From positions 124,001-188,000 of IMG/VR virus record IMGVR_UViG_3300032293_002041: a DNA stretch of 64,000 nt. The stretch is one strand, 5' to 3'. The translations under genes and the position numbers were made by a program. This stretch comes from a virus. Within the stretch, counting starts at the first letter, position 1. The number at the start of each line of letters is the position of its first letter. Shown here piece after piece: positions 1-64,000 of the stretch. The notes beneath the pieces are model-generated. The model had not been told where the DNA came from, did no database searches, and saw nothing but the letters and a program-made list of their open reading frames with translations.

Positions 1-1278
1 TAGCTCTATAAATCTATCATAAATATTGCTGGAAATATAAGTAAAATGAGAACCACTTGGAATTACTCCGGTCACAGAATTATTCTTTAATACCTTGAGC
101 CCTGATGGACATGGCTTTATACTCATACTACTATCATAAGCCACAGTTAAAGGTTCTGGACCATCATTAGTGGCAAAAAAAACATCTCCAGGAGATATAT
201 ATAAATCAACATTTTTAATCGGCCTAGCATCTCCTGATGCTTGTATTACATTTCCCGATCCTGATAAGGCCACATTAAAATATCTATACCAGCACAATAC
301 TCCAGAACTATAATTCCATTTCCAATGAGATCCTATCCTATCATTATGTATAAAGATATTATCATACGTATTTTTAGAAAACCCATAAGGAGGAGTAAAA
401 TCAGATACTGATGGCAATAATTTATCTTTAGTTAATGTTACTCTAGTTTGATCAATATCTCCTATTAATCCTGAGAATATTGGATAGTATGGATGTATGC
501 CAGTCGTTGTTGGGTTGATTTGGGTTAGAATAAAGTTTCCACAAGTTCTACTAGTATTAAGAGATTTATTATAAGATTTATTATGTTGATCTATATTAAT
601 ATGCTGAGAAGTCATCTCGTCATATGGTATTTCTGATATTGTTTCTTTTAATACCCAATCAATGAATAGTGGTGGACAAGTTTCAAAACTCTGTAATCTA
701 TCAGCAGGTAGTGTCACAAAACTTTCAAATCCTAGTCCTGGATTATTTGTGGCAGGAAATTGTTTTGTATATTTATGATCGTGGAAGGATGTTAAATAAT
801 TTTGATTAATAACTGGTATTTTTGGTAAGTAATCATCTATTTTCATCCTGGTGTCGCAAGCTCCATTACAACAATCAGCAATAATATTAGCGGGCACTAA
901 ACCATTATCTGACTGCAATTGCCTAGTATTCCCATCGCTGTCTCTTAGTTGCCATGATGTGGTGTATCCCGACGGAGACAACATTGAACAATATTCACAA
1001 TTAACTGTTGGATCTGATTCTATTTCAGAATAATCTTTGGTGGTATCTGGAACACAGTTAAGTGGATCAAAAGATTTTTGAACTTGACTATTCGCCCTTA
1101 TTAAAGGATCAACATAAACAGTATTTGATAAATTAGATCCAATAATAATTGGCATCCATTGACCACTAATAGCAGGATCAAAAGCTGGTATTAATCCACT
1201 TAATCTAGATAAATTAATATTTACTTGATTATAGTCTATATCAAATAAAAATGGTTTTTTATATATGCTACATCCCAT
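1..1278 (-). CDS. Virion structural protein, C-terminus cut by window edge
   Basis: The frame is open from an ATG at 1278 to base 1 with no stop, giving at least 426 residues; the C-terminus lies outside the window. I do not recognise a family. It begins MGCSIYKKPF and has cysteine clusters at C94/C97 and C136/C137/C141 that could bind metal. The rest looks like a beta-rich structural protein, with many Asn, Ser, Tyr and Pro and no signal peptide or membrane segment. It starts two bases after the stop of the hub-like gene, so it is translated in the same tail-tip operon. An AGG lies about 10 bases before the ATG, inside the last codons of the upstream gene. By position, after hub and fibre genes, it is probably a tail-tip or baseplate component. 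That it is coding is secure; its role is inferred from context only. Confidence 0.85.
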   Translation of the reverse strand, partial: MGCSIYKKPFLFDIDYNQVNINLSRLSGLIPAFDPAISGQWMPIIIGSNLSNTVYVDPLIRANSQVQKSFDPLNCVPDTTKDYSEIESDPTVNCEYCSMLSPSGYTTSWQLRDSDGNTRQLQSDNGLVPANIIADCCNGACDTRMKIDDYLPKIPVINQNYLTSFHDHKYTKQFPATNNPGLGFESFVTLPADRLQSFETCPPLFIDWVLKETISEIPYDEMTSQHINIDQHNKSYNKSLNTSRTCGNFILTQINPTTTGIHPYYPIFSGLIGDIDQTRVTLTKDKLLPSVSDFTPPYGFSKNTYDNIFIHNDRIGSHWKWNYSSGVLCWYRYFNVALSGSGNVIQASGDARPIKNVDLYISPGDVFFATNDGPEPLTVAYDSSMSIKPCPSGLKVLKNNSVTGVIPSGSHFTYISSNIYDRFIEL

Positions 1279-1280
1279 AA

Positions 1281-4200
1281 TTAAGACCTAACTGATTGTA
1301 ATATCCAATCTGTGCCCATAAAAATGAATAATCCAATGTCTCCATTTGCTACATTAAAACTTAACGGATTTTTATATGCGCTACTATATTTAGTATTTTT
1401 AGAATCATTAAGCTTATATATCTCTGCTGCTGTTGCATTTTGTATAATACCGGAAGTAACATATGGTCGATTATAAATTGGTTCATAAAATCCATTATCA
1501 CTATCGTATTTACAATATATTTGAGCTCCTCTTGGGGCTGGACTAATTCCTAATGAATCTTTAACATAAACTAATTTCCTTAATCCACTTGGTAATACAT
1601 CGTTTGAGGAGTCTTCAACCATTACTCCTCTGATGGGCGTGTCGGCTATTAAATCAGTTTCTATTTTAATCCAAACTGGTTTATAATTAGCTCCAACGGT
1701 CCATAATCTTGCTTTTTCGTCCCATCGCAAATCAATTGGTCCTACTGGCCATGTTCCTGGTAGTTGACCCCAACCCTTATAGAAAGTATTCTCTTTGTAG
1801 GGTTTTGTCCATGTTCCATCTACTTTTTGAGTTTGATTTCTATATATTAGTCCTGTGGTAGCAGATCCTTCTGTAACCCCCAATACAGTGTTTCCATTTT
1901 GTATTAGTGGTTCACCAGAAGCGTTTGGTACAGGATAGCCTTCTAGGTCATAACCCCAAGCATGAACCATAAGAGGACCACGCAAACCAAAAAATCTTAC
2001 ATTATTATCCGGAATAACTCCAGGATCTAAATTATTTGTGGAGCAATACTCTGAATAGTTTAAGTCATAGTCTAGAAAATTTTTATTAGGATTAGCTGAA
2101 TACGCTGGTTTTAAAGAATTGCCTTCTTGTGGTATAATTTTTCCGTATCCAACCACATCAATAGAATGAGCTGTAAAGTCTCTGGTTTGTCTATTTTGAA
2201 AACAGCTAAATTCACCAGTACTCATTAATATGGGATTTAATGTTGTTCCATTAATTACTGGATTTCCACTCAGTCCACTCTGTCTTAAGCTATTTACTAA
2301 TTGTAAATCATCTCCACTAGCTATCACATAAGGAGGGGTTGTCTCTTTAGGTGATGCACTTATAAAAGCTCTTTTCTTTTTATCTTCTAATAGTTCACAA
2401 AAAGTACAGTCTTTAGTAACTGAAGTTACAGAATTTTTCATAGCCGATAGCGAACTAGGTAAATTAGTTGGCGTTATATTTAAATAAGTATAAGTAAAAG
2501 TGCCTCTTCCTTGGCAAACTGGACATCGTTCTCTGGTATATTTACTAATATTATATGTAGTACCATATAATGTTGGAAAAAATGATATTGGAGATAATAG
2601 TCCATCCAAACTCATAATAGATTTACGATCATAATCTCCATCAAGCTCTCTGGGTAATTCTTGAATATCCTGTACTCCAACATTAGCAAGATATTTTATC
2701 ATATTTAGAGGATCATATGTGACTGATCCTCCTATCGGTAATTGAAACCAATCTGGCCCAAACTTTAAATCATTAAAACTATTTAATATAGAACTATTAG
2801 GATTAATTTGACTATATGCAGCCCCAGCTAATACTTCCAAAGGACTCCATCTTAACGGCTTAGGAGTATCTCCATTACTGCCATTACTAGAAAACATATT
2901 TTCTTTAATAGAAGATTGTGAGGCATTCATTGCTGTGGTGAATTGTTTTTTGCGTTTGAACGATTCTTGACCAAGAGCCTTAATTCGTTCGGAATTTTCT
3001 TTATTAAAAAATCCAAGTTTACGAGTATAGGTTCTCATGGTATAATTAGTCGTTATACCATTTTCTCCTATGTTTACATTGAGACTAGTTATAACAGGAC
3101 CACTCAAACTTCCTGCGGACAATGAGAGTATGTCTCCTAGTCCATACTCTGTTCCATCATTTGCCGTTAACACAAATCCCGCAACTGATATGCTTCCTTC
3201 TTCAGCTATTTGTTGATAAGTAACATCATCTTTAATTTTACTCATAATAGACGCATCTAGATTATCTATTCCTCCATAAGTCCATGGTACATAATCTGGG
3301 AGTTCGTCTATTTTACATCCACCAACAAGATTATTAACAAGATTGGTACTATTAGCAACGTCACTCCCATTAAAAATTATGTTATCAATTAATCCAGGAT
3401 GATTGATCCATGGTCCGTATGTAGACCTATTATAGGTTATTGGAATAGCAGCAAAAAATGGGCACGTTGCTTTTTTATTAATAGGAGCATTTTGTGCTGA
3501 AGTATTAATAGATATGCCTCCCCCATCTTCAATAACACCTGCATTCAACATCCAATTAAAAATATAAGCTGATGCGTCATTCGCGCTTGTAGGTCCTCTT
3601 CTTATTTCAGAACCATTGCCATATCCTTGAGGTCTACTCATTCCTCTTTTTATAACACATATAGCATCGTGTAGTTGAGTAAATAATAAAGATTCATCAG
3701 TATCATTTTTACCACCACCTAATAAAATTGGTTCATCTAAAGATATAATAGCGCGAGGATCGTATCTATCGCCTCCTATGTTTATAAATACAACTTGTTT
3801 ATTTACTGAGGCTTTAACATACATTTTATATACCCAATCGTTCGGTATGCCAATACCGTGAGAAGTTTTAAGACTTCCATAATTAGTACTCCCCACTACA
3901 TTAGTTATTTGCCTAGGGCTGGTATATGGAATATATACATAGTCTGATGGTTTAAGACTATGTTGTAATGGAAAATAAAAACCATTACTATCTGGAATTC
4001 CCCATCTAGCTTTTGTAAATGCGTGTCCGTTTGCGTCTAACCAATCAACAGGATTAATGTTCGATTGCATCCATAGATCCTTGGTAGCTAATTCTCCACA
4101 AGCATTAAAACCAAGAATTGGTTGAATTAATCCGTCATCATTTGTGAATAAGTCGCATATTGTGGATCCAACAGATATTGTATCATCAATTACATTTCCT

Positions 4201-6740
4201 TCTTCTTCCCATGCTCCTTCGGTAGATATTTCCCAATCTGAAAATATTCTTCCGCCACCAGCATAAGCATAATTACCATTTTTTAATTTTAGATCTCCTT
4301 CTCTATAATATCTCATTCTTGGGACACGAACCATGAATGTTTTGCCATAGTGTTCGCTAGCAACCTTATTAAAAAAGTCATAAACATTTTGTAAATCAGC
4401 ATATAAATTTTTGGTATATGTGCTGGAGTGTTCTAATTTGATAGCATATGGCCTTGGATCAACAGTTTGTGTTTTAGGCGCTGATTTTGCTGCTATATTC
4501 CAATTAATAATACTTAAACCAGCTAAGAAATTATCTTTAGAAGCATAGTAGGGATATTTACTTTTAAATACAGTATACATTAGATCAGCAATATCTGTGT
4601 TAAATAAGCTATCAAAACAATAGGAAAACCATACTTCAAAACCACCTAAAGCAGCTCGTAGTTCGTTCTCTAATACAACAAAATCACCAGTAGATTCATA
4701 TGCGGAAGTTAATATTGTCGTAATATCATTATTTCTAAAAATTACTTGTAATTGTCCAAGATTTTGATCCCAAAATACTTTTCTTGGTTCTTTTGAGCTT
4801 ACAGTATCTTGTTCTTCTTCATAAGGCTTTCCGTGTGTGCCAAAATATGGACATATAACATCTTTATATAGTGCATAACTAATTCTAGTAGCACTAGGTG
4901 TATTTATGGCATTAGGACCAGGACCTAGATTATCTACAGGAAAATAATTTCCTCTTAAAAAAGATAATGAATCACTACCCATTGTTTCTCTACTATTAAA
5001 AATAGTTAAGTCATTTACCTGGCCAACACTAGCTCCCGCAGTGTCTATTGTAACTTGATTCTTTCTGGTACTACCAGCATCTGGCACTCTAGAATAATTA
5101 CCATATCTAGTAGATACTGGCATAAAAGATCCAGCTCCGTTGTTAGCATACGGATCATAGACTGCGGTATTTTGTCTTAGTGATAAATGCATAGAAGCAG
5201 CTTGATATAGTCTTTTTTGTTTACCTCCTATGTACATTGTTCTAGTATCTTTGTCTGTAAAACTTTGTCCATATGAATAATTAGTAATTTTTAATGGAGG
5301 ATTAGCATTTAATAAACTATTAATTAGATTTTTAATAATGTCCTTGCTTGGTTGAATCCTTTTACTAACAACTTTAAGTTTAATAATTCCAGAATAGTTT
5401 GAACTATTGGATTTTTCAAAATCAACAAAATAATCAAAACCAGCACCATCACATATTCTTTGAATAAAATCTCCAAGAGATATATTGGTTTCTGGTATGT
5501 ATAAGTCATTTGGTGGTATTGGTAGTTCGCTTATGTCTAACTTAAATAAACTACGATAAATTCCATCATTTGCAAGAATATTTGGACAAAGTCCACAATC
5601 TGCTAGTGTAACTCTTGGTGCAAGTGGGCTATCTCCGCCACCAACTACCGTGGATGAAACATTAACAAAAGAACCGTCGTTAGCAACAACGTGTTTACCA
5701 ACAATGCATCCATATGGAGAATATCTATTTTTGTTTGGACTATTTGCGCATAATAGTTGTTGAATAGCGTAATAAATTTGTAGTGCAGATACGCCTTCGC
5801 TAGTTTTGGCAGCATTTCCAAAACTTCCTCCTAAAGACTCATCTTCTAAATATCCAAAAACATTAATAACATTTGGTAAATTTCCTCTTTTAATACTACC
5901 ATTAAAACCTCCAACACTACTTAAGCTTGGTACGGCCACAGTATCAGTGATTATTGTAGAAATAGATCCTGTATAATTATTAATAATTAATTGAACACCA
6001 TTTAATAAACTAGCATAACTACGAATCTCCACCTCATAAAGAGGAGTACCGCCCTGTCCACCAGTAGTTTTCCAGCTATGCACATAACCACCATACTCAA
6101 CACCATCAGAAAACTTAAAATAAACCGGGGTACCAATTATATCATAGCCTGTACGGACCTCGACTTCCTTACCGTCTTCTATCCTAGTTTTTTTTAATGC
6201 AAGAAAACCAGGATCAGGATCCGTCCACTGTATTGGCCGAGTTGTACCGGGCTTGGTTGACCATATGAGTTTACCAATATCTCTATCGGTTGGTAATCCT
6301 TCTTGTTCAGAAAACTGAGTTTCTAATTGTTGACTAATGTCCTTATGTAAATTTCCATATCTGTCTCTTGATGGAGAACTTTCATTTAAATTTTTACTAT
6401 ATGACGTTTTAATATTGCCAGTATCAGTTGTTATAGTAAAAGTATTATCATTATTATAACTATTAGGCATTTCTAGTGCGCTAGAGCGAATATTATCAAT
6501 ATTATTGATACCCACATCAGCCGCATTGAATGTTCTAACTTGCTGTTTTAATGGGGCATAAATAGCATTTAGTGGATGATAAGCGTTGTCTTCTACTAAA
6601 CTTACTGTCACGCTACTTTGGTCTGAGCCCCATCCCAGATTCATAGTAAAATTAGTTATACTACATCCAAGAAAAAGAGTTTGTTTATATGGACCAACTT
6701 CCCTATAAGATCCACCACATGTTTTTGTTGTTGCGGGCAT
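1281..6740 (-). CDS. Giant hub/baseplate-like tail-tip protein (1819 aa)
   Basis: A 1819-residue protein with a good Shine-Dalgarno (AGGA about 9 bases before the ATG at 6740). It sits downstream of the tape measure gene, where tail hub proteins are usually encoded. Around residues 410-445 there is a stretch reading NISLGDFIQRICDGAGFDYF, which resembles the part of gpD/gp27-like hubs that sets up a local basis for a projected domain; this is a weak family link. Residues 1406-1448 hold two CxxC pairs, C1406/C1409 in a CPVCQGRG context and C1445/C1448, looking like a zinc knuckle. Much of the remainder is Asn/Ser/Gly-rich beta structure. It is very long for a hub, so extra carbohydrate-binding or structural domains are likely. 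Virion tail-tip location is fairly safe; the exact hub role is inferred. Confidence 0.85.
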   Translation of the reverse strand: MPATTKTCGGSYREVGPYKQTLFLGCSITNFTMNLGWGSDQSSVTVSLVEDNAYHPLNAIYAPLKQQVRTFNAADVGINNIDNIRSSALEMPNSYNNDNTFTITTDTGNIKTSYSKNLNESSPSRDRYGNLHKDISQQLETQFSEQEGLPTDRDIGKLIWSTKPGTTRPIQWTDPDPGFLALKKTRIEDGKEVEVRTGYDIIGTPVYFKFSDGVEYGGYVHSWKTTGGQGGTPLYEVEIRSYASLLNGVQLIINNYTGSISTIITDTVAVPSLSSVGGFNGSIKRGNLPNVINVFGYLEDESLGGSFGNAAKTSEGVSALQIYYAIQQLLCANSPNKNRYSPYGCIVGKHVVANDGSFVNVSSTVVGGGDSPLAPRVTLADCGLCPNILANDGIYRSLFKLDISELPIPPNDLYIPETNISLGDFIQRICDGAGFDYFVDFEKSNSSNYSGIIKLKVVSKRIQPSKDIIKNLINSLLNANPPLKITNYSYGQSFTDKDTRTMYIGGKQKRLYQAASMHLSLRQNTAVYDPYANNGAGSFMPVSTRYGNYSRVPDAGSTRKNQVTIDTAGASVGQVNDLTIFNSRETMGSDSLSFLRGNYFPVDNLGPGPNAINTPSATRISYALYKDVICPYFGTHGKPYEEEQDTVSSKEPRKVFWDQNLGQLQVIFRNNDITTILTSAYESTGDFVVLENELRAALGGFEVWFSYCFDSLFNTDIADLMYTVFKSKYPYYASKDNFLAGLSIINWNIAAKSAPKTQTVDPRPYAIKLEHSSTYTKNLYADLQNVYDFFNKVASEHYGKTFMVRVPRMRYYREGDLKLKNGNYAYAGGGRIFSDWEISTEGAWEEEGNVIDDTISVGSTICDLFTNDDGLIQPILGFNACGELATKDLWMQSNINPVDWLDANGHAFTKARWGIPDSNGFYFPLQHSLKPSDYVYIPYTSPRQITNVVGSTNYGSLKTSHGIGIPNDWVYKMYVKASVNKQVVFINIGGDRYDPRAIISLDEPILLGGGKNDTDESLLFTQLHDAICVIKRGMSRPQGYGNGSEIRRGPTSANDASAYIFNWMLNAGVIEDGGGISINTSAQNAPINKKATCPFFAAIPITYNRSTYGPWINHPGLIDNIIFNGSDVANSTNLVNNLVGGCKIDELPDYVPWTYGGIDNLDASIMSKIKDDVTYQQIAEEGSISVAGFVLTANDGTEYGLGDILSLSAGSLSGPVITSLNVNIGENGITTNYTMRTYTRKLGFFNKENSERIKALGQESFKRKKQFTTAMNASQSSIKENMFSSNGSNGDTPKPLRWSPLEVLAGAAYSQINPNSSILNSFNDLKFGPDWFQLPIGGSVTYDPLNMIKYLANVGVQDIQELPRELDGDYDRKSIMSLDGLLSPISFFPTLYGTTYNISKYTRERCPVCQGRGTFTYTYLNITPTNLPSSLSAMKNSVTSVTKDCTFCELLEDKKKRAFISASPKETTPPYVIASGDDLQLVNSLRQSGLSGNPVINGTTLNPILMSTGEFSCFQNRQTRDFTAHSIDVVGYGKIIPQEGNSLKPAYSANPNKNFLDYDLNYSEYCSTNNLDPGVIPDNNVRFFGLRGPLMVHAWGYDLEGYPVPNASGEPLIQNGNTVLGVTEGSATTGLIYRNQTQKVDGTWTKPYKENTFYKGWGQLPGTWPVGPIDLRWDEKARLWTVGANYKPVWIKIETDLIADTPIRGVMVEDSSNDVLPSGLRKLVYVKDSLGISPAPRGAQIYCKYDSDNGFYEPIYNRPYVTSGIIQNATAAEIYKLNDSKNTKYSSAYKNPLSFNVANGDIGLFIFMGTDWILQSVRS

Positions 6741-6749
6741 ATTTTTTTC

Positions 6750-8414
6750 CTATGTAATGCATTGGGTCCATTCCCAAGTTTTTTCTTTAGTTAATCTTCC
6801 TTCTGTAATATTCCATGCTGCGGTATCACTTTTCACATATGATTTAATACCACCTTGATTAGTAGCATTATTTGGCATTAAATTTTCTGGGTTAAATGAT
6901 TCAATTAGTCCTGTAATTTGTGAATATTGTTCATTTTTAAATTTTAAATCCCTAAGAGCTGAAGGTCTAGGAAAAACCACTTCAAAAGAAACTCGTCTTT
7001 GTGATGATGTAACAGTTCCGAGATCTTGTAAAATAGGACCAAGTTTTCTGCCAAGAACAAAAATTGAAGCTACTAATGGTGTGGCAAAAGTATCATCTAC
7101 TGTTAGATTCTCACTAATTGAGCCAGCAATATAGTTCAATGGTCTATTATTATAAGACCATGAATAAGTAATGCTACCTTCTGCAGGATTAAATCCTTCA
7201 GTAACAGACACTGGAATAGGATTTAGAGCATTCTCAGACCTATTAAAAGTAGCATTAAAAGCAAATGGAGCATTTGACCCGGCCCCGTATGATGCATAAT
7301 TTCCAGTAACGGCCAAAGCTTGAACTCTTTGGTATAGAACATTTTTAATTCCACTATATCCGCTAATAGCATTATAAAATTTAGTACCACCAGAAATTTG
7401 AGCAACCTGGGCGTGATTTGTTAGTGATCCACTCAAGCTTCCACTTATGAATGGGGATCCAGTGTTAGAGTATGGCACTCCACTATTAAATAGTTCCAAT
7501 CCCTTAATTGTTCCATTAATTTGCACAGTACGCAACATGCTATTGTCTAATGAACTTTCAATAGTAAAGCTTTCAGTAAATGGTTTAAATACTCCACCTG
7601 TTCCTGATGGTATACCTAACCAATTATCTGTAATCCTATAACTTCCTTCTGTGTCGCTAACATTAATACTTCTTACAAAATTAAACAATAATAATCCAGT
7701 AATAATTCCACTATAGGTTGGACTCAATGGTAAGTGATAGTTTACCCAGTCTTTAGCGTTTGAAACAGCCGTCTTGAAGCCTGTGGTAGCTACATTTCCA
7801 CCACTACCGCTAACAGGAATAAATTTACCAACAGCACCAATAGTTCTACTGATTCTATAAAATGGATAATTATCTCCTTGCTCAAAACTTAATGTGTTTC
7901 CAAAACCCAATAATTTCATATTTGTTCGTAGATTATTATTATTAACATAAGAAAATTCATCAAGAGTTTCTATGTTCCAGTCGTCTTGAGCGCTACTAAC
8001 ATAAAAAATACCGCTTCCTGTATGAGCTACTTCGGATTGTAAGTCAATATTATAATCAATAGTGGTTGTCCAGTTATCTTCGGTTCTACTAGCATTATAT
8101 CTAGTAACTTTTATGCCACTGAATACAGTTTTAGTACCAATAGGATTATCACCACTTCCACACCCAACAGTAAAGTCATTTCCATCGAAACTAAAAGCTT
8201 TTCTAAGACCACTCTCAAGAGTTAATAAATGATCAAATCCTTTATTACCACTACCAGTATAAATTTTACCTTCTAAAGATATAGTAGCAGTAGATCCTAT
8301 CTGCCTACCTCCTCCGTCTCTTTGATAATCTTGGGAAATGCTAATAAATGGTATAGGATAGCCACTGTTTGCCTCAAACTTAAATGGTCCATATCTCATG
8401 TACGAAGCGGACAT
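6750..8414 (-). CDS. Baseplate/distal-tail-like structural protein (554 aa)
   Basis: A 554-residue protein starting at the ATG at 8414, preceded by TAGGA nine bases upstream; an in-frame ATG five codons later is less well placed. Its stop is nine bases before the hub-like gene. It is rich in Gly, Ser, Asn and Thr with alternating hydrophobic residues, typical of an all-beta virion protein. I recognise no catalytic motif or named domain. The C-terminal part (about residues 380-540) includes a stretch where the protein compares basis-like pieces (SVTEGFNPAEGSITYSW), which recalls the local style of distal tail or baseplate proteins but is not diagnostic. Its place between a fibre gene and the hub-like gene suggests a distal tail or baseplate ring role. 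That it is coding is certain; function is inferred from order. Confidence 0.8.
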   Translation of the reverse strand: MSASYMRYGPFKFEANSGYPIPFISISQDYQRDGGGRQIGSTATISLEGKIYTGSGNKGFDHLLTLESGLRKAFSFDGNDFTVGCGSGDNPIGTKTVFSGIKVTRYNASRTEDNWTTTIDYNIDLQSEVAHTGSGIFYVSSAQDDWNIETLDEFSYVNNNNLRTNMKLLGFGNTLSFEQGDNYPFYRISRTIGAVGKFIPVSGSGGNVATTGFKTAVSNAKDWVNYHLPLSPTYSGIITGLLLFNFVRSINVSDTEGSYRITDNWLGIPSGTGGVFKPFTESFTIESSLDNSMLRTVQINGTIKGLELFNSGVPYSNTGSPFISGSLSGSLTNHAQVAQISGGTKFYNAISGYSGIKNVLYQRVQALAVTGNYASYGAGSNAPFAFNATFNRSENALNPIPVSVTEGFNPAEGSITYSWSYNNRPLNYIAGSISENLTVDDTFATPLVASIFVLGRKLGPILQDLGTVTSSQRRVSFEVVFPRPSALRDLKFKNEQYSQITGLIESFNPENLMPNNATNQGGIKSYVKSDTAAWNITEGRLTKEKTWEWTQCIT

Positions 8415-8442
8415 AATATAATTCCTAAATTATTTTAAAGTC

Positions 8443-11400
8443 TTAAGTATTTCCGAATAGATTGTATGATGCCGGATAATTTAACTGATTAATTTGAGCG
8501 GTGGCGCTCCATAATGTTGTTTGTCCAGCAACTCCTGTAGCTACGATACTAAGTCTTGGGATTGTTGTCTGATCGGCAGTATCAAGTCTTGTAGCTATAC
8601 CCATACCAGCCGGAAGACCAGCACTATATGTAGTTATAGTTTCATTTCCTAGTTTAGTAAATATGCTACCATCTGAGGATCTTAAAATAGCTCCCTCAAT
8701 AGTGATGCCAGCTCCTGATCTAGGCCCAACTCCGCTGACTGATGTGCCACTTTGCCATATTGCTGATACAAGTATTTTATAGTTCCATACATTATCATAT
8801 AAATCACTATTACCAGTATTTAATAATAAACTAATCGTGTTATCTCTGCCATGTGTTGTAGCGTTATTTTTTGCCCAGTCTGTAGTTAATTCCACAATAG
8901 TGCTACCCAATGTTCTACATCTTAAATAATACTGTGCAAATTGAGACGATCCATCGTATACGGTATTTGTATCTAGAAAAGAACTTGATGCAAAAGCATG
9001 TGTGTGGTATGTGTATCCCATTTTGGCTTTATGACCAAACTCAATACCATTTAGTGTTTTTAACTGATTAGTAACACTTGGAGATTGATCGATCTTAATA
9101 CCACTTGCTAGGTTCCAACTGTTTCCATTAAATATTAAAAACCCACCATTCTCTATAGCATTATTTGATCTGTCTTTATCTGAAAATTTAATATCCACTC
9201 TGAAAGCATTGTCTTGTCCAAGAGATGTTGTTTCGGTTGCTAGTGGATAGAAACCAGAGAATTGTGTATTTAAATCCAATAGACTTGAGAATACATTGCC
9301 TCCACCATCAACTCTTAAATATAGTCCGGATACAGTACTGCCCTCACCCAGCCTTAATGAATTAGTCCATGTTTTACCTCTAACATATAATGAATTACCA
9401 GATGCATTAGTATCTGTACTCGAAGAGTTGATAATAACAACACCAGTACTAGCAACATGAAAACCCCTTCTTTGGCTTCCTGGGGTTTGTCCTGATACTA
9501 ATACAGAAAAATTATTACCTAATCCAAGATTATTAAATACTGTATCAATATTTCTATTAGAACTCAATAAAATATTGTATCTTGTATCAAAATTACCACC
9601 AGACGCTGTTATTTCATCATATGTTACTACTCCGGTAGAGCCCATAGCTAATATAGACTGATTATTAAACCATCTGTAGCTAGTATCTCCAGTAGCCCAT
9701 GAATTACCATTAGAAAATAATACGCTATAAGCTCTAGAGTTATAAGCATTTAATTTACCAGAATTATCAACATATAAGAATGTTCCAGTTAAACTTACTG
9801 GCAGAATCATTCCTCCGCTTACTGAGAAATTACCAAAATTACCAGAATTACCACTAACATTATAAAAGTCAATTCTATTTTTGCTAAAGTTTGTTTCTAG
9901 TAAAGTCTTGGCAAAGTCTGTTCCTCCACTTCCTCTGACTCTCATGCCATAAATATTGCCTTCGTCATTAACTAATAATCCTGAAGAAGTAATATAAAAA
10001 CCATTGTTGCCATCAAGATTAAAACCCATTGTTGACGTGGTTGGATTATATTGTATTTGATTAATTCCGCTAGCAACTTTATTATTTACCCTATACATTA
10101 ATCCATTATCAGTTCCTGATATTCTAACAGGGAGCTGCCATGTTCCGTAACCATTAGTATTAGTAGTTAATACATATTGATCTGGTGCAGAAAAACCTAC
10201 TCTTATAGTGTCCGTGCTGGTTAAGCCACTAACAGAAAGATCGGCTGTTGGACTGTTTGTATTTATTCCGAAGTAATTGTTATTTAAATCAACATTAACA
10301 ATTGAAGTATTATCGTTACTAGATTTAATAATGAAATTATCTTGGAAAGCCCCAGAATTGAACACCATTTTTTCATTATCTAGAATAATTTTATTTCTAT
10401 TATTAGTACCTAGATATAATGTATTATTAGCAACTCCACTAATACCGTATCCTATAACTATGTTTTTTACGCCAGACACAGTATTATTATTGCCAACTAC
10501 AATACCACTACTAAATATATAGTTATTATTAGATCCAACTATAATATTATCAGAACCATAGGTAGGATTGGTTTCTGGTCCACCAATTCCACCACCCTGC
10601 TGATATGGCATGATTAAGCCACTAATAGCACTGGCTGGAGGATTGTTGTCGTCAAAAGCATTATTGATAGAATAATAACCGTTGCTATTATCTATACTAA
10701 TAGAATTAGTAAATGTGATAGTTGTTAAGGTATTCAAACTATCTTCAACTATATCTAATATTTCTCGAATAAAAGTATTTGTGGCTGACGGAGGATTTTG
10801 AATGTAAATTAATACAGTATCTCCTATATTATATTTATTAGACACATTGAGAGATGGCACAGTAACCGTGAAGGTTGTTTGGCTATCTGTTGTAAATTGA
10901 TGTCTAATTGATCCAACTGTGTTATTTTTACCGTAAATTATATTATTGATTCCGTGAGTTTTATTCGCTGTTCCAACTATTATACCACTAGATACAGCAG
11001 CATTATAACCGATCACAATATTCCCACTACCAAAAACATCCATCTTGCTATTGGCCGTGTTCAACACCACAGATTCTTGTCCAATAACAGAAATTTTACT
11101 TCCTAGAGTTCCTATTTTATCTCCCACAATAAAATTAGAATTACCAATATTATATGTGTTAGACGAATTTTTAAGATTATTATATGATCCTAATATATTA
11201 GCATTTGATCCTGATATTGAATTTTTATTTCCAAGTAAAATATCGCTATTTCCATTGGTAATAATATTATTTATGCCAGCTAATATAGAATTATTAACTG
11301 ATCCGGATGTTCTTCTCGGTGTTCCAGAAACTGAACCAGCAGAGTCTATGTAGACCCCTGTTTGGTTATTCAATACTCCCAGTACTAAATTATTATTACT

Positions 11401-12768
11401 AATAGCTGGTACAGCGTTGGTGCTTCCTAGAACTAGGTTATTTGCCACTGTGCCACTAAGATTATTAGTATTACCAATAATCAATGATCCTGTAATATCT
11501 TTAGTAGTATTAGCTTGTCCTACCAAAAGTAGACTGCTTGGATTGCCACTAGATAGATTATTATTAATACCAACCAAAATACTATCTTGTAAACCACTTT
11601 GAATACTGTTGCCTAATCCAACGATAACGCTTCTATAGGAATCTTGACTTGTAATATTATTTCCAATAAAAATACCACTATTAACATTAATGACTGATTG
11701 ATTAGAACCAATAAGTATTAAGCTATTACCAGAAACATTATCTGAACTTCCATATACAACAGTATTAGTTCCAGTAAGATTAACGTAAGATCCAACAATA
11801 CTATTATTATTACCAGATAAATTATTTACATTACCAATATAAATATTATAGTTGCCAGTATTATTAATATATGAGCCTAAAACTATTCCTGATATCCCGG
11901 AGGACATGGCATTTTGAGTTAATCCAACAGTATAGCTTGTAAGTAGTTCGTTATTTCCTCCTATCAATACGTTGTATGATCCAGATAGCTGGTTACTATT
12001 TCCAATGAGTATGTTGGATGTTCCAGATAAAGAGAGTCTATCTCCTAGCACCACATTATTATTGCCTAGTATATCTGCATTATTTACAAGGGCTAAAATT
12101 TTAAGACCATTAACATCATTTAAATTACCTATTAAAATACCACTAGTAGATAATCCACTATTATAGGATCCGATATTAGTAAATCCAACACCAGTTATGG
12201 CATTCCTACTACCAATAACTTCATAATTGTATCCGGAAATTTGATTTCTTCCACCAAGAATAACGTTTTGTAAATTAGCTGTAAAAACTGGCTTATTAAT
12301 TCCTGTTTCATCAACTGTGAAAATAAGCTCGCCACTAGTAAATCCAGTAACTGGATCTAATATTCGTGACATTATTTGAGCATATGCTATTTCTCCATAG
12401 TTCGTATCTCGTCCAGCAAGATTAATTATGGCAGGATAGCTTCCACTTTGAGGGGCTGTTTGAGGATTGTGTACTAATAAAAGAGTAACACCCGTGGGAC
12501 AATTAGTTATACTCTCAATAATCAGACCATCTTTAGAACACGGGGCCACAACATGGAGCACAGCATCAGGAAGTCCCGTACCAATTCCTAAACGCCCAGC
12601 CGAAGCATCAAAATAAACTAAGCTGTTGTTGCCAGTACCAAGAATACTAAAATCAATGTTTTGCTTATTAGCATTAAAAGAAGTATTTATTCCTACAGTA
12701 TTAGATAAAGTAATATCTGGAGTGAGGCCAGAACCAATATATAATATTCCAGAAATTGTTTCATTCAT
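8443..12768 (-). CDS. YadA-like repeat tail fibre (1441 aa)
   Basis: A 1441-residue fibre immediately downstream of the tape measure gene, with AAAGG nine to ten bases before the ATG. The N-terminal part has the fibre signature GIGTGLPDAVLHV at about residues 60-75, and a related FGINTNSPTADLSVSG near residue 835; both resemble the strand that starts many phage fibre shafts. From about residue 165 to 790 it is built of tens of imperfect 14-16-residue units of the type NNxVLGxxNxLSGx, like the left-handed beta-roll head of trimeric autotransporter adhesins (YadA/Hep_Hag). The repeats are interrupted near residues 620-700 by a non-repeat insert. No endosialidase-type chaperone is evident at the C-terminus. 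It most likely forms a trimeric, surface-exposed adhesin at the tail tip. Family style is clear; the receptor is unknown. Confidence 0.88.
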   Translation of the reverse strand: MNETISGILYIGSGLTPDITLSNTVGINTSFNANKQNIDFSILGTGNNSLVYFDASAGRLGIGTGLPDAVLHVVAPCSKDGLIIESITNCPTGVTLLLVHNPQTAPQSGSYPAIINLAGRDTNYGEIAYAQIMSRILDPVTGFTSGELIFTVDETGINKPVFTANLQNVILGGRNQISGYNYEVIGSRNAITGVGFTNIGSYNSGLSTSGILIGNLNDVNGLKILALVNNADILGNNNVVLGDRLSLSGTSNILIGNSNQLSGSYNVLIGGNNELLTSYTVGLTQNAMSSGISGIVLGSYINNTGNYNIYIGNVNNLSGNNNSIVGSYVNLTGTNTVVYGSSDNVSGNSLILIGSNQSVINVNSGIFIGNNITSQDSYRSVIVGLGNSIQSGLQDSILVGINNNLSSGNPSSLLLVGQANTTKDITGSLIIGNTNNLSGTVANNLVLGSTNAVPAISNNNLVLGVLNNQTGVYIDSAGSVSGTPRRTSGSVNNSILAGINNIITNGNSDILLGNKNSISGSNANILGSYNNLKNSSNTYNIGNSNFIVGDKIGTLGSKISVIGQESVVLNTANSKMDVFGSGNIVIGYNAAVSSGIIVGTANKTHGINNIIYGKNNTVGSIRHQFTTDSQTTFTVTVPSLNVSNKYNIGDTVLIYIQNPPSATNTFIREILDIVEDSLNTLTTITFTNSISIDNSNGYYSINNAFDDNNPPASAISGLIMPYQQGGGIGGPETNPTYGSDNIIVGSNNNYIFSSGIVVGNNNTVSGVKNIVIGYGISGVANNTLYLGTNNRNKIILDNEKMVFNSGAFQDNFIIKSSNDNTSIVNVDLNNNYFGINTNSPTADLSVSGLTSTDTIRVGFSAPDQYVLTTNTNGYGTWQLPVRISGTDNGLMYRVNNKVASGINQIQYNPTTSTMGFNLDGNNGFYITSSGLLVNDEGNIYGMRVRGSGGTDFAKTLLETNFSKNRIDFYNVSGNSGNFGNFSVSGGMILPVSLTGTFLYVDNSGKLNAYNSRAYSVLFSNGNSWATGDTSYRWFNNQSILAMGSTGVVTYDEITASGGNFDTRYNILLSSNRNIDTVFNNLGLGNNFSVLVSGQTPGSQRRGFHVASTGVVIINSSSTDTNASGNSLYVRGKTWTNSLRLGEGSTVSGLYLRVDGGGNVFSSLLDLNTQFSGFYPLATETTSLGQDNAFRVDIKFSDKDRSNNAIENGGFLIFNGNSWNLASGIKIDQSPSVTNQLKTLNGIEFGHKAKMGYTYHTHAFASSSFLDTNTVYDGSSQFAQYYLRCRTLGSTIVELTTDWAKNNATTHGRDNTISLLLNTGNSDLYDNVWNYKILVSAIWQSGTSVSGVGPRSGAGITIEGAILRSSDGSIFTKLGNETITTYSAGLPAGMGIATRLDTADQTTIPRLSIVATGVAGQTTLWSATAQINQLNYPASYNLFGNT
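9640..12270 (-). repeat. Beta-roll coding repeats of the YadA-like fibre
   Basis: Degenerate units of roughly 42-48 bases encode NNxVLGxxNxLSG-type turns. The densest array lies at about 10400-12270, with scattered weaker units toward 9640. On the plus strand they appear as recurring blocks such as attattaccagata and tattaccaat. They are protein-structural repeats rather than a CRISPR array, because both unit length and sequence drift continuously and the reading frame is kept throughout. Confidence 0.6.
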
Positions 12769-12786
12769 TATATTATACCTTTAATA

Positions 12787-15700
12787 TTAAGCTATATATT
12801 GAACACGATCAATAGAACCTTCTATACTATTGTTTAATGTATTATTAACATTATTTAGTGCAGCATTTACCTGACTAACAACATATCTCTGTAAGCCTTC
12901 CTCCATACCCTTAAATACGCTAGCTGAAGCTCCAAATTCTACTACCACAGTATGAGTTCCTTGCATATTAATAATTGGATTAATTGATTGTAATTGACCG
13001 ATAAATGCTTCAAATTTTGTGGTAAACTTGCTTAATCCATCAAAATTCAAACTGGTACTTTCACTTCTATTATTGTTAGATACACCACCACCGCCACCGG
13101 CTTCTGATGTTGCTTGACCTCCGGTGTAGAGATAGTTAACTGCACCGACCTGACCACCATTAGCATATCTATTATTATTAATAGCTCTTAATAAGGGTAG
13201 ATTAGCTTGAGTTGCCGAGCGATTGACCACAAATTCGCCCGGAGTTAACATTGCTGGCACAGTGTCAGTTCCCCTGGGACTATAAGGAATCATCATTCCA
13301 TTATTAGCATAAATAATACCTCCAGCACTATCGGGTACCGCATCAACAACGTTTGTGTTCGACGGAGCAGCTTGGCTCTTAAATTGAAGTTGATCATTAA
13401 CTCTTAATATGTTCCAAGCTTGATCAAGATTTTGAGCTGCTATTGAACCAGCTTGTAATTGTTTTTGTAAAATAAATAATATGGGTCTATTTTTTATCTG
13501 TCTGCCTTTACCTGCTGGATATTGGTCTAATATATCTAATCCTTCTTGTGCATTAGCTGTCATATTATTTAGAACTTTGAATGTCTCAAGATCAGTATCA
13601 AATAATGCTTTAGCTTTTGAGGCTTTAGCATCACCAGCTAGATCTTCCCATTTACTTCGTCGTTCTTTAACAATATCTTCTACTTTTAATTCATCTCGTA
13701 TTGCATTTGGATTAAAAAGTTCGAACCTTTCTGGGTTTTCTTCAACTTCTTTTGAGAGCTTAGTATATAAAGACATGAATGGACTACTATTATTTTTATA
13801 ATATTGAAGTTCTGCTTGTCTGTCCTTTGCTTTTTTATCTTTTTCTGCTTTATTTTGTTCCATTGTCTGTTTATCTGCATCTGAAGATTTTCCCTGTACT
13901 GCGGGAACTTCGGCTGGTACGGTAGCTTCGTTTTCTCCGGATATTTCTCTTTCTTTGACCGGAACTTTAACACCTACAAGATCATCACTAGCATTCCCAT
14001 TATTTTGCTTTTGTTGTTGCATAGCTCCTTCTATAACTGCTTCAGCACGAGCTCCTCTTAATCCCGGATAATTTTCACCAAACCACGATTCTGCATCATC
14101 AGAACCTGACTCTAAATAATCTCGAATATATTTATTTTCTAAATTACCTAATTTAACTTTATCTTTTATACCCTCCTTCACACCTTGTGCTTTCATCTCT
14201 TCTATTTTTTGAATAAGTCCTTCAAGCCTTGGTTGTTTTATGCCGGGTAGATTATTTGTAAACCATTCTTCAGCATTTTCTGCTCCTGATAATAGAAAAT
14301 CATTTATATATTTATTATCAAGATTAGTTCTGCTCTTTTCATCTTTCATTCTTTCTTCTTGTAGTCTTTGTTTTCTTTCAACATTTTTATTATTAGCTTC
14401 ATCCCATGTTGGATCACTTCCTCTAAGATTTTTTAATTTCTTTTCCTGCTCATCTGTTCTCTTTTTAGGATCAATTCCAGCTAAAGCAATTCGCGTATTT
14501 TTCTCTCTTCTTGCAACATTATCATCACTATACCAGCCGGTTTCTGTCCTAAGTTTTTCTAAGCGACCCTGCTGCTCTTCGGTTCTATTTTTAGGATCAA
14601 TTCCAGCTAAAGCCATGCGCTCTCTTTTCTTTCTGTTCATTTCTTTTTCATCATTAGGCAGGCCAGCTCCTACAACAGCACCCTCTTGAGCATATAATAT
14701 TCCACCCTTACTCATATATTTTTGTCCATTATTAATAGCATGTAATAATGGAAGATGTTGTTCGGTGGCTTTAGCATTAACCACAAACTCACCCGGAGTT
14801 AACATTGCGGGAACGGTGTCAGTTCCACGAGGTTGATAGTTTACTAATGTTCCTGTTGATGCATATATAACTCCACCATTAGCTTTTGTGACTATAGGCT
14901 TACCCTTATAGTATACTCTTGGTTCATTAGCGTCAAATGGCTTAGTGGGATTTAGGGGATCCTCTTTGACGGGTATCTCAAAAGGGTTAGGTTTTTCTTG
15001 TTCTTTTACTAAAGGCCAACTTCTCTTTCTAAGCTCTTCAGTAAGTCTTGGAAATCTTGGTAATTTAATATTGTATTCTTTATTTATTCTGTGAGTATAC
15101 GGCTTGCCATTTGCTTTTACTATCGCTTGTTCTATTAGTTTCTTAGCTTTCTCAGAGTTTCTACCTAAAACTTCTTCCATCTGTTCTGGAGTTGGATCAG
15201 GTGGAAGGCCTAGGAAGCCCAATGCTTTGATTTCTTCATCTTTTATTTTTTTGGTATATTCTTCTTCAAGTTTTTCTTTTCTTCTAGTGTCTAATTTGGT
15301 AAGAGGACCGGGCATTCCCCCATCAGCAGCATAAACTACTCCACCCTTATTAAAGCCCATAACTTTCATCATAGCTCTTAATGCTGACTCTCCTCCGTGT
15401 TTATTAAAAAGAGGCTTATCCATAACTTGTAACATTACTGGAAATATTTCGTCTTTTTTCTTACCCATTAAGCTATGTCCAGGATAAGTGTTGATTGCTT
15501 GGTATTCAGGATCCTTAGCCATTTTAAGAACAAAACTTCTTACAGCAGATGGTAATGTTGCTATTTTACCATCCCCACCGCCTGTAAGTTGTGATTGTTT
15601 GTCAGGTGGTAATGCTCCTTGAATAGTGTGACCCAGTTCATGATCTACTAACCCTCTACTTATTAAAGGTTTATTAAAAACTATGTTACCAGTAGTTCTT

Positions 15701-18700
15701 TCAGTTCTACCCAAATCTCCATCACCCACAGGTGTCATTCCAGTATCTCCAACTCTCATAGTAGCATTTTTATATCTAGCTCCAGTAAGAATCTTGTTTA
15801 ATGCTGCTCTGCCTTTGTCTCCAGAAGTATATTTTAATAATTTGTGTCCTAAAGTTTTTTTAGCGTCTTCCCTTTCGAATCGATTTTCTATATTGACCAT
15901 AGTATCTCTTCGACCAAGAGCTTCCTGAAAAGCAGGACTATTAACGTAATCTTTGTTAGACAGGCCAGTCTCAAGAGGTGTTGGAGAGTCGCCAAGGAAT
16001 GGCTTGGCAAGAGATAGGTACTCGTACATTCTCCTAGGACTTGATTTACCTCTTTCGATAGCCAAATCAGTAAGAACTTCTGATACTGCGTTGTTTTCTC
16101 GACGAACAGGCGGCGGCATAGCTGGGCCCTGAATAGGCTTAACATTCCTTCGACCAAGAGAATTTAGAAAAGCAGCAATCTCATTTTCGCTTGCGCGAAC
16201 TGGAGGTACACTAATGTGTCCGCCGTCCTGACGTTTTCTTCCGGCTAATGCATCAATATAACTCCACTTTTTGAGCATCTTTTCGCTCGGGACAGGTCTA
16301 CGTCTGCCATCTCGTAGAAACATCATCTGCTGTGCAAGGGCCGATTTTTGAGGAGCATCGCCTATGCCGCTCTTACGTCCTTCACGAATCCGCTCGACCA
16401 TAGCGTTAAGGTTAGCCTCATGTCTCAGTGCGTTATCTCGTTTCGTCAGACCGCGCTTAAATATATCGGTAAACTTCTCCTCCGACATAGCAGCAAATCG
16501 TGCAGCTTTAGCATCAGTCATGGAATCCCGAAAGTCCTTCTGAATGCTAGCGTCTAGTGTTGACATTCCACCATCACTAAGATAATTAATTAACCCACCA
16601 TTGCTGCTATTAATAGTTTGCAGTAAGGGTAAATTAGCTCGTGTTGCAGAGCGATTAACAACAAATTCTCCAGGAGTTAACATAGCCGGAACAGTATCAG
16701 TTCCTCTGGGAGAATATGGCATTAATTGACCATTACTAGCATATACAATTCCACCACTATTAAAAAGATTAGCCGCATTTGTAGCTTCATTGTTTAGATT
16801 TTTAACTTGATTTTTTCCTAAGGCTCCCCTAAAATTTGATCCATTAAACAAATCATATATAACTGCAATAATTTTTTTAGTATTTCCTAAAGCATCGAGT
16901 TTTTGTGAATATAATAAATCTTTCATACTATTTAGAGTTTGAAGAAGAATATTATTATCACTATCTATTTTATTAAATCTATTATCATTATCAAGATCAG
17001 GAATAGTATTATTCTTTAAATTAGGATTAATCCTAGAAGAACTATTAGAATTTTTATTTTTAGTATTAGTTGTCATAGAGCTTAATACAGATCTTGCTAC
17101 AGATAGAATCTCCCGATTACCACCAGCAATACCTTCGCTAAGATTTTCTGTATTTTGTGAAGTTTTATCAACTTTGCTAAGTCTATAAGCTGTTTCTCTA
17201 GTATATCGAATTTTTTCTTGTTCAGTCCTAAAATCAGAAGATGTTTTAGCACTCTTTTGTGGACTTGGGACTCCAACCTGTGCTCCATCTGCTAGATAAA
17301 CTATTCCACCATTACTATATCCAGGAGCACTGCCTTCGTTAATAGAGTGTAGTAGTGGAAGATTTCGAGCTGTGGCTCTAGCATTAACTACGAACTCTCC
17401 TGGAGTTAACATGGCAGGAACGGTGTCTGTGCCTCTGGGTTGATAAGGAATTAGCATTCCATTACTAGCATAAATTACTTTTTTGCGAGTTGATCCATTA
17501 TTGACCTTTTTGTAAAAATCATTCTCTTGCTCTTCGGTTGGTTTTGATAAACGACCGTCTTCGCCGAAAGGTATAAGGGTATTATACATGTCAATATGAC
17601 CAGCAAGTGTTGGATCAGGCACATCGTAATAATCTTTATATTTGCCTCGCCATAGCTTGGTGTAAACTCTATCTTCAAAATAACTTTCTGGAACAGATAG
17701 TCCTCTTAAAGTTTTTTTTGTTAAGTCTTTTTTATATTTTCTTCTATCTCTTGCTTTTGTTATTAATTTTTCCGCTTCTTCACTCCTTTGTTGATCTTCT
17801 GCCATCTCTTTAGAATTAAGTTCATTTTTTAATCTATATGTTTTCTCTAAAGAGTCTAGATTACTATAATTAGAAGAAGATAATTTATAATCCTGCCATA
17901 TAGTTTCAAATACATCTGCTTTATTAATTGTTGCCCAGCCAGATTTATCAAGTGTATTATCATAATTAATGTTAGCGTTATGCAAAATATCCTGAGGGCG
18001 AGTGAGATCTTTAGTGTATGCTTTATTCACTAATCTTGGAAACAAATAAGGATCTTGTTTAATTTTAATTCTCAAATAATCAAGTTCTTCTTCAGCTTTG
18101 ACGAAAAGACCCCAATCTCTGTTGTTTTGATCAGATGCTAGATCAGCTAGAATTTGTCTTTTTTGTGTAGGTTCTGAAATTCCTTCAAGTTTTTTTATGC
18201 GTGGAGATGCTATATTTTCCTCTAAGTATTCTGAAGCCTTAGTAAAAGAATCGGGATATAATTTCTGAAAATCTTCTTTAAATAATGATTTAACTGATGA
18301 GATAATAGCTTTATCTATCTTATCATAGGCCAATTTCTGAGAGCCACGACGATCTCTTTGTGTTCCTAGTGTGTCTCCTAATTCTTTTCCTTCTCTCTCT
18401 GTGTCTATATCAGCATATCGTAATGGTTTACCAACCATGTTTGGGAATTCTGCTGGATCTATAAAACCATTCTTCTTGTTAACATCTATTTTATCAAATA
18501 ATATTTTTCTTTCAGCTGTCTCAACTTTAAAGCTCTTAGCTTTAGGATCTCGTGAGCCTAAGAATCGTCTATTGTACTCTGTAAAAGAAATTTTCCCATC
18601 TTTATTATCATCCCATAGATCAAGATCACGAATAGCCGACCTTCCGCGACCATTGGCCATCCTGGCTCTATTTTTTCTTTCTGTGCGTTCAGCAGAAGTT

Positions 18701-21700
18701 TCTTTTCCGTTTGGTCCAGATCCAGGGATTGCGGCATCTTTTACCGGTTCAATCAATCTATCGTGCATAATTCCAAGTTTAAATTGTCCTGGTCTTGCTA
18801 CGTTATCTTCTCTTCCTCGAAAATTTTCAGGAGTTCTGGTCTGATCTTTATATACTGTATTACTATCTACTCTAGCCATATCTCCATATGCAGTTTTTCT
18901 GACTGAAGCATCAGATCCAGAAAATAATGCTCTAGCCTTGATAAGATTATTAATACCTTGAATTCTAGCAGACTGAGCTAGCAAAGAATAAATAAGAGAC
19001 TTACCCTTGCTTCGTTTGGTTTCTCCCTCCATTCCGATCATAAAAGCTTCGGGACCATTCTTAATAAGGTTTTTAACAGTATCAATAAGAGTACTAGCAT
19101 CAGCAACTTTATCTCCGGGAGGTAATTCAATGCCAAGAAGTTCAAGTCTAGACGACTCCTGTCCTGTTAAATCACTTGCTTTACGAGCTGGTAACAGTTC
19201 TTGAATTTTTTCAGCGGTACTTTTAGCTAACTCAGTGTTTTCTAGCCAAGATACTAAATTTTCCGTATCTGGAGTTTTTTGCTTAGTAAGAATATCTTTT
19301 ACAACACTGGCAACATTGATATCATCAAAATTTCTATCAAGATAAGGACGCATTGGCGTTTGTGACTGCTGGATATACTGTTCCAGAACTTGTTGTGACT
19401 TTAATCTATTTTTTTCTTGTTGTCTCTCTTTTTTCCATTGACTTACCACAATATTTAGTAAAGCTGCAGGAGACTCATAATGATTTCTATTTTTAAATTC
19501 TGGATTATTATTCTCTCCCGCGGGCTTTTGATCAGAAAGAATATCTCTTAGATTTTCTAGATCAGGAGTTAAATTTTTAACAACTCTTGCAGCAGATGAT
19601 TTTGCCTTGAGCTTGGCTTTTGTTGTTCTCCATTTAACAAGATCTTTTGGTTGAAAATCACCACCAACATCAGGATCTATTAGTCCTAAAATTCCATCAG
19701 TTTTAGATAGATGGGTTGTAAAATCAAACCCACTAAGACGATTATCTTTATTATAGTCTCTATATTTAAATCCTTTAACAAAATCATATGATAAATCTTG
19801 AAGACTTCTTAAATCAGTAGCTTCTCTTATTTGAGTTAAGGCCTTATAAAAAGAAGCGTCGCTAAAGAAGCGCATACTATTGGCGTCAAAACTTAAATTA
19901 TTTAATGAGGTTAACCAATCGGGCATCTTTGTCTCTAAAGTTAGATAATCATATATGCCAGAATTAATCCTATATTTTTTACCAAGATCATCACCCTTCT
20001 CAAGAGTTCTATCTCCTGTTAATGGATTCATTGATCTATGAGAAATTCCTCCTTCACTAAGATAAGCTACTCCACCCTTACTTAATCCTTTAACTCCTCC
20101 ATTATTAATAGATCTTAGTAGAGGTAAATTCTGAGCAGTTGACTTGGCATTAACAACAAATTCTCCCGGTGTTAACATGGCTGGGACAGTATCTGTACCA
20201 CGAGGTTGAAAATTTACAAACTGACCTTCTGAAGCATAAATCATGCCTCCATTAGCCTTAAAGGTTGGAATCGTCGCATTTGCCATCATTTTTTCAGTAA
20301 AGTAATTAATATCTGGAATATCTCCATAAGTGGAGCTTAATCCAAGGTCTCTATTAGCAACAGATGCTTTGTTTCTCAGATCAACACCTTCTGGAGTTGA
20401 TAGCGACGTTATTAATTTAATAGTTCTGGTTTTAGGATCAGATCCTTGATCAAAGAATGAGTCTTGACCTGGCCATTTATTTTCTCCACCATACCAACTT
20501 CTTAAAATCTTTAGATTGCTGGTAATAAATGCTAATGTTCTAGGATCATAATAGGACATGCCTGAGCTATCTCGACCAATAGAGATATCATAACCTAATT
20601 TATTAATTAATGTAGTTCTAGTATTTGTATTAGCAAATTCATTGTAGGGATTTAATCCTAATGAGACAAGATCATTATAGTCTTTTGGAACTTGGTCTTT
20701 AAAGTCTTGATATTGTATTGATCCATCAGCTCCGATAGAAGCAATTTTTGTTCCTTTTAATTGTCCCGCTATTTGTGATTTAAAGTCTTCGCTTAATTGA
20801 CGACTGGCGGCTTGTTGGAATGCCATACCCATACCCAATGAACGAAATGCAGTTTCAAAGTTCCCTTCTGCACCATTAGTCACAGATTGAAGAAATCTAG
20901 TATTGCCACTAGCAATGCCATCAAAAGCACTATAGGCACCACTTAATAGAAGATAAGATTCTTTCATATTTTGATATTGTTGAGGACTATTAGCCATGTT
21001 AGATAATTGACTAACATCTGTTGCAGCTTCGTTGAATACTCCGGCAATATATCTTGATGCTTCAGTAGCATCCAAATCATTTCTTACGGGCCTTCCTCCT
21101 ACTCCAGGAAGTCCTCTTATGTCATTGAATAGCCAGCCATTAGCGAATCCGGGAATTTTTCTTCGTCCAAAAAGTGATAATGCCCCTCTGGTTATTTTGG
21201 GGAAATTTTGGACAAGATTAGTTAAAGGTGTTGATCTTGATTGAGCATTAACAACTGTCTGACCGCTCTCCTTGGCTTTATTTTTCCTAGCTTCCAAAAG
21301 TTGCGGTATAATATCACTTAAAAAATCACCAATTGGAATATCAACTTTACCAATAGGATTATTATTTGCAAATACATTAATATTATCATTTACTCCGTCT
21401 GGCCTATTGCTGCTCTTCAAATAAGATTCTAGATCTATACTAGCCGTAGTATTCCTAATTTTAGCTATAATATCATCTTGGTTCAAAGGGGCGTTTGGAT
21501 TATTAATAGAAGTAATAAGATTTTGAATATTGGGATCATTAACTAAATTTAATGGATTAAATATATCAGTTTCTAATAATTCAGCATTTCCTTTAAAATA
21601 AGAATGAGTATTATTATCTAAATTTTTAAATGGATTTTTTGATGTTCCACCAGATTGTATTAGATATACAAATTTATTACTATCAGGTAAAAATTCTCTG

Positions 21701-24700
21701 TTTCCAACAGCATCAATATTAAATCCTAAATCGTCTTGTTTACCAGATCCATTATATCTTGGACCCCTATACTTTAAATAACTCATCTCATAAGGAATAT
21801 TCACACCACCAATTGGTGTTGGAAGTTTTATTGTGTACGTTGCACTTTTTGGTCCAACCAACTCTTGTGAAAATCCAAATTTTTTGCCAGTTAAAGTTTC
21901 TTTTCTATCTTTGTCTATTTCAGCTTTTATTGATGTTAAGAATAGTGATGGGTCTGTGTCTCCTATCCATGGAAATTCTTTTTGTTGTTTCATACTATTA
22001 GTATCGTCTAATATTCCAATATCCATAGGAATATTTCCAGCCCAAGCTGGTTCTTGTTTAGCTCTTCCACTAAATGCTAGCTGTATTTTCTTAAATTGTG
22101 ACGCATTACGGAAAGTATCAATATCACGAATACTATTCAGTTTATTTATAATATCTTGATTATATTTCTTTTTAAGTAAATATAGCGTTGATATATTTTC
22201 GCTAGCTCCCAAACCATCAAAATCCAAACTAGAATCATTAGCTCCAAAAATTTCCATAGATGATCTATCATTATAGATATTACTTAATTTTTCAGCAGTT
22301 CTAGCAACTGATAAATTTTCAGATCCTTTTTCAAAGGTTGCCTTTGTTGGATCAATTGCAAAATCTAATGATTTTTGGAATGTTATTCTGTTTTCATTAT
22401 ATTTTTCTTTTAATGAAGAAGCATTTTTTTGTATCCATTCAGCGCCATTAGCTGAATAACTTTCTGGCGGCACAAATGTATCACCACCACCAGATTTTAT
22501 AGCAATACCCTTACTTGATGCATTAGTACTCACTATAGAATAAGATCTACCCAAACTACCACCCAGTCCAGCACCTCCAGCAGTACCAGCAGCTGCAATA
22601 GCTAAACCTAATGGTATTCCGGCACCTAATGTGCCGATTGAAATAGCCGCTGCCGATAAACCCGCCAAAGCTCCTACTCCGATACTAGCATTAGACAATA
22701 TTCCATAAATTTTTAAAATATCTTTAGTATCATCATCTGATGAAAAAGCGGATGGCTTAAATTCTTTATTTGTAGATAATATAAGACCAATTGGTTCAGA
22801 TGTTTGGCTAGTTGGCTTATACGGATCACCACCAACAGCAGATGGAGGATTTCCGTTAAAACTTCCTTCCGTATTCCATAAATTAGCTCTTAAAGTATTA
22901 TTATTAAATTCTATTAATTTTTCTCTATAAAATTTATTATAATCTTTTCTACTAACATGATCTTCGTTAAATGTATTGCTATTAGTAGCATTAGATAATA
23001 CAGCACCAAGTTGACCCATTTCGTTAACGTCAAAACGAGGATTGCTATTATCATATGCATAACCATTGGAAACCATTACTATGTTTGGAGCACTACCTGC
23101 CATGATAGCACTGTCTGAGTTAGCCTTAATACTACTCTTACCAGAATCATAAAAATCTGCTTCTGGTGCTCCTGCCTGAGATCTTATGGTTGTTCTGGGA
23201 CCTTTATAAACATACTTAATTAATGCTGTATTTAGATCATTCTTAACAAATTTTGGATCCAAATATTTTTCTTTTGTACTTTCTAAATTTTCAGTATCTT
23301 TAAATTCGTTTTTGGTTAAGTTAGACACATAGCCACCGGAAGCATAATACCTAACGGATCCACCGCCACTATACTTTTTACTATTAATAGCATTTAATAG
23401 TGGTAGATTAGCCTGTGTTGCTGCTCTATTAACCACAAATTCTCCAGGTGTTAACATTGCTGGAACAGTATCTGTTCCTTGAGGAGCAAAATCAATACCC
23501 ATGCCAGCAGCAGCATAAATTACTCCTCCGGATGCTTTACCAACAGGAGGATTTGGATTTTTTGGTATTTTAGCATTAATTTCAGAAACATGATTATTAA
23601 GATCTTTGAGTTGAGCACTATCGAAGCTTAACACTGTACCTTTAAGAGCATCAACTAAAGCCTTAGCCGATTTATTAGCAAGCTGATTTGATAAAGTTTC
23701 ATCCATTCGTGCTAATGATTGATTAGCTAGTGATTGTAAATTATTGGCTTGTTTATATTCTTGAATCGCTGATTGTGTTGCTGGATCAGCTTGTGGATTT
23801 CTTAAAGTATTAAGAACTTGCTGGAATATTGGAGAAACACCCACCCCAGATTCTTGCAACATGCTTTGTAATACATCGGCTTTTATGCTATTTCCTTGTT
23901 GAGAATTACCTAAAAACGGCAATATATCTTGTAGAGCACCAAGGGTCTCTTTTCTGTCATTAGCAAATGCTGCTTGAGCAGCTTTCATAGCTTCAAATCC
24001 AGAGGCACCCTGATCTATTGCTTCTCTATAGGCTTTTTGAGCACTTTGTGAATCTCTAATATCATTAATTTGTCCTCTCATATTATTATTTAGTCTAGCA
24101 AAAGCACCATTCAAAGAATTGAGTTCTTCTGGTGTACTTGTTACTAGTTTTTCAATAAAACTAACTCTTCCAGACTGTTTTTGTTGTGCTTGTTCTATTT
24201 TATCCATAGCTTCAGCGGCAACATCTGTACTTTCAGCCAACATTTTTAATGCTTCTATATTTTGTCTTAATGCTGTATTAGTACTAACCATCTCTGTTTT
24301 GAATTTAATAACATCCTCAGCTCCTGTTGCACCTCTAGCGCCAGCAGCATTAGATGCGACTTCTAGTGATTCACGTCTAGTATTTAACGAAAAAATATTA
24401 TTTTCAATATCAGTAATATTGGTAGATCCACCAGTAAGAGCAGATACTTTTGCGTCTCTTATAGTTTTTGCATTAGTTGAGTTATTGGTTTGTCCTAATG
24501 CTTTATTTAAATTAAGAGTTGCAGATAATTGAATATCTTGAGATTTTATTAATCTACTATTTCTACTAACTTGTAGATCTGTAATTTTATTAATATTATC
24601 GCTATACATATTAAGTGCATTTTGATAATTTTCTAATGCTTTTACGGCAATGTCTTGAGCTTGTTTTGCGGTATCTACAACTTTACTTAGTGAACCTAGT

Positions 24701-27700
24701 TTATTATTTAGATCAGCAAAATCAATTTTATTATCACCTTCTGTTCGCAATCCTTCTAATGCTTTAGATACTTCTTTACTTAGTTGATCTGATAGATCTG
24801 GTGGTAATGATAATCCTTCTAAAGCACTTTTAACTTCACGATCAACTTTAGTAGCCAGTACTTCGTTATTTATTCCTGGTCTTTCTCTTAAATTTTTATT
24901 AAGTGTTGACATTACTGTTGATTCTATAGTTTCGCCAACTCCTAATAATCCTTTCATTACTTTAGCATCAGCACCAAATAATGATGCAGCATCTCCTCTT
25001 GCTTTTTCAACCTCTGGCTCAGAATAAGCTCTTTGGTTTTGCAAAATATTTGCTGTTGCTATCTGCGACTTGCCAGTTTGAGCTTGTCCAGTAAGTGCCG
25101 AGGATAAAAGGTCAATATCATTTGTCATTTGACTAAGAGAGAAGCTAGCTTTGCCAATAGCTTGCTCCATATTAGCAAACATTCTTGTAAACGAACGACT
25201 GAAAGTATTAGTTGTATTCTCTAGATCTTTTTGTGCCAGAGCATTTTGTGTTGCTGCAATTTTTTTCCTTACCTCAGACTCAGCGTATGCTTGCATAACG
25301 CTAGCTTTCCTAGATTCTCTTTCTTTTTCTTCGATACCGATCATATTTTCTATGGTAAGTATTTCTTGTTCTGTAGCAGCATTTGATCGAGCTATTGCTT
25401 CTCTATGTAGCTTCCATTCAGCACTATTTTCACTTACTAATTCATTAATATCTGTTCCACTTTTAACTTTACTCTCAAGTAATTGCATTGTAGCATTAGC
25501 AGTATCAGCAAAAGCCTTTGAATTGGCTTGAGCTTCTGCTGGTATAAGTCTTTGAGTACTAGATTGTGTTGCTTGAGCTGCGGCTTCAGATGGATTAGTA
25601 AAATTACCACCTAACATTTGTCCATATGACGTAGTACGCATGTAGGCTATTGTTCCTTCTTTCTCCAAAATTTTTGACCTCGCAGCTGCTCCTTGATTAC
25701 CTTTATTTTCGAAAAAGAAAGCATCGAACATATTAACCCAAAATGCTTTTGCCGTATTTCTATCTATTGATAGACTATTTTTAACTTGATGAGTAGCGTC
25801 TAATAAATTCTTAGTAATTTCTTCTTGCAGTTTTATATTTTTAAGATCTGTACCAAGTTTTTCCAAACCTTTGGATACTTTTTCCAAACTTTCAGCCGCT
25901 TTGTTTGTTGCTAATTTTTTCTCAAATTCAATTGAAGCATTACGAGCATCCATAAAAGCTTGTCCAGCAGCTAGTGCCGCTGTAGTTAAGAGAGAAATTG
26001 GGCCTAGCAATCGAGTCATTGATGGAAACATTTCCATTATATTACTACCGATCATGGTACCAGTAGCCAACATATTTGTACCACCCTGCAAACCAGCAGA
26101 TAACTGAGCATTAGAAGAACTAGTCTCTGGATTAATCTGTTGTGCAATTAGTGAACCTGCCATTTGTAGACCAAAAGCCATGCCGATGCCTCTGGTAACA
26201 CCACTTCCTGCGCCGCCTCCGGGACCAGCTGCTCCGGCAGCCATGGCGGTGGCTCGTGCAGTATTGGCTCTATCTCTTGCTTCTTGTTCGGCCATGCGCA
26301 ATGCTTGAGCACTTAATCTGCGCATCGCATTTCTATCGCCAGACACACCTCGCTCCGCGGCCAACTGTTGTCTGATTTGAGCGGCTCTCTGCGGTATATA
26401 TGTCATGTCCATTTGAGCTAAAGTATTACGATCCTTCATACTCTGTTGAATATATCTTTGAGCATCATCTCCGGTTAAACCAACAGCACCAAGGTTGACT
26501 CGTCCACCAGTCACTTGAGTAGTTGCTTGTTCGTAAGATTGTCTATTAATTCTTCCTGCTCGTCTTTGTAGTCTTTCTTCAACTTGCTCATCAGAATATC
26601 TTCTTACTGTTGCTCCTCTACGAGTTCTAGTTTGAGATGCTAGTCTATTCCTCTCTGTTTCTGTCATTTGTTGACGTAATATATCAGCTCTAAAGTCTAT
26701 TTTTTGTAAGTCTTGTCCACCTAAACTACCTAAAGAAGCTCTAGCTCCACCCGGAGTATCTACAGATGCTCTTCTTGCTCTAATATCTCGGTCGGCTTGT
26801 TGTCTAATGTTTCTTAACATACTTTCGGCAGCAGCTATCTGTTGAGCAGAGGCTCCTGCTATTCTGGCTCGTCTAATATCGGCTTCTGTGGCTTGAATAG
26901 CTTGAGCGTAGGTTGCCTGAGTTCCTCTTTGCATAAGTCTTGCGGTATCTCCTGATGTGACACCAAGATCTTGTAATACTGTTGCTAGTTGTCCTAATTG
27001 CTCATTAACAGTATTAACTACTCCAACAACTCTTTGAGCTTCAGCATCATTCATTCCACCAAGATTCGGCCTAGCTGCTGGTGGTGGATTTAATAATCCT
27101 CCGATAAATAATCTTTGAACAGCTCCGCCAGTTGCAAACTCTTGAGTGCTAACTGGACCACCAACAGAACCACCATTCCTAAGTCCCAAAGCCTTAGTTG
27201 CTTTTTCTCTAATAATAAAACTACCAACCGGCAAATTAGCAGGAATACTATCACTAGTGCCAGTTCCTGGCCCCTTAATTACACTAATACCACCACTAGC
27301 AAAACGACTCATGCCATTACGGTCTGCTTTATTCATTTGTGCTAATTTACCGTATCCTATTGCTCTTGCTGTTTCTGGTGGAACATAGGCTTCTCCATTA
27401 CTAACTAGTGCCGGCACAGTATCCGAGGAATGTCCACCACCAGCAAATTGAGCCATGCCACCAACGGCATATTTTCTTCTTTTAATTCCAGCCCCACCCA
27501 ATAGTTCTGTTAATGTAGAATCTAATATTGATTGTAATCTATCGTCTAATCGTGGAAGATTTTCGATTAAAGTTGTTAAAAATTCTTCTTTGCCGCTATC
27601 TTCCATTCTATCAATAACTTCTTGAGTAGTTCCAAACTTTGGCCCTCCCTGAAGCAAGGCTTGGTTGATCTTGGGATTAATTGGCCTATACTCTCTGGCT

Positions 27701-30700
27701 CTTCTGGTAGTTCTAGCTTGCATATTCAACGCAGAGAGATCTTTTGTCATATCCACAGAAACAGGAGTAGCATCTCTAGAAGAATCACCCAGAGTACGGT
27801 AATAATTTGAAAGCATTTGATCCATAGATCTTGACTTATAACTCCTACCATATACAACATCAGCACTAGAATATCCACCATTTGCTGTCAAAGCATCAAA
27901 AGCATCAGCTAAATCATTATTATCTCCAGAAAATAAAGATGACACTCTGCTTCTATATCTATTAAAACTATCTGCTGATTTTGTTCTTAGTCCTTGAAAT
28001 AGCTGATGTGTCATTTCATGATACAGTACGTCGTTCTTAGTGTCGCTAGAGTATCCCATAGAGGAAGCAAAACTTAAGGTTCCTCGACCAGTAGTTGCGG
28101 AAATGGCTTGTTGCTCAGACAAAACCGACTTTTCTGCTGCAGATTTGACCTTTGATAATTCGAATGATCTCTTTTTTAAGCTGTCTAACTCACCATTAGC
28201 TTTCTGATATGCATTACTATCAAAAGAGAAACTACCGTCATCAAAAGTTTCAGTCGGTGTTTTGGTAATCTTCTTAATTTCTTTTTCTTTTGTTTCTATT
28301 AATTTTTTTAATCCATAAGCTTCTTGTTTTTGTTTTTCTCCATACCCAGATTTAGATAGATCATAACCTTCATACGGCCTAACTCCAGTTGCATCTCTTT
28401 GGAATTGAGCAGAGCCGTACCCGGATAGACCTCCTCCTCTTTTGCTTGCTCCGAAATCTAGTTGTAATGGTAGAGCAACAGTTAAATCTTCTTGTGGCAA
28501 TCCTACAAACTTAGCAAAATCTGACATTCTATCAAAGAGCGTATCGCGACTAATTTTTTCTTTGAATGATGCTGTAAATCTAGCCTTATCAAATGGTTGC
28601 TGAAAAGATTGTTTAACTTTATCATCATCAACCATTATTCTTTCATTTTTAGGATATTTATCCCATGCTAATTTAGCTCTTAAGTTTTCTTCAGCTGTTT
28701 GTTGGTCTTTAGCATAGGCCTTTGATATGCTAGGGGGAAATATAGTTTCTCCGGTTCCAAAAACTTCTTTTGGTTTTCTGGTTTTAGTTGCCGCTCCACC
28801 GGCCATAAATTTTTGAACCATTCCACCACGGTTTAACATTTTTACAGCCCAATCCATATTGAGCGATTCAAGAATGTTACCACCCTCCTCACTGTTGTCG
28901 TTAGCCTCTATATTTTTTACTTTAAATTTAGAATTTCTTGGTAGAATATATTCTACTTCTATATCATAATCGTCAGCATAATTTTCATCAGCTCTACCTT
29001 TGCCCAAAGAATCAGCAATGAGTCTCTGATTTGTTTTTCTTATTTTTGATTTGTCTCTGTTAATCGTATCTGTCTTGGCTCTCTCTGGATTTAATCCTTT
29101 GGCTTTTTTATTCGTTTCTATTGTCATCATGCCTGTTCTTGCAAAGCTTTCTGCTGTAGCTGGCACCTCTGAAGTAGACAAGAAAGAAGGGATGCTAACA
29201 GTTTTTCCAACTAGTTTTTTTGTATCTTCTAGTTTATTAACTTTTACGCCAGCTGATTCTATAAATAATTTTTGCTTACTAGCTCCTATGCCACTGTATA
29301 ATTTTTCTGGTAATGAAAATTGCATCGCAGCATCTAATGATCCAACAAAAGAAGATAGTGGCTTATCTACTGCTGGACCAAGCTTTTTCCTCTCTGTTTT
29401 ATTCAAACCTGACGTATCGGCTAATGACTGACTCAAGTCATCTTTCTTGCCAAGAGCAGTATTAATAGCTGAATCTAAGCCTATTGCCTGATATGCTCTA
29501 ACGGCATCTAACATATCGCTAATGCTATAGCCTTTATTAGCAGCTAGCCTTTGAGAATCTTTTCCCTTTAGTTTTTTAACTTTGTCGATATATTCAATAT
29601 CTTTTTCTAGAGAACCCACAGACACATCAATATATTCTCTATTCGGAGCGAAACTAACTATGCTTTTTGGTCCAACCTTATCCATATTCTGTTGTTTATT
29701 TCCCGGTCCCAAATTTCCCTTATATGCTTTATTTAGTGCTTGTTTAACAACACCATCATAATTTCCTGTTATATCATATATTTGATTTTCTTCAATTAAC
29801 GACTTAAGATAGTCAGAAATGCCAGATGGAGCTTTGGGTAAAACTATTTCTTTTTTGGTCTTTTCTTTTTTTTGCGGAGTTTTGCTAGCTAAAAACTCTT
29901 TGATAGAAGATATTCTTTCTTTAACTTCTCTGATTCCAGCATCTTCCATGAAAGGGGCTGATTTACTAAATGTACTAACTGGAACCTTTCTTTGAAAACC
30001 AAATAAGTCCAATGTAGAATCGAGCAAAACTAGTTCTTTATTAAGGTCTTTTGGTGACTGCTGCTGCATTCTTTTAACCCAGCCACCATCAATAAATCTT
30101 TGGATCAAACCACCACTATTTTTAGCTTGTGCTACTCCACCAGCCATAAAGCTTTGAACAGCTCCGCCATTATTAAAGCCTTTCACATTTTTAAGATATG
30201 TAACAATATTATCTTTTATGGTTGATGGACCAGCTAGTGTTCTCTTAACATCAGTTGGTATATTAGGAGGTAGTTTTGGTTCGAATTTTTGTGAGACTCT
30301 ACCAAGACCAGTCATAAAATCAAATCCTCTACCCTTTGGAGATCCTACTGCCCCTAATCTTCTTATAAATGCTTCTAATAAACTACCTTTAAGTGATTCT
30401 ATATCTTCTAATGATTGTGTATCTTCTTTTAGCTTTTTAACTCCTCTATATCTATAAACATCAATTCCTTCATCGGCTCTTTTCCTAGCAACAGATGTAT
30501 TTCTTTTGTCGTCATCAACGAAAATAGATCCTGGAGTTAGTTCTGCCGCTTTAAGTTTTGCAATATCCGATCCTGAAACGTTTGGTCCACCAAATCCTTT
30601 GAACTGGCCAGCTTGTATTGGCAAACCTTTGCTAGTTAACCATGTTTGAATTAAAGGAAGTGTAGCTTTTGGTCTTGCTGTTATTACTCGTATGTTTTTT

Positions 30701-33700
30701 AATAGTTCTGGTTTTTTAGCTACTAAAGACGCTAACTGACGACCTAGTACACTTAGTTTAGCTTTACCCAGAGCCTCGGTCACTTTGGCAGTATCCGAAA
30801 ATTCACTAAATCTTGGTTGCTTCGGATCTGCTAAAATTTTATCAGCACCAAAAGCTAATGTTCTATCAAAATCTAGTGCTAGTTCTCTACCAGACTCAAA
30901 TCCTCCCAATATCATTCCAACTCTTTTCTTTTGAGCAGTCATCTCTGATCGTTTTTCTTTTTGAGCTTGTTGCATTGGTATAGTGCCAATAGCTTTATCA
31001 AAACTAGCATCTATGCTACTAGCTCTTTTTTGATTTTTATATATTCCACTATAAATACTGACTGTATGTTGTTTAGTTGGATCTTTTAATCTATTATCTT
31101 GTATAGTTTGAGTTACTGGTTGGGCTGCAAATGCACTTCCAAATAGTCCAGCAGCACCAAATACTAATCCTTTAGCTGTTGCTTTATTTCGTTTTCTTGT
31201 CTCGCTAGCTTCTGCTTTCTTTGCTAATGAGGTTTTTTCTTTTGTAAATTCTGCTAGAATAGCAGCTTTACTTGCTGCTTGTTGTGGTGTGGGTTTGGTT
31301 GTTTTTAAAGCGGTATATACATCTGTTGCTCTAATACCTCCAACAGCAGCTGCTCTCTCTATGCCCAAGAGTTTAATAATGTCTCCGGTTGAAGCTTTGA
31401 CTGCTGGAGTTGCTGTGCCTCCTTCTTCAAATCTTTGAGTAGCCCCACCAGAAGATCTTCCCAGTCTCTCAATTTTAGGAAGCATTCTAGCGGCTCTTCG
31501 TCCTAAAATCGCTTCGTCTCTATCTCTCTGTTCCCTTAGATACTTAACTCTTTCTGCAACATCGAGTGGCGTTTTTGCAGTAACACGAGCTGGTAGCGTT
31601 GATAGTTCAGCAAGTGTTGATGAGTATCTTCCTGCTCTTCCTCTTCCTTTCTGGGCATTTTCTTCTATTCTTTTAAGAATAGCATCTAATAGTTTTGGTC
31701 TTTTTTGTATCGTCGCCATATAAGGCTTTAAATAAGCTATTCCTTCTGGAGTCAGAAGTTTTTTCATAGCTTCAACATCATTGCTCATAATGGCTGCTCT
31801 AGCAGCAGTACCGCTAATTCCGTCTCTGGCTATTTGTATTGACTTATAGCCCAGAGAGAGATTTCTACTCACAGCAGCGTCTGTTTTATCATCCCCCATA
31901 TATGCAACATTACCATCGCCTTTTGGAACAATATAGGAGTCTTCTTGTCCTTCAATCTTAAAGGCCTTAGGAAAAACTCCTGGAGCAATTCCTTTTGGCG
32001 CAGCTGAGATGTTGAATCCTTTTGATCCTAAGACTGCTTGAGCCATTCCTACTGCTGATGGCCCAGTAGATGATGTTTGAGGCAAAATTGCTGTTCTTTC
32101 TTTCTGGTCATCTCTATTAAAAGGATCTATAGGAGTATTTCCAGAAATATATATCACAGTGTCTTCTGGACTAATTTTACTTTTCTTAGCCCCTTGCATA
32201 ATTGCTTCGACATGACCAGCTGTGGTTGGTCTTAAAGCTCCTTGAAAGACTGCTGTTTTTTTCGGAGTTCTTACATTTGGAGCACCAATTCTTTTACCAG
32301 TTGCAACATCGGTTGTTATAACCCTTTTGGGATCAACCCCAGAAACTTCAGAAGCTGCTAACCATGCTTCATCTATGCCGGTATCAACGGGTGCGCTCTT
32401 AGTAGCTCCTGGTTTGCGCTTAAATAGTCCGTAGTTACGTCCAGATGGATCAGGTATTCCGGATTCTGATCGTCTGTCTCTATCATCTCTTCTAACTAAA
32501 ATTGCATCTTGACTAGCTTTAGATCTACTAGAAAGATTTCGTATTCTATCAGACGCTATTAAAGAAGCAGCATTTCTAGGACCCAATACTGAAGTTGTAT
32601 CAATAACTTCATCTAGTCCTTCTAAGTCACTAGGAACTCGTATGGCTTTTCTAGTTGTCTTGCGGAGTCTAGCATTATCTGCTTCTTGAGATCTTGAACC
32701 CCCGTAAGCTGCTGTAGTTTTACCACTTGCGGCAACCCCAAAAACGGTTCTTAGTCTGCCTATAGCTCCAGACTTTCTTCTTTCCGCTACTAGATTCGAC
32801 ATATAAACTTTATATTCATCGAGCTTAGCAATGCCCATCATTTTCATTTGAGCAGCAACGATTGGATCTTCTTTCCAGTCATCAGAATCAATAATTCCAA
32901 TAGTACGAGTACGACTAACTGGTTTTACTTCTCCACCAATGGGAAATCTCTGAATAGATCCACCAAGATTTCTTCTGCGAGATATTGCTAGTTCTGTAGC
33001 TTTATCATAAGCTCTTTCTTCTCTTCTTCGAATATTTCTTGGATTTTGACTTAATCCAGTTAATTTTTGAGTAGATTCCTGTCTGTCTTGGGTTCCTTTA
33101 CGATCCCCTCTCGCTATCCTTTTCCAGACAATATCTGCTCTATTTTCTAAATATAGTTGTTTATCTGCTGATAATAGAGGCCAAAAATTATTAGGAATAT
33201 TTTTAAGATCTGAATCTTTTACTAATGGTTTCTTAGGAATTTTTTTTGTAATAGTATTAGCAAAAATTTGGGACGTAATACCATATGCCAGATCCGATAA
33301 CTTTATTCTATCCAACGATCTTCTACTGCTTTTTTCTAAATGACCAGACAATAAAACTTTCGGATGACTTATCATCCAAGCAGCAAGTTTAGATGAAATA
33401 GTCCCTGAGCCAGAAGACTTCAATGCTTGGTTTGTTAATGTTGGTAAACTAAGTAGTATTGGAGATTTTTGTGATATTCCAATTTCATCAATAATACTTT
33501 GTAATTGTTTATTGCTTGCTTCAGATATATCTGGTATCTTAAATTGTTTTTGCGCAACATCAAGACTGGGTGTAAGTTTACTGGATCTAGTGGGGGTATC
33601 TCTTGAGATACTTGAGCCTTTAGCCCTGACCTTTCTATTTAAATATTCTCTAAATTGAGCTGGGGTTAGTGGGGTGCTATTTCCGAAATGGGCCAGGTCT

Positions 33701-35988
33701 GTCTTACCTGGATACTCTTTCCATGATTCAAGGGCATTATCTGGTGGTTTTTTCTTATTTTTAGATTTTACACTTTTTACTATTCCTGATTGATTAGTAG
33801 GATTTCTTTGGTTAAATCTTTGTATATCTGATGAATATCTATTCACAGAGGAACTAGGAGTAATTCCTCCGCTATTCCTATTCAAAGAGTGTAAATTACT
33901 AACCCCAATATTTTGTACAGCGCTCTTTCTCATGACAAACTCGCCAGGAGTTAACTTTGCAGAAACAGTGTCTCCATTACCAAAACCAGTAACATATCCA
34001 CCAGCAGCAAAATGTCGAATTGGACCACCCTCAGAGGCTCTTTGTGTCGGCGCTCCTCTAAATCCTCTTCCAAAACCACCAGCAAACTGAGTAATAGCCT
34101 GAGCACCTCTAAGTGCTGCAAATAATCCAACGAGAGGAATCAAGCCTTTAGCAGCATCTGCGACCTTTATTAAAGCGCTAGCTAAATCTAATCCAACTTT
34201 AACTATATTTTGGAAACTATCAGTATTACCAACACTTCTAATTAATGCTAAAAATTCTTGTCTAACTTTTGCTATTTGAATAGCCAATGCCATCTGACCC
34301 TTAGCAGCATCATCGGCTAGAGATCCTTGTCCTTGCTGGGCGATTTTTAAAGCTTCTTGTGCCGTAGAAAATTGTTGAATAAGTGGTAATACTTTACCAA
34401 TCTGTCGAAATCCACCAAGTTCTTCAACTATCTGAGAAAATTTAAGATCTCTGGGATCTAATCTGGATAATCCTTCGCTTAATCTTTGAACGGCAACATA
34501 TGGTCCAACGAATTTACCTTCTAAATCAGTTAATGTTACTCCAAATTCTTTTAGAGCTTCAATAGTATCTCCTCTCTGAATTCTAGTAAAAATTGTTCTT
34601 AATCCAGTTGCAATAGTCTCAGCGCTTTCACGAGTTGTGGCTCGTATACTAGTAAATACAGCAATGAATTCATTTAAAGCTTCTGTTCCTTCACTAACTC
34701 CTCTACTAGAAGCAGCAAATACACCGCCGGTACGCTGAATTGCGGTAATAATATCGCTAGCTTCTACGGCGAATTTAGCGGCAACGGAGTTGATAGATCC
34801 TAGAGCACCCTCAAGTTGTGAGGTAGTAATGCCAAACTGTCTCATTAAAGCAATAGATCCTTCTACAGTTTGATTCATATCATCAAAGGATGGAGCCAAA
34901 GCACTAAGAGCTAATGCTTTAAGTGCTCTTTCAGTATCTCTGGCTGTTAGTCCGGCCTGAGCCAAAGTAACAGTAGCTGTTGTTAGCTCATTTGATGAGA
35001 CACCAAAAGAGGTTGATAAATCATTAACTGTTTTTGTAATATTTGCTAGATTCACTTTTGTATCACCAGTAACCTGGCTAATTCTAGTTAATTGAAGATC
35101 ATAGTCTATAAAAGCACTAATGCCATTTTTAATAGCGTTTGTGATACCATAAATAACACTAGTTACTGCGCTAAAAGCAGCAAAACGCCTGACAGCCAAA
35201 CCAGCTTGTCTTCCAAAGTTTTCAATTTCATTACCCGCTAGACCTACATTATTAGCGGCAGTTCTAGCGGCATTACCAGCATTTCCTAAATTAATATTTA
35301 TATTTCCTAGGTTAACTCTACTAGCAGCCCCCATAGCCGCTGTTAATGATGCAATAGAAGCTGCTGCGCTAGAAGCGGAGGTTGCCGTTTGTACCAATAC
35401 TCCATTCAAAGTTCTTAAATTTGCGGTATATGTTCCAATACCTCTTAATGAGGCTGCATTAATTCCAACATTAACAGTTGCGTTAATAGAACCTAGTTGT
35501 CTACGAATATTTGACGCTACTTGTCTTATGGATGCTGCTGAAGCATTAATATTAACACTAGCATTTATATTGCCTAGTTGTCGTCTTATTGCTGAAGATG
35601 CTTGTCTAATAGAGGATGTTGACGCATTTACTGTCACATTAGTACTGATATTTTTAAATTGAGATCTTATATTTGCTGCTGATCTTCTAATTGATGAAGC
35701 GTCTGCTTTTACTTGAACATCTGAGGTTATTGTGCCGAGCCTTTGTCTAATATCTCTAGATAGATTTCTGACTGAGCCAGCATTAACTCTTACATTTATT
35801 TCTGCCGATAAATTACCAATCTGTCTTCTTATGTCATTTGCAATAGCTCTCACAGAAGCACGATTAACTGTAGGACTAACATTAACACTAACTGATCCTA
35901 CCTGTCTTTTAATATCAGCAACAACCGTTCTAATATTAGACGGTCCTCTTAAATTAATTTCTGCGGTTAAATTAAATCCTTTGGCCAT
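12787..35988 (-). CDS. Giant modular tail tape measure protein (7733 aa)
   Basis: The tape measure protein sets tail length and is ejected at infection. Residues 18-179 are six 27-residue repeats; residues about 250-640 are the TP901-1-type tape measure core, with hydrophobic segments following. Then come modules: P-loop G1084-T1091 and nucleotidyltransferase G1250-H1259 with ISGTAAR at 1391; HAD D1706/D1708, T1770, D1825-1827; ADP-ribosyltransferase-like STS at 2271-2273 and ExE at 2344-2346; HEMTH at 2657-2661; long coiled coils 2960-4150; EF-hand loops at 5411 and 5793; HELGH at 6783-6787. GG-x-x-QRF linkers and nine DTVPA-LTPGEF cassettes separate them. The C-terminus returns to an amphipathic helix. 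Start ATG at 35988 follows AAAGGA. At 0.15 nm per residue it would span about 1.16 micrometres if fully extended. Tape measure identity is secure; activities are predictions. Confidence 0.95.
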   Translation of the reverse strand: MAKGFNLTAEINLRGPSNIRTVVADIKRQVGSVSVNVSPTVNRASVRAIANDIRRQIGNLSAEINVRVNAGSVRNLSRDIRQRLGTITSDVQVKADASSIRRSAANIRSQFKNISTNVTVNASTSSIRQASSAIRRQLGNINASVNINASAASIRQVASNIRRQLGSINATVNVGINAASLRGIGTYTANLRTLNGVLVQTATSASSAAASIASLTAAMGAASRVNLGNININLGNAGNAARTAANNVGLAGNEIENFGRQAGLAVRRFAAFSAVTSVIYGITNAIKNGISAFIDYDLQLTRISQVTGDTKVNLANITKTVNDLSTSFGVSSNELTTATVTLAQAGLTARDTERALKALALSALAPSFDDMNQTVEGSIALMRQFGITTSQLEGALGSINSVAAKFAVEASDIITAIQRTGGVFAASSRGVSEGTEALNEFIAVFTSIRATTRESAETIATGLRTIFTRIQRGDTIEALKEFGVTLTDLEGKFVGPYVAVQRLSEGLSRLDPRDLKFSQIVEELGGFRQIGKVLPLIQQFSTAQEALKIAQQGQGSLADDAAKGQMALAIQIAKVRQEFLALIRSVGNTDSFQNIVKVGLDLASALIKVADAAKGLIPLVGLFAALRGAQAITQFAGGFGRGFRGAPTQRASEGGPIRHFAAGGYVTGFGNGDTVSAKLTPGEFVMRKSAVQNIGVSNLHSLNRNSGGITPSSSVNRYSSDIQRFNQRNPTNQSGIVKSVKSKNKKKPPDNALESWKEYPGKTDLAHFGNSTPLTPAQFREYLNRKVRAKGSSISRDTPTRSSKLTPSLDVAQKQFKIPDISEASNKQLQSIIDEIGISQKSPILLSLPTLTNQALKSSGSGTISSKLAAWMISHPKVLLSGHLEKSSRRSLDRIKLSDLAYGITSQIFANTITKKIPKKPLVKDSDLKNIPNNFWPLLSADKQLYLENRADIVWKRIARGDRKGTQDRQESTQKLTGLSQNPRNIRRREERAYDKATELAISRRRNLGGSIQRFPIGGEVKPVSRTRTIGIIDSDDWKEDPIVAAQMKMMGIAKLDEYKVYMSNLVAERRKSGAIGRLRTVFGVAASGKTTAAYGGSRSQEADNARLRKTTRKAIRVPSDLEGLDEVIDTTSVLGPRNAASLIASDRIRNLSSRSKASQDAILVRRDDRDRRSESGIPDPSGRNYGLFKRKPGATKSAPVDTGIDEAWLAASEVSGVDPKRVITTDVATGKRIGAPNVRTPKKTAVFQGALRPTTAGHVEAIMQGAKKSKISPEDTVIYISGNTPIDPFNRDDQKERTAILPQTSSTGPSAVGMAQAVLGSKGFNISAAPKGIAPGVFPKAFKIEGQEDSYIVPKGDGNVAYMGDDKTDAAVSRNLSLGYKSIQIARDGISGTAARAAIMSNDVEAMKKLLTPEGIAYLKPYMATIQKRPKLLDAILKRIEENAQKGRGRAGRYSSTLAELSTLPARVTAKTPLDVAERVKYLREQRDRDEAILGRRAARMLPKIERLGRSSGGATQRFEEGGTATPAVKASTGDIIKLLGIERAAAVGGIRATDVYTALKTTKPTPQQAASKAAILAEFTKEKTSLAKKAEASETRKRNKATAKGLVFGAAGLFGSAFAAQPVTQTIQDNRLKDPTKQHTVSIYSGIYKNQKRASSIDASFDKAIGTIPMQQAQKEKRSEMTAQKKRVGMILGGFESGRELALDFDRTLAFGADKILADPKQPRFSEFSDTAKVTEALGKAKLSVLGRQLASLVAKKPELLKNIRVITARPKATLPLIQTWLTSKGLPIQAGQFKGFGGPNVSGSDIAKLKAAELTPGSIFVDDDKRNTSVARKRADEGIDVYRYRGVKKLKEDTQSLEDIESLKGSLLEAFIRRLGAVGSPKGRGFDFMTGLGRVSQKFEPKLPPNIPTDVKRTLAGPSTIKDNIVTYLKNVKGFNNGGAVQSFMAGGVAQAKNSGGLIQRFIDGGWVKRMQQQSPKDLNKELVLLDSTLDLFGFQRKVPVSTFSKSAPFMEDAGIREVKERISSIKEFLASKTPQKKEKTKKEIVLPKAPSGISDYLKSLIEENQIYDITGNYDGVVKQALNKAYKGNLGPGNKQQNMDKVGPKSIVSFAPNREYIDVSVGSLEKDIEYIDKVKKLKGKDSQRLAANKGYSISDMLDAVRAYQAIGLDSAINTALGKKDDLSQSLADTSGLNKTERKKLGPAVDKPLSSFVGSLDAAMQFSLPEKLYSGIGASKQKLFIESAGVKVNKLEDTKKLVGKTVSIPSFLSTSEVPATAESFARTGMMTIETNKKAKGLNPERAKTDTINRDKSKIRKTNQRLIADSLGKGRADENYADDYDIEVEYILPRNSKFKVKNIEANDNSEEGGNILESLNMDWAVKMLNRGGMVQKFMAGGAATKTRKPKEVFGTGETIFPPSISKAYAKDQQTAEENLRAKLAWDKYPKNERIMVDDDKVKQSFQQPFDKARFTASFKEKISRDTLFDRMSDFAKFVGLPQEDLTVALPLQLDFGASKRGGGLSGYGSAQFQRDATGVRPYEGYDLSKSGYGEKQKQEAYGLKKLIETKEKEIKKITKTPTETFDDGSFSFDSNAYQKANGELDSLKKRSFELSKVKSAAEKSVLSEQQAISATTGRGTLSFASSMGYSSDTKNDVLYHEMTHQLFQGLRTKSADSFNRYRSRVSSLFSGDNNDLADAFDALTANGGYSSADVVYGRSYKSRSMDQMLSNYYRTLGDSSRDATPVSVDMTKDLSALNMQARTTRRAREYRPINPKINQALLQGGPKFGTTQEVIDRMEDSGKEEFLTTLIENLPRLDDRLQSILDSTLTELLGGAGIKRRKYAVGGMAQFAGGGHSSDTVPALVSNGEAYVPPETARAIGYGKLAQMNKADRNGMSRFASGGISVIKGPGTGTSDSIPANLPVGSFIIREKATKALGLRNGGSVGGPVSTQEFATGGAVQRLFIGGLLNPPPAARPNLGGMNDAEAQRVVGVVNTVNEQLGQLATVLQDLGVTSGDTARLMQRGTQATYAQAIQATEADIRRARIAGASAQQIAAAESMLRNIRQQADRDIRARRASVDTPGGARASLGSLGGQDLQKIDFRADILRQQMTETERNRLASQTRTRRGATVRRYSDEQVEERLQRRAGRINRQSYEQATTQVTGGRVNLGAVGLTGDDAQRYIQQSMKDRNTLAQMDMTYIPQRAAQIRQQLAAERGVSGDRNAMRRLSAQALRMAEQEARDRANTARATAMAAGAAGPGGGAGSGVTRGIGMAFGLQMAGSLIAQQINPETSSSNAQLSAGLQGGTNMLATGTMIGSNIMEMFPSMTRLLGPISLLTTAALAAGQAFMDARNASIEFEKKLATNKAAESLEKVSKGLEKLGTDLKNIKLQEEITKNLLDATHQVKNSLSIDRNTAKAFWVNMFDAFFFENKGNQGAAARSKILEKEGTIAYMRTTSYGQMLGGNFTNPSEAAAQATQSSTQRLIPAEAQANSKAFADTANATMQLLESKVKSGTDINELVSENSAEWKLHREAIARSNAATEQEILTIENMIGIEEKERESRKASVMQAYAESEVRKKIAATQNALAQKDLENTTNTFSRSFTRMFANMEQAIGKASFSLSQMTNDIDLLSSALTGQAQTGKSQIATANILQNQRAYSEPEVEKARGDAASLFGADAKVMKGLLGVGETIESTVMSTLNKNLRERPGINNEVLATKVDREVKSALEGLSLPPDLSDQLSKEVSKALEGLRTEGDNKIDFADLNNKLGSLSKVVDTAKQAQDIAVKALENYQNALNMYSDNINKITDLQVSRNSRLIKSQDIQLSATLNLNKALGQTNNSTNAKTIRDAKVSALTGGSTNITDIENNIFSLNTRRESLEVASNAAGARGATGAEDVIKFKTEMVSTNTALRQNIEALKMLAESTDVAAEAMDKIEQAQQKQSGRVSFIEKLVTSTPEELNSLNGAFARLNNNMRGQINDIRDSQSAQKAYREAIDQGASGFEAMKAAQAAFANDRKETLGALQDILPFLGNSQQGNSIKADVLQSMLQESGVGVSPIFQQVLNTLRNPQADPATQSAIQEYKQANNLQSLANQSLARMDETLSNQLANKSAKALVDALKGTVLSFDSAQLKDLNNHVSEINAKIPKNPNPPVGKASGGVIYAAAGMGIDFAPQGTDTVPAMLTPGEFVVNRAATQANLPLLNAINSKKYSGGGSVRYYASGGYVSNLTKNEFKDTENLESTKEKYLDPKFVKNDLNTALIKYVYKGPRTTIRSQAGAPEADFYDSGKSSIKANSDSAIMAGSAPNIVMVSNGYAYDNSNPRFDVNEMGQLGAVLSNATNSNTFNEDHVSRKDYNKFYREKLIEFNNNTLRANLWNTEGSFNGNPPSAVGGDPYKPTSQTSEPIGLILSTNKEFKPSAFSSDDDTKDILKIYGILSNASIGVGALAGLSAAAISIGTLGAGIPLGLAIAAAGTAGGAGLGGSLGRSYSIVSTNASSKGIAIKSGGGDTFVPPESYSANGAEWIQKNASSLKEKYNENRITFQKSLDFAIDPTKATFEKGSENLSVARTAEKLSNIYNDRSSMEIFGANDSSLDFDGLGASENISTLYLLKKKYNQDIINKLNSIRDIDTFRNASQFKKIQLAFSGRAKQEPAWAGNIPMDIGILDDTNSMKQQKEFPWIGDTDPSLFLTSIKAEIDKDRKETLTGKKFGFSQELVGPKSATYTIKLPTPIGGVNIPYEMSYLKYRGPRYNGSGKQDDLGFNIDAVGNREFLPDSNKFVYLIQSGGTSKNPFKNLDNNTHSYFKGNAELLETDIFNPLNLVNDPNIQNLITSINNPNAPLNQDDIIAKIRNTTASIDLESYLKSSNRPDGVNDNINVFANNNPIGKVDIPIGDFLSDIIPQLLEARKNKAKESGQTVVNAQSRSTPLTNLVQNFPKITRGALSLFGRRKIPGFANGWLFNDIRGLPGVGGRPVRNDLDATEASRYIAGVFNEAATDVSQLSNMANSPQQYQNMKESYLLLSGAYSAFDGIASGNTRFLQSVTNGAEGNFETAFRSLGMGMAFQQAASRQLSEDFKSQIAGQLKGTKIASIGADGSIQYQDFKDQVPKDYNDLVSLGLNPYNEFANTNTRTTLINKLGYDISIGRDSSGMSYYDPRTLAFITSNLKILRSWYGGENKWPGQDSFFDQGSDPKTRTIKLITSLSTPEGVDLRNKASVANRDLGLSSTYGDIPDINYFTEKMMANATIPTFKANGGMIYASEGQFVNFQPRGTDTVPAMLTPGEFVVNAKSTAQNLPLLRSINNGGVKGLSKGGVAYLSEGGISHRSMNPLTGDRTLEKGDDLGKKYRINSGIYDYLTLETKMPDWLTSLNNLSFDANSMRFFSDASFYKALTQIREATDLRSLQDLSYDFVKGFKYRDYNKDNRLSGFDFTTHLSKTDGILGLIDPDVGGDFQPKDLVKWRTTKAKLKAKSSAARVVKNLTPDLENLRDILSDQKPAGENNNPEFKNRNHYESPAALLNIVVSQWKKERQQEKNRLKSQQVLEQYIQQSQTPMRPYLDRNFDDINVASVVKDILTKQKTPDTENLVSWLENTELAKSTAEKIQELLPARKASDLTGQESSRLELLGIELPPGDKVADASTLIDTVKNLIKNGPEAFMIGMEGETKRSKGKSLIYSLLAQSARIQGINNLIKARALFSGSDASVRKTAYGDMARVDSNTVYKDQTRTPENFRGREDNVARPGQFKLGIMHDRLIEPVKDAAIPGSGPNGKETSAERTERKNRARMANGRGRSAIRDLDLWDDNKDGKISFTEYNRRFLGSRDPKAKSFKVETAERKILFDKIDVNKKNGFIDPAEFPNMVGKPLRYADIDTEREGKELGDTLGTQRDRRGSQKLAYDKIDKAIISSVKSLFKEDFQKLYPDSFTKASEYLEENIASPRIKKLEGISEPTQKRQILADLASDQNNRDWGLFVKAEEELDYLRIKIKQDPYLFPRLVNKAYTKDLTRPQDILHNANINYDNTLDKSGWATINKADVFETIWQDYKLSSSNYSNLDSLEKTYRLKNELNSKEMAEDQQRSEEAEKLITKARDRRKYKKDLTKKTLRGLSVPESYFEDRVYTKLWRGKYKDYYDVPDPTLAGHIDMYNTLIPFGEDGRLSKPTEEQENDFYKKVNNGSTRKKVIYASNGMLIPYQPRGTDTVPAMLTPGEFVVNARATARNLPLLHSINEGSAPGYSNGGIVYLADGAQVGVPSPQKSAKTSSDFRTEQEKIRYTRETAYRLSKVDKTSQNTENLSEGIAGGNREILSVARSVLSSMTTNTKNKNSNSSSRINPNLKNNTIPDLDNDNRFNKIDSDNNILLQTLNSMKDLLYSQKLDALGNTKKIIAVIYDLFNGSNFRGALGKNQVKNLNNEATNAANLFNSGGIVYASNGQLMPYSPRGTDTVPAMLTPGEFVVNRSATRANLPLLQTINSSNGGLINYLSDGGMSTLDASIQKDFRDSMTDAKAARFAAMSEEKFTDIFKRGLTKRDNALRHEANLNAMVERIREGRKSGIGDAPQKSALAQQMMFLRDGRRRPVPSEKMLKKWSYIDALAGRKRQDGGHISVPPVRASENEIAAFLNSLGRRNVKPIQGPAMPPPVRRENNAVSEVLTDLAIERGKSSPRRMYEYLSLAKPFLGDSPTPLETGLSNKDYVNSPAFQEALGRRDTMVNIENRFEREDAKKTLGHKLLKYTSGDKGRAALNKILTGARYKNATMRVGDTGMTPVGDGDLGRTERTTGNIVFNKPLISRGLVDHELGHTIQGALPPDKQSQLTGGGDGKIATLPSAVRSFVLKMAKDPEYQAINTYPGHSLMGKKKDEIFPVMLQVMDKPLFNKHGGESALRAMMKVMGFNKGGVVYAADGGMPGPLTKLDTRRKEKLEEEYTKKIKDEEIKALGFLGLPPDPTPEQMEEVLGRNSEKAKKLIEQAIVKANGKPYTHRINKEYNIKLPRFPRLTEELRKRSWPLVKEQEKPNPFEIPVKEDPLNPTKPFDANEPRVYYKGKPIVTKANGGVIYASTGTLVNYQPRGTDTVPAMLTPGEFVVNAKATEQHLPLLHAINNGQKYMSKGGILYAQEGAVVGAGLPNDEKEMNRKKRERMALAGIDPKNRTEEQQGRLEKLRTETGWYSDDNVARREKNTRIALAGIDPKKRTDEQEKKLKNLRGSDPTWDEANNKNVERKQRLQEERMKDEKSRTNLDNKYINDFLLSGAENAEEWFTNNLPGIKQPRLEGLIQKIEEMKAQGVKEGIKDKVKLGNLENKYIRDYLESGSDDAESWFGENYPGLRGARAEAVIEGAMQQQKQNNGNASDDLVGVKVPVKEREISGENEATVPAEVPAVQGKSSDADKQTMEQNKAEKDKKAKDRQAELQYYKNNSSPFMSLYTKLSKEVEENPERFELFNPNAIRDELKVEDIVKERRSKWEDLAGDAKASKAKALFDTDLETFKVLNNMTANAQEGLDILDQYPAGKGRQIKNRPILFILQKQLQAGSIAAQNLDQAWNILRVNDQLQFKSQAAPSNTNVVDAVPDSAGGIIYANNGMMIPYSPRGTDTVPAMLTPGEFVVNRSATQANLPLLRAINNNRYANGGQVGAVNYLYTGGQATSEAGGGGGVSNNNRSESTSLNFDGLSKFTTKFEAFIGQLQSINPIINMQGTHTVVVEFGASASVFKGMEEGLQRYVVSQVNAALNNVNNTLNNSIEGSIDRVQYIA
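13117..13323 (-). repeat. DTVPAMLTPGEFVVN cassette, copy F
   Basis: GGIIYANNGMMIPYSPRGTD (G7573), LTPGEFVVN, NLPLLRAINNN and YLYTGG. Last copy, followed only by the C-terminal amphipathic helix of the tape measure. Confidence 0.9.
14020..14640 (-). repeat. Two pairs of internal repeats near tape measure C-terminus
   Basis: ALAGIDPKxRTxEQxxxLxxLR occurs twice (about 14550-14625 and 14425-14500), then NKYIxDxLxSGxxxAExWF occurs twice (about 14212-14320 and 14030-14140). Both pairs are charged and helical. They look like two separate local duplications placed one after the other. Confidence 0.75.
14681..14877 (-). repeat. DTVPAMLTPGEFVVN cassette, copy E
   Basis: GGVIYASTGTLVNYQPRGTD (G7055), LTPGEFVVN, NLPLLHAINNG and YAQEG. 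A half copy (GGVVYAADGG, about 15310-15340) lies upstream without the LTPGEF core. Confidence 0.9.
15349..15879 (-). other. HELGH metallopeptidase-like module inside tape measure
   Basis: Residues about 6704-6880. GLVDHELGHTIQGALP gives an HExxH zinc site at H6783, E6784, H6787. A Glu in KKDEIFP about 70 residues later could be the third ligand, as in gluzincins, but this is a guess. It differs in flanking sequence from the HEMTH module, so the two are not simple duplicates. Confidence 0.58.
15880..16560 (-). other. GC-rich, probably imported segment within the tape measure
   Basis: Four consecutive 60-base lines (16201-16440) have about 47, 48, 55 and 50% GC by hand count, against about 25% for a line at 17041. 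The stretch encodes residues about 6477-6703, Arg-, Met- and Pro-rich and helical, with no recognised domain. It begins just after cassette D and leads into the HELGH module, so it may be part of one transferred unit. Confidence 0.65.
16567..16755 (-). repeat. DTVPAMLTPGEFVVN cassette, copy D
   Basis: GGIVYASNGQLMPYSPRGTD (G6429), LTPGEFVVN, NLPLLQTIN and YLSDGG. The GC-rich island starts within about ten bases of its end. Confidence 0.9.
17284..17479 (-). repeat. DTVPAMLTPGEFVVN cassette, copy C
   Basis: IYASNGMLIPYQPRGTDTV (G6186), then LTPGEFVVN, NLPLLHSIN and YLADG. Followed by a short (about 170 residue) Asn/Ser-rich module. Confidence 0.9.
18577..18612 (-). other. Canonical EF-hand calcium loop in tape measure (second)
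   Basis: Residues 5793-5804 read DDNKDGKISFTE, a full match to the EF-hand pattern (D1, N3, D5, G6, I8, E12). A degenerate partner begins at D5835 (DVNKKNGFIDPAE), 42 residues on, a spacing typical of paired EF-hands. Confidence 0.7.
19723..19758 (-). other. EF-hand-like calcium loop in tape measure (first)
   Basis: Residues 5411-5422 read DYNKDNRLSGFD. Positions 1, 3, 5 and 12 carry acidic or amide ligands and position 8 is Leu, as in an EF-hand loop, though position 6 is Asn instead of Gly and position 12 is Asp. Confidence 0.5.
20047..20250 (-). repeat. DTVPAMLTPGEFVVN cassette, copy B
   Basis: GGMIYASEG, QPRGTDTVPAMLTPGEFVVN (G5264), NLPLLRSINNGG and YLSEGG. Starts the EF-hand-bearing module. 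Confidence 0.9.
22555..22692 (-). other. Hydrophobic Gly/Ala segment in tape measure
   Basis: Residues about 4433-4478 form a long uncharged stretch of Ile, Gly, Ala and Leu (starting IGVGALAGLSAAAISIG) long enough for two membrane passes. Such segments in tape measures are thought to help form the channel through which DNA crosses the membrane. It lies inside an otherwise unrecognised module (residues 4222-5240). Confidence 0.6.
23332..23529 (-). repeat. DTVPAMLTPGEFVVN cassette, copy A
   Basis: About 66 residues: GGVIYAAAG, then a short proline-containing stretch, GTDTVPAMLTPGEFVVN (first Gly 4171), NLPLLNAIN and a closing YYASGG. At the DNA level the central 42 bases are around 80% identical among the six well-kept copies. 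It separates the coiled-coil rod from the next module. Confidence 0.9.
23539..27111 (-). other. Long helical/coiled-coil central rod of the tape measure
   Basis: Residues about 2960-4150 are rich in Ala, Gln, Glu, Lys and Arg with heptad-like spacing and almost no glycine clusters, as expected for the rod that fills the tail tube. A hydrophobic Gly/Ala segment at about residues 3263-3346 (25951-26202), including GPISLLTTAALAAGQAF, could insert in a membrane during ejection. No enzyme motif is visible here, in contrast to the flanking modules. Confidence 0.6.
27170..27462 (-). repeat. Two diverged DTVPA cassettes of the tape measure
   Basis: Adjacent diverged copies read SDTVPALVSNGEAYVPPE (about 27380-27440) and TSDSIPANLPVGSFIIRE (about 27195-27270). 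They match the motif more generally seen in phage tape measures (SDSIPA-LSNGEYV) better than the LTPGEFVVN copies in the C-terminal half, so they may be older copies. Confidence 0.7.
27469..28791 (-). other. HEMTH metallopeptidase-like module inside tape measure
   Basis: Residues about 2400-2840. VLYHEMTHQLFQG places an HExxH zinc site at H2657, E2658, H2661 on a hydrophobic helix. A third ligand is not obvious from sequence alone. The module sits between the linkers at 2388 and 2843, the latter running directly into a diverged DTVPA cassette. Possible roles are cell-wall, periplasmic or self-cleavage proteolysis. Confidence 0.55.
28831..29841 (-). other. Possible ADP-ribosyltransferase module inside tape measure
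   Basis: Residues about 2050-2386. The hallmarks of R-S-E class ARTs appear in order: FLSTSEVP with S2271-T2272-S2273, and EVEYILPRNSKF with E2344 and E2346 (ExE) followed by the usual LPxxxxF strand. The expected N-terminal Arg seems replaced: the matching stretch reads KLYSGIG with S2232. Activity is therefore uncertain; the fold assignment rests on the two later motifs. Confidence 0.5.
30409..30921 (-). other. HAD-superfamily phosphatase-like module inside tape measure
   Basis: Residues about 1690-1860 contain the ordered HAD motifs. Motif I is LALDFDRTLAFG with D1706 and D1708, motif II is VITARP with T1770, and motif IV is FVDDDKRN with D1825-D1827. Spacing fits a HAD phosphatase with a short cap, comparable to the phosphatase half of polynucleotide kinase-phosphatases. 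Both catalytic aspartates are intact. It lies between the linkers at 1514 and 1941. Confidence 0.75.
31450..32931 (-). other. P-loop plus nucleotidyltransferase module inside tape measure
   Basis: Residues about 1020-1513, between two linkers. A Walker A motif GVAASGKT is at 1084-1091. A nucleotidyltransferase signature GALRPTTAGH is at 1250-1259, equivalent to the GxxxPxxxGH of NadM/CoaD-type adenylyltransferases, and the matching second motif ISGTAAR is at 1391-1397, like the ISSTxxR motif that binds phosphate. The two motifs are about 135 residues apart, as in that family. The kinase part is shorter and less certain. Nothing similar is expected in an ordinary tape measure. Confidence 0.62.
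33868..33985 (-). repeat. First, diverged LTPGEF cassette of the tape measure
   Basis: Residues about 668-707 read GDTVSAKLTPGEFVMRKSAV followed by a helix and a GG. It is the first copy, directly after the core domain and the linker at 654, and before the first non-core module. Confidence 0.75.
34069..35241 (-). other. TP901-1-type tape measure core domain
   Basis: Residues about 250-640 of the tape measure protein carry the conserved core of phage tail tape measure proteins: a run of helices with the ISQVTGD, FGVSSNEL, TLAQAGL and IFTRIQRGDTIEAL stretches, followed by a hydrophobic GLIPLVGLFAALRGAQAI segment. This is what identifies the whole protein as a tape measure and not a fibre. Confidence 0.88.
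35452..35937 (-). repeat. Six 27-residue N-terminal repeats of the tape measure
   Basis: Residues 18-179 are six head-to-tail copies of 81 bases, each of the form SxRxxxxxIRRQLGxIxAxVNV. Each likely folds as a short helix followed by a strand. A seventh partial copy (SLRGIG) follows. The period is constant and the frame is kept. They lie ahead of the tape measure core, the end that usually contacts the tail tip or hub. Confidence 0.85.
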
Positions 35989-36008
35989 ATAAATTATCCT
36001 TTATGTTC

Positions 36009-36049
36009 AAAAAAAGAACACCATGCTGCGGAGTAGCAACATGGTGCTC
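36009..36049 (-). terminator. Strong intrinsic terminator between chaperone genes and tape measure
   Basis: Read on the minus strand, a 14-base stem (arms 36036-36049 and 36016-36029, two G-U wobbles) closes a six-base loop (36030-36035) and is followed by seven T residues (36009-36015). It lies after the stop at 36080 and just before the ribosome binding site of the tape measure gene. It would end most transcripts from the tail tube and chaperone genes and let a fraction read through into the tape measure. Confidence 0.9.
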
Positions 36050-36079
36050 AAGTGTGAAAACTTTAACAAAGAATTATCG

Positions 36080-36964
36080 TCAACTAGCTGGATTAGTTTC
36101 TGGTGCTGCTGCTTCTGTAGTTGTGGTAGTAGTAGCATCATTTGGTTTAGTTTCTTCTGGTTTAGTCTCTTCTAAAACTACAGGTTTTCCATCATCATCA
36201 AGGAATGGCTCTGTTTCAACAACATAATCGCCTTCCTTGTCCACTCTGGCACCATACTTATCAACAAAGTTACCCTGTTCATCAATAAATCTGCCATTGT
36301 CGTCTATTAGTCTACCATCAGCATCAACCAAGCGACCCTTTTTATCAATTAAGCGAAGCTTCTCATCCACAAACTTATACTTTTGTAAAAACTTGTTTTC
36401 TGGAAGTGTCTTCTCAAAATTGTTATCCAATCCGTAAATCATGCTGGCCAATTTTTGAGCACCTAGCAGAGCAACAGGGTCATCTGCTCTATTTAGATAC
36501 TCTTCCAAATTCTTAAAATAAGGCTCATTACTATCTCTATACACCACACAAGCAGATACTAAATAATTAAATCTAGCATTATCAGCTTGACCTTCGGCAC
36601 TATGATTATCAAGAGATGTTCTAACACTAATTAGTTCTCGTATCTCAGAACGAATTTCTTTCATCTTAAGGGCCAAATTTCTAGCTTCGGTAATGCTGAA
36701 ACCACCCTTAGCCAATCTCTTTTCTCCATCAAGAAGTTCTTGTTGCAGCGTAGTGAACTTGGCCTGTTTCTCCCTGTCCCATAATCCTTGTTCTTCTAAA
36801 AGATCATCCATCTTGGCTCTGACGATACTCTTGCTTTTAATAGCGTCCGTGAAAGCTTGATTATAAGCCTTCTGTGCCTCTCTCTGATCATTTAATGATG
36901 GTGATCTAACAACAAAGTGCTTCTCTGTACCACCGACTACTGTGCTAAAATTTTCAGTCTTCAT
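36080..36964 (-). CDS. Tail assembly chaperone-like protein with DxxGR repeats
   Basis: A 294-residue acidic protein encoded directly before the tape measure gene, the usual place of tail assembly chaperones, which coat the tape measure while the tube polymerises. Residues 1-190 are helical and charged. Residues 198-262 are a run of short units of the type DxxGRLID, seven or eight residues long, which may bind calcium or form a beta-ribbon. The tail end (from about 264) is a low-complexity Glu/Pro/Lys then Thr/Ala tract. A strong GGAAGG precedes the ATG at 36964. The start lies one base after the upstream stop. Role is inferred from position; no sequence motif proves it. Confidence 0.85.
   Translation of the reverse strand: MKTENFSTVVGGTEKHFVVRSPSLNDQREAQKAYNQAFTDAIKSKSIVRAKMDDLLEEQGLWDREKQAKFTTLQQELLDGEKRLAKGGFSITEARNLALKMKEIRSEIRELISVRTSLDNHSAEGQADNARFNYLVSACVVYRDSNEPYFKNLEEYLNRADDPVALLGAQKLASMIYGLDNNFEKTLPENKFLQKYKFVDEKLRLIDKKGRLVDADGRLIDDNGRFIDEQGNFVDKYGARVDKEGDYVVETEPFLDDDGKPVVLEETKPEETKPNDATTTTTTEAAAPETNPAS
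36179..36373 (-). repeat. DxxGR short tandem repeats
   Basis: About eight units coding (L/F)(I/V)DxxGR, residues 198-262 of the protein above. Asp and Gly positions are constant; the intervening residues vary. The period alternates between seven and eight residues. Confidence 0.7.
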
Positions 36965-36965
36965 A

Positions 36966-37289
36966 TTAATTATCCTTCCTGTTTTTGTTATTTTCTGGAA
37001 TTACTCTAAAGTTATAATGATATTTATTCTTAAATAAACCACCATATTCATAGAAGTCATCTGCAACTTCTCTCATTTGTTTATTTCCATGATTCAGGAT
37101 CTCGTTCCTGGTAAACTCCCATATATCAGCAAAATTTTCTTCTTGTGGAGTTAATTCACCATCTTTATCCTGTCCCCATAAAAATCCAAAATGACGTTCC
37201 ATGCGGGCCAGAGCGCCAATCATTGTTGTTTGTATTCTTCTCTTCATATAGAATTGTAATCTATCTGGATTATACATGTCATTATCCAT
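36966..37289 (-). CDS. Small tail assembly protein (107 aa)
   Basis: A 107-residue helical protein with motifs RRIQTTMIGALARMERHFG and ENFADIWEFTRNEILNHGNK. I recall related sequences next to tape measure genes in large aquatic phages, where they are taken as tail assembly or structural proteins, but I cannot name a family. A DKDGELTPQE stretch at about residues 60-69 looks like part of an EF-hand loop lacking the first ligand. AGAGGA lies seven bases before its ATG, overlapping the end of the previous gene. It is flanked by one- and two-base gaps, so it is translated together with its neighbours. The gene is certain; the role comes from context. Confidence 0.85.
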   Translation of the reverse strand: MDNDMYNPDRLQFYMKRRIQTTMIGALARMERHFGFLWGQDKDGELTPQEENFADIWEFTRNEILNHGNKQMREVADDFYEYGGLFKNKYHYNFRVIPENNKNRKDN

Positions 37290-37291
37290 AT

Positions 37292-38326
37292 TTATCCTCT
37301 TTCCTGTAATTGCTGCATTAGTCTTTGCTTAACATCCGGTAATTGAGCATCTCTAACTGGTGAAGAACTAGCTTTAACAAAATCTACTTTTTGTTGTAAA
37401 GTAGCTAATGATCTTTCCGTATTAAGTCCCAATACATCCTGTGCCTGTTCTTTACTTCCAGCCATCAAGAATACTTCATTTGCGTTTTTCATATTTCCAG
37501 TCAGTATACTATCTACACCCTTTTCTTTCTTTTGTCTTTCATTTTCTTGTTTTTGTACCAACATCCATCCATCTAAAGCATCATCGTCTTCAACGATATC
37601 ATCTTTAGGACACTCTGGATGTTCGTATATCTTATCATACATGCAAGAAATATTAATCAAGCTTTTTTGTTCTTCTGACCACTCTTTAACTGGTTCATTT
37701 AAAACATTACTCTTATTATTATTCCAATAATTTCTCCAATAATCACTACGAGCTATACTTTTGTATGTTTCTAAATTTATCATATTTTTAGATATTATCA
37801 TAATTAACTGATTAAATAATCCAGAATCTATTTCATTATTTTCAAATAATAACTTTTGAGACTCAAAATCGTAGAGAGTATGACTAATAATAAATTCATG
37901 TCTAATATTATCACAATAATGTTCTAGTGTTAAAAAATCTAAAGAGTGTTTTTTGTTATATATACTATCTATACTATCTTTTAGGTCTTTGATTTTTTGT
38001 TTGATTTTATTTTTTTTGACATTATCAAAATACTGCTGATAAAGATTAATTTTAGTTTTTTCTAGGTTTTTTTCTAGCTTAGATAAAGAATCTTTATAGT
38101 TAGCAGACAGAAGCTGTAAGTCAAATAATAAAAACTCAATATCTTCTAAAAACCAAAAATTGTTATATATATTATCTTGATATGTTGATTCATATAGCAA
38201 ATCAGCATTCATCTTTAAAGATAACGAAGGTTTCCTAAGCTCATATGATTTGTTATCATAAACAAATATTTGTTTACCAGATAATATCCTATGAACTAAT
38301 GATTCGTTTTTCCTTTGATCATTCAC
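37292..38326 (-). CDS. Tail assembly chaperone-like protein (344 aa), GTG start
   Basis: A 344-residue, mostly helical protein. The frame starts at a GTG (38326) that overlaps the TGA of the small upstream gene as GTGA; the next in-frame ATG would lose about 37 residues that look well conserved in style, so I keep GTG and assume re-initiation after the upstream stop. A coiled coil covers about residues 70-125. At about 240-262 there is an acidic stretch, HPECPKDDIVEDDDALDGW, which I have seen in chaperone-like genes ahead of tape measures in large phages. No frameshift to the downstream gene is needed. Likely helps tape measure and tube assembly in the cytoplasm. Confidence 0.85.
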   Translation of the reverse strand: MNDQRKNESLVHRILSGKQIFVYDNKSYELRKPSLSLKMNADLLYESTYQDNIYNNFWFLEDIEFLLFDLQLLSANYKDSLSKLEKNLEKTKINLYQQYFDNVKKNKIKQKIKDLKDSIDSIYNKKHSLDFLTLEHYCDNIRHEFIISHTLYDFESQKLLFENNEIDSGLFNQLIMIISKNMINLETYKSIARSDYWRNYWNNNKSNVLNEPVKEWSEEQKSLINISCMYDKIYEHPECPKDDIVEDDDALDGWMLVQKQENERQKKEKGVDSILTGNMKNANEVFLMAGSKEQAQDVLGLNTERSLATLQQKVDFVKASSSPVRDAQLPDVKQRLMQQLQERG

Positions 38327-38475
38327 ACTTGGTCTTCTCGTAAAATAATAGAAGCCTGCAGATTAGATAGGTCTTTTTCAAGACTGTCTACCTTTTTTTG
38401 CAGGCCTTCTATAATTTTTTGACTTTGTAGCAAGTCTAAGTATAGTTTACCGATTGTTGAAAATATTTCTTCCAT
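38323..38475 (-). CDS. Small coiled-coil protein (50 aa) coupled to next gene
   Basis: A short gene from ATG at 38475 to TGA at 38323. It reads MEEIFSTIGKLYLDLL, continues as a clear heptad-patterned coiled coil (EGLQKKVDSLEKDLSNLQAS) and ends REDQV. GGGGA lies eight bases before the ATG. Its TGA overlaps the GTG start of the 344-residue gene by two bases, a translational coupling arrangement. It fills what would otherwise be an unusually long gap between the major tail protein and the chaperone genes. Likely a tail assembly partner; a role as a spacer for re-initiation is also possible. Confidence 0.78.
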   Translation of the reverse strand: MEEIFSTIGKLYLDLLQSQKIIEGLQKKVDSLEKDLSNLQASIILREDQV

Positions 38476-38524
38476 TTTATAGTCCCCGAGCCATAATCTT
38501 TTTATATTAAATTAACAGTAACTA

Positions 38525-39583
38525 TTAATAATCAGTTGGAGGAACTGGTAGGCCAGACTCAACAACGTTTGCATATACCTGGCCAACTCCACCAGTAGGA
38601 GCCGTATAGGTGAATTCGCTATATGTTCTATAGCTATATGTAATTGTTGCATTTCCACCGCCAGTATCTCCGCCAGTATAGTTAACTGTGGTAAGCTTAT
38701 TCTTCTTACCTAGATCAATAACTGTACCGTCGCAAAGAGCAATCTTGATTTCTTTGTTACTAAGAGCTTTGGGATTGTCGCATGATGTGTTACTTGATCC
38801 ACTAGCTCCAACAAGATCTCCATTATTGGCTGTTACTTCAATTTCTGTTGAAACTTCAACTGGGAACTTGATATAACGATAATAAGGAGTACGGCTACCA
38901 AGTTCGCGAATCTGTTCACGACCAAGATTCATACTGACCTTAACGCTATTGATCTTAGCACCAAGTGGAAGACCTCCGCTAACAGATTGTCGTTCTAGAG
39001 CTACTCCAGCACCTGAGTTGGGTAGTACTGTACCAGCAGTATTCCACAATCCACGACGTAAAATACCAACACCACTTGGAACGTCAACAGCTGGTTTAGA
39101 ATTAACACTAACGCCAGTTGTCCATACCTTATCATTGCTAACAATCGTAGCTTCTTCTGTGAAATTGCCTTCTGTTGGGAAGGTATAACTGATAGAAGAT
39201 AGATATGATGGTGCGCATTCTACTACAGCTGTTGCTACGCCTGTGGCCGATGTATTGGTGTCAGGATATAATAATAATTTAACTCCGCAACGATTATTGC
39301 TTAAAGAAACAAGATCGCCCGTACCCATTGTCATGGCATAGAGAGTGGGCATACCATCAAGAACCTTACTTAGAGTAATTTCCACTTCGGGAATTTCTTC
39401 ATAGTTATCATATAGGTCAATTTGACCAAGCTGATAAATTGGCTCAAGATTAAAATTGGTGTTCATGCCAACACTCTGCAATCCTTGAACAGTATCATAG
39501 TCAGGATTTAACGTTCGTAGTGTACCACTTGGTCCGTTAATTTGAACAGCTTGACATGCATAGAAAATACGATTGTTGGGCAT
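38525..39583 (-). CDS. Major tail (tube) protein candidate (352 aa)
   Basis: A 352-residue beta-rich protein encoded ahead of the chaperone and tape measure genes, the standard place of the tail tube protein. The N-terminal half includes QVGMNTNF-type tube features: GQIDLYDNYEEIPEVEITLS followed by a helix with DGMPTLYAMTMG, a pattern shared by tube proteins that form a beta-barrel ring. The C-terminal half (about residues 185-352) may be an extra Ig-like surface domain. The coding sequence is slightly more GC-rich and regular than its neighbours, as for a highly expressed gene, and GTGGAG is a strong ribosome binding site. There is no terminator directly after it; the first is at 36009-36049. 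Good context support; not proven by motif alone. Confidence 0.82.
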   Translation of the reverse strand: MPNNRIFYACQAVQINGPSGTLRTLNPDYDTVQGLQSVGMNTNFNLEPIYQLGQIDLYDNYEEIPEVEITLSKVLDGMPTLYAMTMGTGDLVSLSNNRCGVKLLLYPDTNTSATGVATAVVECAPSYLSSISYTFPTEGNFTEEATIVSNDKVWTTGVSVNSKPAVDVPSGVGILRRGLWNTAGTVLPNSGAGVALERQSVSGGLPLGAKINSVKVSMNLGREQIRELGSRTPYYRYIKFPVEVSTEIEVTANNGDLVGASGSSNTSCDNPKALSNKEIKIALCDGTVIDLGKKNKLTTVNYTGGDTGGGNATITYSYRTYSEFTYTAPTGGVGQVYANVVESGLPVPPTDY

Positions 39584-39611
39584 GGGTTAATCTCCACTAT
39601 ATTAAGAAGAA

Positions 39612-40574
39612 TTAAATGATAACTTCGGTAGTCAACCTTATTGTACACCAATATAAATTTTTATTTTTGCTTTCCATCTCAGAAAAAATAATTTCTTTAA
39701 AGTGGCATTTTTTCCATCTATAATCAGCATTAGTTACTAAGTCATGATAGTTTTTACCATTATTAGTAAGAGATCCACGATAATTTAGTGGATTAACTCC
39801 ACTTTTGACCACTTTTTTAACATCATATAACCAAATTGTTTTTTGTTTCTGTAGTCTAATAATATCAGAAATGGTATTCTTGTCAATTGCATTTTCTGTA
39901 AATACATGCAATAAAATATCTTGGTCTATTAAGAAATCATATGCTCCTAGCTGCCAAGGATGAGAAAAACTACGAGCAATGGGTTCGATAATAATGCAGG
40001 GCATTTGAACTCTGTGGTTTGATGATAAGCTATAATCTCCTTTGTCCCTTTGATTGATAGCTGGAGCTGGTTCATATGTCATTCCTTGAAGTTCGGCTAA
40101 ATAAGGGTCTGTGCTGCTTTTATATATTTGACACCACCTATATGAATATTCTAGCCTAACTGAAGACGATGCTGGGATTGGTTTATTAAATACAATATTT
40201 CCTAATGGGTAATTTATATGATATGCTACTAACCCGCTTCCAGTAGGCGCTGGATAAAAGCTATTGGATACTCTAACTCCTGAAATATTAATAGGAGATG
40301 ATCCGCTATAATATGCTCCAGTTTCCCATACCCATTCTTTTTTAGGACTTTGCCAAACTTGCCCATTTAAATATCCTGGTTGATCTGAAACTTTTAGATC
40401 ACTAAAATTACCTCCATATAATCCACTAGTGGGAATATTTACGTTAATAAATCCACCAATATTAAGAAAACCCCAATCAAGAAAACTTTTAATATTTTCT
40501 TCAAGCGTGGTTACTAAAGAATTTTGACCTATACTTTCCACATTATTAAATTTAGTATAATCTTCACAACTCAT
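39612..40574 (-). CDS. Tail terminator-position structural protein (320 aa)
   Basis: A 320-residue protein between the tail-completion-like and tube genes. Its ATG overlaps the preceding stop as ATGA, so translation is coupled. The N-terminal part names sequential beta strands (GFINVNIPTSGLYGG), and a central region ending RLEYSYRW recalls phage adaptor folds that define a local coordinate. The C-terminal third (from about residue 195) is different and helical-beta mixed. Gene order suggests the tail terminator or a neck component. No family can be named with confidence. Confidence 0.8.
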   Translation of the reverse strand: MSCEDYTKFNNVESIGQNSLVTTLEENIKSFLDWGFLNIGGFINVNIPTSGLYGGNFSDLKVSDQPGYLNGQVWQSPKKEWVWETGAYYSGSSPINISGVRVSNSFYPAPTGSGLVAYHINYPLGNIVFNKPIPASSSVRLEYSYRWCQIYKSSTDPYLAELQGMTYEPAPAINQRDKGDYSLSSNHRVQMPCIIIEPIARSFSHPWQLGAYDFLIDQDILLHVFTENAIDKNTISDIIRLQKQKTIWLYDVKKVVKSGVNPLNYRGSLTNNGKNYHDLVTNADYRWKKCHFKEIIFSEMESKNKNLYWCTIRLTTEVII

Positions 40575-41215
40575 ATATTTTTCTCAATTTCTTTTTGTAT
40601 AAGGTTGGGAATGGATTGGTCTAGTCTATCTAATGCTCTTGTGACCCAGTTATTCTCTCTTGTTCCAGAAAATTCTGCTGGAACCCTCCAGTTCTTTTTT
40701 GATGGTTTCATGATTGCTAGTCCGGTTCGTGAATAAGGACTTGACCCAACTTGAACTTCATAATTTCTTACTATAATTTTGCCACCGTATAATAAAAGCC
40801 ATTCTAACCATGGTAATCTTAATGATTTTGCATCATCAACAACAAAAGCGTTCTCACTACCCAATACATCTTCATAGCTGTCTTTTATCATATTAATACT
40901 AAAACCACCAATAATTTTAGATCCGCTTATAGTTACAGGAGAAATTTCTACATAAAAATTACTTGTCCAAATATTAACAATATTATTAACTTTTTGTGCA
41001 GCATCTGGGATACCTAGTTCGTATTGCAAAACTCCTCCAACTAGAGACCCATATTCTGGTTCAGAAACTATAACTTTATATATCTCTTTGGGGATTGATT
41101 GTTGTAAATTTTTAAGCGATTTATTAAAAGCTTGATCTATGGTATCTCTAATAGATGATAAAATCATGTTTTCTATGTCTGAATTGGATTCCAATAACTT
41201 CATTTCCAATCTCAT
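40571..41215 (-). CDS. Tail completion-like protein (214 aa)
   Basis: I choose the ATG at 41215, which overlaps the upstream TGA as ATGA and has GGAG six bases ahead; an upstream GTG at 41227 would add four residues but lacks such a site. The 214-residue product has an N-terminal helical part and a C-terminal part, PWLEWLLLYGGKIIVRNYEV then SSPYSRTGLAIM, of the style seen in gp10-like tail completion or neck proteins. It contains a Trp-rich motif near residue 140. Gene order (head closure, completion, terminator, tube) fits. Role is inferred. Confidence 0.82.
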   Translation of the reverse strand: MRLEMKLLESNSDIENMILSSIRDTIDQAFNKSLKNLQQSIPKEIYKVIVSEPEYGSLVGGVLQYELGIPDAAQKVNNIVNIWTSNFYVEISPVTISGSKIIGGFSINMIKDSYEDVLGSENAFVVDDAKSLRLPWLEWLLLYGGKIIVRNYEVQVGSSPYSRTGLAIMKPSKKNWRVPAEFSGTRENNWVTRALDRLDQSIPNLIQKEIEKNI

Positions 41216-41742
41216 GCTCTGCTCCACATAGTTATGATATATCTGTTATTTCCAAGACCACATGGTTGGGGATCTCCGGCTATAGCGTATGAATAGTCTC
41301 CATAGTTCTGTATATTAGTATCCATTGTCATAAATTGAGAATTTTTAAGCTTTGGTAATAATGATATGTTACAGACAGTTTGTACTGATCCATCAGGAAT
41401 ATTGATAGCGTCTTTATGGCTCCAATTGAACCAATATTTACTATCAAAAAGAACCGCTAAATAAACGCTTTCGGTTTTTGCTTTGTCTAATAATCCGTAA
41501 CCATTACATACTGGACAGATACTATCTGGAGCAAAGGATCGTGGGCCGGTTCCATTATATTGATTGAGTGATCGTTGAGAAATTGGGTCAAAAATACAGT
41601 TATTACATAATGACCTACTTGAAGAACCATAATTCAGTGTGCATGGAACTGTAAGGGCATTATCAACCAATAGCGCATCTATTGCCTTATTAAAAGTATC
41701 TTTGAACAATGGAGAAATTAGAGATTCAAAAGGGTTGGCCAT
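41212..41742 (-). CDS. Cysteine-rich head-closure-like protein (176 aa)
   Basis: A 176-residue protein with two CxxC pairs, C46/C49 (CNNC) and C76/C79 (CPVCNGYG), spaced like a zinc ribbon. The CPVC-x-GxG motif resembles the one in the 1819-residue tail-tip protein. Residues about 90-176 are beta-rich. By position ahead of the completion-like gene it is probably a head-closure or connector component whose fold is held by zinc. Strong TAGGA lies ahead of the ATG at 41742. The metal binding is a prediction from spacing. Confidence 0.82.
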   Translation of the reverse strand: MANPFESLISPLFKDTFNKAIDALLVDNALTVPCTLNYGSSSRSLCNNCIFDPISQRSLNQYNGTGPRSFAPDSICPVCNGYGLLDKAKTESVYLAVLFDSKYWFNWSHKDAINIPDGSVQTVCNISLLPKLKNSQFMTMDTNIQNYGDYSYAIAGDPQPCGLGNNRYIITMWSRA

Positions 41743-41791
41743 AATAATATTCCTATTTAAATTAAGTTACTATTAAATACACATTATGCTT

Positions 41792-42730
41792 TTACCAACC
41801 AGAATGTGGTATTCTATGCCATGAATTAGTTGAAATACAAATATATAAATATGAAGAATCCCAATAAATTTGACCAGCTGCTCCAGAAGTATTGCTACTG
41901 GATATCGTTTTTTTTTCAAAAATATTTTCTAAGCCAAGTAATCCAGAAGCATAGTGATTATGAGTAGATAAAGAATACGACCCTACTGGTTGTGGAACGT
42001 ACCCTATAGCATCGGTAATATCTGCAAAATTAAGAATAAGATTCCCAACTCTATTATTTAATGAAGTGACCCCGCTATTACCGCTTGAATAAATAGTTAC
42101 AGTATTTGTATAATCATCAAAGAGTATTGAAGTATAGCCACTACCAATAATTTTTAGATTATCTCCAATATTGTAAGAGATAGTATTATCTCCTCCATCT
42201 CCAATTGATAATGAATGAGAATGCCCACTCAAAGCATAATTCCCACTTCCTTGTTTGTTGTCTAAAATAGTTTGAAGTCCACTAATGTTTGATATGATAT
42301 GATTGTGATCAACTAAACTAAAATTTCCTGTTCTCTGAGGAATATATCCTAATGCATCAACAACATCATTTCTGCTTAATGAAGCACCACCGCTACCTAA
42401 GCTGCTAATAGTTAGAGTATTTGTATAACCATCATATATCACATCAGTGCCACCAGAACCAACAATATTAAATGGTTCATTTTCTGATAAATTAATTTCT
42501 ATTCTTTGTTCAATGCCGTCGTAAATGCCTAAATTAATAGATGGAAAAAATATGGATGATGGATCAACTCTCAAATAATCTAGTTCTGACCAAATACCAC
42601 TACCATCTCCAATTTTTAGTTTATTGGTATCTGTTTCATAGCCAGCTTCGCCTAAAGCTAGTACTGGATTGGTTTCTAGCCAACCAGATGAATTTGCTCG
42701 TCGTAATCTTATTCTTGTAAAATCACTCAT
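41792..42730 (-). CDS. Tail fibre with Mtd-N-like domain and His-rich shaft (312 aa)
   Basis: A 312-residue fibre. Residues about 5-55 resemble the major tropism determinant N-terminal domain: RIRLRRANSSGWLETNPVLA, then GEAGYETDTNKLKIGDG and a W-x-x-L strand. The shaft has repeated DHNHIISNIS-GLQ, SGHSHSL and THNHYASGLLGLE motifs, the HxH pattern that coordinates iron in trimeric fibres. The C-terminus (GQIYWDSSYLYICISTNSWH) is of a type shared by many phage fibre tips. Its ATG overlaps the stop of the 788-residue gene as ATGA. Likely a host-recognition fibre; no reverse transcriptase or template repeat for diversity generation is in the window. Confidence 0.88.
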   Translation of the reverse strand: MSDFTRIRLRRANSSGWLETNPVLALGEAGYETDTNKLKIGDGSGIWSELDYLRVDPSSIFFPSINLGIYDGIEQRIEINLSENEPFNIVGSGGTDVIYDGYTNTLTISSLGSGGASLSRNDVVDALGYIPQRTGNFSLVDHNHIISNISGLQTILDNKQGSGNYALSGHSHSLSIGDGGDNTISYNIGDNLKIIGSGYTSILFDDYTNTVTIYSSGNSGVTSLNNRVGNLILNFADITDAIGYVPQPVGSYSLSTHNHYASGLLGLENIFEKKTISSSNTSGAAGQIYWDSSYLYICISTNSWHRIPHSGW

Positions 42731-45093
42731 AGTTTTTTAACTCCAAAAATCAGACCAGTAATTTGTGGTACTGTCCAATTTTGATTAGTTACTGGATTAT
42801 GATTTGAATAATATTCTGTTGTTCTATAGGTAGTTTTGTTGACATTTGTGATCGGTCCAATTTCAGCGTAATCGTCTCGTTGAACCTTAAAAGACTCTGT
42901 AGGAGCATCAAAATTACTAGGATATCGATTAAAATTATACGAAATTCTATAGTTATCCAGATATCCGCCCTTTCCTATAGTTAGTAATCCAGGAATTGAC
43001 GCACCATCACCATTACGAGTAAAAGTACTAGTAATATTTCTTAAAGAACAATTATTGGGAATAGTATATAGCTTATTAGTAAAAACTCCAGTAGTTTCAC
43101 ATGAATTAAGTTCGTTACTTGCATTATTTGGATCATCAAAAATACTATGATCAACTCCTGATACTCCATTCAAATAACAAATTAAGCGATATGAAGAATC
43201 TTTGACCAATGCAACATGATGCCAAACTCCAGTAGTAGCAATTTCTGGAAAATATAGCCTATTGATAGTAGGTCTATTAGCTCCACTATAAATTATTCCA
43301 CTAATATCAAGATCAAAGGTATATTTAAAATTCCCATTATCAGTAGAATTTGGAGGCATTTTAGTCTTATCAAAGAAAGAAATTTTATTGCCAGAATTAG
43401 TAAAATAAACCCATGATTCTATGGTAATTTGGTATTGCTCAATATCGGGATGATCTAAATAAATGTAAGAGTTTGCATTGGGAAAATATAAGCTGCCGCT
43501 ACCGAATTTGGATTGATCAAAAGATACTGCTGCTGATCCTGTTGGATATATACTTCTACCATAAGTATTATTATCAATAATAGGATTACTTTCGCCCCTC
43601 AATAGTAAAGACACAGATCCTTCATATGGGTCAGTAACTCCAGATCGAAATACATTAACGTATTTAGTATCCAAATAACTTTTACGGGCATTATTATATA
43701 TTTTCATGCCTCCTATGCCATCACTAAATGTTTCTCTCCATAGAGACGCAGCGTCCGCTGGATTTATAGTAGGAAAATTTAAATTTCTAGGACTAAAAGC
43801 TACAGCGTCTATATTTCCACTATTAATTGTTTCTATAGAATTAGAATCTCCATCAGACAATAAAAAAGCTTTGCGATGACTAATTTCGACTGTATTAAAT
43901 GGACTTACACCTACCGACACAGTACTATTAGCTGTCCAATCCTTAATACCATCGCTCCTGCCACTATTATCTCTAATTTCATTATTTGCTCCAGGAACTA
44001 ATGGAACTATTCTCACAGTCGAACCAAGCCAAAATGCAGGAACATCAGTATCGTCGATAAGAGTAATATCATCTAGTAATAAAGTTTTTCCTCTCATATA
44101 ATAATTCATATCCATACCAAATAGTGGCAGCACGACTCCATCATGTCGATAAACTATAAGACCATTCAAAATACTGCTAGAATAAGTACGATTATAGAAT
44201 CTAATATTATCATATTCGAATCCGCTGATTGGCAACTCTAAGCTCCAGTCTTGTCTAGCTATTTCAATATCATTATTAATGAGCGGTAAGTCAACACCCT
44301 CTGCTCTCATAGATATATAGCTTTGATTAGAATCGGAGTTATCTATTAAGAATTCAGAATGTAGCCATCTTAGAATCGGAATATTTCCTCCTTTATTAGC
44401 TGAGATTATGCGATTATCATTAGTATGACTAGCATTAGTATGAGCAATAACCAATATTGAACTATCAAAGATTTGGCTAATTCTATAATCAGATGCTGTA
44501 CCCTGTAAATTAAGATCAAAAATACCAAGAGTAGTATTATTTTGCTGAATTTCTAGACCCAGGGTAGTTTTTTCTCCAGCTATTTCTAGTAGGGTTTCTC
44601 CTGTAACTTTTACCACATTAACTACTAATCCAGTAGTATTTCCACTACATAGACTAAATAACAAGTGTCTATGAGGATAAGCCGAATAGCTAGCGTGTTT
44701 ATTTTCTAGACCAAGTGACCTGAAACCAAAATATGTTTTGTTTCCAGAAGGAGGAGAAAATCCGCTAAGTTGTAAGTATGTTGGATATTCTACAGTACTA
44801 CTTTCAACTTCAATATTTGATAATGCTAAAAATCCTGCTGGAGTACCAAAACCGGGATATGAAGGAATTGTTCCATAAGACGACTCAATGTAGGATGATG
44901 GCAATATACCATTATTAGGAGAACAATAGGAATAGTTTACGCCAATATAATTGCCATTAGGATTGACTGAAGTTGTAGTATATCCTCCAAATGCATATTT
45001 GGGAAATTGTGAAAATTGTGATGACCAATACGCACTATCCAACTTATTAAATGTTGTGCCTCGGTCAAATCCTTCGAAAAATAGTGTGGCCAT
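42727..45093 (-). CDS. Virion protein with C-terminal LamG-like domain (788 aa)
   Basis: A 788-residue surface-type protein. Residues about 500-720 form a LamG/concanavalin-like jelly roll: GSGSLYFPNANSYIYLDHPD, ITIESWVYF, GVWHHVALVKDSSYRLICYL and GYLDNYRISYNFNRY are its diagnostic strands. The N-terminal 480 residues are another beta-rich domain set of unknown family starting MATLFFEGFDRG. TGGAG lies ahead of the ATG. It overlaps the Mtd-N-like fibre gene by four bases. LamG domains often bind carbohydrates, so it probably contacts host surface glycans. Confidence 0.85.
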   Translation of the reverse strand: MATLFFEGFDRGTTFNKLDSAYWSSQFSQFPKYAFGGYTTTSVNPNGNYIGVNYSYCSPNNGILPSSYIESSYGTIPSYPGFGTPAGFLALSNIEVESSTVEYPTYLQLSGFSPPSGNKTYFGFRSLGLENKHASYSAYPHRHLLFSLCSGNTTGLVVNVVKVTGETLLEIAGEKTTLGLEIQQNNTTLGIFDLNLQGTASDYRISQIFDSSILVIAHTNASHTNDNRIISANKGGNIPILRWLHSEFLIDNSDSNQSYISMRAEGVDLPLINNDIEIARQDWSLELPISGFEYDNIRFYNRTYSSSILNGLIVYRHDGVVLPLFGMDMNYYMRGKTLLLDDITLIDDTDVPAFWLGSTVRIVPLVPGANNEIRDNSGRSDGIKDWTANSTVSVGVSPFNTVEISHRKAFLLSDGDSNSIETINSGNIDAVAFSPRNLNFPTINPADAASLWRETFSDGIGGMKIYNNARKSYLDTKYVNVFRSGVTDPYEGSVSLLLRGESNPIIDNNTYGRSIYPTGSAAVSFDQSKFGSGSLYFPNANSYIYLDHPDIEQYQITIESWVYFTNSGNKISFFDKTKMPPNSTDNGNFKYTFDLDISGIIYSGANRPTINRLYFPEIATTGVWHHVALVKDSSYRLICYLNGVSGVDHSIFDDPNNASNELNSCETTGVFTNKLYTIPNNCSLRNITSTFTRNGDGASIPGLLTIGKGGYLDNYRISYNFNRYPSNFDAPTESFKVQRDDYAEIGPITNVNKTTYRTTEYYSNHNPVTNQNWTVPQITGLIFGVKKL

Positions 45094-45136
45094 AATTAAC
45101 TCCAGTGTTTAATATTTAATACCCCGTTAGGATAGT

Positions 45137-46522
45137 CTATGGAACAAAGTGAATAGTTTGAGACTGTATATATGGTTCACAATCGTCGCAGTTGTATGGT
45201 AAAGAATATTCTGATGGAACAAATCTTCCTTTATATTTAGCCATTTTTGTATATATAAATTGGTCAATATATCCAGCAAAACCATCAAGTGAAGTTCCAG
45301 CATCATAGTGAGGAGGCTTAATATCTGACGCAATATAAAAATCGTGATTATCAAGTTTTGGATTGAAGCTTGTAACTTTAGTACCTTTATTAATACCATC
45401 AACAAATAATCTCATAGTATTATCAGCTCGTGATACTGCAATATGTTTCCATCCTGTAGTAAGAACAATATTAGTAGCAGTGATGCTACTATCTTCATAG
45501 ATATATGTTTGAGAACCACTATTATAGTAATCTGTATAAAAATTGAAGTATAAAGTATTATTATATTTTCGCAACTGTACATAGCTATTATTATCTGTAA
45601 AATATCCTTCTTTATTTTTAATACTAAAAATTGTTCCACTAATATTGTTAGAGGAACCTTTTACAAACATTTCTATGGTAAAATCTCCGCTAGGAGTCCA
45701 ATTTATATTTTCATAAGCGCCAACTATAATGTGAGCATACTCGGGAGGATTATCATTATTAAAAGGTTCTCCATACTCTATTCCGTCTGTATACAAACTA
45801 TATCCACCATATTTATAATCGCCCGATGTTATAGATAGTGATCCCCCGGTTGGGACCATCGCCTGCATATTAATATTATTACATGAATAATCCACATAGT
45901 CACCATCAAAAGGTAGATAAAGAGACATATCACAATAATTAAGCAATAATGCTGAGGGCATAATAGTAACATAGTTTGAAAAATTACCTGTACCTACAGC
46001 ATTCGAGGCTGATACTCTGAATTTATAGTTGGTTAGATTTTCTAGTCCAGTGACAAAAACACTAGTATCTAAAGATATTCCGTCATTATAAATATTCCAA
46101 GAAGTGAAGGTTCCTGTAGAATACTCAACAATATAATCTATTAGAGGAGATCTATTAGCATATGGAGCAGTCCATGACAGGGTGGCGGTTCCGTCGTCTC
46201 CGAGCCCTGCTAAGTTTGTTGGAGGTTCTGGAGGGGCTGGAGGAGGATAATAGGTCAAAATATCAACACATAATAAGCTATTTGTTAATTTTTCTTTAGG
46301 AGTAGTATAAGTTAAGATATCCTGAGCCAAATAAGTATGAAACATTTCGGGTTTGACTGTTTGATATGTTAGTATATCTGTACCAATAAACGTAACCGTG
46401 GTTGATTTTGTCGGTATAGTATAACTAAAAATATCTTCACCAAGATATGAATATTTTAATCTGTATATTTCTCTATCGCGAGATGGTATTGGATACCCAA
46501 AGAATGGTGGTAGTATCATCAT
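45137..46522 (-). CDS. FN3-LamG virion protein with four-fold N-terminal repeat (461 aa)
   Basis: Order of parts: four copies of a roughly 21-residue unit with a YLGxDILTY core (about residues 20-90), a Pro-rich hinge (PPPAPPEPP, near 92), an FN3 domain (about 95-188; ATLSWTAPY, LTNYKFRVSASNAVGTG), and a LamG-like domain (about 195-440; FTIEMFVKGS, GWKHIAVSRADNTMRLFVDG, GYIDQFIYT). The start ATG overlaps the upstream stop as ATGA and follows a strong GGAGG. The same FN3-LamG order occurs in the GC-rich protein at the window edge. Probably a carbohydrate-binding tail surface protein. Confidence 0.88.
   Translation of the reverse strand: MMILPPFFGYPIPSRDREIYRLKYSYLGEDIFSYTIPTKSTTVTFIGTDILTYQTVKPEMFHTYLAQDILTYTTPKEKLTNSLLCVDILTYYPPPAPPEPPTNLAGLGDDGTATLSWTAPYANRSPLIDYIVEYSTGTFTSWNIYNDGISLDTSVFVTGLENLTNYKFRVSASNAVGTGNFSNYVTIMPSALLLNYCDMSLYLPFDGDYVDYSCNNINMQAMVPTGGSLSITSGDYKYGGYSLYTDGIEYGEPFNNDNPPEYAHIIVGAYENINWTPSGDFTIEMFVKGSSNNISGTIFSIKNKEGYFTDNNSYVQLRKYNNTLYFNFYTDYYNSGSQTYIYEDSSITATNIVLTTGWKHIAVSRADNTMRLFVDGINKGTKVTSFNPKLDNHDFYIASDIKPPHYDAGTSLDGFAGYIDQFIYTKMAKYKGRFVPSEYSLPYNCDDCEPYIQSQTIHFVP
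46250..46460 (-). repeat. Four-fold DILTY repeat
   Basis: Four copies of about 63 bases encode GEDIFSY, GTDILTY, AQDILTY and CVDILTY, each with following Pro/Lys/Thr. The frame is kept. Likely a short solenoid or a stalk repeat. Confidence 0.7.
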
Positions 46523-47670
46523 GGTCCTCCATTAGCATCTGTCGTATCTCCTGATAGTATTATAGTATCCGAAGTAGTTTTTACTAATGTAGCAACAGAG
46601 TATCTGCCTACCAATTTATCGTGGCCCATTCTATTAACTAGTTGAGAGCCTGAAAATCTTACTTGTCCAGATCCCATCTGAGCCACCAAGCAATTGAAAC
46701 CTACATTTAGAGAGCCAGTAAAACTAATATTTATAGCTGAAATATTATTATTAAAACTTAATACTTTACCATTATCATTTTGGGTTATTATATAGTTATT
46801 AGTACTCTGATTATTTAATGAAGCAGAGAATCTTGTTAGGGTGCCGTCTCCAAGCGATTGTGTTCCAGTAAAATTATTTCCGCCTTCCAGTTTAGCAAAT
46901 TCAGACGAATCTCTCGTCGCAATATCTCCTAGTCCAAGAGTGAGTCTTTGTGCTTCTGCGTCAGCATCATTTATTAGTATTTTACCAGCTTCCGTAATGC
47001 TTAATAATCCGTATTGATCAACACCTGTTCCATAAATAATAGCTCCAGAATGAACTGATAGATTACCTAGTTTTGTTAATCTAGAACTATAGGCCTGTAT
47101 ATCACTTCCAATTTCTAGTCCAGTAGTTGATATAATTAAATTATTAAGATCTTGATCATTATATTGTAATGATATCTGCTGACCAGCTACCAATAATCCA
47201 GCAACTCTATCATCAACATTTTCTGCGAAACTATTAATATCACTAGTATTATGTCGATGTCCTATTAATGAATAACTATTACTAATAATATCTGAACTAA
47301 TATTAATCGTATTAGAACCAGCATTGAAAGCAACAGAAGTACCTCCTTGTCCAACAATATTTAATGTTTCGCCGGGTAATATTTCAATGTCTCCAACCAC
47401 TAATTTATTTAATCCGCTGCCCGCTGGACCAACTGGACCGATAGCTCCGCTTGGTCCTGGTGGACCAGCTGGTCCGATTTCTCCACGTAATCCGCTAGGC
47501 CCAATAAGTCCTTGCAAACCTCGTTCTACGTAAACAACACTAACTGTATTATCAAAACCATCATTAATATTTACATTTGTAGAAATAACGTTATTACTAT
47601 CAGAACCATCTACTGACTGGTTGATAATTAATACTTTATTTGGCGGTTGTATGATATTAATAGATGCCAT
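46519..47670 (-). CDS. Collagen-like tail fibre (383 aa)
   Basis: A 383-residue fibre protein. Residues about 49-86 are a collagen-like run of Gly-x-y triplets ([19 protein letters not shown]), expected to form a triple helix. It begins like the 4061-residue fibre: both have a short N-terminal domain, a strand with NVxIxD-FN, then the collagen run. The C-terminal part has the fibre-type motifs [20 protein letters not shown] and [12 protein letters not shown]. No clear Shine-Dalgarno precedes its ATG, only a 12-base gap after the 4061-residue gene, so it may depend on translation of that gene. Most likely part of an adhesive or side fibre. Confidence 0.87.
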
Positions 47671-47682
47671 AATTATAGATTG

Positions 47683-50600
47683 TTAAAGAAGGTTAATAGT
47701 TTTGATATCAAATCCTGTCTCGTCAAAAATCATTAGCTCAAAAGATTCTTCGTTTCTCCAATCAAAATTAGTATTATTTGTTAGGACTATTTGCCAAGAA
47801 TCAGTAGATGCATCATAGGTGTCTAACATATTTGGAGCAGATAATTGTCTATTGAAGTTGCATATCTCTCCATTGATCATTACTTCTGGTTTATTATTGT
47901 AGATAGGCCTTAATCCACCATCAGTATTAAATGTCAGGCTCCAGGATCCGTTATTATTAACAATTCCTGAATCTATAACTGTTTGTGGTAGATTAATTTT
48001 AAGAGGTTTATTTATATACAGAGGATATAATCTACTATATGTTTTTGGTGTTAGGCTAGTTCCAGAAAAAACAGGCATTCCAGTATTTTCTACCGAAATA
48101 ATCTTGTATGAGTAATCTCGATATAAGCCTGTTGGTGTTCCAGTTATTGAAAATAGCCAGTAACCTTCTTTGGAATAAGTGGGTTCTGCTATGTTGATTT
48201 GATTACTCCATATCCTATTAACTTGAGTAATTCCGGAAACAGCTAAAGATCCACTATAATTTACAGAGTTTGGACCATTAAATGAAACATATAATAATGA
48301 ACTATCTCCTGATGATACTATAGTTTTATAGTTATATGGAGCTATGTTAGAGCATGTTGATATTGATCCTTGAGTTATGTCAACATTTTCTCCAGTAATA
48401 AATGGTATATTTTTATGTTTAATAGTTAAAGTGTTATCATCTATACTTAATAATATACTACGATATGAAATATAAGCTTGACTATTAGTAATTGCTGGAG
48501 AACCACCTCTGTTATACGGGATTCTAATGAATGAACCGCTGAAATTTACAGGTTCCAGTAATAGCGATGTTGGTGGTATGGTGTCTTCAGCAAAAGTAAT
48601 TCTAACAGCATCACCTGATGCAAATCCATACGTGTTTGCTCCAATACTAATGTTAATATATTGATTTGTGGGTTGAGTATTTCCTGGATGACTATAAGAA
48701 AGAGCAATTGGATTATTAATATTTTCGATTTCTTTTGTAATAAACCCTGTGGCGTGAGGGTTGTAACTTAGTGTCGTCCAGTTAGAGTTGTCTGGTAGCT
48801 GATAGTAAGGCACTGGTATGGGGTATTCGTTGAAAGGTATGTATCCTCCAACTAAAATTCCTTCGTATCCAGAAATTGAAACTCCACTTAAGCATGATAT
48901 TTTATTATTAATAATACCGTCTATCATTACTGGTGGGAAGCTATTTTGTGTTATGGTACCGTTCTTGGTTCCTCCTTTGTGGATCCAGAAATATTCATTT
49001 TGAGCATATCTAAGGGCATTATAGCGATATGTCGGAAATGTTGCGGGATTGTTGTTGAGGAAAAGTGAGAAAACAGTACCATAGGCTTCGCTGTGATTAA
49101 AAGCTATTGCCTGATTACTACCTACTTGAGAATTTTGATAAACAGAATTAGTTAAAAGATTAGTAATTCTATAATTAATAGTAGTATCTCGTTTATTATC
49201 TTGTAGGTCTCTTTGCTCAGCTGTGTTACCATAAGCACATCTACTACCAACATAGTATTGCTGATTATTATATGCAAAAGGAGCTTCGGACGCTGGAGCT
49301 GGGTCAGTTAATTCTACAATTGGAGCTGGTAACAATATGCCACTAATGCGTAAATATCCAGTTTCCCAGCAATTATATGTTTTTACTGTATAGATATGAT
49401 TTGATATACCACTTGTGTATTGGTTGTTTAATTGAACTATATTAAGTCCAGTTAATGAAGCATCAGAGTTACTAAAAATACCAGAAACTGGTATAGAAGC
49501 AGAATAATCGGGTCTCATTCTACCAAACAGCCCATATCCTGATTCATCTAGAATTTGAAATGATGTCTTATTGGAGAACGAGCCGCATCCGAGTATAGAT
49601 TTAGTTGTATTAGAATCTAAAGAGCCATTAAATTTTTGTAGATCATATGTTGGCACATTCTCTACTTTTCTTTCTCTGACTAGTCTTCCGCTGCCTGTTG
49701 TAAAAGTTTGTCCAGGAACTTCTACATAATAGTTTGGAGAAGAGTATTTTAAGGAATAAAAACCATTTTTATTGCCAGTGGGATTATAATCAAATTCTAA
49801 ATATAGATTATTGCCCTCTGAAATATTAGATATTGGTAGTTGTCTTGAAAATTGTAAATAAACCTTATAGTCTAATTCTTCATAGTTGCCTCCACTATAG
49901 TAGAATTCGCATGTCTGACATTGATTATGAGGTAGTATACTAGTACAATTCAATGAACCAGAATATGCTGGGGGCCAATAAGTAGTAATATTGGGATAAT
50001 TTCCTTTGTCGATTGGTCTGGTTCCTTGCGGAGGACTAACCGTTTCTCCTGCGACCATGTTTCTAATAGGAGTATATTTAGGTTTCTCGTCATCAAAATA
50101 TACGGTAAGATTAAGTGGAGAAGGTGGGTTGGCAGATGATATATCTTGAAATGTAAAGATTCTTTGTGTTGATTTATTCCTTGCGTCAAATACCTTAAGA
50201 CCGAACTGCTGGCTATAAAGCGACCCATTAGCAAATGTCGTTGGATTCCCGGTGAAAGTAATAATTCCACTAGACAAGTTGTTCCATGGTGCGGACGGAT
50301 TACCTCCAGAGAAAGATATCGCATAACTCAAACCAGGAGGTAATGTTCCACTCACCATCCATCCGGTTATTCCTGTTGGAATAGCACAAGACTCTCTATT
50401 TGTAGGACCAAATATATAAGAAATATTAATTGGTGAATTACATAAGGGAGATAGCTGTATTGGGTTCTGGTCTTGTTGAGAGCCGCTGATCCTAATGACT
50501 GGAGGAGTATGAGAAAACCCGTTGTCTTCTAATGAAGTATACAGAATACTAGCGCCTATTTTATCTGAGGTTAAATAAATATCTTGAATAGTATCTGTAT

Positions 50601-53600
50601 CAATTGCCAAAATAGAAAATGGCTTTATTCCTTCTTGGCCACACAAAGGAAGTCCCTTAAACTTAAAGTTCCAAGATTTATCAATAGGATTCCATGTCCT
50701 ATATTGAAGACATGTATTTTGTTGCTCTAGTCCAATACTAGGATTATATCCAGAACACATAGACGGTAATCCTGACAACAAAATTGTTGGCGGGAAATTT
50801 GGATTTTCAAGACCAAAAATAGTTTTAAATGTTATATCCCACGGAGATCCTTCAACAATTGTATAACTTGGATAAGAAATTCCAGTAATCTTAATTGGAA
50901 GTCCTCCAATACTAAAGCTATCCAATTCTATGAGACTTAATTTACCAACAGCCTGAATTTTATCAGTAGCTATTCCTTTACATTTTGCAGTTATGGTTGA
51001 GAACTGGCTGCTAGATAGCGAAGTTCCAGTATTTGAGATATCTATATCAATATCCCACCTATCTACAATAGGCTCTCCAGAATAGGAATACTCCCAAAGA
51101 TTAAAATTAGGATCATATTTACGATAGTATCGTGACAAATTAATAGTATTTTCTTTTAAGTTGATAGGGATGGTTACAGAAGGATAAGTATCGACATCTG
51201 CTTGTTTAATATCAAACGTGTTTTGATATGCTTTATTAGGAACAGAATAAATAGTTGATTGTATATTATCTAAATACTCAGTTTGGGTAAATAATAAATT
51301 AACAGATCTTGTTGCTACTGACTGAGTATCATCAGCATAAATATTAATAGTTTTAGGACCGATATTATCTGTAACTTTTCCAAAAGTATCTGTTTTACCA
51401 ATAGCTTCAACATTCCATCTATAGTTGATAGCATCATATGTGTAGTTCAAAGAATATTCTAATGGTTGATTTTCATATGTTCCTATATTTGGTAGATTAC
51501 CTAGTCTTACTGTAGGATGAATATCTGATCTGTGAGATAATATTCCATTAACTAGGTTAAACTGTATTGACCACATCTCTTGCTTATCATAGACCAATGG
51601 CTGTGTTAATGCTGATGTATTAATTTGAAAATTTTTATATAAAGTCAAGTTAATATTTTTATTGTATGTATATTGCGTCCATGTAATAACAGAATTTTCA
51701 TCAATAACTGGCTGAAATATTGATATTCCTATATTTTTATTAGGATAATATCCAGTATTGCCGGTCAATGCTACAGTTACTTTATATCTATCTGCTGTGC
51801 TATATTCATAGTTTATGGACTCAACTCCATAATAGTTTTGAGCCTCTGCTAGTGTTACTGTTAAACTTGTTTCTTCTTGATTAACAGCTGCTGGCACATA
51901 AAAATAAAAAGAACTAGATTGGGAACTATTGTCTATATTTAAATAAATATTATCATCAAGACCGACAGGATTTAATTGATAAGAAGGAGCATACTGAGAT
52001 GGGCCTAGTATATGTATTTCTCCAGTGCTAGTTGATAAAATATTATCGACACTATCTTTAAGATATAAGACTGGATAATATATTCCAGTAATAGATCCTG
52101 GATATCCATAAATAATCTTAGTTTCATCATTACTCAAATCATTGTCCTCACCTATTGTAAAACTTGAACCAGGAAAACCAGACATTGTAATAGTATAAGT
52201 TTCTGGTAAATATTTGATATCATATACTAATGACCAATTATCTGGTCCATTAGCATAAACATATGATGGTAATGCTTCTCTGATTTGTGGAATAAACTGA
52301 ATATTGATACTTTTACTTACTGTATCAAATCCGGTTTCGTCGCTAACTTTAATAATCATATCTCTATTACTTAGTATTTCTGTAATATCTGTTATAATAA
52401 TATTAATTATCCATATTTTATCAATAGGATTATATATGATATTATCATTGTCAATACTATAATTGGCTATACCAAATATATTTACTCTTGGTGCAGACTT
52501 TGAGAGGCTCTGAGACCATTTTTCTGAACCATTTTTAGTTTGTATTCTTAGATAAACTGGTTTAGAGAACGTATGAGGTATATCTAAAGAGTTAGATTCT
52601 AATATGGAAGAATATGTTTGTCCGTAATCTAATGAGTAATCAAGGCCTATTATTTCTATATTGTTAGGATTTAAATATAGTAGCTGAGTATTTATCTGAT
52701 TATGAAGAGTTGCTGTATAACCACTATATATCGGAAGGCTTGAATTATTTAAATGAATTAGATGCTTCCATCTCTTTGATTGATCATTGTATGAATTTAT
52801 TCCAAGAGCAAATAAGCTATTGTCTGTTCCGGATACGTTTATGGAACCATTAGAGACTATAAAATCATTATTTATATTTGGATTTTTATTACTTTTAAGA
52901 TTATAGTCACTATCTATTATATAGACTAAACCACTGACGCCAAAATATGCAGCATTGTATGGAATAGTAATTGTAAAATTATACGGGTCAATTTTATCTG
53001 TAATGTAATATGATCCATTTAGTAAGGGAGCGCCATCTGAAAAATCAAAGTAGAATTTTTTATTTGTTCCCCAAGGTCTTATATATCCCTTATTGTCGTT
53101 TGTGATATTACTAGTTTTACCAATATTGCTTCTATCAATAATATCAGAAATATTATTAAAGTCTGTGTTCTCAAACCCCTTAATGTTTATGCAGATAGTG
53201 CCAGATTGGCATGAGCTAGAGCCTACGCCTATTGTGAATACTCCAGTTTTTGGAGCTGAGACAAAGTTGCCGTCGTTATCCATGGGCCATTCTGCTGTTG
53301 AACCGCCATAAGAATGGTAGTAGATATTATTAAAATATGGAATATTACAAAAACCAGAGCATGATCCGATAAAAGATAGTGATCCAACATTTGGAAGTTC
53401 AGTATCCCAGGCTAGTCCAAAGCTATCAGAGTATCGGTATTGGTTTCTTCTATATAAGTCGTTTCCGTCTTGATTAAGTGGCTCAATATTTTTAGAGCCA
53501 TTCATAGCTATGCCACTAAAAAGTGTTTGACTTGCGTTGATGCGTAAAATCTGACAGTATTGACTAATTGAATTTGTGTTAAAGTTATTAGATCCATTAA

Positions 53601-56600
53601 ATGTTGTAATTTTTATTTGATCATCGGCATTAAGATATGCTTTTGGAGTAGAAAGTCCATTGATAATAATAATGTTTCCATTATAGTATGTTCTATTGTT
53701 TTGTTGTCTATTGTATGGTACGCAAAGATTTTGATTTACAGTTATAATTGGTAGGGTATAGAATGAAGATGCTATGCCAGTATCCATAATCCAATCAATA
53801 CTTCTCGATAATGCTATTATTCCAGATGATGCAGAATAGCTGCTGATGTAGATGTATCTATCTGACCATCCAGATAATGATGAATATATTCTTTGATTCT
53901 GATATAGTGATAATCCTGTACTTGTAGTTAATATACTTTGTCCAGAATATACTGTTCCGTTAAATGATATTCCTGAAATAACTGAGTCTACTCTTACCGG
54001 TTGCTGGACACTACCGAGAGAAGAACATCCCAAAATCATATTCCTTTGTAAATTAAATACTTGTGCAGAGTCACAGTCATAAAAAGAATTGTTTCCACTC
54101 ACTATAGTTGAGTTAAAATTAAATCCATTTGTTGAATAAGATGCTCTGATTGGTTGCTCAAAATAGTCTGGTTTACTATTTTCTTTTAGGAGATAGTTTT
54201 GGTTATCATTAATAGTTATTTGATTTCCGGTAATTGCAAGAATGTCAAATAAGTTATTTTTAGGTTTGCGATTACTATTGTTGTTTATACATGAATCGAA
54301 CTGAACCGGTATTTGATTTAAGATTTTAGCATTTAGTATTTGATATCCATGATTTTTATCTAGGTTCAATATCATACTGCCTGTAGATGACAGACCAGAA
54401 TCTGGGTACCACGATAAATTATTAACCATAAAAGATGAAGTGCCATCGTATCCGCTAAAAAATGTATGAGCAGTGTCTGTGGGAATGTCTCCTTGATTAG
54501 TGCTAGTATAATTTATAAATATACTATCTTCATTAGATTCTATATTAGTATGCTGATCAGGACTAATAATAATATCATTACATCCGGCTTCAGTATAAAA
54601 AGAAACAATTCCTGTAACGTAATGACCCGTAGATGCTATGTATTGAGAAGTTTCAGAAGAAAATCCTTTAATATATGATTGTGATATAAAAGATGGGCAT
54701 ACACCAGACACATACCCACTTGCAAAATACTGAAATCCACTGGGATAATATTCGTCATTAGTAGGTAAAACGCCCGTATAGGTTATTAATCCAGATCGTG
54801 ATGTTCCTTGATATCTTGTATCTAAAAGAATTCGCTTACCAATATTATTTATGGTGATAGCTGTATAAGTTATTATTCCAGATAGTGATTCTCCTTGATA
54901 TCTTGTGTCTAAAAGAATTCGCTTCCCAATATTATTTACAGTAATAGTCGTATTAATTCCAGTCCCAGTAAAGGGGATATCAAATATAAGAGAATTCTCT
55001 CCAGTATTAACAACCCTAGCCTCGTCATTCCATTCAGAAAGAGAAGATATAAATCTAACACCGGAGATATATTGTAGATCTGGGGGTGTTATACCAGAAA
55101 TGACATACGATCCACTGCTTACATATCCGGTAATCTCTACTACAGATTCTAAAATTCCAGTAACTGAAGCTAATGATAGACCGCTAGTTGTCGATAATGG
55201 CATTCCGACAATGAGAGTATTGAGGTCGCCAAGTACTGAAGTACACTCACTTATTATATTACTATTATTAATCAGTACTCCGCTAAATTTATTTGAAGCA
55301 GAATCCTGGTTTCCGCTAAAAACTATTCTATCAAATGTGATAAAATTCTGACCAGTATTAGCGACTCTCGATTGATTATTCCATTCAGAAAGAGAAGACA
55401 CAAACCTAATACCGGAAATATATTGTAGGTCTGGAAATGTCATACTAGCAACACAAAGACGATTTGATCCACTACTTGTATATCCATTGATTTCTACTAG
55501 AGAATTTAAAATTCCCGTAATCGTAGCTGATGATAAACCGTTCGTTGCAGACAAAGACATTCCCGTATAGATAGTATCTAGCCTACCCAGCAAGGTGGTT
55601 GTAGGATAGTACAGACTAAATGAAGCACATTCACTTATTATATTGCTATTATTAATTAACACTCCACTGAAACTATTAGACGCAGTTTCAAATCTGAGAT
55701 GAGGTGAATAGCCACCAGCCGTATCAAATTTTCCTATAACCGATCCTGATGGCATATTTTCTGATATAGTGACTGCAGATAGGTTAAGATTTGTTATTTT
55801 TAATGGACTATCGTCATCAATTGACTGGATACTATAATTAAAAATATTTAAACCAGATTCATTAATATGTATATCAAAAATATCATATGCTGCTAGGACA
55901 CTGTTATAAAAAACATTCACTTTTAGAGACAAAACACCAGTATCTGATAGAGACGGAGTTCCGCTAAATATTCTCTGTCCACCATTAAAACTAAGCCACG
56001 ATGGTAATCCAGAATTATTGCTTAAACATCCAGAATAAGACTTGGATCCGGCAAAAGTTTCGTCACTGAAAGTCCCTGTGGGAACCATAAAGACCCAGGG
56101 TTCATCAACTGTCAAATATTGATCATCTATAGGGTTCATTAAAAATGGACTTTCATCCACATTTAATATTCCAATCGTAAATCGTTTTTCTAAAAATTGT
56201 GAAGACCTGTCGGTTGTTCTGACTCTAACGGTATAAGCAGACTTTGCTTCAAAATTAAACGATTCTCTAGCAACTAAATAGTCTCCACTAATAGCGAAAG
56301 AAGCATTATCAGCATCTCCATAGCCGCAAACCAAAGAATATGAGAATGGTGTAGAAGGGAGTGTTATATTTTCTAAATATTTATTGTATATACTAAGAGT
56401 GCTAGTACCATCTTCGGACGGATATTGAGTATAGATACCATCATATTTTTTGAATCTAGTGGCCGATTTAGCGTATGTACCATTAAAACTTCTTTTATTA
56501 TGTAATGTTAGTAGTCCTGAATTCAACGAACCAGGAGCTACCTTAACAGGTGTTCCGCTAAAGTTTTGTGGTACTCCAGTAATTTTAAACGCTATTGTGG

Positions 56601-59600
56601 GTTGACCGCAATATGTTGCTGGATATGCCCCAGATATTCTGGTTAGTGCTTGTTGCCCATAACCATCGATATTCACATATAGTTTTGAGCACGAACTTAG
56701 ATAATGATCTGTGTATGAGTTGAAAGTTAAAACAGATGGACTATTGACACTAGAAGAATTAAATGTTCCGGTAAAAGGAACATTGAAAGTAACGCTTCCG
56801 CTAGTGAGCGCAACGATGATTCCTGTCTGTTCTGCTATAGTAGGGTATAATGACTCGTATGGTCTAAATCTAACTTTCATACCAGTATGTAATATGGTCA
56901 TCGCATTGAGTGGCATATTATACATATCAGGTGAATTTGTATATAGATATCCTCCAGAAATTATTATAGAGCCAGAGCTATCTATAAGTGATTTACTATT
57001 AGGATCTATGACTATTTCGTCTCCTGTTAGATACCCACTTGCAAAATTTTCACTAACTCTAAAATGATCTTGATCAATAATATCTAAAACTGTATATTGT
57101 TTTGAGATTGGATTATGAAATAATCCCGATGAAAAAGTTAAGCTAGCTAAACATCCTGTTGTCATGCCGTGATTATACGAAGTAACTTTAATTCTATAGT
57201 CATTAGAATTTTGTAAGAATGATCCACTAAATACTGGTTTTTCTATAGTAAGTATAGTATTTCCATCATTAGTTTTTACATAGCTACCAGTAGAGCTAAT
57301 GAATTCTGGTATATATTTATATATTGAATCAATATTTTGTGCTGACACGCCAAAGGATTTGACTGGAGGAGCAGTTACTTCTAGGTTTTGAATAATAGTA
57401 TTATCTGCCAGCTTATAGTGATAATAGTGTCTTCTCTGTTGTGAGTCGTTATATATCTCTTTTTTAGCATGATTTTTAAGAGATGAAGTAACATTCACAG
57501 TTTGGGCTGGATTAGAAGGGTTTCTGAAAGTTGTATTCTTGATGATTCCACTATCAAAAACTACTAGAGCCGCACCTGTACCTGCTGCTTTGTTCATTAG
57601 AACTTCTAAAGAATAAGCAATTGTTTTATCTTTTGGTAAAATAATACTAGGACTCATATCTGTCCAGCTACCATTTGTTTCTGAACTATTGAGACCTAAT
57701 GCTATAGTTGAATATTGTCCTTGAGTTATAGTTTGTCCGTTATCAAATTCAGCAAAAGCACCAAAGCTTAATTGATTTTCACTCCATGTATATCCATAAT
57801 TACCGGCTGCTATTGATTTATTTTTAAGTGTTTTAGAACCATAGTTTAAGGCAACGCTATTATTACCAGAAACAATATTATTTGTTCCCACAGCTAAGCT
57901 ATTATTATTAAATACTTTATTACTAGTACCAATAGCTGCTGAGCTATTAACTAAAAATGAACCACTATTTGATGATCCTATGTGTAAACTAGCATTATTT
58001 TCTATAATAATTGCAGTATCATCTGCTTTTTGTCTTATGATAGAATCACTAATTGTTCTACTAGGATCGCTAGTGCGATTATCAAACCGGGGTATATAGT
58101 CAGGTGTCCCATCTAAATTATCAAACTCAACTTTTTCATACGTGAACAATCCTGTCATATTACCAGCATCAGTGAAATAATCTGAATTACGACCATGCAA
58201 TAAGTCAACATTAAGATTTTCAACCATCCTACTATTATTTCCAACGTTAATTGGAGCATTTGACTGTCCAGCGATAGGGGTGATAACTATCTGATCTCGA
58301 ATTTGAATTCCATTAACAAATGTTTTAACCCCACTAATAACCTGGTTATCAGTTCTGCTAACATAAAGAGTATCTGCTTTTCCTCTTAATAATATTACAT
58401 TAATATCTCCGCTAACATTGTTGCTGATATAAATTGCATTTTGATCACCTCCATCAACATCTCCTATGAAGCCGTTTTCACCTCCACTAATTTCTCCACC
58501 ACTACTACTAATATTTGTGATTAGCTTTAATTCTCTATCAGCTGGATAAAATGCTAATATTCCAGTTTTTGGGATAAATCCACCATACAAAAATGTGAAT
58601 CCTCTAGGATCACTAGGAAGTATGGATGCTGAATTTGTTCCTATAGTTGGAAGATTATCTCTTATAGTTAAATCATCTCCATTAAGATTCACGTCACCAT
58701 TTACTGTAAATGATCCATTGATAGTATCTCCAGTTGTGCTAACAGGACGATATCCTAAAGAATATACAATATCTCCATAGTTCATATTATCGCCAAGAGC
58801 GACCATGCCTCTATCATTAACATAAACTTTAGTATAAGTTCCTGGCTCAACTGAAGATGGTACAATATTAAGATTTATAAATCCAGTTAGATTTCCTGCA
58901 TTTGTAAAATATGAACTATTATTACCATCTAATAAATCTGCATCTAAACCTGAATCTTGTCCATCATTACCAGGATGCCAAGGAGTATATCCAAGAATAC
59001 TAATAATATCAGATTGAGTTAAATTAGTCCCAGATACTACTCTGCCTTTATCGTCCGTAATGATCTTAGAGTAAGTGCCTGGTGTTCCGGTAACAGATAA
59101 TGAGATAGAATTATTCTCAACCAGTATGTCTGATGATCCACCAATATTAAGAACAACTGAACCACTGGGCAGAGTTAAAGATCCTCCTCCTGTTAATCCT
59201 GATCCTGCCACTATATCTATTGTTGTTCCACTTAATAAGATTCTTCCAGTAGCCAATGGAAAAGATGTAATTTTAAAGCCATCATAGTATAATAATCTAT
59301 TGCTATTAAAGGTTTGATTATTAGTTCCACCCTTATCTATTGGAACAACTCCGGTAATATTACCGATACTAAGTTCAACCTTGCGAACAATAGTGTCGTC
59401 TACAACTATTTGATTATATTCATTAATAGCAAGTCCACCACCAGCATTAATTCCTAAAGTAACTGTATTATCTACTAGCTCTCTATATAATCCAGAGCCA
59501 CTAAAAACGCCAGTAACAGCGTTAGCATTAGAACTATTCAATAAATCTTCGAAAGTATAGTTAGAACTGGATAATTTATTTCCATCATAATAAATAATAT

Positions 59601-59868
59601 TTCCGCTACTAAACGAAGTATTATTTGTTCCTCCGCTATTAATAGGTAAAATCTCAAAAGATACTCCGTCTTGCCCTGCTGGTCCAGCCGGACCTTGTGC
59701 TCCAGTATCTCCCTGCGGACCTTTCTCTATGGAAACTAGATTTAATCTATTGAATCTAGTATCAGATATGATTACATTGGTGGTTATAACACTTTCTGGG
59801 TCTCTTTCTTGTGTTATGACCAGATATTTTAATGGCTGAATTTCTTCTTCTACTCTTACTATGCTCAT
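47683..59868 (-). CDS. Giant tail fibre/adhesin (4061 aa)
   Basis: A 4061-residue fibre. Order of parts: a short anchoring domain; a collagen run (GDTGAQGPAGPAGQDG, near 50-68); fibre shaft with repeated GGTNN-YYDG; a YadA-like stretch (623-757; NNSLAVGTNNIVSGNNSVAL); a cadherin-like domain (about 1237-1337; PIDDQYLTVDEPW, SGTPSLSDTGVLSLKV); a duplicated region (1394-1697); then a series of Ig-like modules of roughly 100-150 residues to the C-terminus, including a putative-Ig one at about 3140-3213. Its start overlaps the upstream stop as ATGA. It probably projects far from the virion and binds host glycans. Individual domain borders are approximate; fibre identity is solid. Confidence 0.9.
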   Translation of the reverse strand: MSIVRVEEEIQPLKYLVITQERDPESVITTNVIISDTRFNRLNLVSIEKGPQGDTGAQGPAGPAGQDGVSFEILPINSGGTNNTSFSSGNIIYYDGNKLSSSNYTFEDLLNSSNANAVTGVFSGSGLYRELVDNTVTLGINAGGGLAINEYNQIVVDDTIVRKVELSIGNITGVVPIDKGGTNNQTFNSNRLLYYDGFKITSFPLATGRILLSGTTIDIVAGSGLTGGGSLTLPSGSVVLNIGGSSDILVENNSISLSVTGTPGTYSKIITDDKGRVVSGTNLTQSDIISILGYTPWHPGNDGQDSGLDADLLDGNNSSYFTNAGNLTGFINLNIVPSSVEPGTYTKVYVNDRGMVALGDNMNYGDIVYSLGYRPVSTTGDTINGSFTVNGDVNLNGDDLTIRDNLPTIGTNSASILPSDPRGFTFLYGGFIPKTGILAFYPADRELKLITNISSSGGEISGGENGFIGDVDGGDQNAIYISNNVSGDINVILLRGKADTLYVSRTDNQVISGVKTFVNGIQIRDQIVITPIAGQSNAPINVGNNSRMVENLNVDLLHGRNSDYFTDAGNMTGLFTYEKVEFDNLDGTPDYIPRFDNRTSDPSRTISDSIIRQKADDTAIIIENNASLHIGSSNSGSFLVNSSAAIGTSNKVFNNNSLAVGTNNIVSGNNSVALNYGSKTLKNKSIAAGNYGYTWSENQLSFGAFAEFDNGQTITQGQYSTIALGLNSSETNGSWTDMSPSIILPKDKTIAYSLEVLMNKAAGTGAALVVFDSGIIKNTTFRNPSNPAQTVNVTSSLKNHAKKEIYNDSQQRRHYYHYKLADNTIIQNLEVTAPPVKSFGVSAQNIDSIYKYIPEFISSTGSYVKTNDGNTILTIEKPVFSGSFLQNSNDYRIKVTSYNHGMTTGCLASLTFSSGLFHNPISKQYTVLDIIDQDHFRVSENFASGYLTGDEIVIDPNSKSLIDSSGSIIISGGYLYTNSPDMYNMPLNAMTILHTGMKVRFRPYESLYPTIAEQTGIIVALTSGSVTFNVPFTGTFNSSSVNSPSVLTFNSYTDHYLSSCSKLYVNIDGYGQQALTRISGAYPATYCGQPTIAFKITGVPQNFSGTPVKVAPGSLNSGLLTLHNKRSFNGTYAKSATRFKKYDGIYTQYPSEDGTSTLSIYNKYLENITLPSTPFSYSLVCGYGDADNASFAISGDYLVARESFNFEAKSAYTVRVRTTDRSSQFLEKRFTIGILNVDESPFLMNPIDDQYLTVDEPWVFMVPTGTFSDETFAGSKSYSGCLSNNSGLPSWLSFNGGQRIFSGTPSLSDTGVLSLKVNVFYNSVLAAYDIFDIHINESGLNIFNYSIQSIDDDSPLKITNLNLSAVTISENMPSGSVIGKFDTAGGYSPHLRFETASNSFSGVLINNSNIISECASFSLYYPTTTLLGRLDTIYTGMSLSATNGLSSATITGILNSLVEINGYTSSGSNRLCVASMTFPDLQYISGIRFVSSLSEWNNQSRVANTGQNFITFDRIVFSGNQDSASNKFSGVLINNSNIISECTSVLGDLNTLIVGMPLSTTSGLSLASVTGILESVVEITGYVSSGSYVISGITPPDLQYISGVRFISSLSEWNDEARVVNTGENSLIFDIPFTGTGINTTITVNNIGKRILLDTRYQGESLSGIITYTAITINNIGKRILLDTRYQGTSRSGLITYTGVLPTNDEYYPSGFQYFASGYVSGVCPSFISQSYIKGFSSETSQYIASTGHYVTGIVSFYTEAGCNDIIISPDQHTNIESNEDSIFINYTSTNQGDIPTDTAHTFFSGYDGTSSFMVNNLSWYPDSGLSSTGSMILNLDKNHGYQILNAKILNQIPVQFDSCINNNSNRKPKNNLFDILAITGNQITINDNQNYLLKENSKPDYFEQPIRASYSTNGFNFNSTIVSGNNSFYDCDSAQVFNLQRNMILGCSSLGSVQQPVRVDSVISGISFNGTVYSGQSILTTSTGLSLYQNQRIYSSLSGWSDRYIYISSYSASSGIIALSRSIDWIMDTGIASSFYTLPIITVNQNLCVPYNRQQNNRTYYNGNIIIINGLSTPKAYLNADDQIKITTFNGSNNFNTNSISQYCQILRINASQTLFSGIAMNGSKNIEPLNQDGNDLYRRNQYRYSDSFGLAWDTELPNVGSLSFIGSCSGFCNIPYFNNIYYHSYGGSTAEWPMDNDGNFVSAPKTGVFTIGVGSSSCQSGTICINIKGFENTDFNNISDIIDRSNIGKTSNITNDNKGYIRPWGTNKKFYFDFSDGAPLLNGSYYITDKIDPYNFTITIPYNAAYFGVSGLVYIIDSDYNLKSNKNPNINNDFIVSNGSINVSGTDNSLFALGINSYNDQSKRWKHLIHLNNSSLPIYSGYTATLHNQINTQLLYLNPNNIEIIGLDYSLDYGQTYSSILESNSLDIPHTFSKPVYLRIQTKNGSEKWSQSLSKSAPRVNIFGIANYSIDNDNIIYNPIDKIWIINIIITDITEILSNRDMIIKVSDETGFDTVSKSINIQFIPQIREALPSYVYANGPDNWSLVYDIKYLPETYTITMSGFPGSSFTIGEDNDLSNDETKIIYGYPGSITGIYYPVLYLKDSVDNILSTSTGEIHILGPSQYAPSYQLNPVGLDDNIYLNIDNSSQSSSFYFYVPAAVNQEETSLTVTLAEAQNYYGVESINYEYSTADRYKVTVALTGNTGYYPNKNIGISIFQPVIDENSVITWTQYTYNKNINLTLYKNFQINTSALTQPLVYDKQEMWSIQFNLVNGILSHRSDIHPTVRLGNLPNIGTYENQPLEYSLNYTYDAINYRWNVEAIGKTDTFGKVTDNIGPKTINIYADDTQSVATRSVNLLFTQTEYLDNIQSTIYSVPNKAYQNTFDIKQADVDTYPSVTIPINLKENTINLSRYYRKYDPNFNLWEYSYSGEPIVDRWDIDIDISNTGTSLSSSQFSTITAKCKGIATDKIQAVGKLSLIELDSFSIGGLPIKITGISYPSYTIVEGSPWDITFKTIFGLENPNFPPTILLSGLPSMCSGYNPSIGLEQQNTCLQYRTWNPIDKSWNFKFKGLPLCGQEGIKPFSILAIDTDTIQDIYLTSDKIGASILYTSLEDNGFSHTPPVIRISGSQQDQNPIQLSPLCNSPINISYIFGPTNRESCAIPTGITGWMVSGTLPPGLSYAISFSGGNPSAPWNNLSSGIITFTGNPTTFANGSLYSQQFGLKVFDARNKSTQRIFTFQDISSANPPSPLNLTVYFDDEKPKYTPIRNMVAGETVSPPQGTRPIDKGNYPNITTYWPPAYSGSLNCTSILPHNQCQTCEFYYSGGNYEELDYKVYLQFSRQLPISNISEGNNLYLEFDYNPTGNKNGFYSLKYSSPNYYVEVPGQTFTTGSGRLVRERKVENVPTYDLQKFNGSLDSNTTKSILGCGSFSNKTSFQILDESGYGLFGRMRPDYSASIPVSGIFSNSDASLTGLNIVQLNNQYTSGISNHIYTVKTYNCWETGYLRISGILLPAPIVELTDPAPASEAPFAYNNQQYYVGSRCAYGNTAEQRDLQDNKRDTTINYRITNLLTNSVYQNSQVGSNQAIAFNHSEAYGTVFSLFLNNNPATFPTYRYNALRYAQNEYFWIHKGGTKNGTITQNSFPPVMIDGIINNKISCLSGVSISGYEGILVGGYIPFNEYPIPVPYYQLPDNSNWTTLSYNPHATGFITKEIENINNPIALSYSHPGNTQPTNQYINISIGANTYGFASGDAVRITFAEDTIPPTSLLLEPVNFSGSFIRIPYNRGGSPAITNSQAYISYRSILLSIDDNTLTIKHKNIPFITGENVDITQGSISTCSNIAPYNYKTIVSSGDSSLLYVSFNGPNSVNYSGSLAVSGITQVNRIWSNQINIAEPTYSKEGYWLFSITGTPTGLYRDYSYKIISVENTGMPVFSGTSLTPKTYSRLYPLYINKPLKINLPQTVIDSGIVNNNGSWSLTFNTDGGLRPIYNNKPEVMINGEICNFNRQLSAPNMLDTYDASTDSWQIVLTNNTNFDWRNEESFELMIFDETGFDIKTINLL
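54778..54948 (-). repeat. 87-base tandem duplication in giant fibre
   Basis: Two adjacent copies code for NNIGKRILLDTRYQG followed by SG-ITYT, 29 residues each. They are nearly identical at the base level (for example ctaaaagaattcgctt in both), so the duplication is recent. Confidence 0.85.
54955..55690 (-). repeat. Larger tandem duplication in giant fibre
   Basis: Two copies of about 110-125 residues, each starting FSGVLINNSNIISEC and containing DLQYISGxRFxSSLSEWN and NTGxN. Copy borders are near 55310-55680 and 54955-55300. The first copy carries an extra insertion (SFSLYYPTTTLLG). Confidence 0.8.
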
Positions 59869-60308
59869 GAGCTACACGTTCCACAATCATTCTGTACATT
59901 GCTATCACAACCAAAAACATCATCCCCTGGCACATTTCTTGAAATTAATCCTATATTTCCTTGAAGAATACGAAATATTTTTTTACCACCACCAGTATAT
60001 AAATCATTAGGTTCTTGTAATTCAAAATCATATCTAGCAGATCCGAAGGAGTAGATAGCAGTTTGAGATGCTGGTATTTTTAGTATGATCTTACCGATCT
60101 TAGGATCAATAGTGAACTCATATTCTGCTGTTCTATTATTTGTTGAGAAAGTTCTTATGTTTGGTTGTGGTGCTTGGTCCTCTATCCATCTTATTCTAGC
60201 ACACCAATTAGTAATATCTATTGGAATATTTTGATCATCTCTATATTCAAAAGCAATTACAAATGCTGTGCCTTTTTCTATAGTAAAATTATAGTCAGCT
60301 GCTGGCAT
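59865..60308 (-). CDS. Beta-sandwich adaptor-like virion protein (147 aa)
   Basis: A 147-residue protein of a widespread phage style: FTIEKGTAFVIAFEYRDDQN, PIDITNWCARIRWI, then a YDFELQEPNDLYTGGG strand followed by a short strand containing LQG. Similar proteins, with an N-terminal domain like the BppU baseplate protein, attach fibres to virions. It is encoded directly upstream of, and overlaps by four bases (ATGA), the giant fibre gene, so it may anchor that fibre. C-terminal residues CDSNVQNDCGTC have paired cysteines. AAGGA precedes the ATG. Confidence 0.82.
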   Translation of the reverse strand: MPAADYNFTIEKGTAFVIAFEYRDDQNIPIDITNWCARIRWIEDQAPQPNIRTFSTNNRTAEYEFTIDPKIGKIILKIPASQTAIYSFGSARYDFELQEPNDLYTGGGKKIFRILQGNIGLISRNVPGDDVFGCDSNVQNDCGTCSS

Positions 60309-60323
60309 GTTAATAGTCCTTGT

Positions 60324-60839
60324 TTATGAATAGAAAAATCTTGATCGATAGTCGTAATTCTGTATGTATCGTGGATCAAACTTATTGCCAACAAATGGGC
60401 TAAATACCGCCCTAATAGCCGTTGCTTCTTTAACGTCCCAGTGAGAAGTTAGTTCTTCGTATGCTGCACACGGGCCTTGCTCTATAATCATTTTAAGTCC
60501 AGCTAAACTACCGCCAACACTTAAACTAATCGGTCCTAGGGCAGCCCTGATGCCTTCCATAGCAGCTCTGGTTCTTAAGTTGCTTTGGTCAATAATGCAG
60601 GCGGTTTTCAAAGAAACTAGGCTAATGAAGATGCTGTCATCTAGTGTTGTTGGGTCTGGGGTGATTTGTGGGGTTACTACATTAACAGAATATTTATTAT
60701 CTAATGATACGTCAAATTGGACATATTTAGCAGATACTGTGATAGCCTGTAGTAGTCTCTCGTCGCTAAAAACTGGAGTTTCAGAATAATCGTCAATTAA
60801 AGTGCGTACAATAATTGGAATTTCAATAGACCAGCTCAT
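60324..60839 (-). CDS. Head-tail connector-like protein (171 aa)
   Basis: A 171-residue, mostly helical protein: VRTLIDDYSETPVFSDERLL, then a SVSAKYVQF-like strand, SLVSLKTACIIDQSNLRTRA and a C-terminal tail ending YDYRSRFFYS. Its opening resembles gp6-like head-tail connectors, which dock below the portal. Good site AAAGGA ahead of the ATG. It lies on the upstream side of the giant fibre gene, away from the other neck-like genes at 39612-41742, which is an unusual arrangement. Role is inferred from fold style. Confidence 0.78.
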   Translation of the reverse strand: MSWSIEIPIIVRTLIDDYSETPVFSDERLLQAITVSAKYVQFDVSLDNKYSVNVVTPQITPDPTTLDDSIFISLVSLKTACIIDQSNLRTRAAMEGIRAALGPISLSVGGSLAGLKMIIEQGPCAAYEELTSHWDVKEATAIRAVFSPFVGNKFDPRYIQNYDYRSRFFYS

Positions 60840-60899
60840 AATTTGATCCTTTTATGGGTATTTGTGGCTGTTCTTTAATACACCCAACCACCACTTAAA

Positions 60900-61193
60900 T
60901 TAGCGAGGAATTACACTATTATTCGGTGGTCTAGAAAACATTAATCCCTGTAAAATTATAGATGGATTATTTCCAAGAATTTCTAAAACTCTATCCTCTA
61001 TTTGTTTTTGAGTATAGTCACCAATAACGTCGTATTCTTGATCTTTCCATAAAACTAATGGAGTTAGATATGGGTCTATATGACACAGCACAGTTTTTTT
61101 AGAATTATGATCAACCACAATAAGATCCAGATGATCAATTTCCTGTATCGCCCCGACGTGGTTTGTGATAGTGATTTTATTAATTAGTTCCAT
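60900..61193 (-). CDS. Small uncharacterised protein (97 aa)
   Basis: A 97-residue protein that I do not recognise. It has alternating strands and a helix (KQIEDRVLEILGN) and ends in a Pro/Asn-rich tail. AAGGAG is a strong site nine to ten bases before the ATG at 61193. It sits between the aquatic-phage-type small protein and the connector-like gene and has 60-base gaps on each side, larger than usual here. A structural or accessory role is likely; nothing more can be said. Confidence 0.75.
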   Translation of the reverse strand: MELINKITITNHVGAIQEIDHLDLIVVDHNSKKTVLCHIDPYLTPLVLWKDQEYDVIGDYTQKQIEDRVLEILGNNPSIILQGLMFSRPPNNSVIPR

Positions 61194-61253
61194 AATAGAG
61201 CTCCTTGTGACGATATATACACTTTGTACAAATAAATAGTGAGAGGTGTTTAA

Positions 61254-61571
61254 TTATATGACTGATGTTTCTACCCATAAGCCAGTATTTTCATCCAAAG
61301 TGTATCCTTCGCCGGGATAAGGTGGAACAAAAGCGCCCTCTGGAAAATTTATGTCTTCACGGAAAATGTAACCTACACCAGCATAATTTTTCCTATATGG
61401 TATTTCTCCATTTATATGTACTCCCTTTATAGTATTATATGATGTACGCTTGCAAACTTGATTTCTAATATTGGAATAGTAAATCTCCCAATCAAAATCT
61501 AAAGATTCATTATTTCCAACAATAACTTCTGTTACCACATTATTTTCATCTAAAAAAGCGTAGTGTGCCAT
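61254..61571 (-). CDS. Small virion-associated protein of aquatic-phage type (105 aa)
   Basis: A 105-residue protein beginning MAHYAFLDENNVVTEVIVGN and containing QVCKRTSYN, RKNYAGVGYIF and a closing YTLDENTGLW. This pattern recurs in many marine cyanophage and pelagiphage genomes near fibre genes, where the function is still unassigned; it is often thought to be a small structural or fibre-associated protein. Start lies one base after the upstream stop; only a weak ribosome site is seen. Recognition of the pattern is from memory and not from a database search. Confidence 0.85.
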   Translation of the reverse strand: MAHYAFLDENNVVTEVIVGNNESLDFDWEIYYSNIRNQVCKRTSYNTIKGVHINGEIPYRKNYAGVGYIFREDINFPEGAFVPPYPGEGYTLDENTGLWVETSVI

Positions 61572-61572
61572 A

Positions 61573-62445
61573 TTAATAAAAACTCACTGTGTCTGTTCCG
61601 GCGGTAATAGTCACTATTCTATCGCTACCAGAAATTGTTGATGAATACGTTAAACCCACGCCAATAATTATATTTAAAGTTGAATTAAATTTTAAGATTA
61701 CTACTCCAGACCCTCCAGAGCCTCCAGTAACATTGGTACTACCGCCACCGCCACCACCACCAGTATTTGTGCTTCCAGCACTACCATTAGTTTGACCTGT
61801 TGCCGATCCTCCTCTACCACCGCCCCCAGAGCCACCAACAGCAAAATTGCCAGCGTTTGCTGAACCTCCACCACCACCGCCACCATATGTGGAGCCTGTG
61901 CTTGTAGAAACCTTGCCCGCTCCTCCTGCACCTCCGCGAGTTCCAGCCGCAGTGGCTCCAGCGGCAGCACCAGCGCCGCCTCCTCCACCAGAAAAACCGG
62001 CTGCTGTCCCAACGGTTCCAACGTTGCCCTGACCCACAGACAAGCCGGGACCATTGGTTGCATAGCCGCCACCGCCAGAAGAACCGGGATATCCCGGTCC
62101 ATAAAGACCGGCAGTAGCACTAGCTACAACTCGTGTTCCACCAGAACCACCACCAACGCTAATTATATTGGCAAATGTGGATGGTGAGCCAAGGCTAGCT
62201 CTCGTATCCTGTGCTGTACTCGCAGAGCCTCCAGCACCAATAGTAACGCTATAAGCTGTTCCAAGCGTAATAATAACTGCTTGTTCTTGAACACCTCCAC
62301 CTCCTCCACCAGCACCATAAAATCCACCACCGCCACCACCGCCAACAATCAATGCAGTAATACTAGTGGGTGCAGTAACACCATTAATACCATATGGTAC
62401 TGAGGCTATTGTTGCATTTCCAATAGAATAAATACCTTGATTCAT
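61573..62445 (-). CDS. Glycine-rich tail adhesin-like protein (290 aa)
   Basis: A 290-residue protein with long glycine runs (VGGGGGGGFYGAGGGGGG near residue 34, with more to about 245), spaced by alternating short hydrophobic motifs. Such glycine-rich tracts form polyglycine type II helix sandwiches in fibre-tip adhesins. A non-glycine beta domain (LNIIIGVGLTYSSTISGSDR) closes the C-terminus. The ATG overlaps the upstream stop as TAATG. The base composition follows the glycine codons and explains the long antisense reading frames here. Likely located at a fibre tip; its receptor is unknown. Confidence 0.87.
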   Translation of the reverse strand: MNQGIYSIGNATIASVPYGINGVTAPTSITALIVGGGGGGGFYGAGGGGGGVQEQAVIITLGTAYSVTIGAGGSASTAQDTRASLGSPSTFANIISVGGGSGGTRVVASATAGLYGPGYPGSSGGGGYATNGPGLSVGQGNVGTVGTAAGFSGGGGGAGAAAGATAAGTRGGAGGAGKVSTSTGSTYGGGGGGGSANAGNFAVGGSGGGGRGGSATGQTNGSAGSTNTGGGGGGGSTNVTGGSGGSGVVILKFNSTLNIIIGVGLTYSSTISGSDRIVTITAGTDTVSFY

Positions 62446-62828
62446 TATAGATCTGCCCCAAGTGCTGTAACGTGAGTTGCCTGAGATACTGACGTTGTTA
62501 CTCTAACTGACCAAGAATTGCTCGGTAAAATCAAATTATTATATGTGGTGCTTACTCTAGTTTGTTGAACAGTAGCTGATCCTGTCGCTGCGGCTACTGT
62601 AACTTCATCAAATAGCCAGTAAGTTGTTCCGTCATGTAAAAATATTCTAACAATAGCAGCAGCACTAGTTGCTGCACATTTTACTATTATTTCTGCTATT
62701 CTCGTACCTGTGCTAGATCCTGTTATTAATGTTCCAACATTCGTTGGTGCTGTATAACTAGAATCTGCTGTTGCTATTGAAACTGCTGTCATTCTTGGAG
62801 TGACCGCAAAAACCGGACTAGCTGCCAT
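62445..62828 (-). CDS. Small beta-rich structural protein (127 aa)
   Basis: A 127-residue protein with small beta strands (AEIIVKCAATSAAAIVRIFL, DGTTYWLFDEVTV, SWSVRVTTSVSQATHV). It looks like the minor capsid-decoration or fibre-associated beta-sandwich proteins common in aquatic phages. Strong TAGGAG lies ahead of the ATG. It overlaps the glycine-rich gene by one base, so the two are probably made together. Confidence 0.8.
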   Translation of the reverse strand: MAASPVFAVTPRMTAVSIATADSSYTAPTNVGTLITGSSTGTRIAEIIVKCAATSAAAIVRIFLHDGTTYWLFDEVTVAAATGSATVQQTRVSTTYNNLILPSNSWSVRVTTSVSQATHVTALGADL

Positions 62829-62837
62829 AATATTCTC

Positions 62838-63038
62838 CTATCTGAAATTAGACCACAAGTAAAGATTACTACTATTTATTATATTAAGAGTGTTGGTTGG
62901 TGTCAAATTATTAGAACCAACTGTAAGATTATTAGTAAATGATCCGCTAGGAGCAGTTAATGGCCCACTAACATTAGTATTAACTCCACTAACGTTTATG
63001 TTTTGGGCTAGTATTGAATTATCGTATGCTTTTGTCAT
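62838..63038 (-). CDS. Short fibre-shaft-like protein (66 aa)
   Basis: A 66-residue protein with strand-turn repeats of fibre type (NINVSGVNTNVSGPLTAPSG, SFTNNLTVGSNNLTPTN). No Shine-Dalgarno is visible before the ATG at 63038, so expression may be weak or start differently. It lies just inside the border of the GC-rich block to its right and may be the residue of a larger fibre gene. Confidence 0.65.
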   Translation of the reverse strand: MTKAYDNSILAQNINVSGVNTNVSGPLTAPSGSFTNNLTVGSNNLTPTNTLNIINSSNLYLWSNFR

Positions 63039-63098
63039 TTTATGTATTGATTGTTAAAGTATAGGTTTTTGAGGAACTCGACGAGTTGTTTCATTGGG

Positions 63099-64000
63099 CT
63101 ATATAAATGACGACGGCGTGAATGTTGTTCCGTTTGGGTATCGACAGCCGTCCGTAATCAGAAGTTCATCGATATAGCCGGGAAGAGCATATACGCCAGC
63201 GTCAGACAACGCACCGACCGTCAGGGCACCGCTTGCTGTGCCAATGGTTCCAGAGCCAGACGAAACATTTGCGGACGCCACCTGAGTGCCGTTCTTGTAG
63301 AGCCGGAAGAAGCCGCCATCCCGCACAACAGCGATGTGAACCCACTGGTTCAGCGGCAGGGCGGCGGGGTCCACAAGCTCCACAAACGGAGTATTCCCTG
63401 TATTGAAAACAGAAAAACCCAAATTGTTGTTTTCGGTTTGTGAGTTTATATAGAGATTCCAGTGCCGTGCATTTCCTAAATTGTCGCGACCAACTATGCC
63501 ACGATAATCATTTTCAGCCGTCACATAAATCCAGCACTCCACAGTGCAGTCACCGTGCATGATGTCCCAAGTTGAACCGCTGCCGTACTGAAGTCGCCTT
63601 GTTGTGGCATTGCCAAACGCTGACCCGACAAACAGCGAATGAGTGCCGCCCTTTGTCTGGTCCGTTGACCGCGCTGGACCCGACCCTGTCTGGCTGGCTG
63701 TTAGCCCCTGCGCGATATCGTCCAAGCTCGTATCGAAGGTCAGCAACAGTCGTGCGGGAAACGGTGTCGCCGCACTACTTGCGGCCGTATATGCCCCGAC
63801 GCCTACGCTGTTGATAGCCGCCACGCGGAATCGATATGCTGTACCGTTGGTAAGTCCTGTGACTGTCGCACTCGTCGCAGTCGATGTCGCCGTCATAAAC
63901 GTCGTCCATGTCGCACCGTTGTCGGAACTGTACTGCTTCGTGTAATCTGTAATTGGAGTTTGAGGTAGTACAGTCGGAACTGACCAAGAGAGCAACACCT
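63099..64000 (-). CDS. GC-rich FN3-LamG protein, N-terminus cut by window edge
   Basis: An open frame of about 300 residues running off the right edge; the first in-frame start (GTG at 63998) lies within an FN3 strand, so the true start is outside. Residues about 1-75 are FN3 (SWSVPT, TYRFRVAAIN-type strand, SVGVGAYTAASSAATPF) and residues about 82-299 are LamG (CTVECWIYVTAENDYRG, NQWVHIAVVRDGGFFRLYKN, GYIDELLIT). GC is about 47% in 63121-63180 and 67% in 63661-63720 by hand count, far above the rest of the window. The change happens near 63060-63100. Likely a recently acquired surface carbohydrate-binding protein. Confidence 0.88.
   Translation of the reverse strand, partial: VLLSWSVPTVLPQTPITDYTKQYSSDNGATWTTFMTATSTATSATVTGLTNGTAYRFRVAAINSVGVGAYTAASSAATPFPARLLLTFDTSLDDIAQGLTASQTGSGPARSTDQTKGGTHSLFVGSAFGNATTRRLQYGSGSTWDIMHGDCTVECWIYVTAENDYRGIVGRDNLGNARHWNLYINSQTENNNLGFSVFNTGNTPFVELVDPAALPLNQWVHIAVVRDGGFFRLYKNGTQVASANVSSGSGTIGTASGALTVGALSDAGVYALPGYIDELLITDGCRYPNGTTFTPSSFI

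Follow-up and report, generated by a model that had tools for sequence, protein, structure and literature searches.

A giant phage tape measure protein with enzyme-like modules between repeated linkers

The length of the tape measure protein sets the length of the tail in known phages, and in phages other than the one described here the protein fills the tail tube and exits ahead of the DNA. Some tape measures, such as those of the mycobacteriophage TM4 type and YomI of SPbeta, carry one lytic domain. Injected phage proteins are, to our knowledge, known almost only from heads. T4 Alt, an injected ADP-ribosyltransferase (ART) that modifies the host early, is a separate protein carried in the head.

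Unrelated enzymatic domains have been described together in huge virion-associated proteins, termed polyvalent proteins, that are presumed to enter the host along with the DNA (Iyer et al., 2017; PMC5512222). NAD/ADP-ribose enzymes have been found packaged in phage heads (PMC9503650). In other phages, ARTs and related enzymes are reported to travel in the head and to be injected (PMC5512222, PMC9503650), and the main texts of both papers make no mention of tape measures. In the open PMC papers that we searched, the nearest systems to the one analyzed here are the polyvalent head proteins and the Sle1-type effectors, which belong to contractile injection systems of actinobacteria (PMC13277306).

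The tape measure protein that we describe resembles polyvalent proteins in combining ART-like, putative zincin-like peptidase, and nucleotide-related domains in one huge protein (PMC5512222). Polyvalent domains have been described in the setting of heads or of transfer (MuF, portal, and N4-type RNAP among others), whereas here the carrier is a tail tape measure, and the modules lie between repeated linkers and are shuffled at them. As with Sle1-type effectors, a tape-measure-derived carrier would bear exchangeable effector domains in a tail-like tube (PMC13277306, PMC11126660), but those effectors are bacterial and have one variable functional domain, whereas this protein is encoded in a phage genome and has many internal modules between its conserved cores. 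It resembles the TM4-type and YomI tape measures in having a TP901/PhageMin_Tail core with accessory enzyme-like domains inside (its homology to YomI, at 24%, is confined to the core), but it holds several nucleotide- or protein-modifying folds, none recognisably lytic, in an interchangeable order. An ART-like domain and its putative delivery are shared with T4 Alt, although the first-motif Arg that is expected in Alt is absent here. The conserved delivery part and recombining cassettes recall polymorphic toxin systems, but here the modules are internal and multiple. None of the open PMC papers that we searched describes a tape measure with several enzymes; subscription literature and preprints lay outside the scope of this search, and priority is uncertain.

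The tape measure protein and its linkers

We analyzed a stretch of 64,000 nucleotides (the window) from the 228,972-base virus record of an uncultured aquatic jumbo phage. All features of the carrier protein lie on the minus strand of the window and are given with residue numbers and window coordinates. The carrier is an ORF of 7733 codons (12787..35988) that is free of internal stops. It matched the tape measure profile TIGR01760 at 87.8 bits (cut-off 28.8) and the TP901/PhageMin_Tail profile PF10145 at 86.9 bits (cut-off 33.2; E 2e-24), and no other match to PF10145 was found in the whole virus record. Both profiles and several tape-measure PHROGs match within the first 640 residues. This part contains an N-terminal core (residues 1-627; 34108..35988) with profile matches at residues 279-589 and 47-86% identity to the first relatives found. 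The long ORF lies inside a tail gene block: tail, baseplate, and fibre PHROGs have matches among the genes at 41792-47670 and 59865-63998. On the strength of these profile matches and this setting, we conclude that the 7733-aa protein is a tape measure protein.

Comparison with relatives delimited a middle region (residues 2965-4160; 23509..27096), whose conserved core spans about residues 3350-4160, and a conserved C-terminal segment (residues 7625-7733; 12790..13116). A first variable bay lies between the N-terminal and middle cores. A second (residues 4220-7562; 13303..23331), which is cut up by DTVPAMLTPGEFVVN linkers, includes a hydrophobic Gly-rich stretch at residues 4424-4462 and an EF-hand-like stretch at about residues 5787-5809 that is flanked by DTVPAMLTPGE linkers. 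Residues 5315-6175 (about 17464-20046), which include the EF-hand-like stretch, are 61% identical to the tape measure of one relative (G008), and that of another (G006) also gave weak EF-hand matches.

Two sheath profiles gave no match above cut-off in the phage's own genome, and one of the two gave none in seven relatives; the tail is therefore likely to be non-contractile. We considered the moraphages as a lineage for this virus but did not equate the two, as contractile tail proteins and no tape measure are reported for moraphage (PMC12619734). Elsewhere in the tail region, a 4061-aa ORF (47683-59868, minus strand), whose sole family match is a weak one to a tail-fibre PHROG, contains an 87-base tandem repeat at 54776-54938 and probably encodes a giant fibre or adhesin. 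The ORFs at 45137-46522 and 63099-63998 each match phrog_3545 and baseplate-wedge PHROGs, and are possibly duplicated tail-tip genes.

The protein is cut into intervals by GG-x-x-[QR]-x-F-x-x-GG and DTVPAxLTPGEF elements. A preliminary description of this DNA, made by a model from the letters and ORF translations, had placed near-identical short GG-QRF-GG linkers within 27129-34029. Our pattern searches located these linkers, in the form GG-x-QRF-x-GG, at residues 654, 1009, 1514, 1941, 1959, 2388, 2843, and 2954, in agreement with that description. Its outer coordinates are also right, as 34029 corresponds to residue 654 and 27129 to residue 2954. A strict form of the pattern, GG..[QRKY].[FYL]..GG, has 12 matches in the protein, compared with a mean of 0.116 and a maximum of 2 in 500 shuffles. 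The first linker is GGPIRHFAAGG followed by DTVSAKLTPGEF (residues 654-705; 33874..34029), and it is followed by GGSIQRFPIGG (residues 1009-1019; 32932..32964), GGATQRFEEGG (residues 1514-1524; 31417..31449), a double linker GGAVQSFMAGG...GGLIQRFIDGG (residues 1941-1969; 30082..30168), and GGMVQKFMAGG (residues 2388-2398; 28795..28827). The series ends in a linker block of GGMAQFAGGGHSSDTVPAL...DSIPANLPVGSF...GGAVQRLFIGG (residues 2843-2963; 27100..27462) that is itself matched by tape-measure PHROGs. The linkers are short and predicted to be disordered; that at residues 2388-2398 falls in a stretch with pLDDT below 50 in the AlphaFold model. The pattern of linkers and modules extends beyond 27129-34029, where it takes in a second HExxH module as well as the EF-hand-like stretch.

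Enzyme-like modules in the intervals

Each enzyme motif named in the preliminary description was found in its own interval between linkers. The first of these modules (PNT; residues 1020-1513; 31450..32931) joins a P-loop (GVAASGKT, residues 1084-1091) to HIGH-type nucleotidyltransferase (NTase) motifs (PTTAGH, with TAGH at residues 1256-1259, and ISGT at residues 1391-1394), all of which are kept in 10 relatives down to 26% identity. The combination T.GH + ISGT..R is the signature of the HIGH-superfamily nucleotidyltransferases, and it is conserved here within a predicted NMNAT/NadD-like fold: an AlphaFold (AF2) model had pLDDT mostly of 80-92 over residues 1027-1175 and 1204-1418, and Foldseek matched it to NMN/NaMN adenylyltransferases (NMNAT/NadD, probability 1.00) and to viral cytidyltransferase-like folds (E 4e-5 to 3e-4). 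We rejected a NadR-type arrangement, in which the NTase is followed by a ribosylnicotinamide-type P-loop kinase, because here the P-loop precedes the NTase. A PNT profile search of the genome contigs found no relative.

The HAD module (residues 1525-1940; 30169..31416) has the four motifs of HAD phosphatases (DxDxT, S/T, K, DD), which occur as DFDRT 1706, TARP 1770, K1813, and DD 1825 and are invariant in nine relatives; a simple HAD motif screen was passed by 27 of 31 copies. Most of the catalytic part had pLDDT of about 75-89 in the AF2 model of this module, and Foldseek matched the model to the HAD hydrolase 2go7 (probability 0.99) and to a phage polynucleotide kinase/phosphatase (probability 1.00, E 4e-4).

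The HEM module (residues 2399-2842; 27463..28794) carries HEMTHQ 2657 and a downstream E2802. This zincin-type motif, HE.[TG]HQ with the downstream E, is invariant in 17 HEM sequences. The AlphaFold model is mostly helical, with pLDDT of 83-97 over most of its length and HExxH on a helix; no solved zincin was among the matches listed by Foldseek for this model. The second HExxH module lies in the second bay (residues 6475-6881; 15346..16566), where HELGH 6783 is followed by a later E[IV]F; HE[LYF]GH and E[IV]F are shared with two relatives (G014 and L028). Further HExxH motifs (HEAIH, HETFH, and HESFH) occur in the tape measures of L088, L085, and L138, in modules that are unrelated to HEM by the profile used.

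The module between HAD and HEM (residues 1970-2387; 28828..30081) had been described as ART-like, and this assignment stands in part. It passed the Pfam cut-off for PF03496 (28.7 bits against 23.4), a profile search linked it to iota toxin Ia (E 0.0012) and to Vis, and the Ser and the two Glu residues of the R-S-E class are invariant (STS 2271, ExE 2344/2346). The Arg of the triad is missing: the first motif reads LYSG 2230, and Ser, Ala, Thr, or a similar residue replaces the Arg in 17 of 17 members. The AlphaFold model of the ART core had low confidence (pLDDT of about 25-70), because a shallower alignment was used for ART and HExxH, from which distant ART rows had been left out as they were misplaced onto the HExxH motif.

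The best E-values in Foldseek searches against the PDB were 0.003-0.015, with probabilities of 0.99-1.00; searches of the PDB with single interval sequences returned no usable match, and NCBIfam has no name for the modules. A tblastn search of 50,697 phage records (INPHARED isolates) with the modules as queries gave no match. One further module, without an assignment (residues 707-1008; 32965..33870) is 51% identical to L002 only.

The proposal that the tape measure is built as a multi-enzyme chain is thus borne out as far as the carrier and four separate enzyme-like modules between linkers are concerned, with motifs conserved down to 26-30% identity and with confident predicted folds for all except ART. 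The intervals might instead have been disordered, or their motifs misplaced; the P-loop, NTase, HAD, and HExxH parts are predicted to be confident globular folds, and their motifs are conserved. With P-loop/NTase, HAD, ART-like, and HExxH modules in one polypeptide, the protein agrees with polyvalent proteins in having at least two domains of disparate biochemistry per polypeptide, and its injection with the DNA might be expected from its identity as a tape measure.

Exchange of modules between related phages

A search of IMG/VR with the N-terminal core found 38 relatives when a single sequence was used and 235 when an alignment was used, and 73 distinct relatives formed the comparison set. 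The N-terminal core, middle core, and C-terminus are common to most of them, and the intervening parts are variable; complete related proteins span 2438 to 7795 aa. HAD is present in 31 of the 73, PNT in 25, ART in 15, and HEM in 16; short HAD matches of about 100 aa, which represent the C-terminal tail of the module, were left out of these counts. Among proteins with several modules, at least 12 different orders were seen. These include PNT-HAD-ART-HEM (window), PNT-ART-HAD (L002), ART-PNT-HAD (G004), ART-HAD-PNT (L160), HEM-PNT-HAD (L088), HEM-ART-PNT-HAD (L073), ART-HAD-ART (G008), and ART-PNT-HEM (L177); L085, L157, and L151 were counted as ART-HEM-PNT and HEM-PNT because just the C-terminal tail of HAD follows PNT.

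Placement between the N-terminal core and a detected middle core was seen for 70 of 88 module copies, and the other 18 include those in fragments without a visible middle core. PNT, HAD, and ART were found only inside the tape-measure frame and never as free genes (12 related genomes, some of them fragments), and none of the 59 module loci lies in an open frame shorter than 1679 aa. In 26 of the 73 relatives, the part seen is free of all four modules, indicating that the cargo is dispensable. Other modules of the relatives mostly had no Pfam match. The six core-bearing genome contigs are metagenome-assembled and binned to various phyla. An SHD1 domain (PF03983, 35 bits, above cut-off) lies inside L055:9458-13660 (minus strand), the G019 tape measure; this domain is otherwise known from cellular proteins, and may hint at the host lineage.

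A second subfamily is represented by L114, a complete 2590-aa tape measure (PF10145; 2202-9971) with an ART module set between linkers of its own. Stretch 733-1031 of L114 gave a further match, to the C-terminal part of a PHROG for a head maturation protease, which suggests that ARTs may sit on other virion proteins too.

Modules can be far more alike than the proteins that carry them. The ART module of the window is about 88-89% identical to that of G004 and 80% identical to that of L005, whereas the cores are about 60% identical, and dS was 0.28 in the ART module, compared with 1.41 in the core. At the 5' junction of ART, which crosses residue 1970 at the end of the double linker, 72 of 72 nt across the linker are identical between the window and G004. 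The similarity ends just upstream of this linker on one side and inside the next linker on the other. A HAD-HEM block is likewise 94% identical in L165 and L090, compared with 52% for their cores. We collected 85 homology ends from 44 module pairs whose similarity exceeded that of their cores by 8 points or more (not all pairs are independent); 73% of these ends lay within 15 residues of a linker, compared with 20% for random positions. Estimates of dN/dS were about 0.14-0.25 in the modules compared.

These comparisons show, at the level of sequence, that recombination within linkers or close beside them has added, removed, and rearranged modules among related phages, and that the modules have been kept under purifying selection. 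That the linkers are sites of module exchange between phages goes beyond the preliminary description.

Possible roles of the modules

We propose, with a probability of roughly 60%, that the tape measure is a cassette carrier: a polyvalent-effector strategy would have been moved into the tail, and interchangeable enzyme cassettes would reach the host as infection begins. The bay between the N-terminal and middle cores would hold independently folding, linker-bounded modules. Because the tape measure of other phages occupies the tail tube and exits ahead of the DNA, these modules would be likely to reach the envelope or cytoplasm of the host at the very onset of infection, and could act there before phage gene expression. 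The P-loop with its NMNAT-like transferase, the HAD module, and the ART-like module together would point to nucleotide, NAD, or RNA-end chemistry, which may serve host takeover or counter-defence, and the HExxH domain might act as a protease on host targets or on its own chain.

The modules might instead be pseudo-enzymes that serve mainly as spacers, adding length to the tape measure and through it to the tail, their catalytic motifs being relics. The spread in size of the related proteins (2438 to 7795 aa), the dependence of tail length on the tape measure in known phages, and the loss of the first-motif Arg from every ART member would all suit this idea. Spacers have no need of catalytic residues, however, and nearly every copy retains the P-loop, T.GH, ISGT, all four HAD motifs, and HExxH..E, even where identity has dropped to 26-30%. 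Given also a dN/dS of about 0.2, and that confident globular domains would make poor rulers, we consider this explanation unlikely.

It is improbable that the domains act on their own virion rather than on the host, with HExxH cutting the linkers and the nucleotide enzymes acting on the packaged DNA end. A role in morphogenesis should be conserved, but each module is missing from most relatives and the order is free. Such self-processing would nonetheless fit the two HExxH modules in this chain and the predicted disorder of the linkers, and zincin-like peptidases have been proposed to process polyvalent proteins (PMC5512222).

An action on peptidoglycan or periplasmic proteins, like that of lytic domains in tape measures, appears more improbable still. 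Single lytic domains have precedents in tape measures and metallopeptidase-like motifs would suit cell-wall or periplasmic targets, but lysozyme, amidase, and NlpC/P60 had no Pfam match anywhere in the chain, and the one PHROG named endolysin matches merely a linker block. P-loop, adenylyltransferase, and ART folds would lack a periplasmic substrate; we know of none there for folds that use ATP, NAD, or nucleotides. Fusion of separate genes by sequencing or assembly error, which a very long ORF from a metagenome might suggest, is ruled out by independent contigs, in which the same design recurs in uninterrupted frames in dozens of independent metagenomes.

The cassette-carrier reading can be widened to the tape measures of a widespread lineage of aquatic jumbo phages, which would form a general, reloadable effector-delivery platform: cassettes would be swapped at the linkers into the two cargo bays of a conserved carrier, and each phage would inject its own set of nucleotide- and protein-modifying enzymes before the DNA, by a route distinct from that of the head; we judge the chances of this broader proposal to be even. 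If cassettes are carried in this way, the tail would be a second route for protein delivery beside the head, and the length of the tape measure would no longer be a simple readout of tail length. The natural linkers would mark sites that tolerate foreign domains, which makes the idea directly testable. The bays could also be mined, across hundreds of metagenomic phages, for enzymes of early takeover and counter-defence, of which they would form a catalogue.
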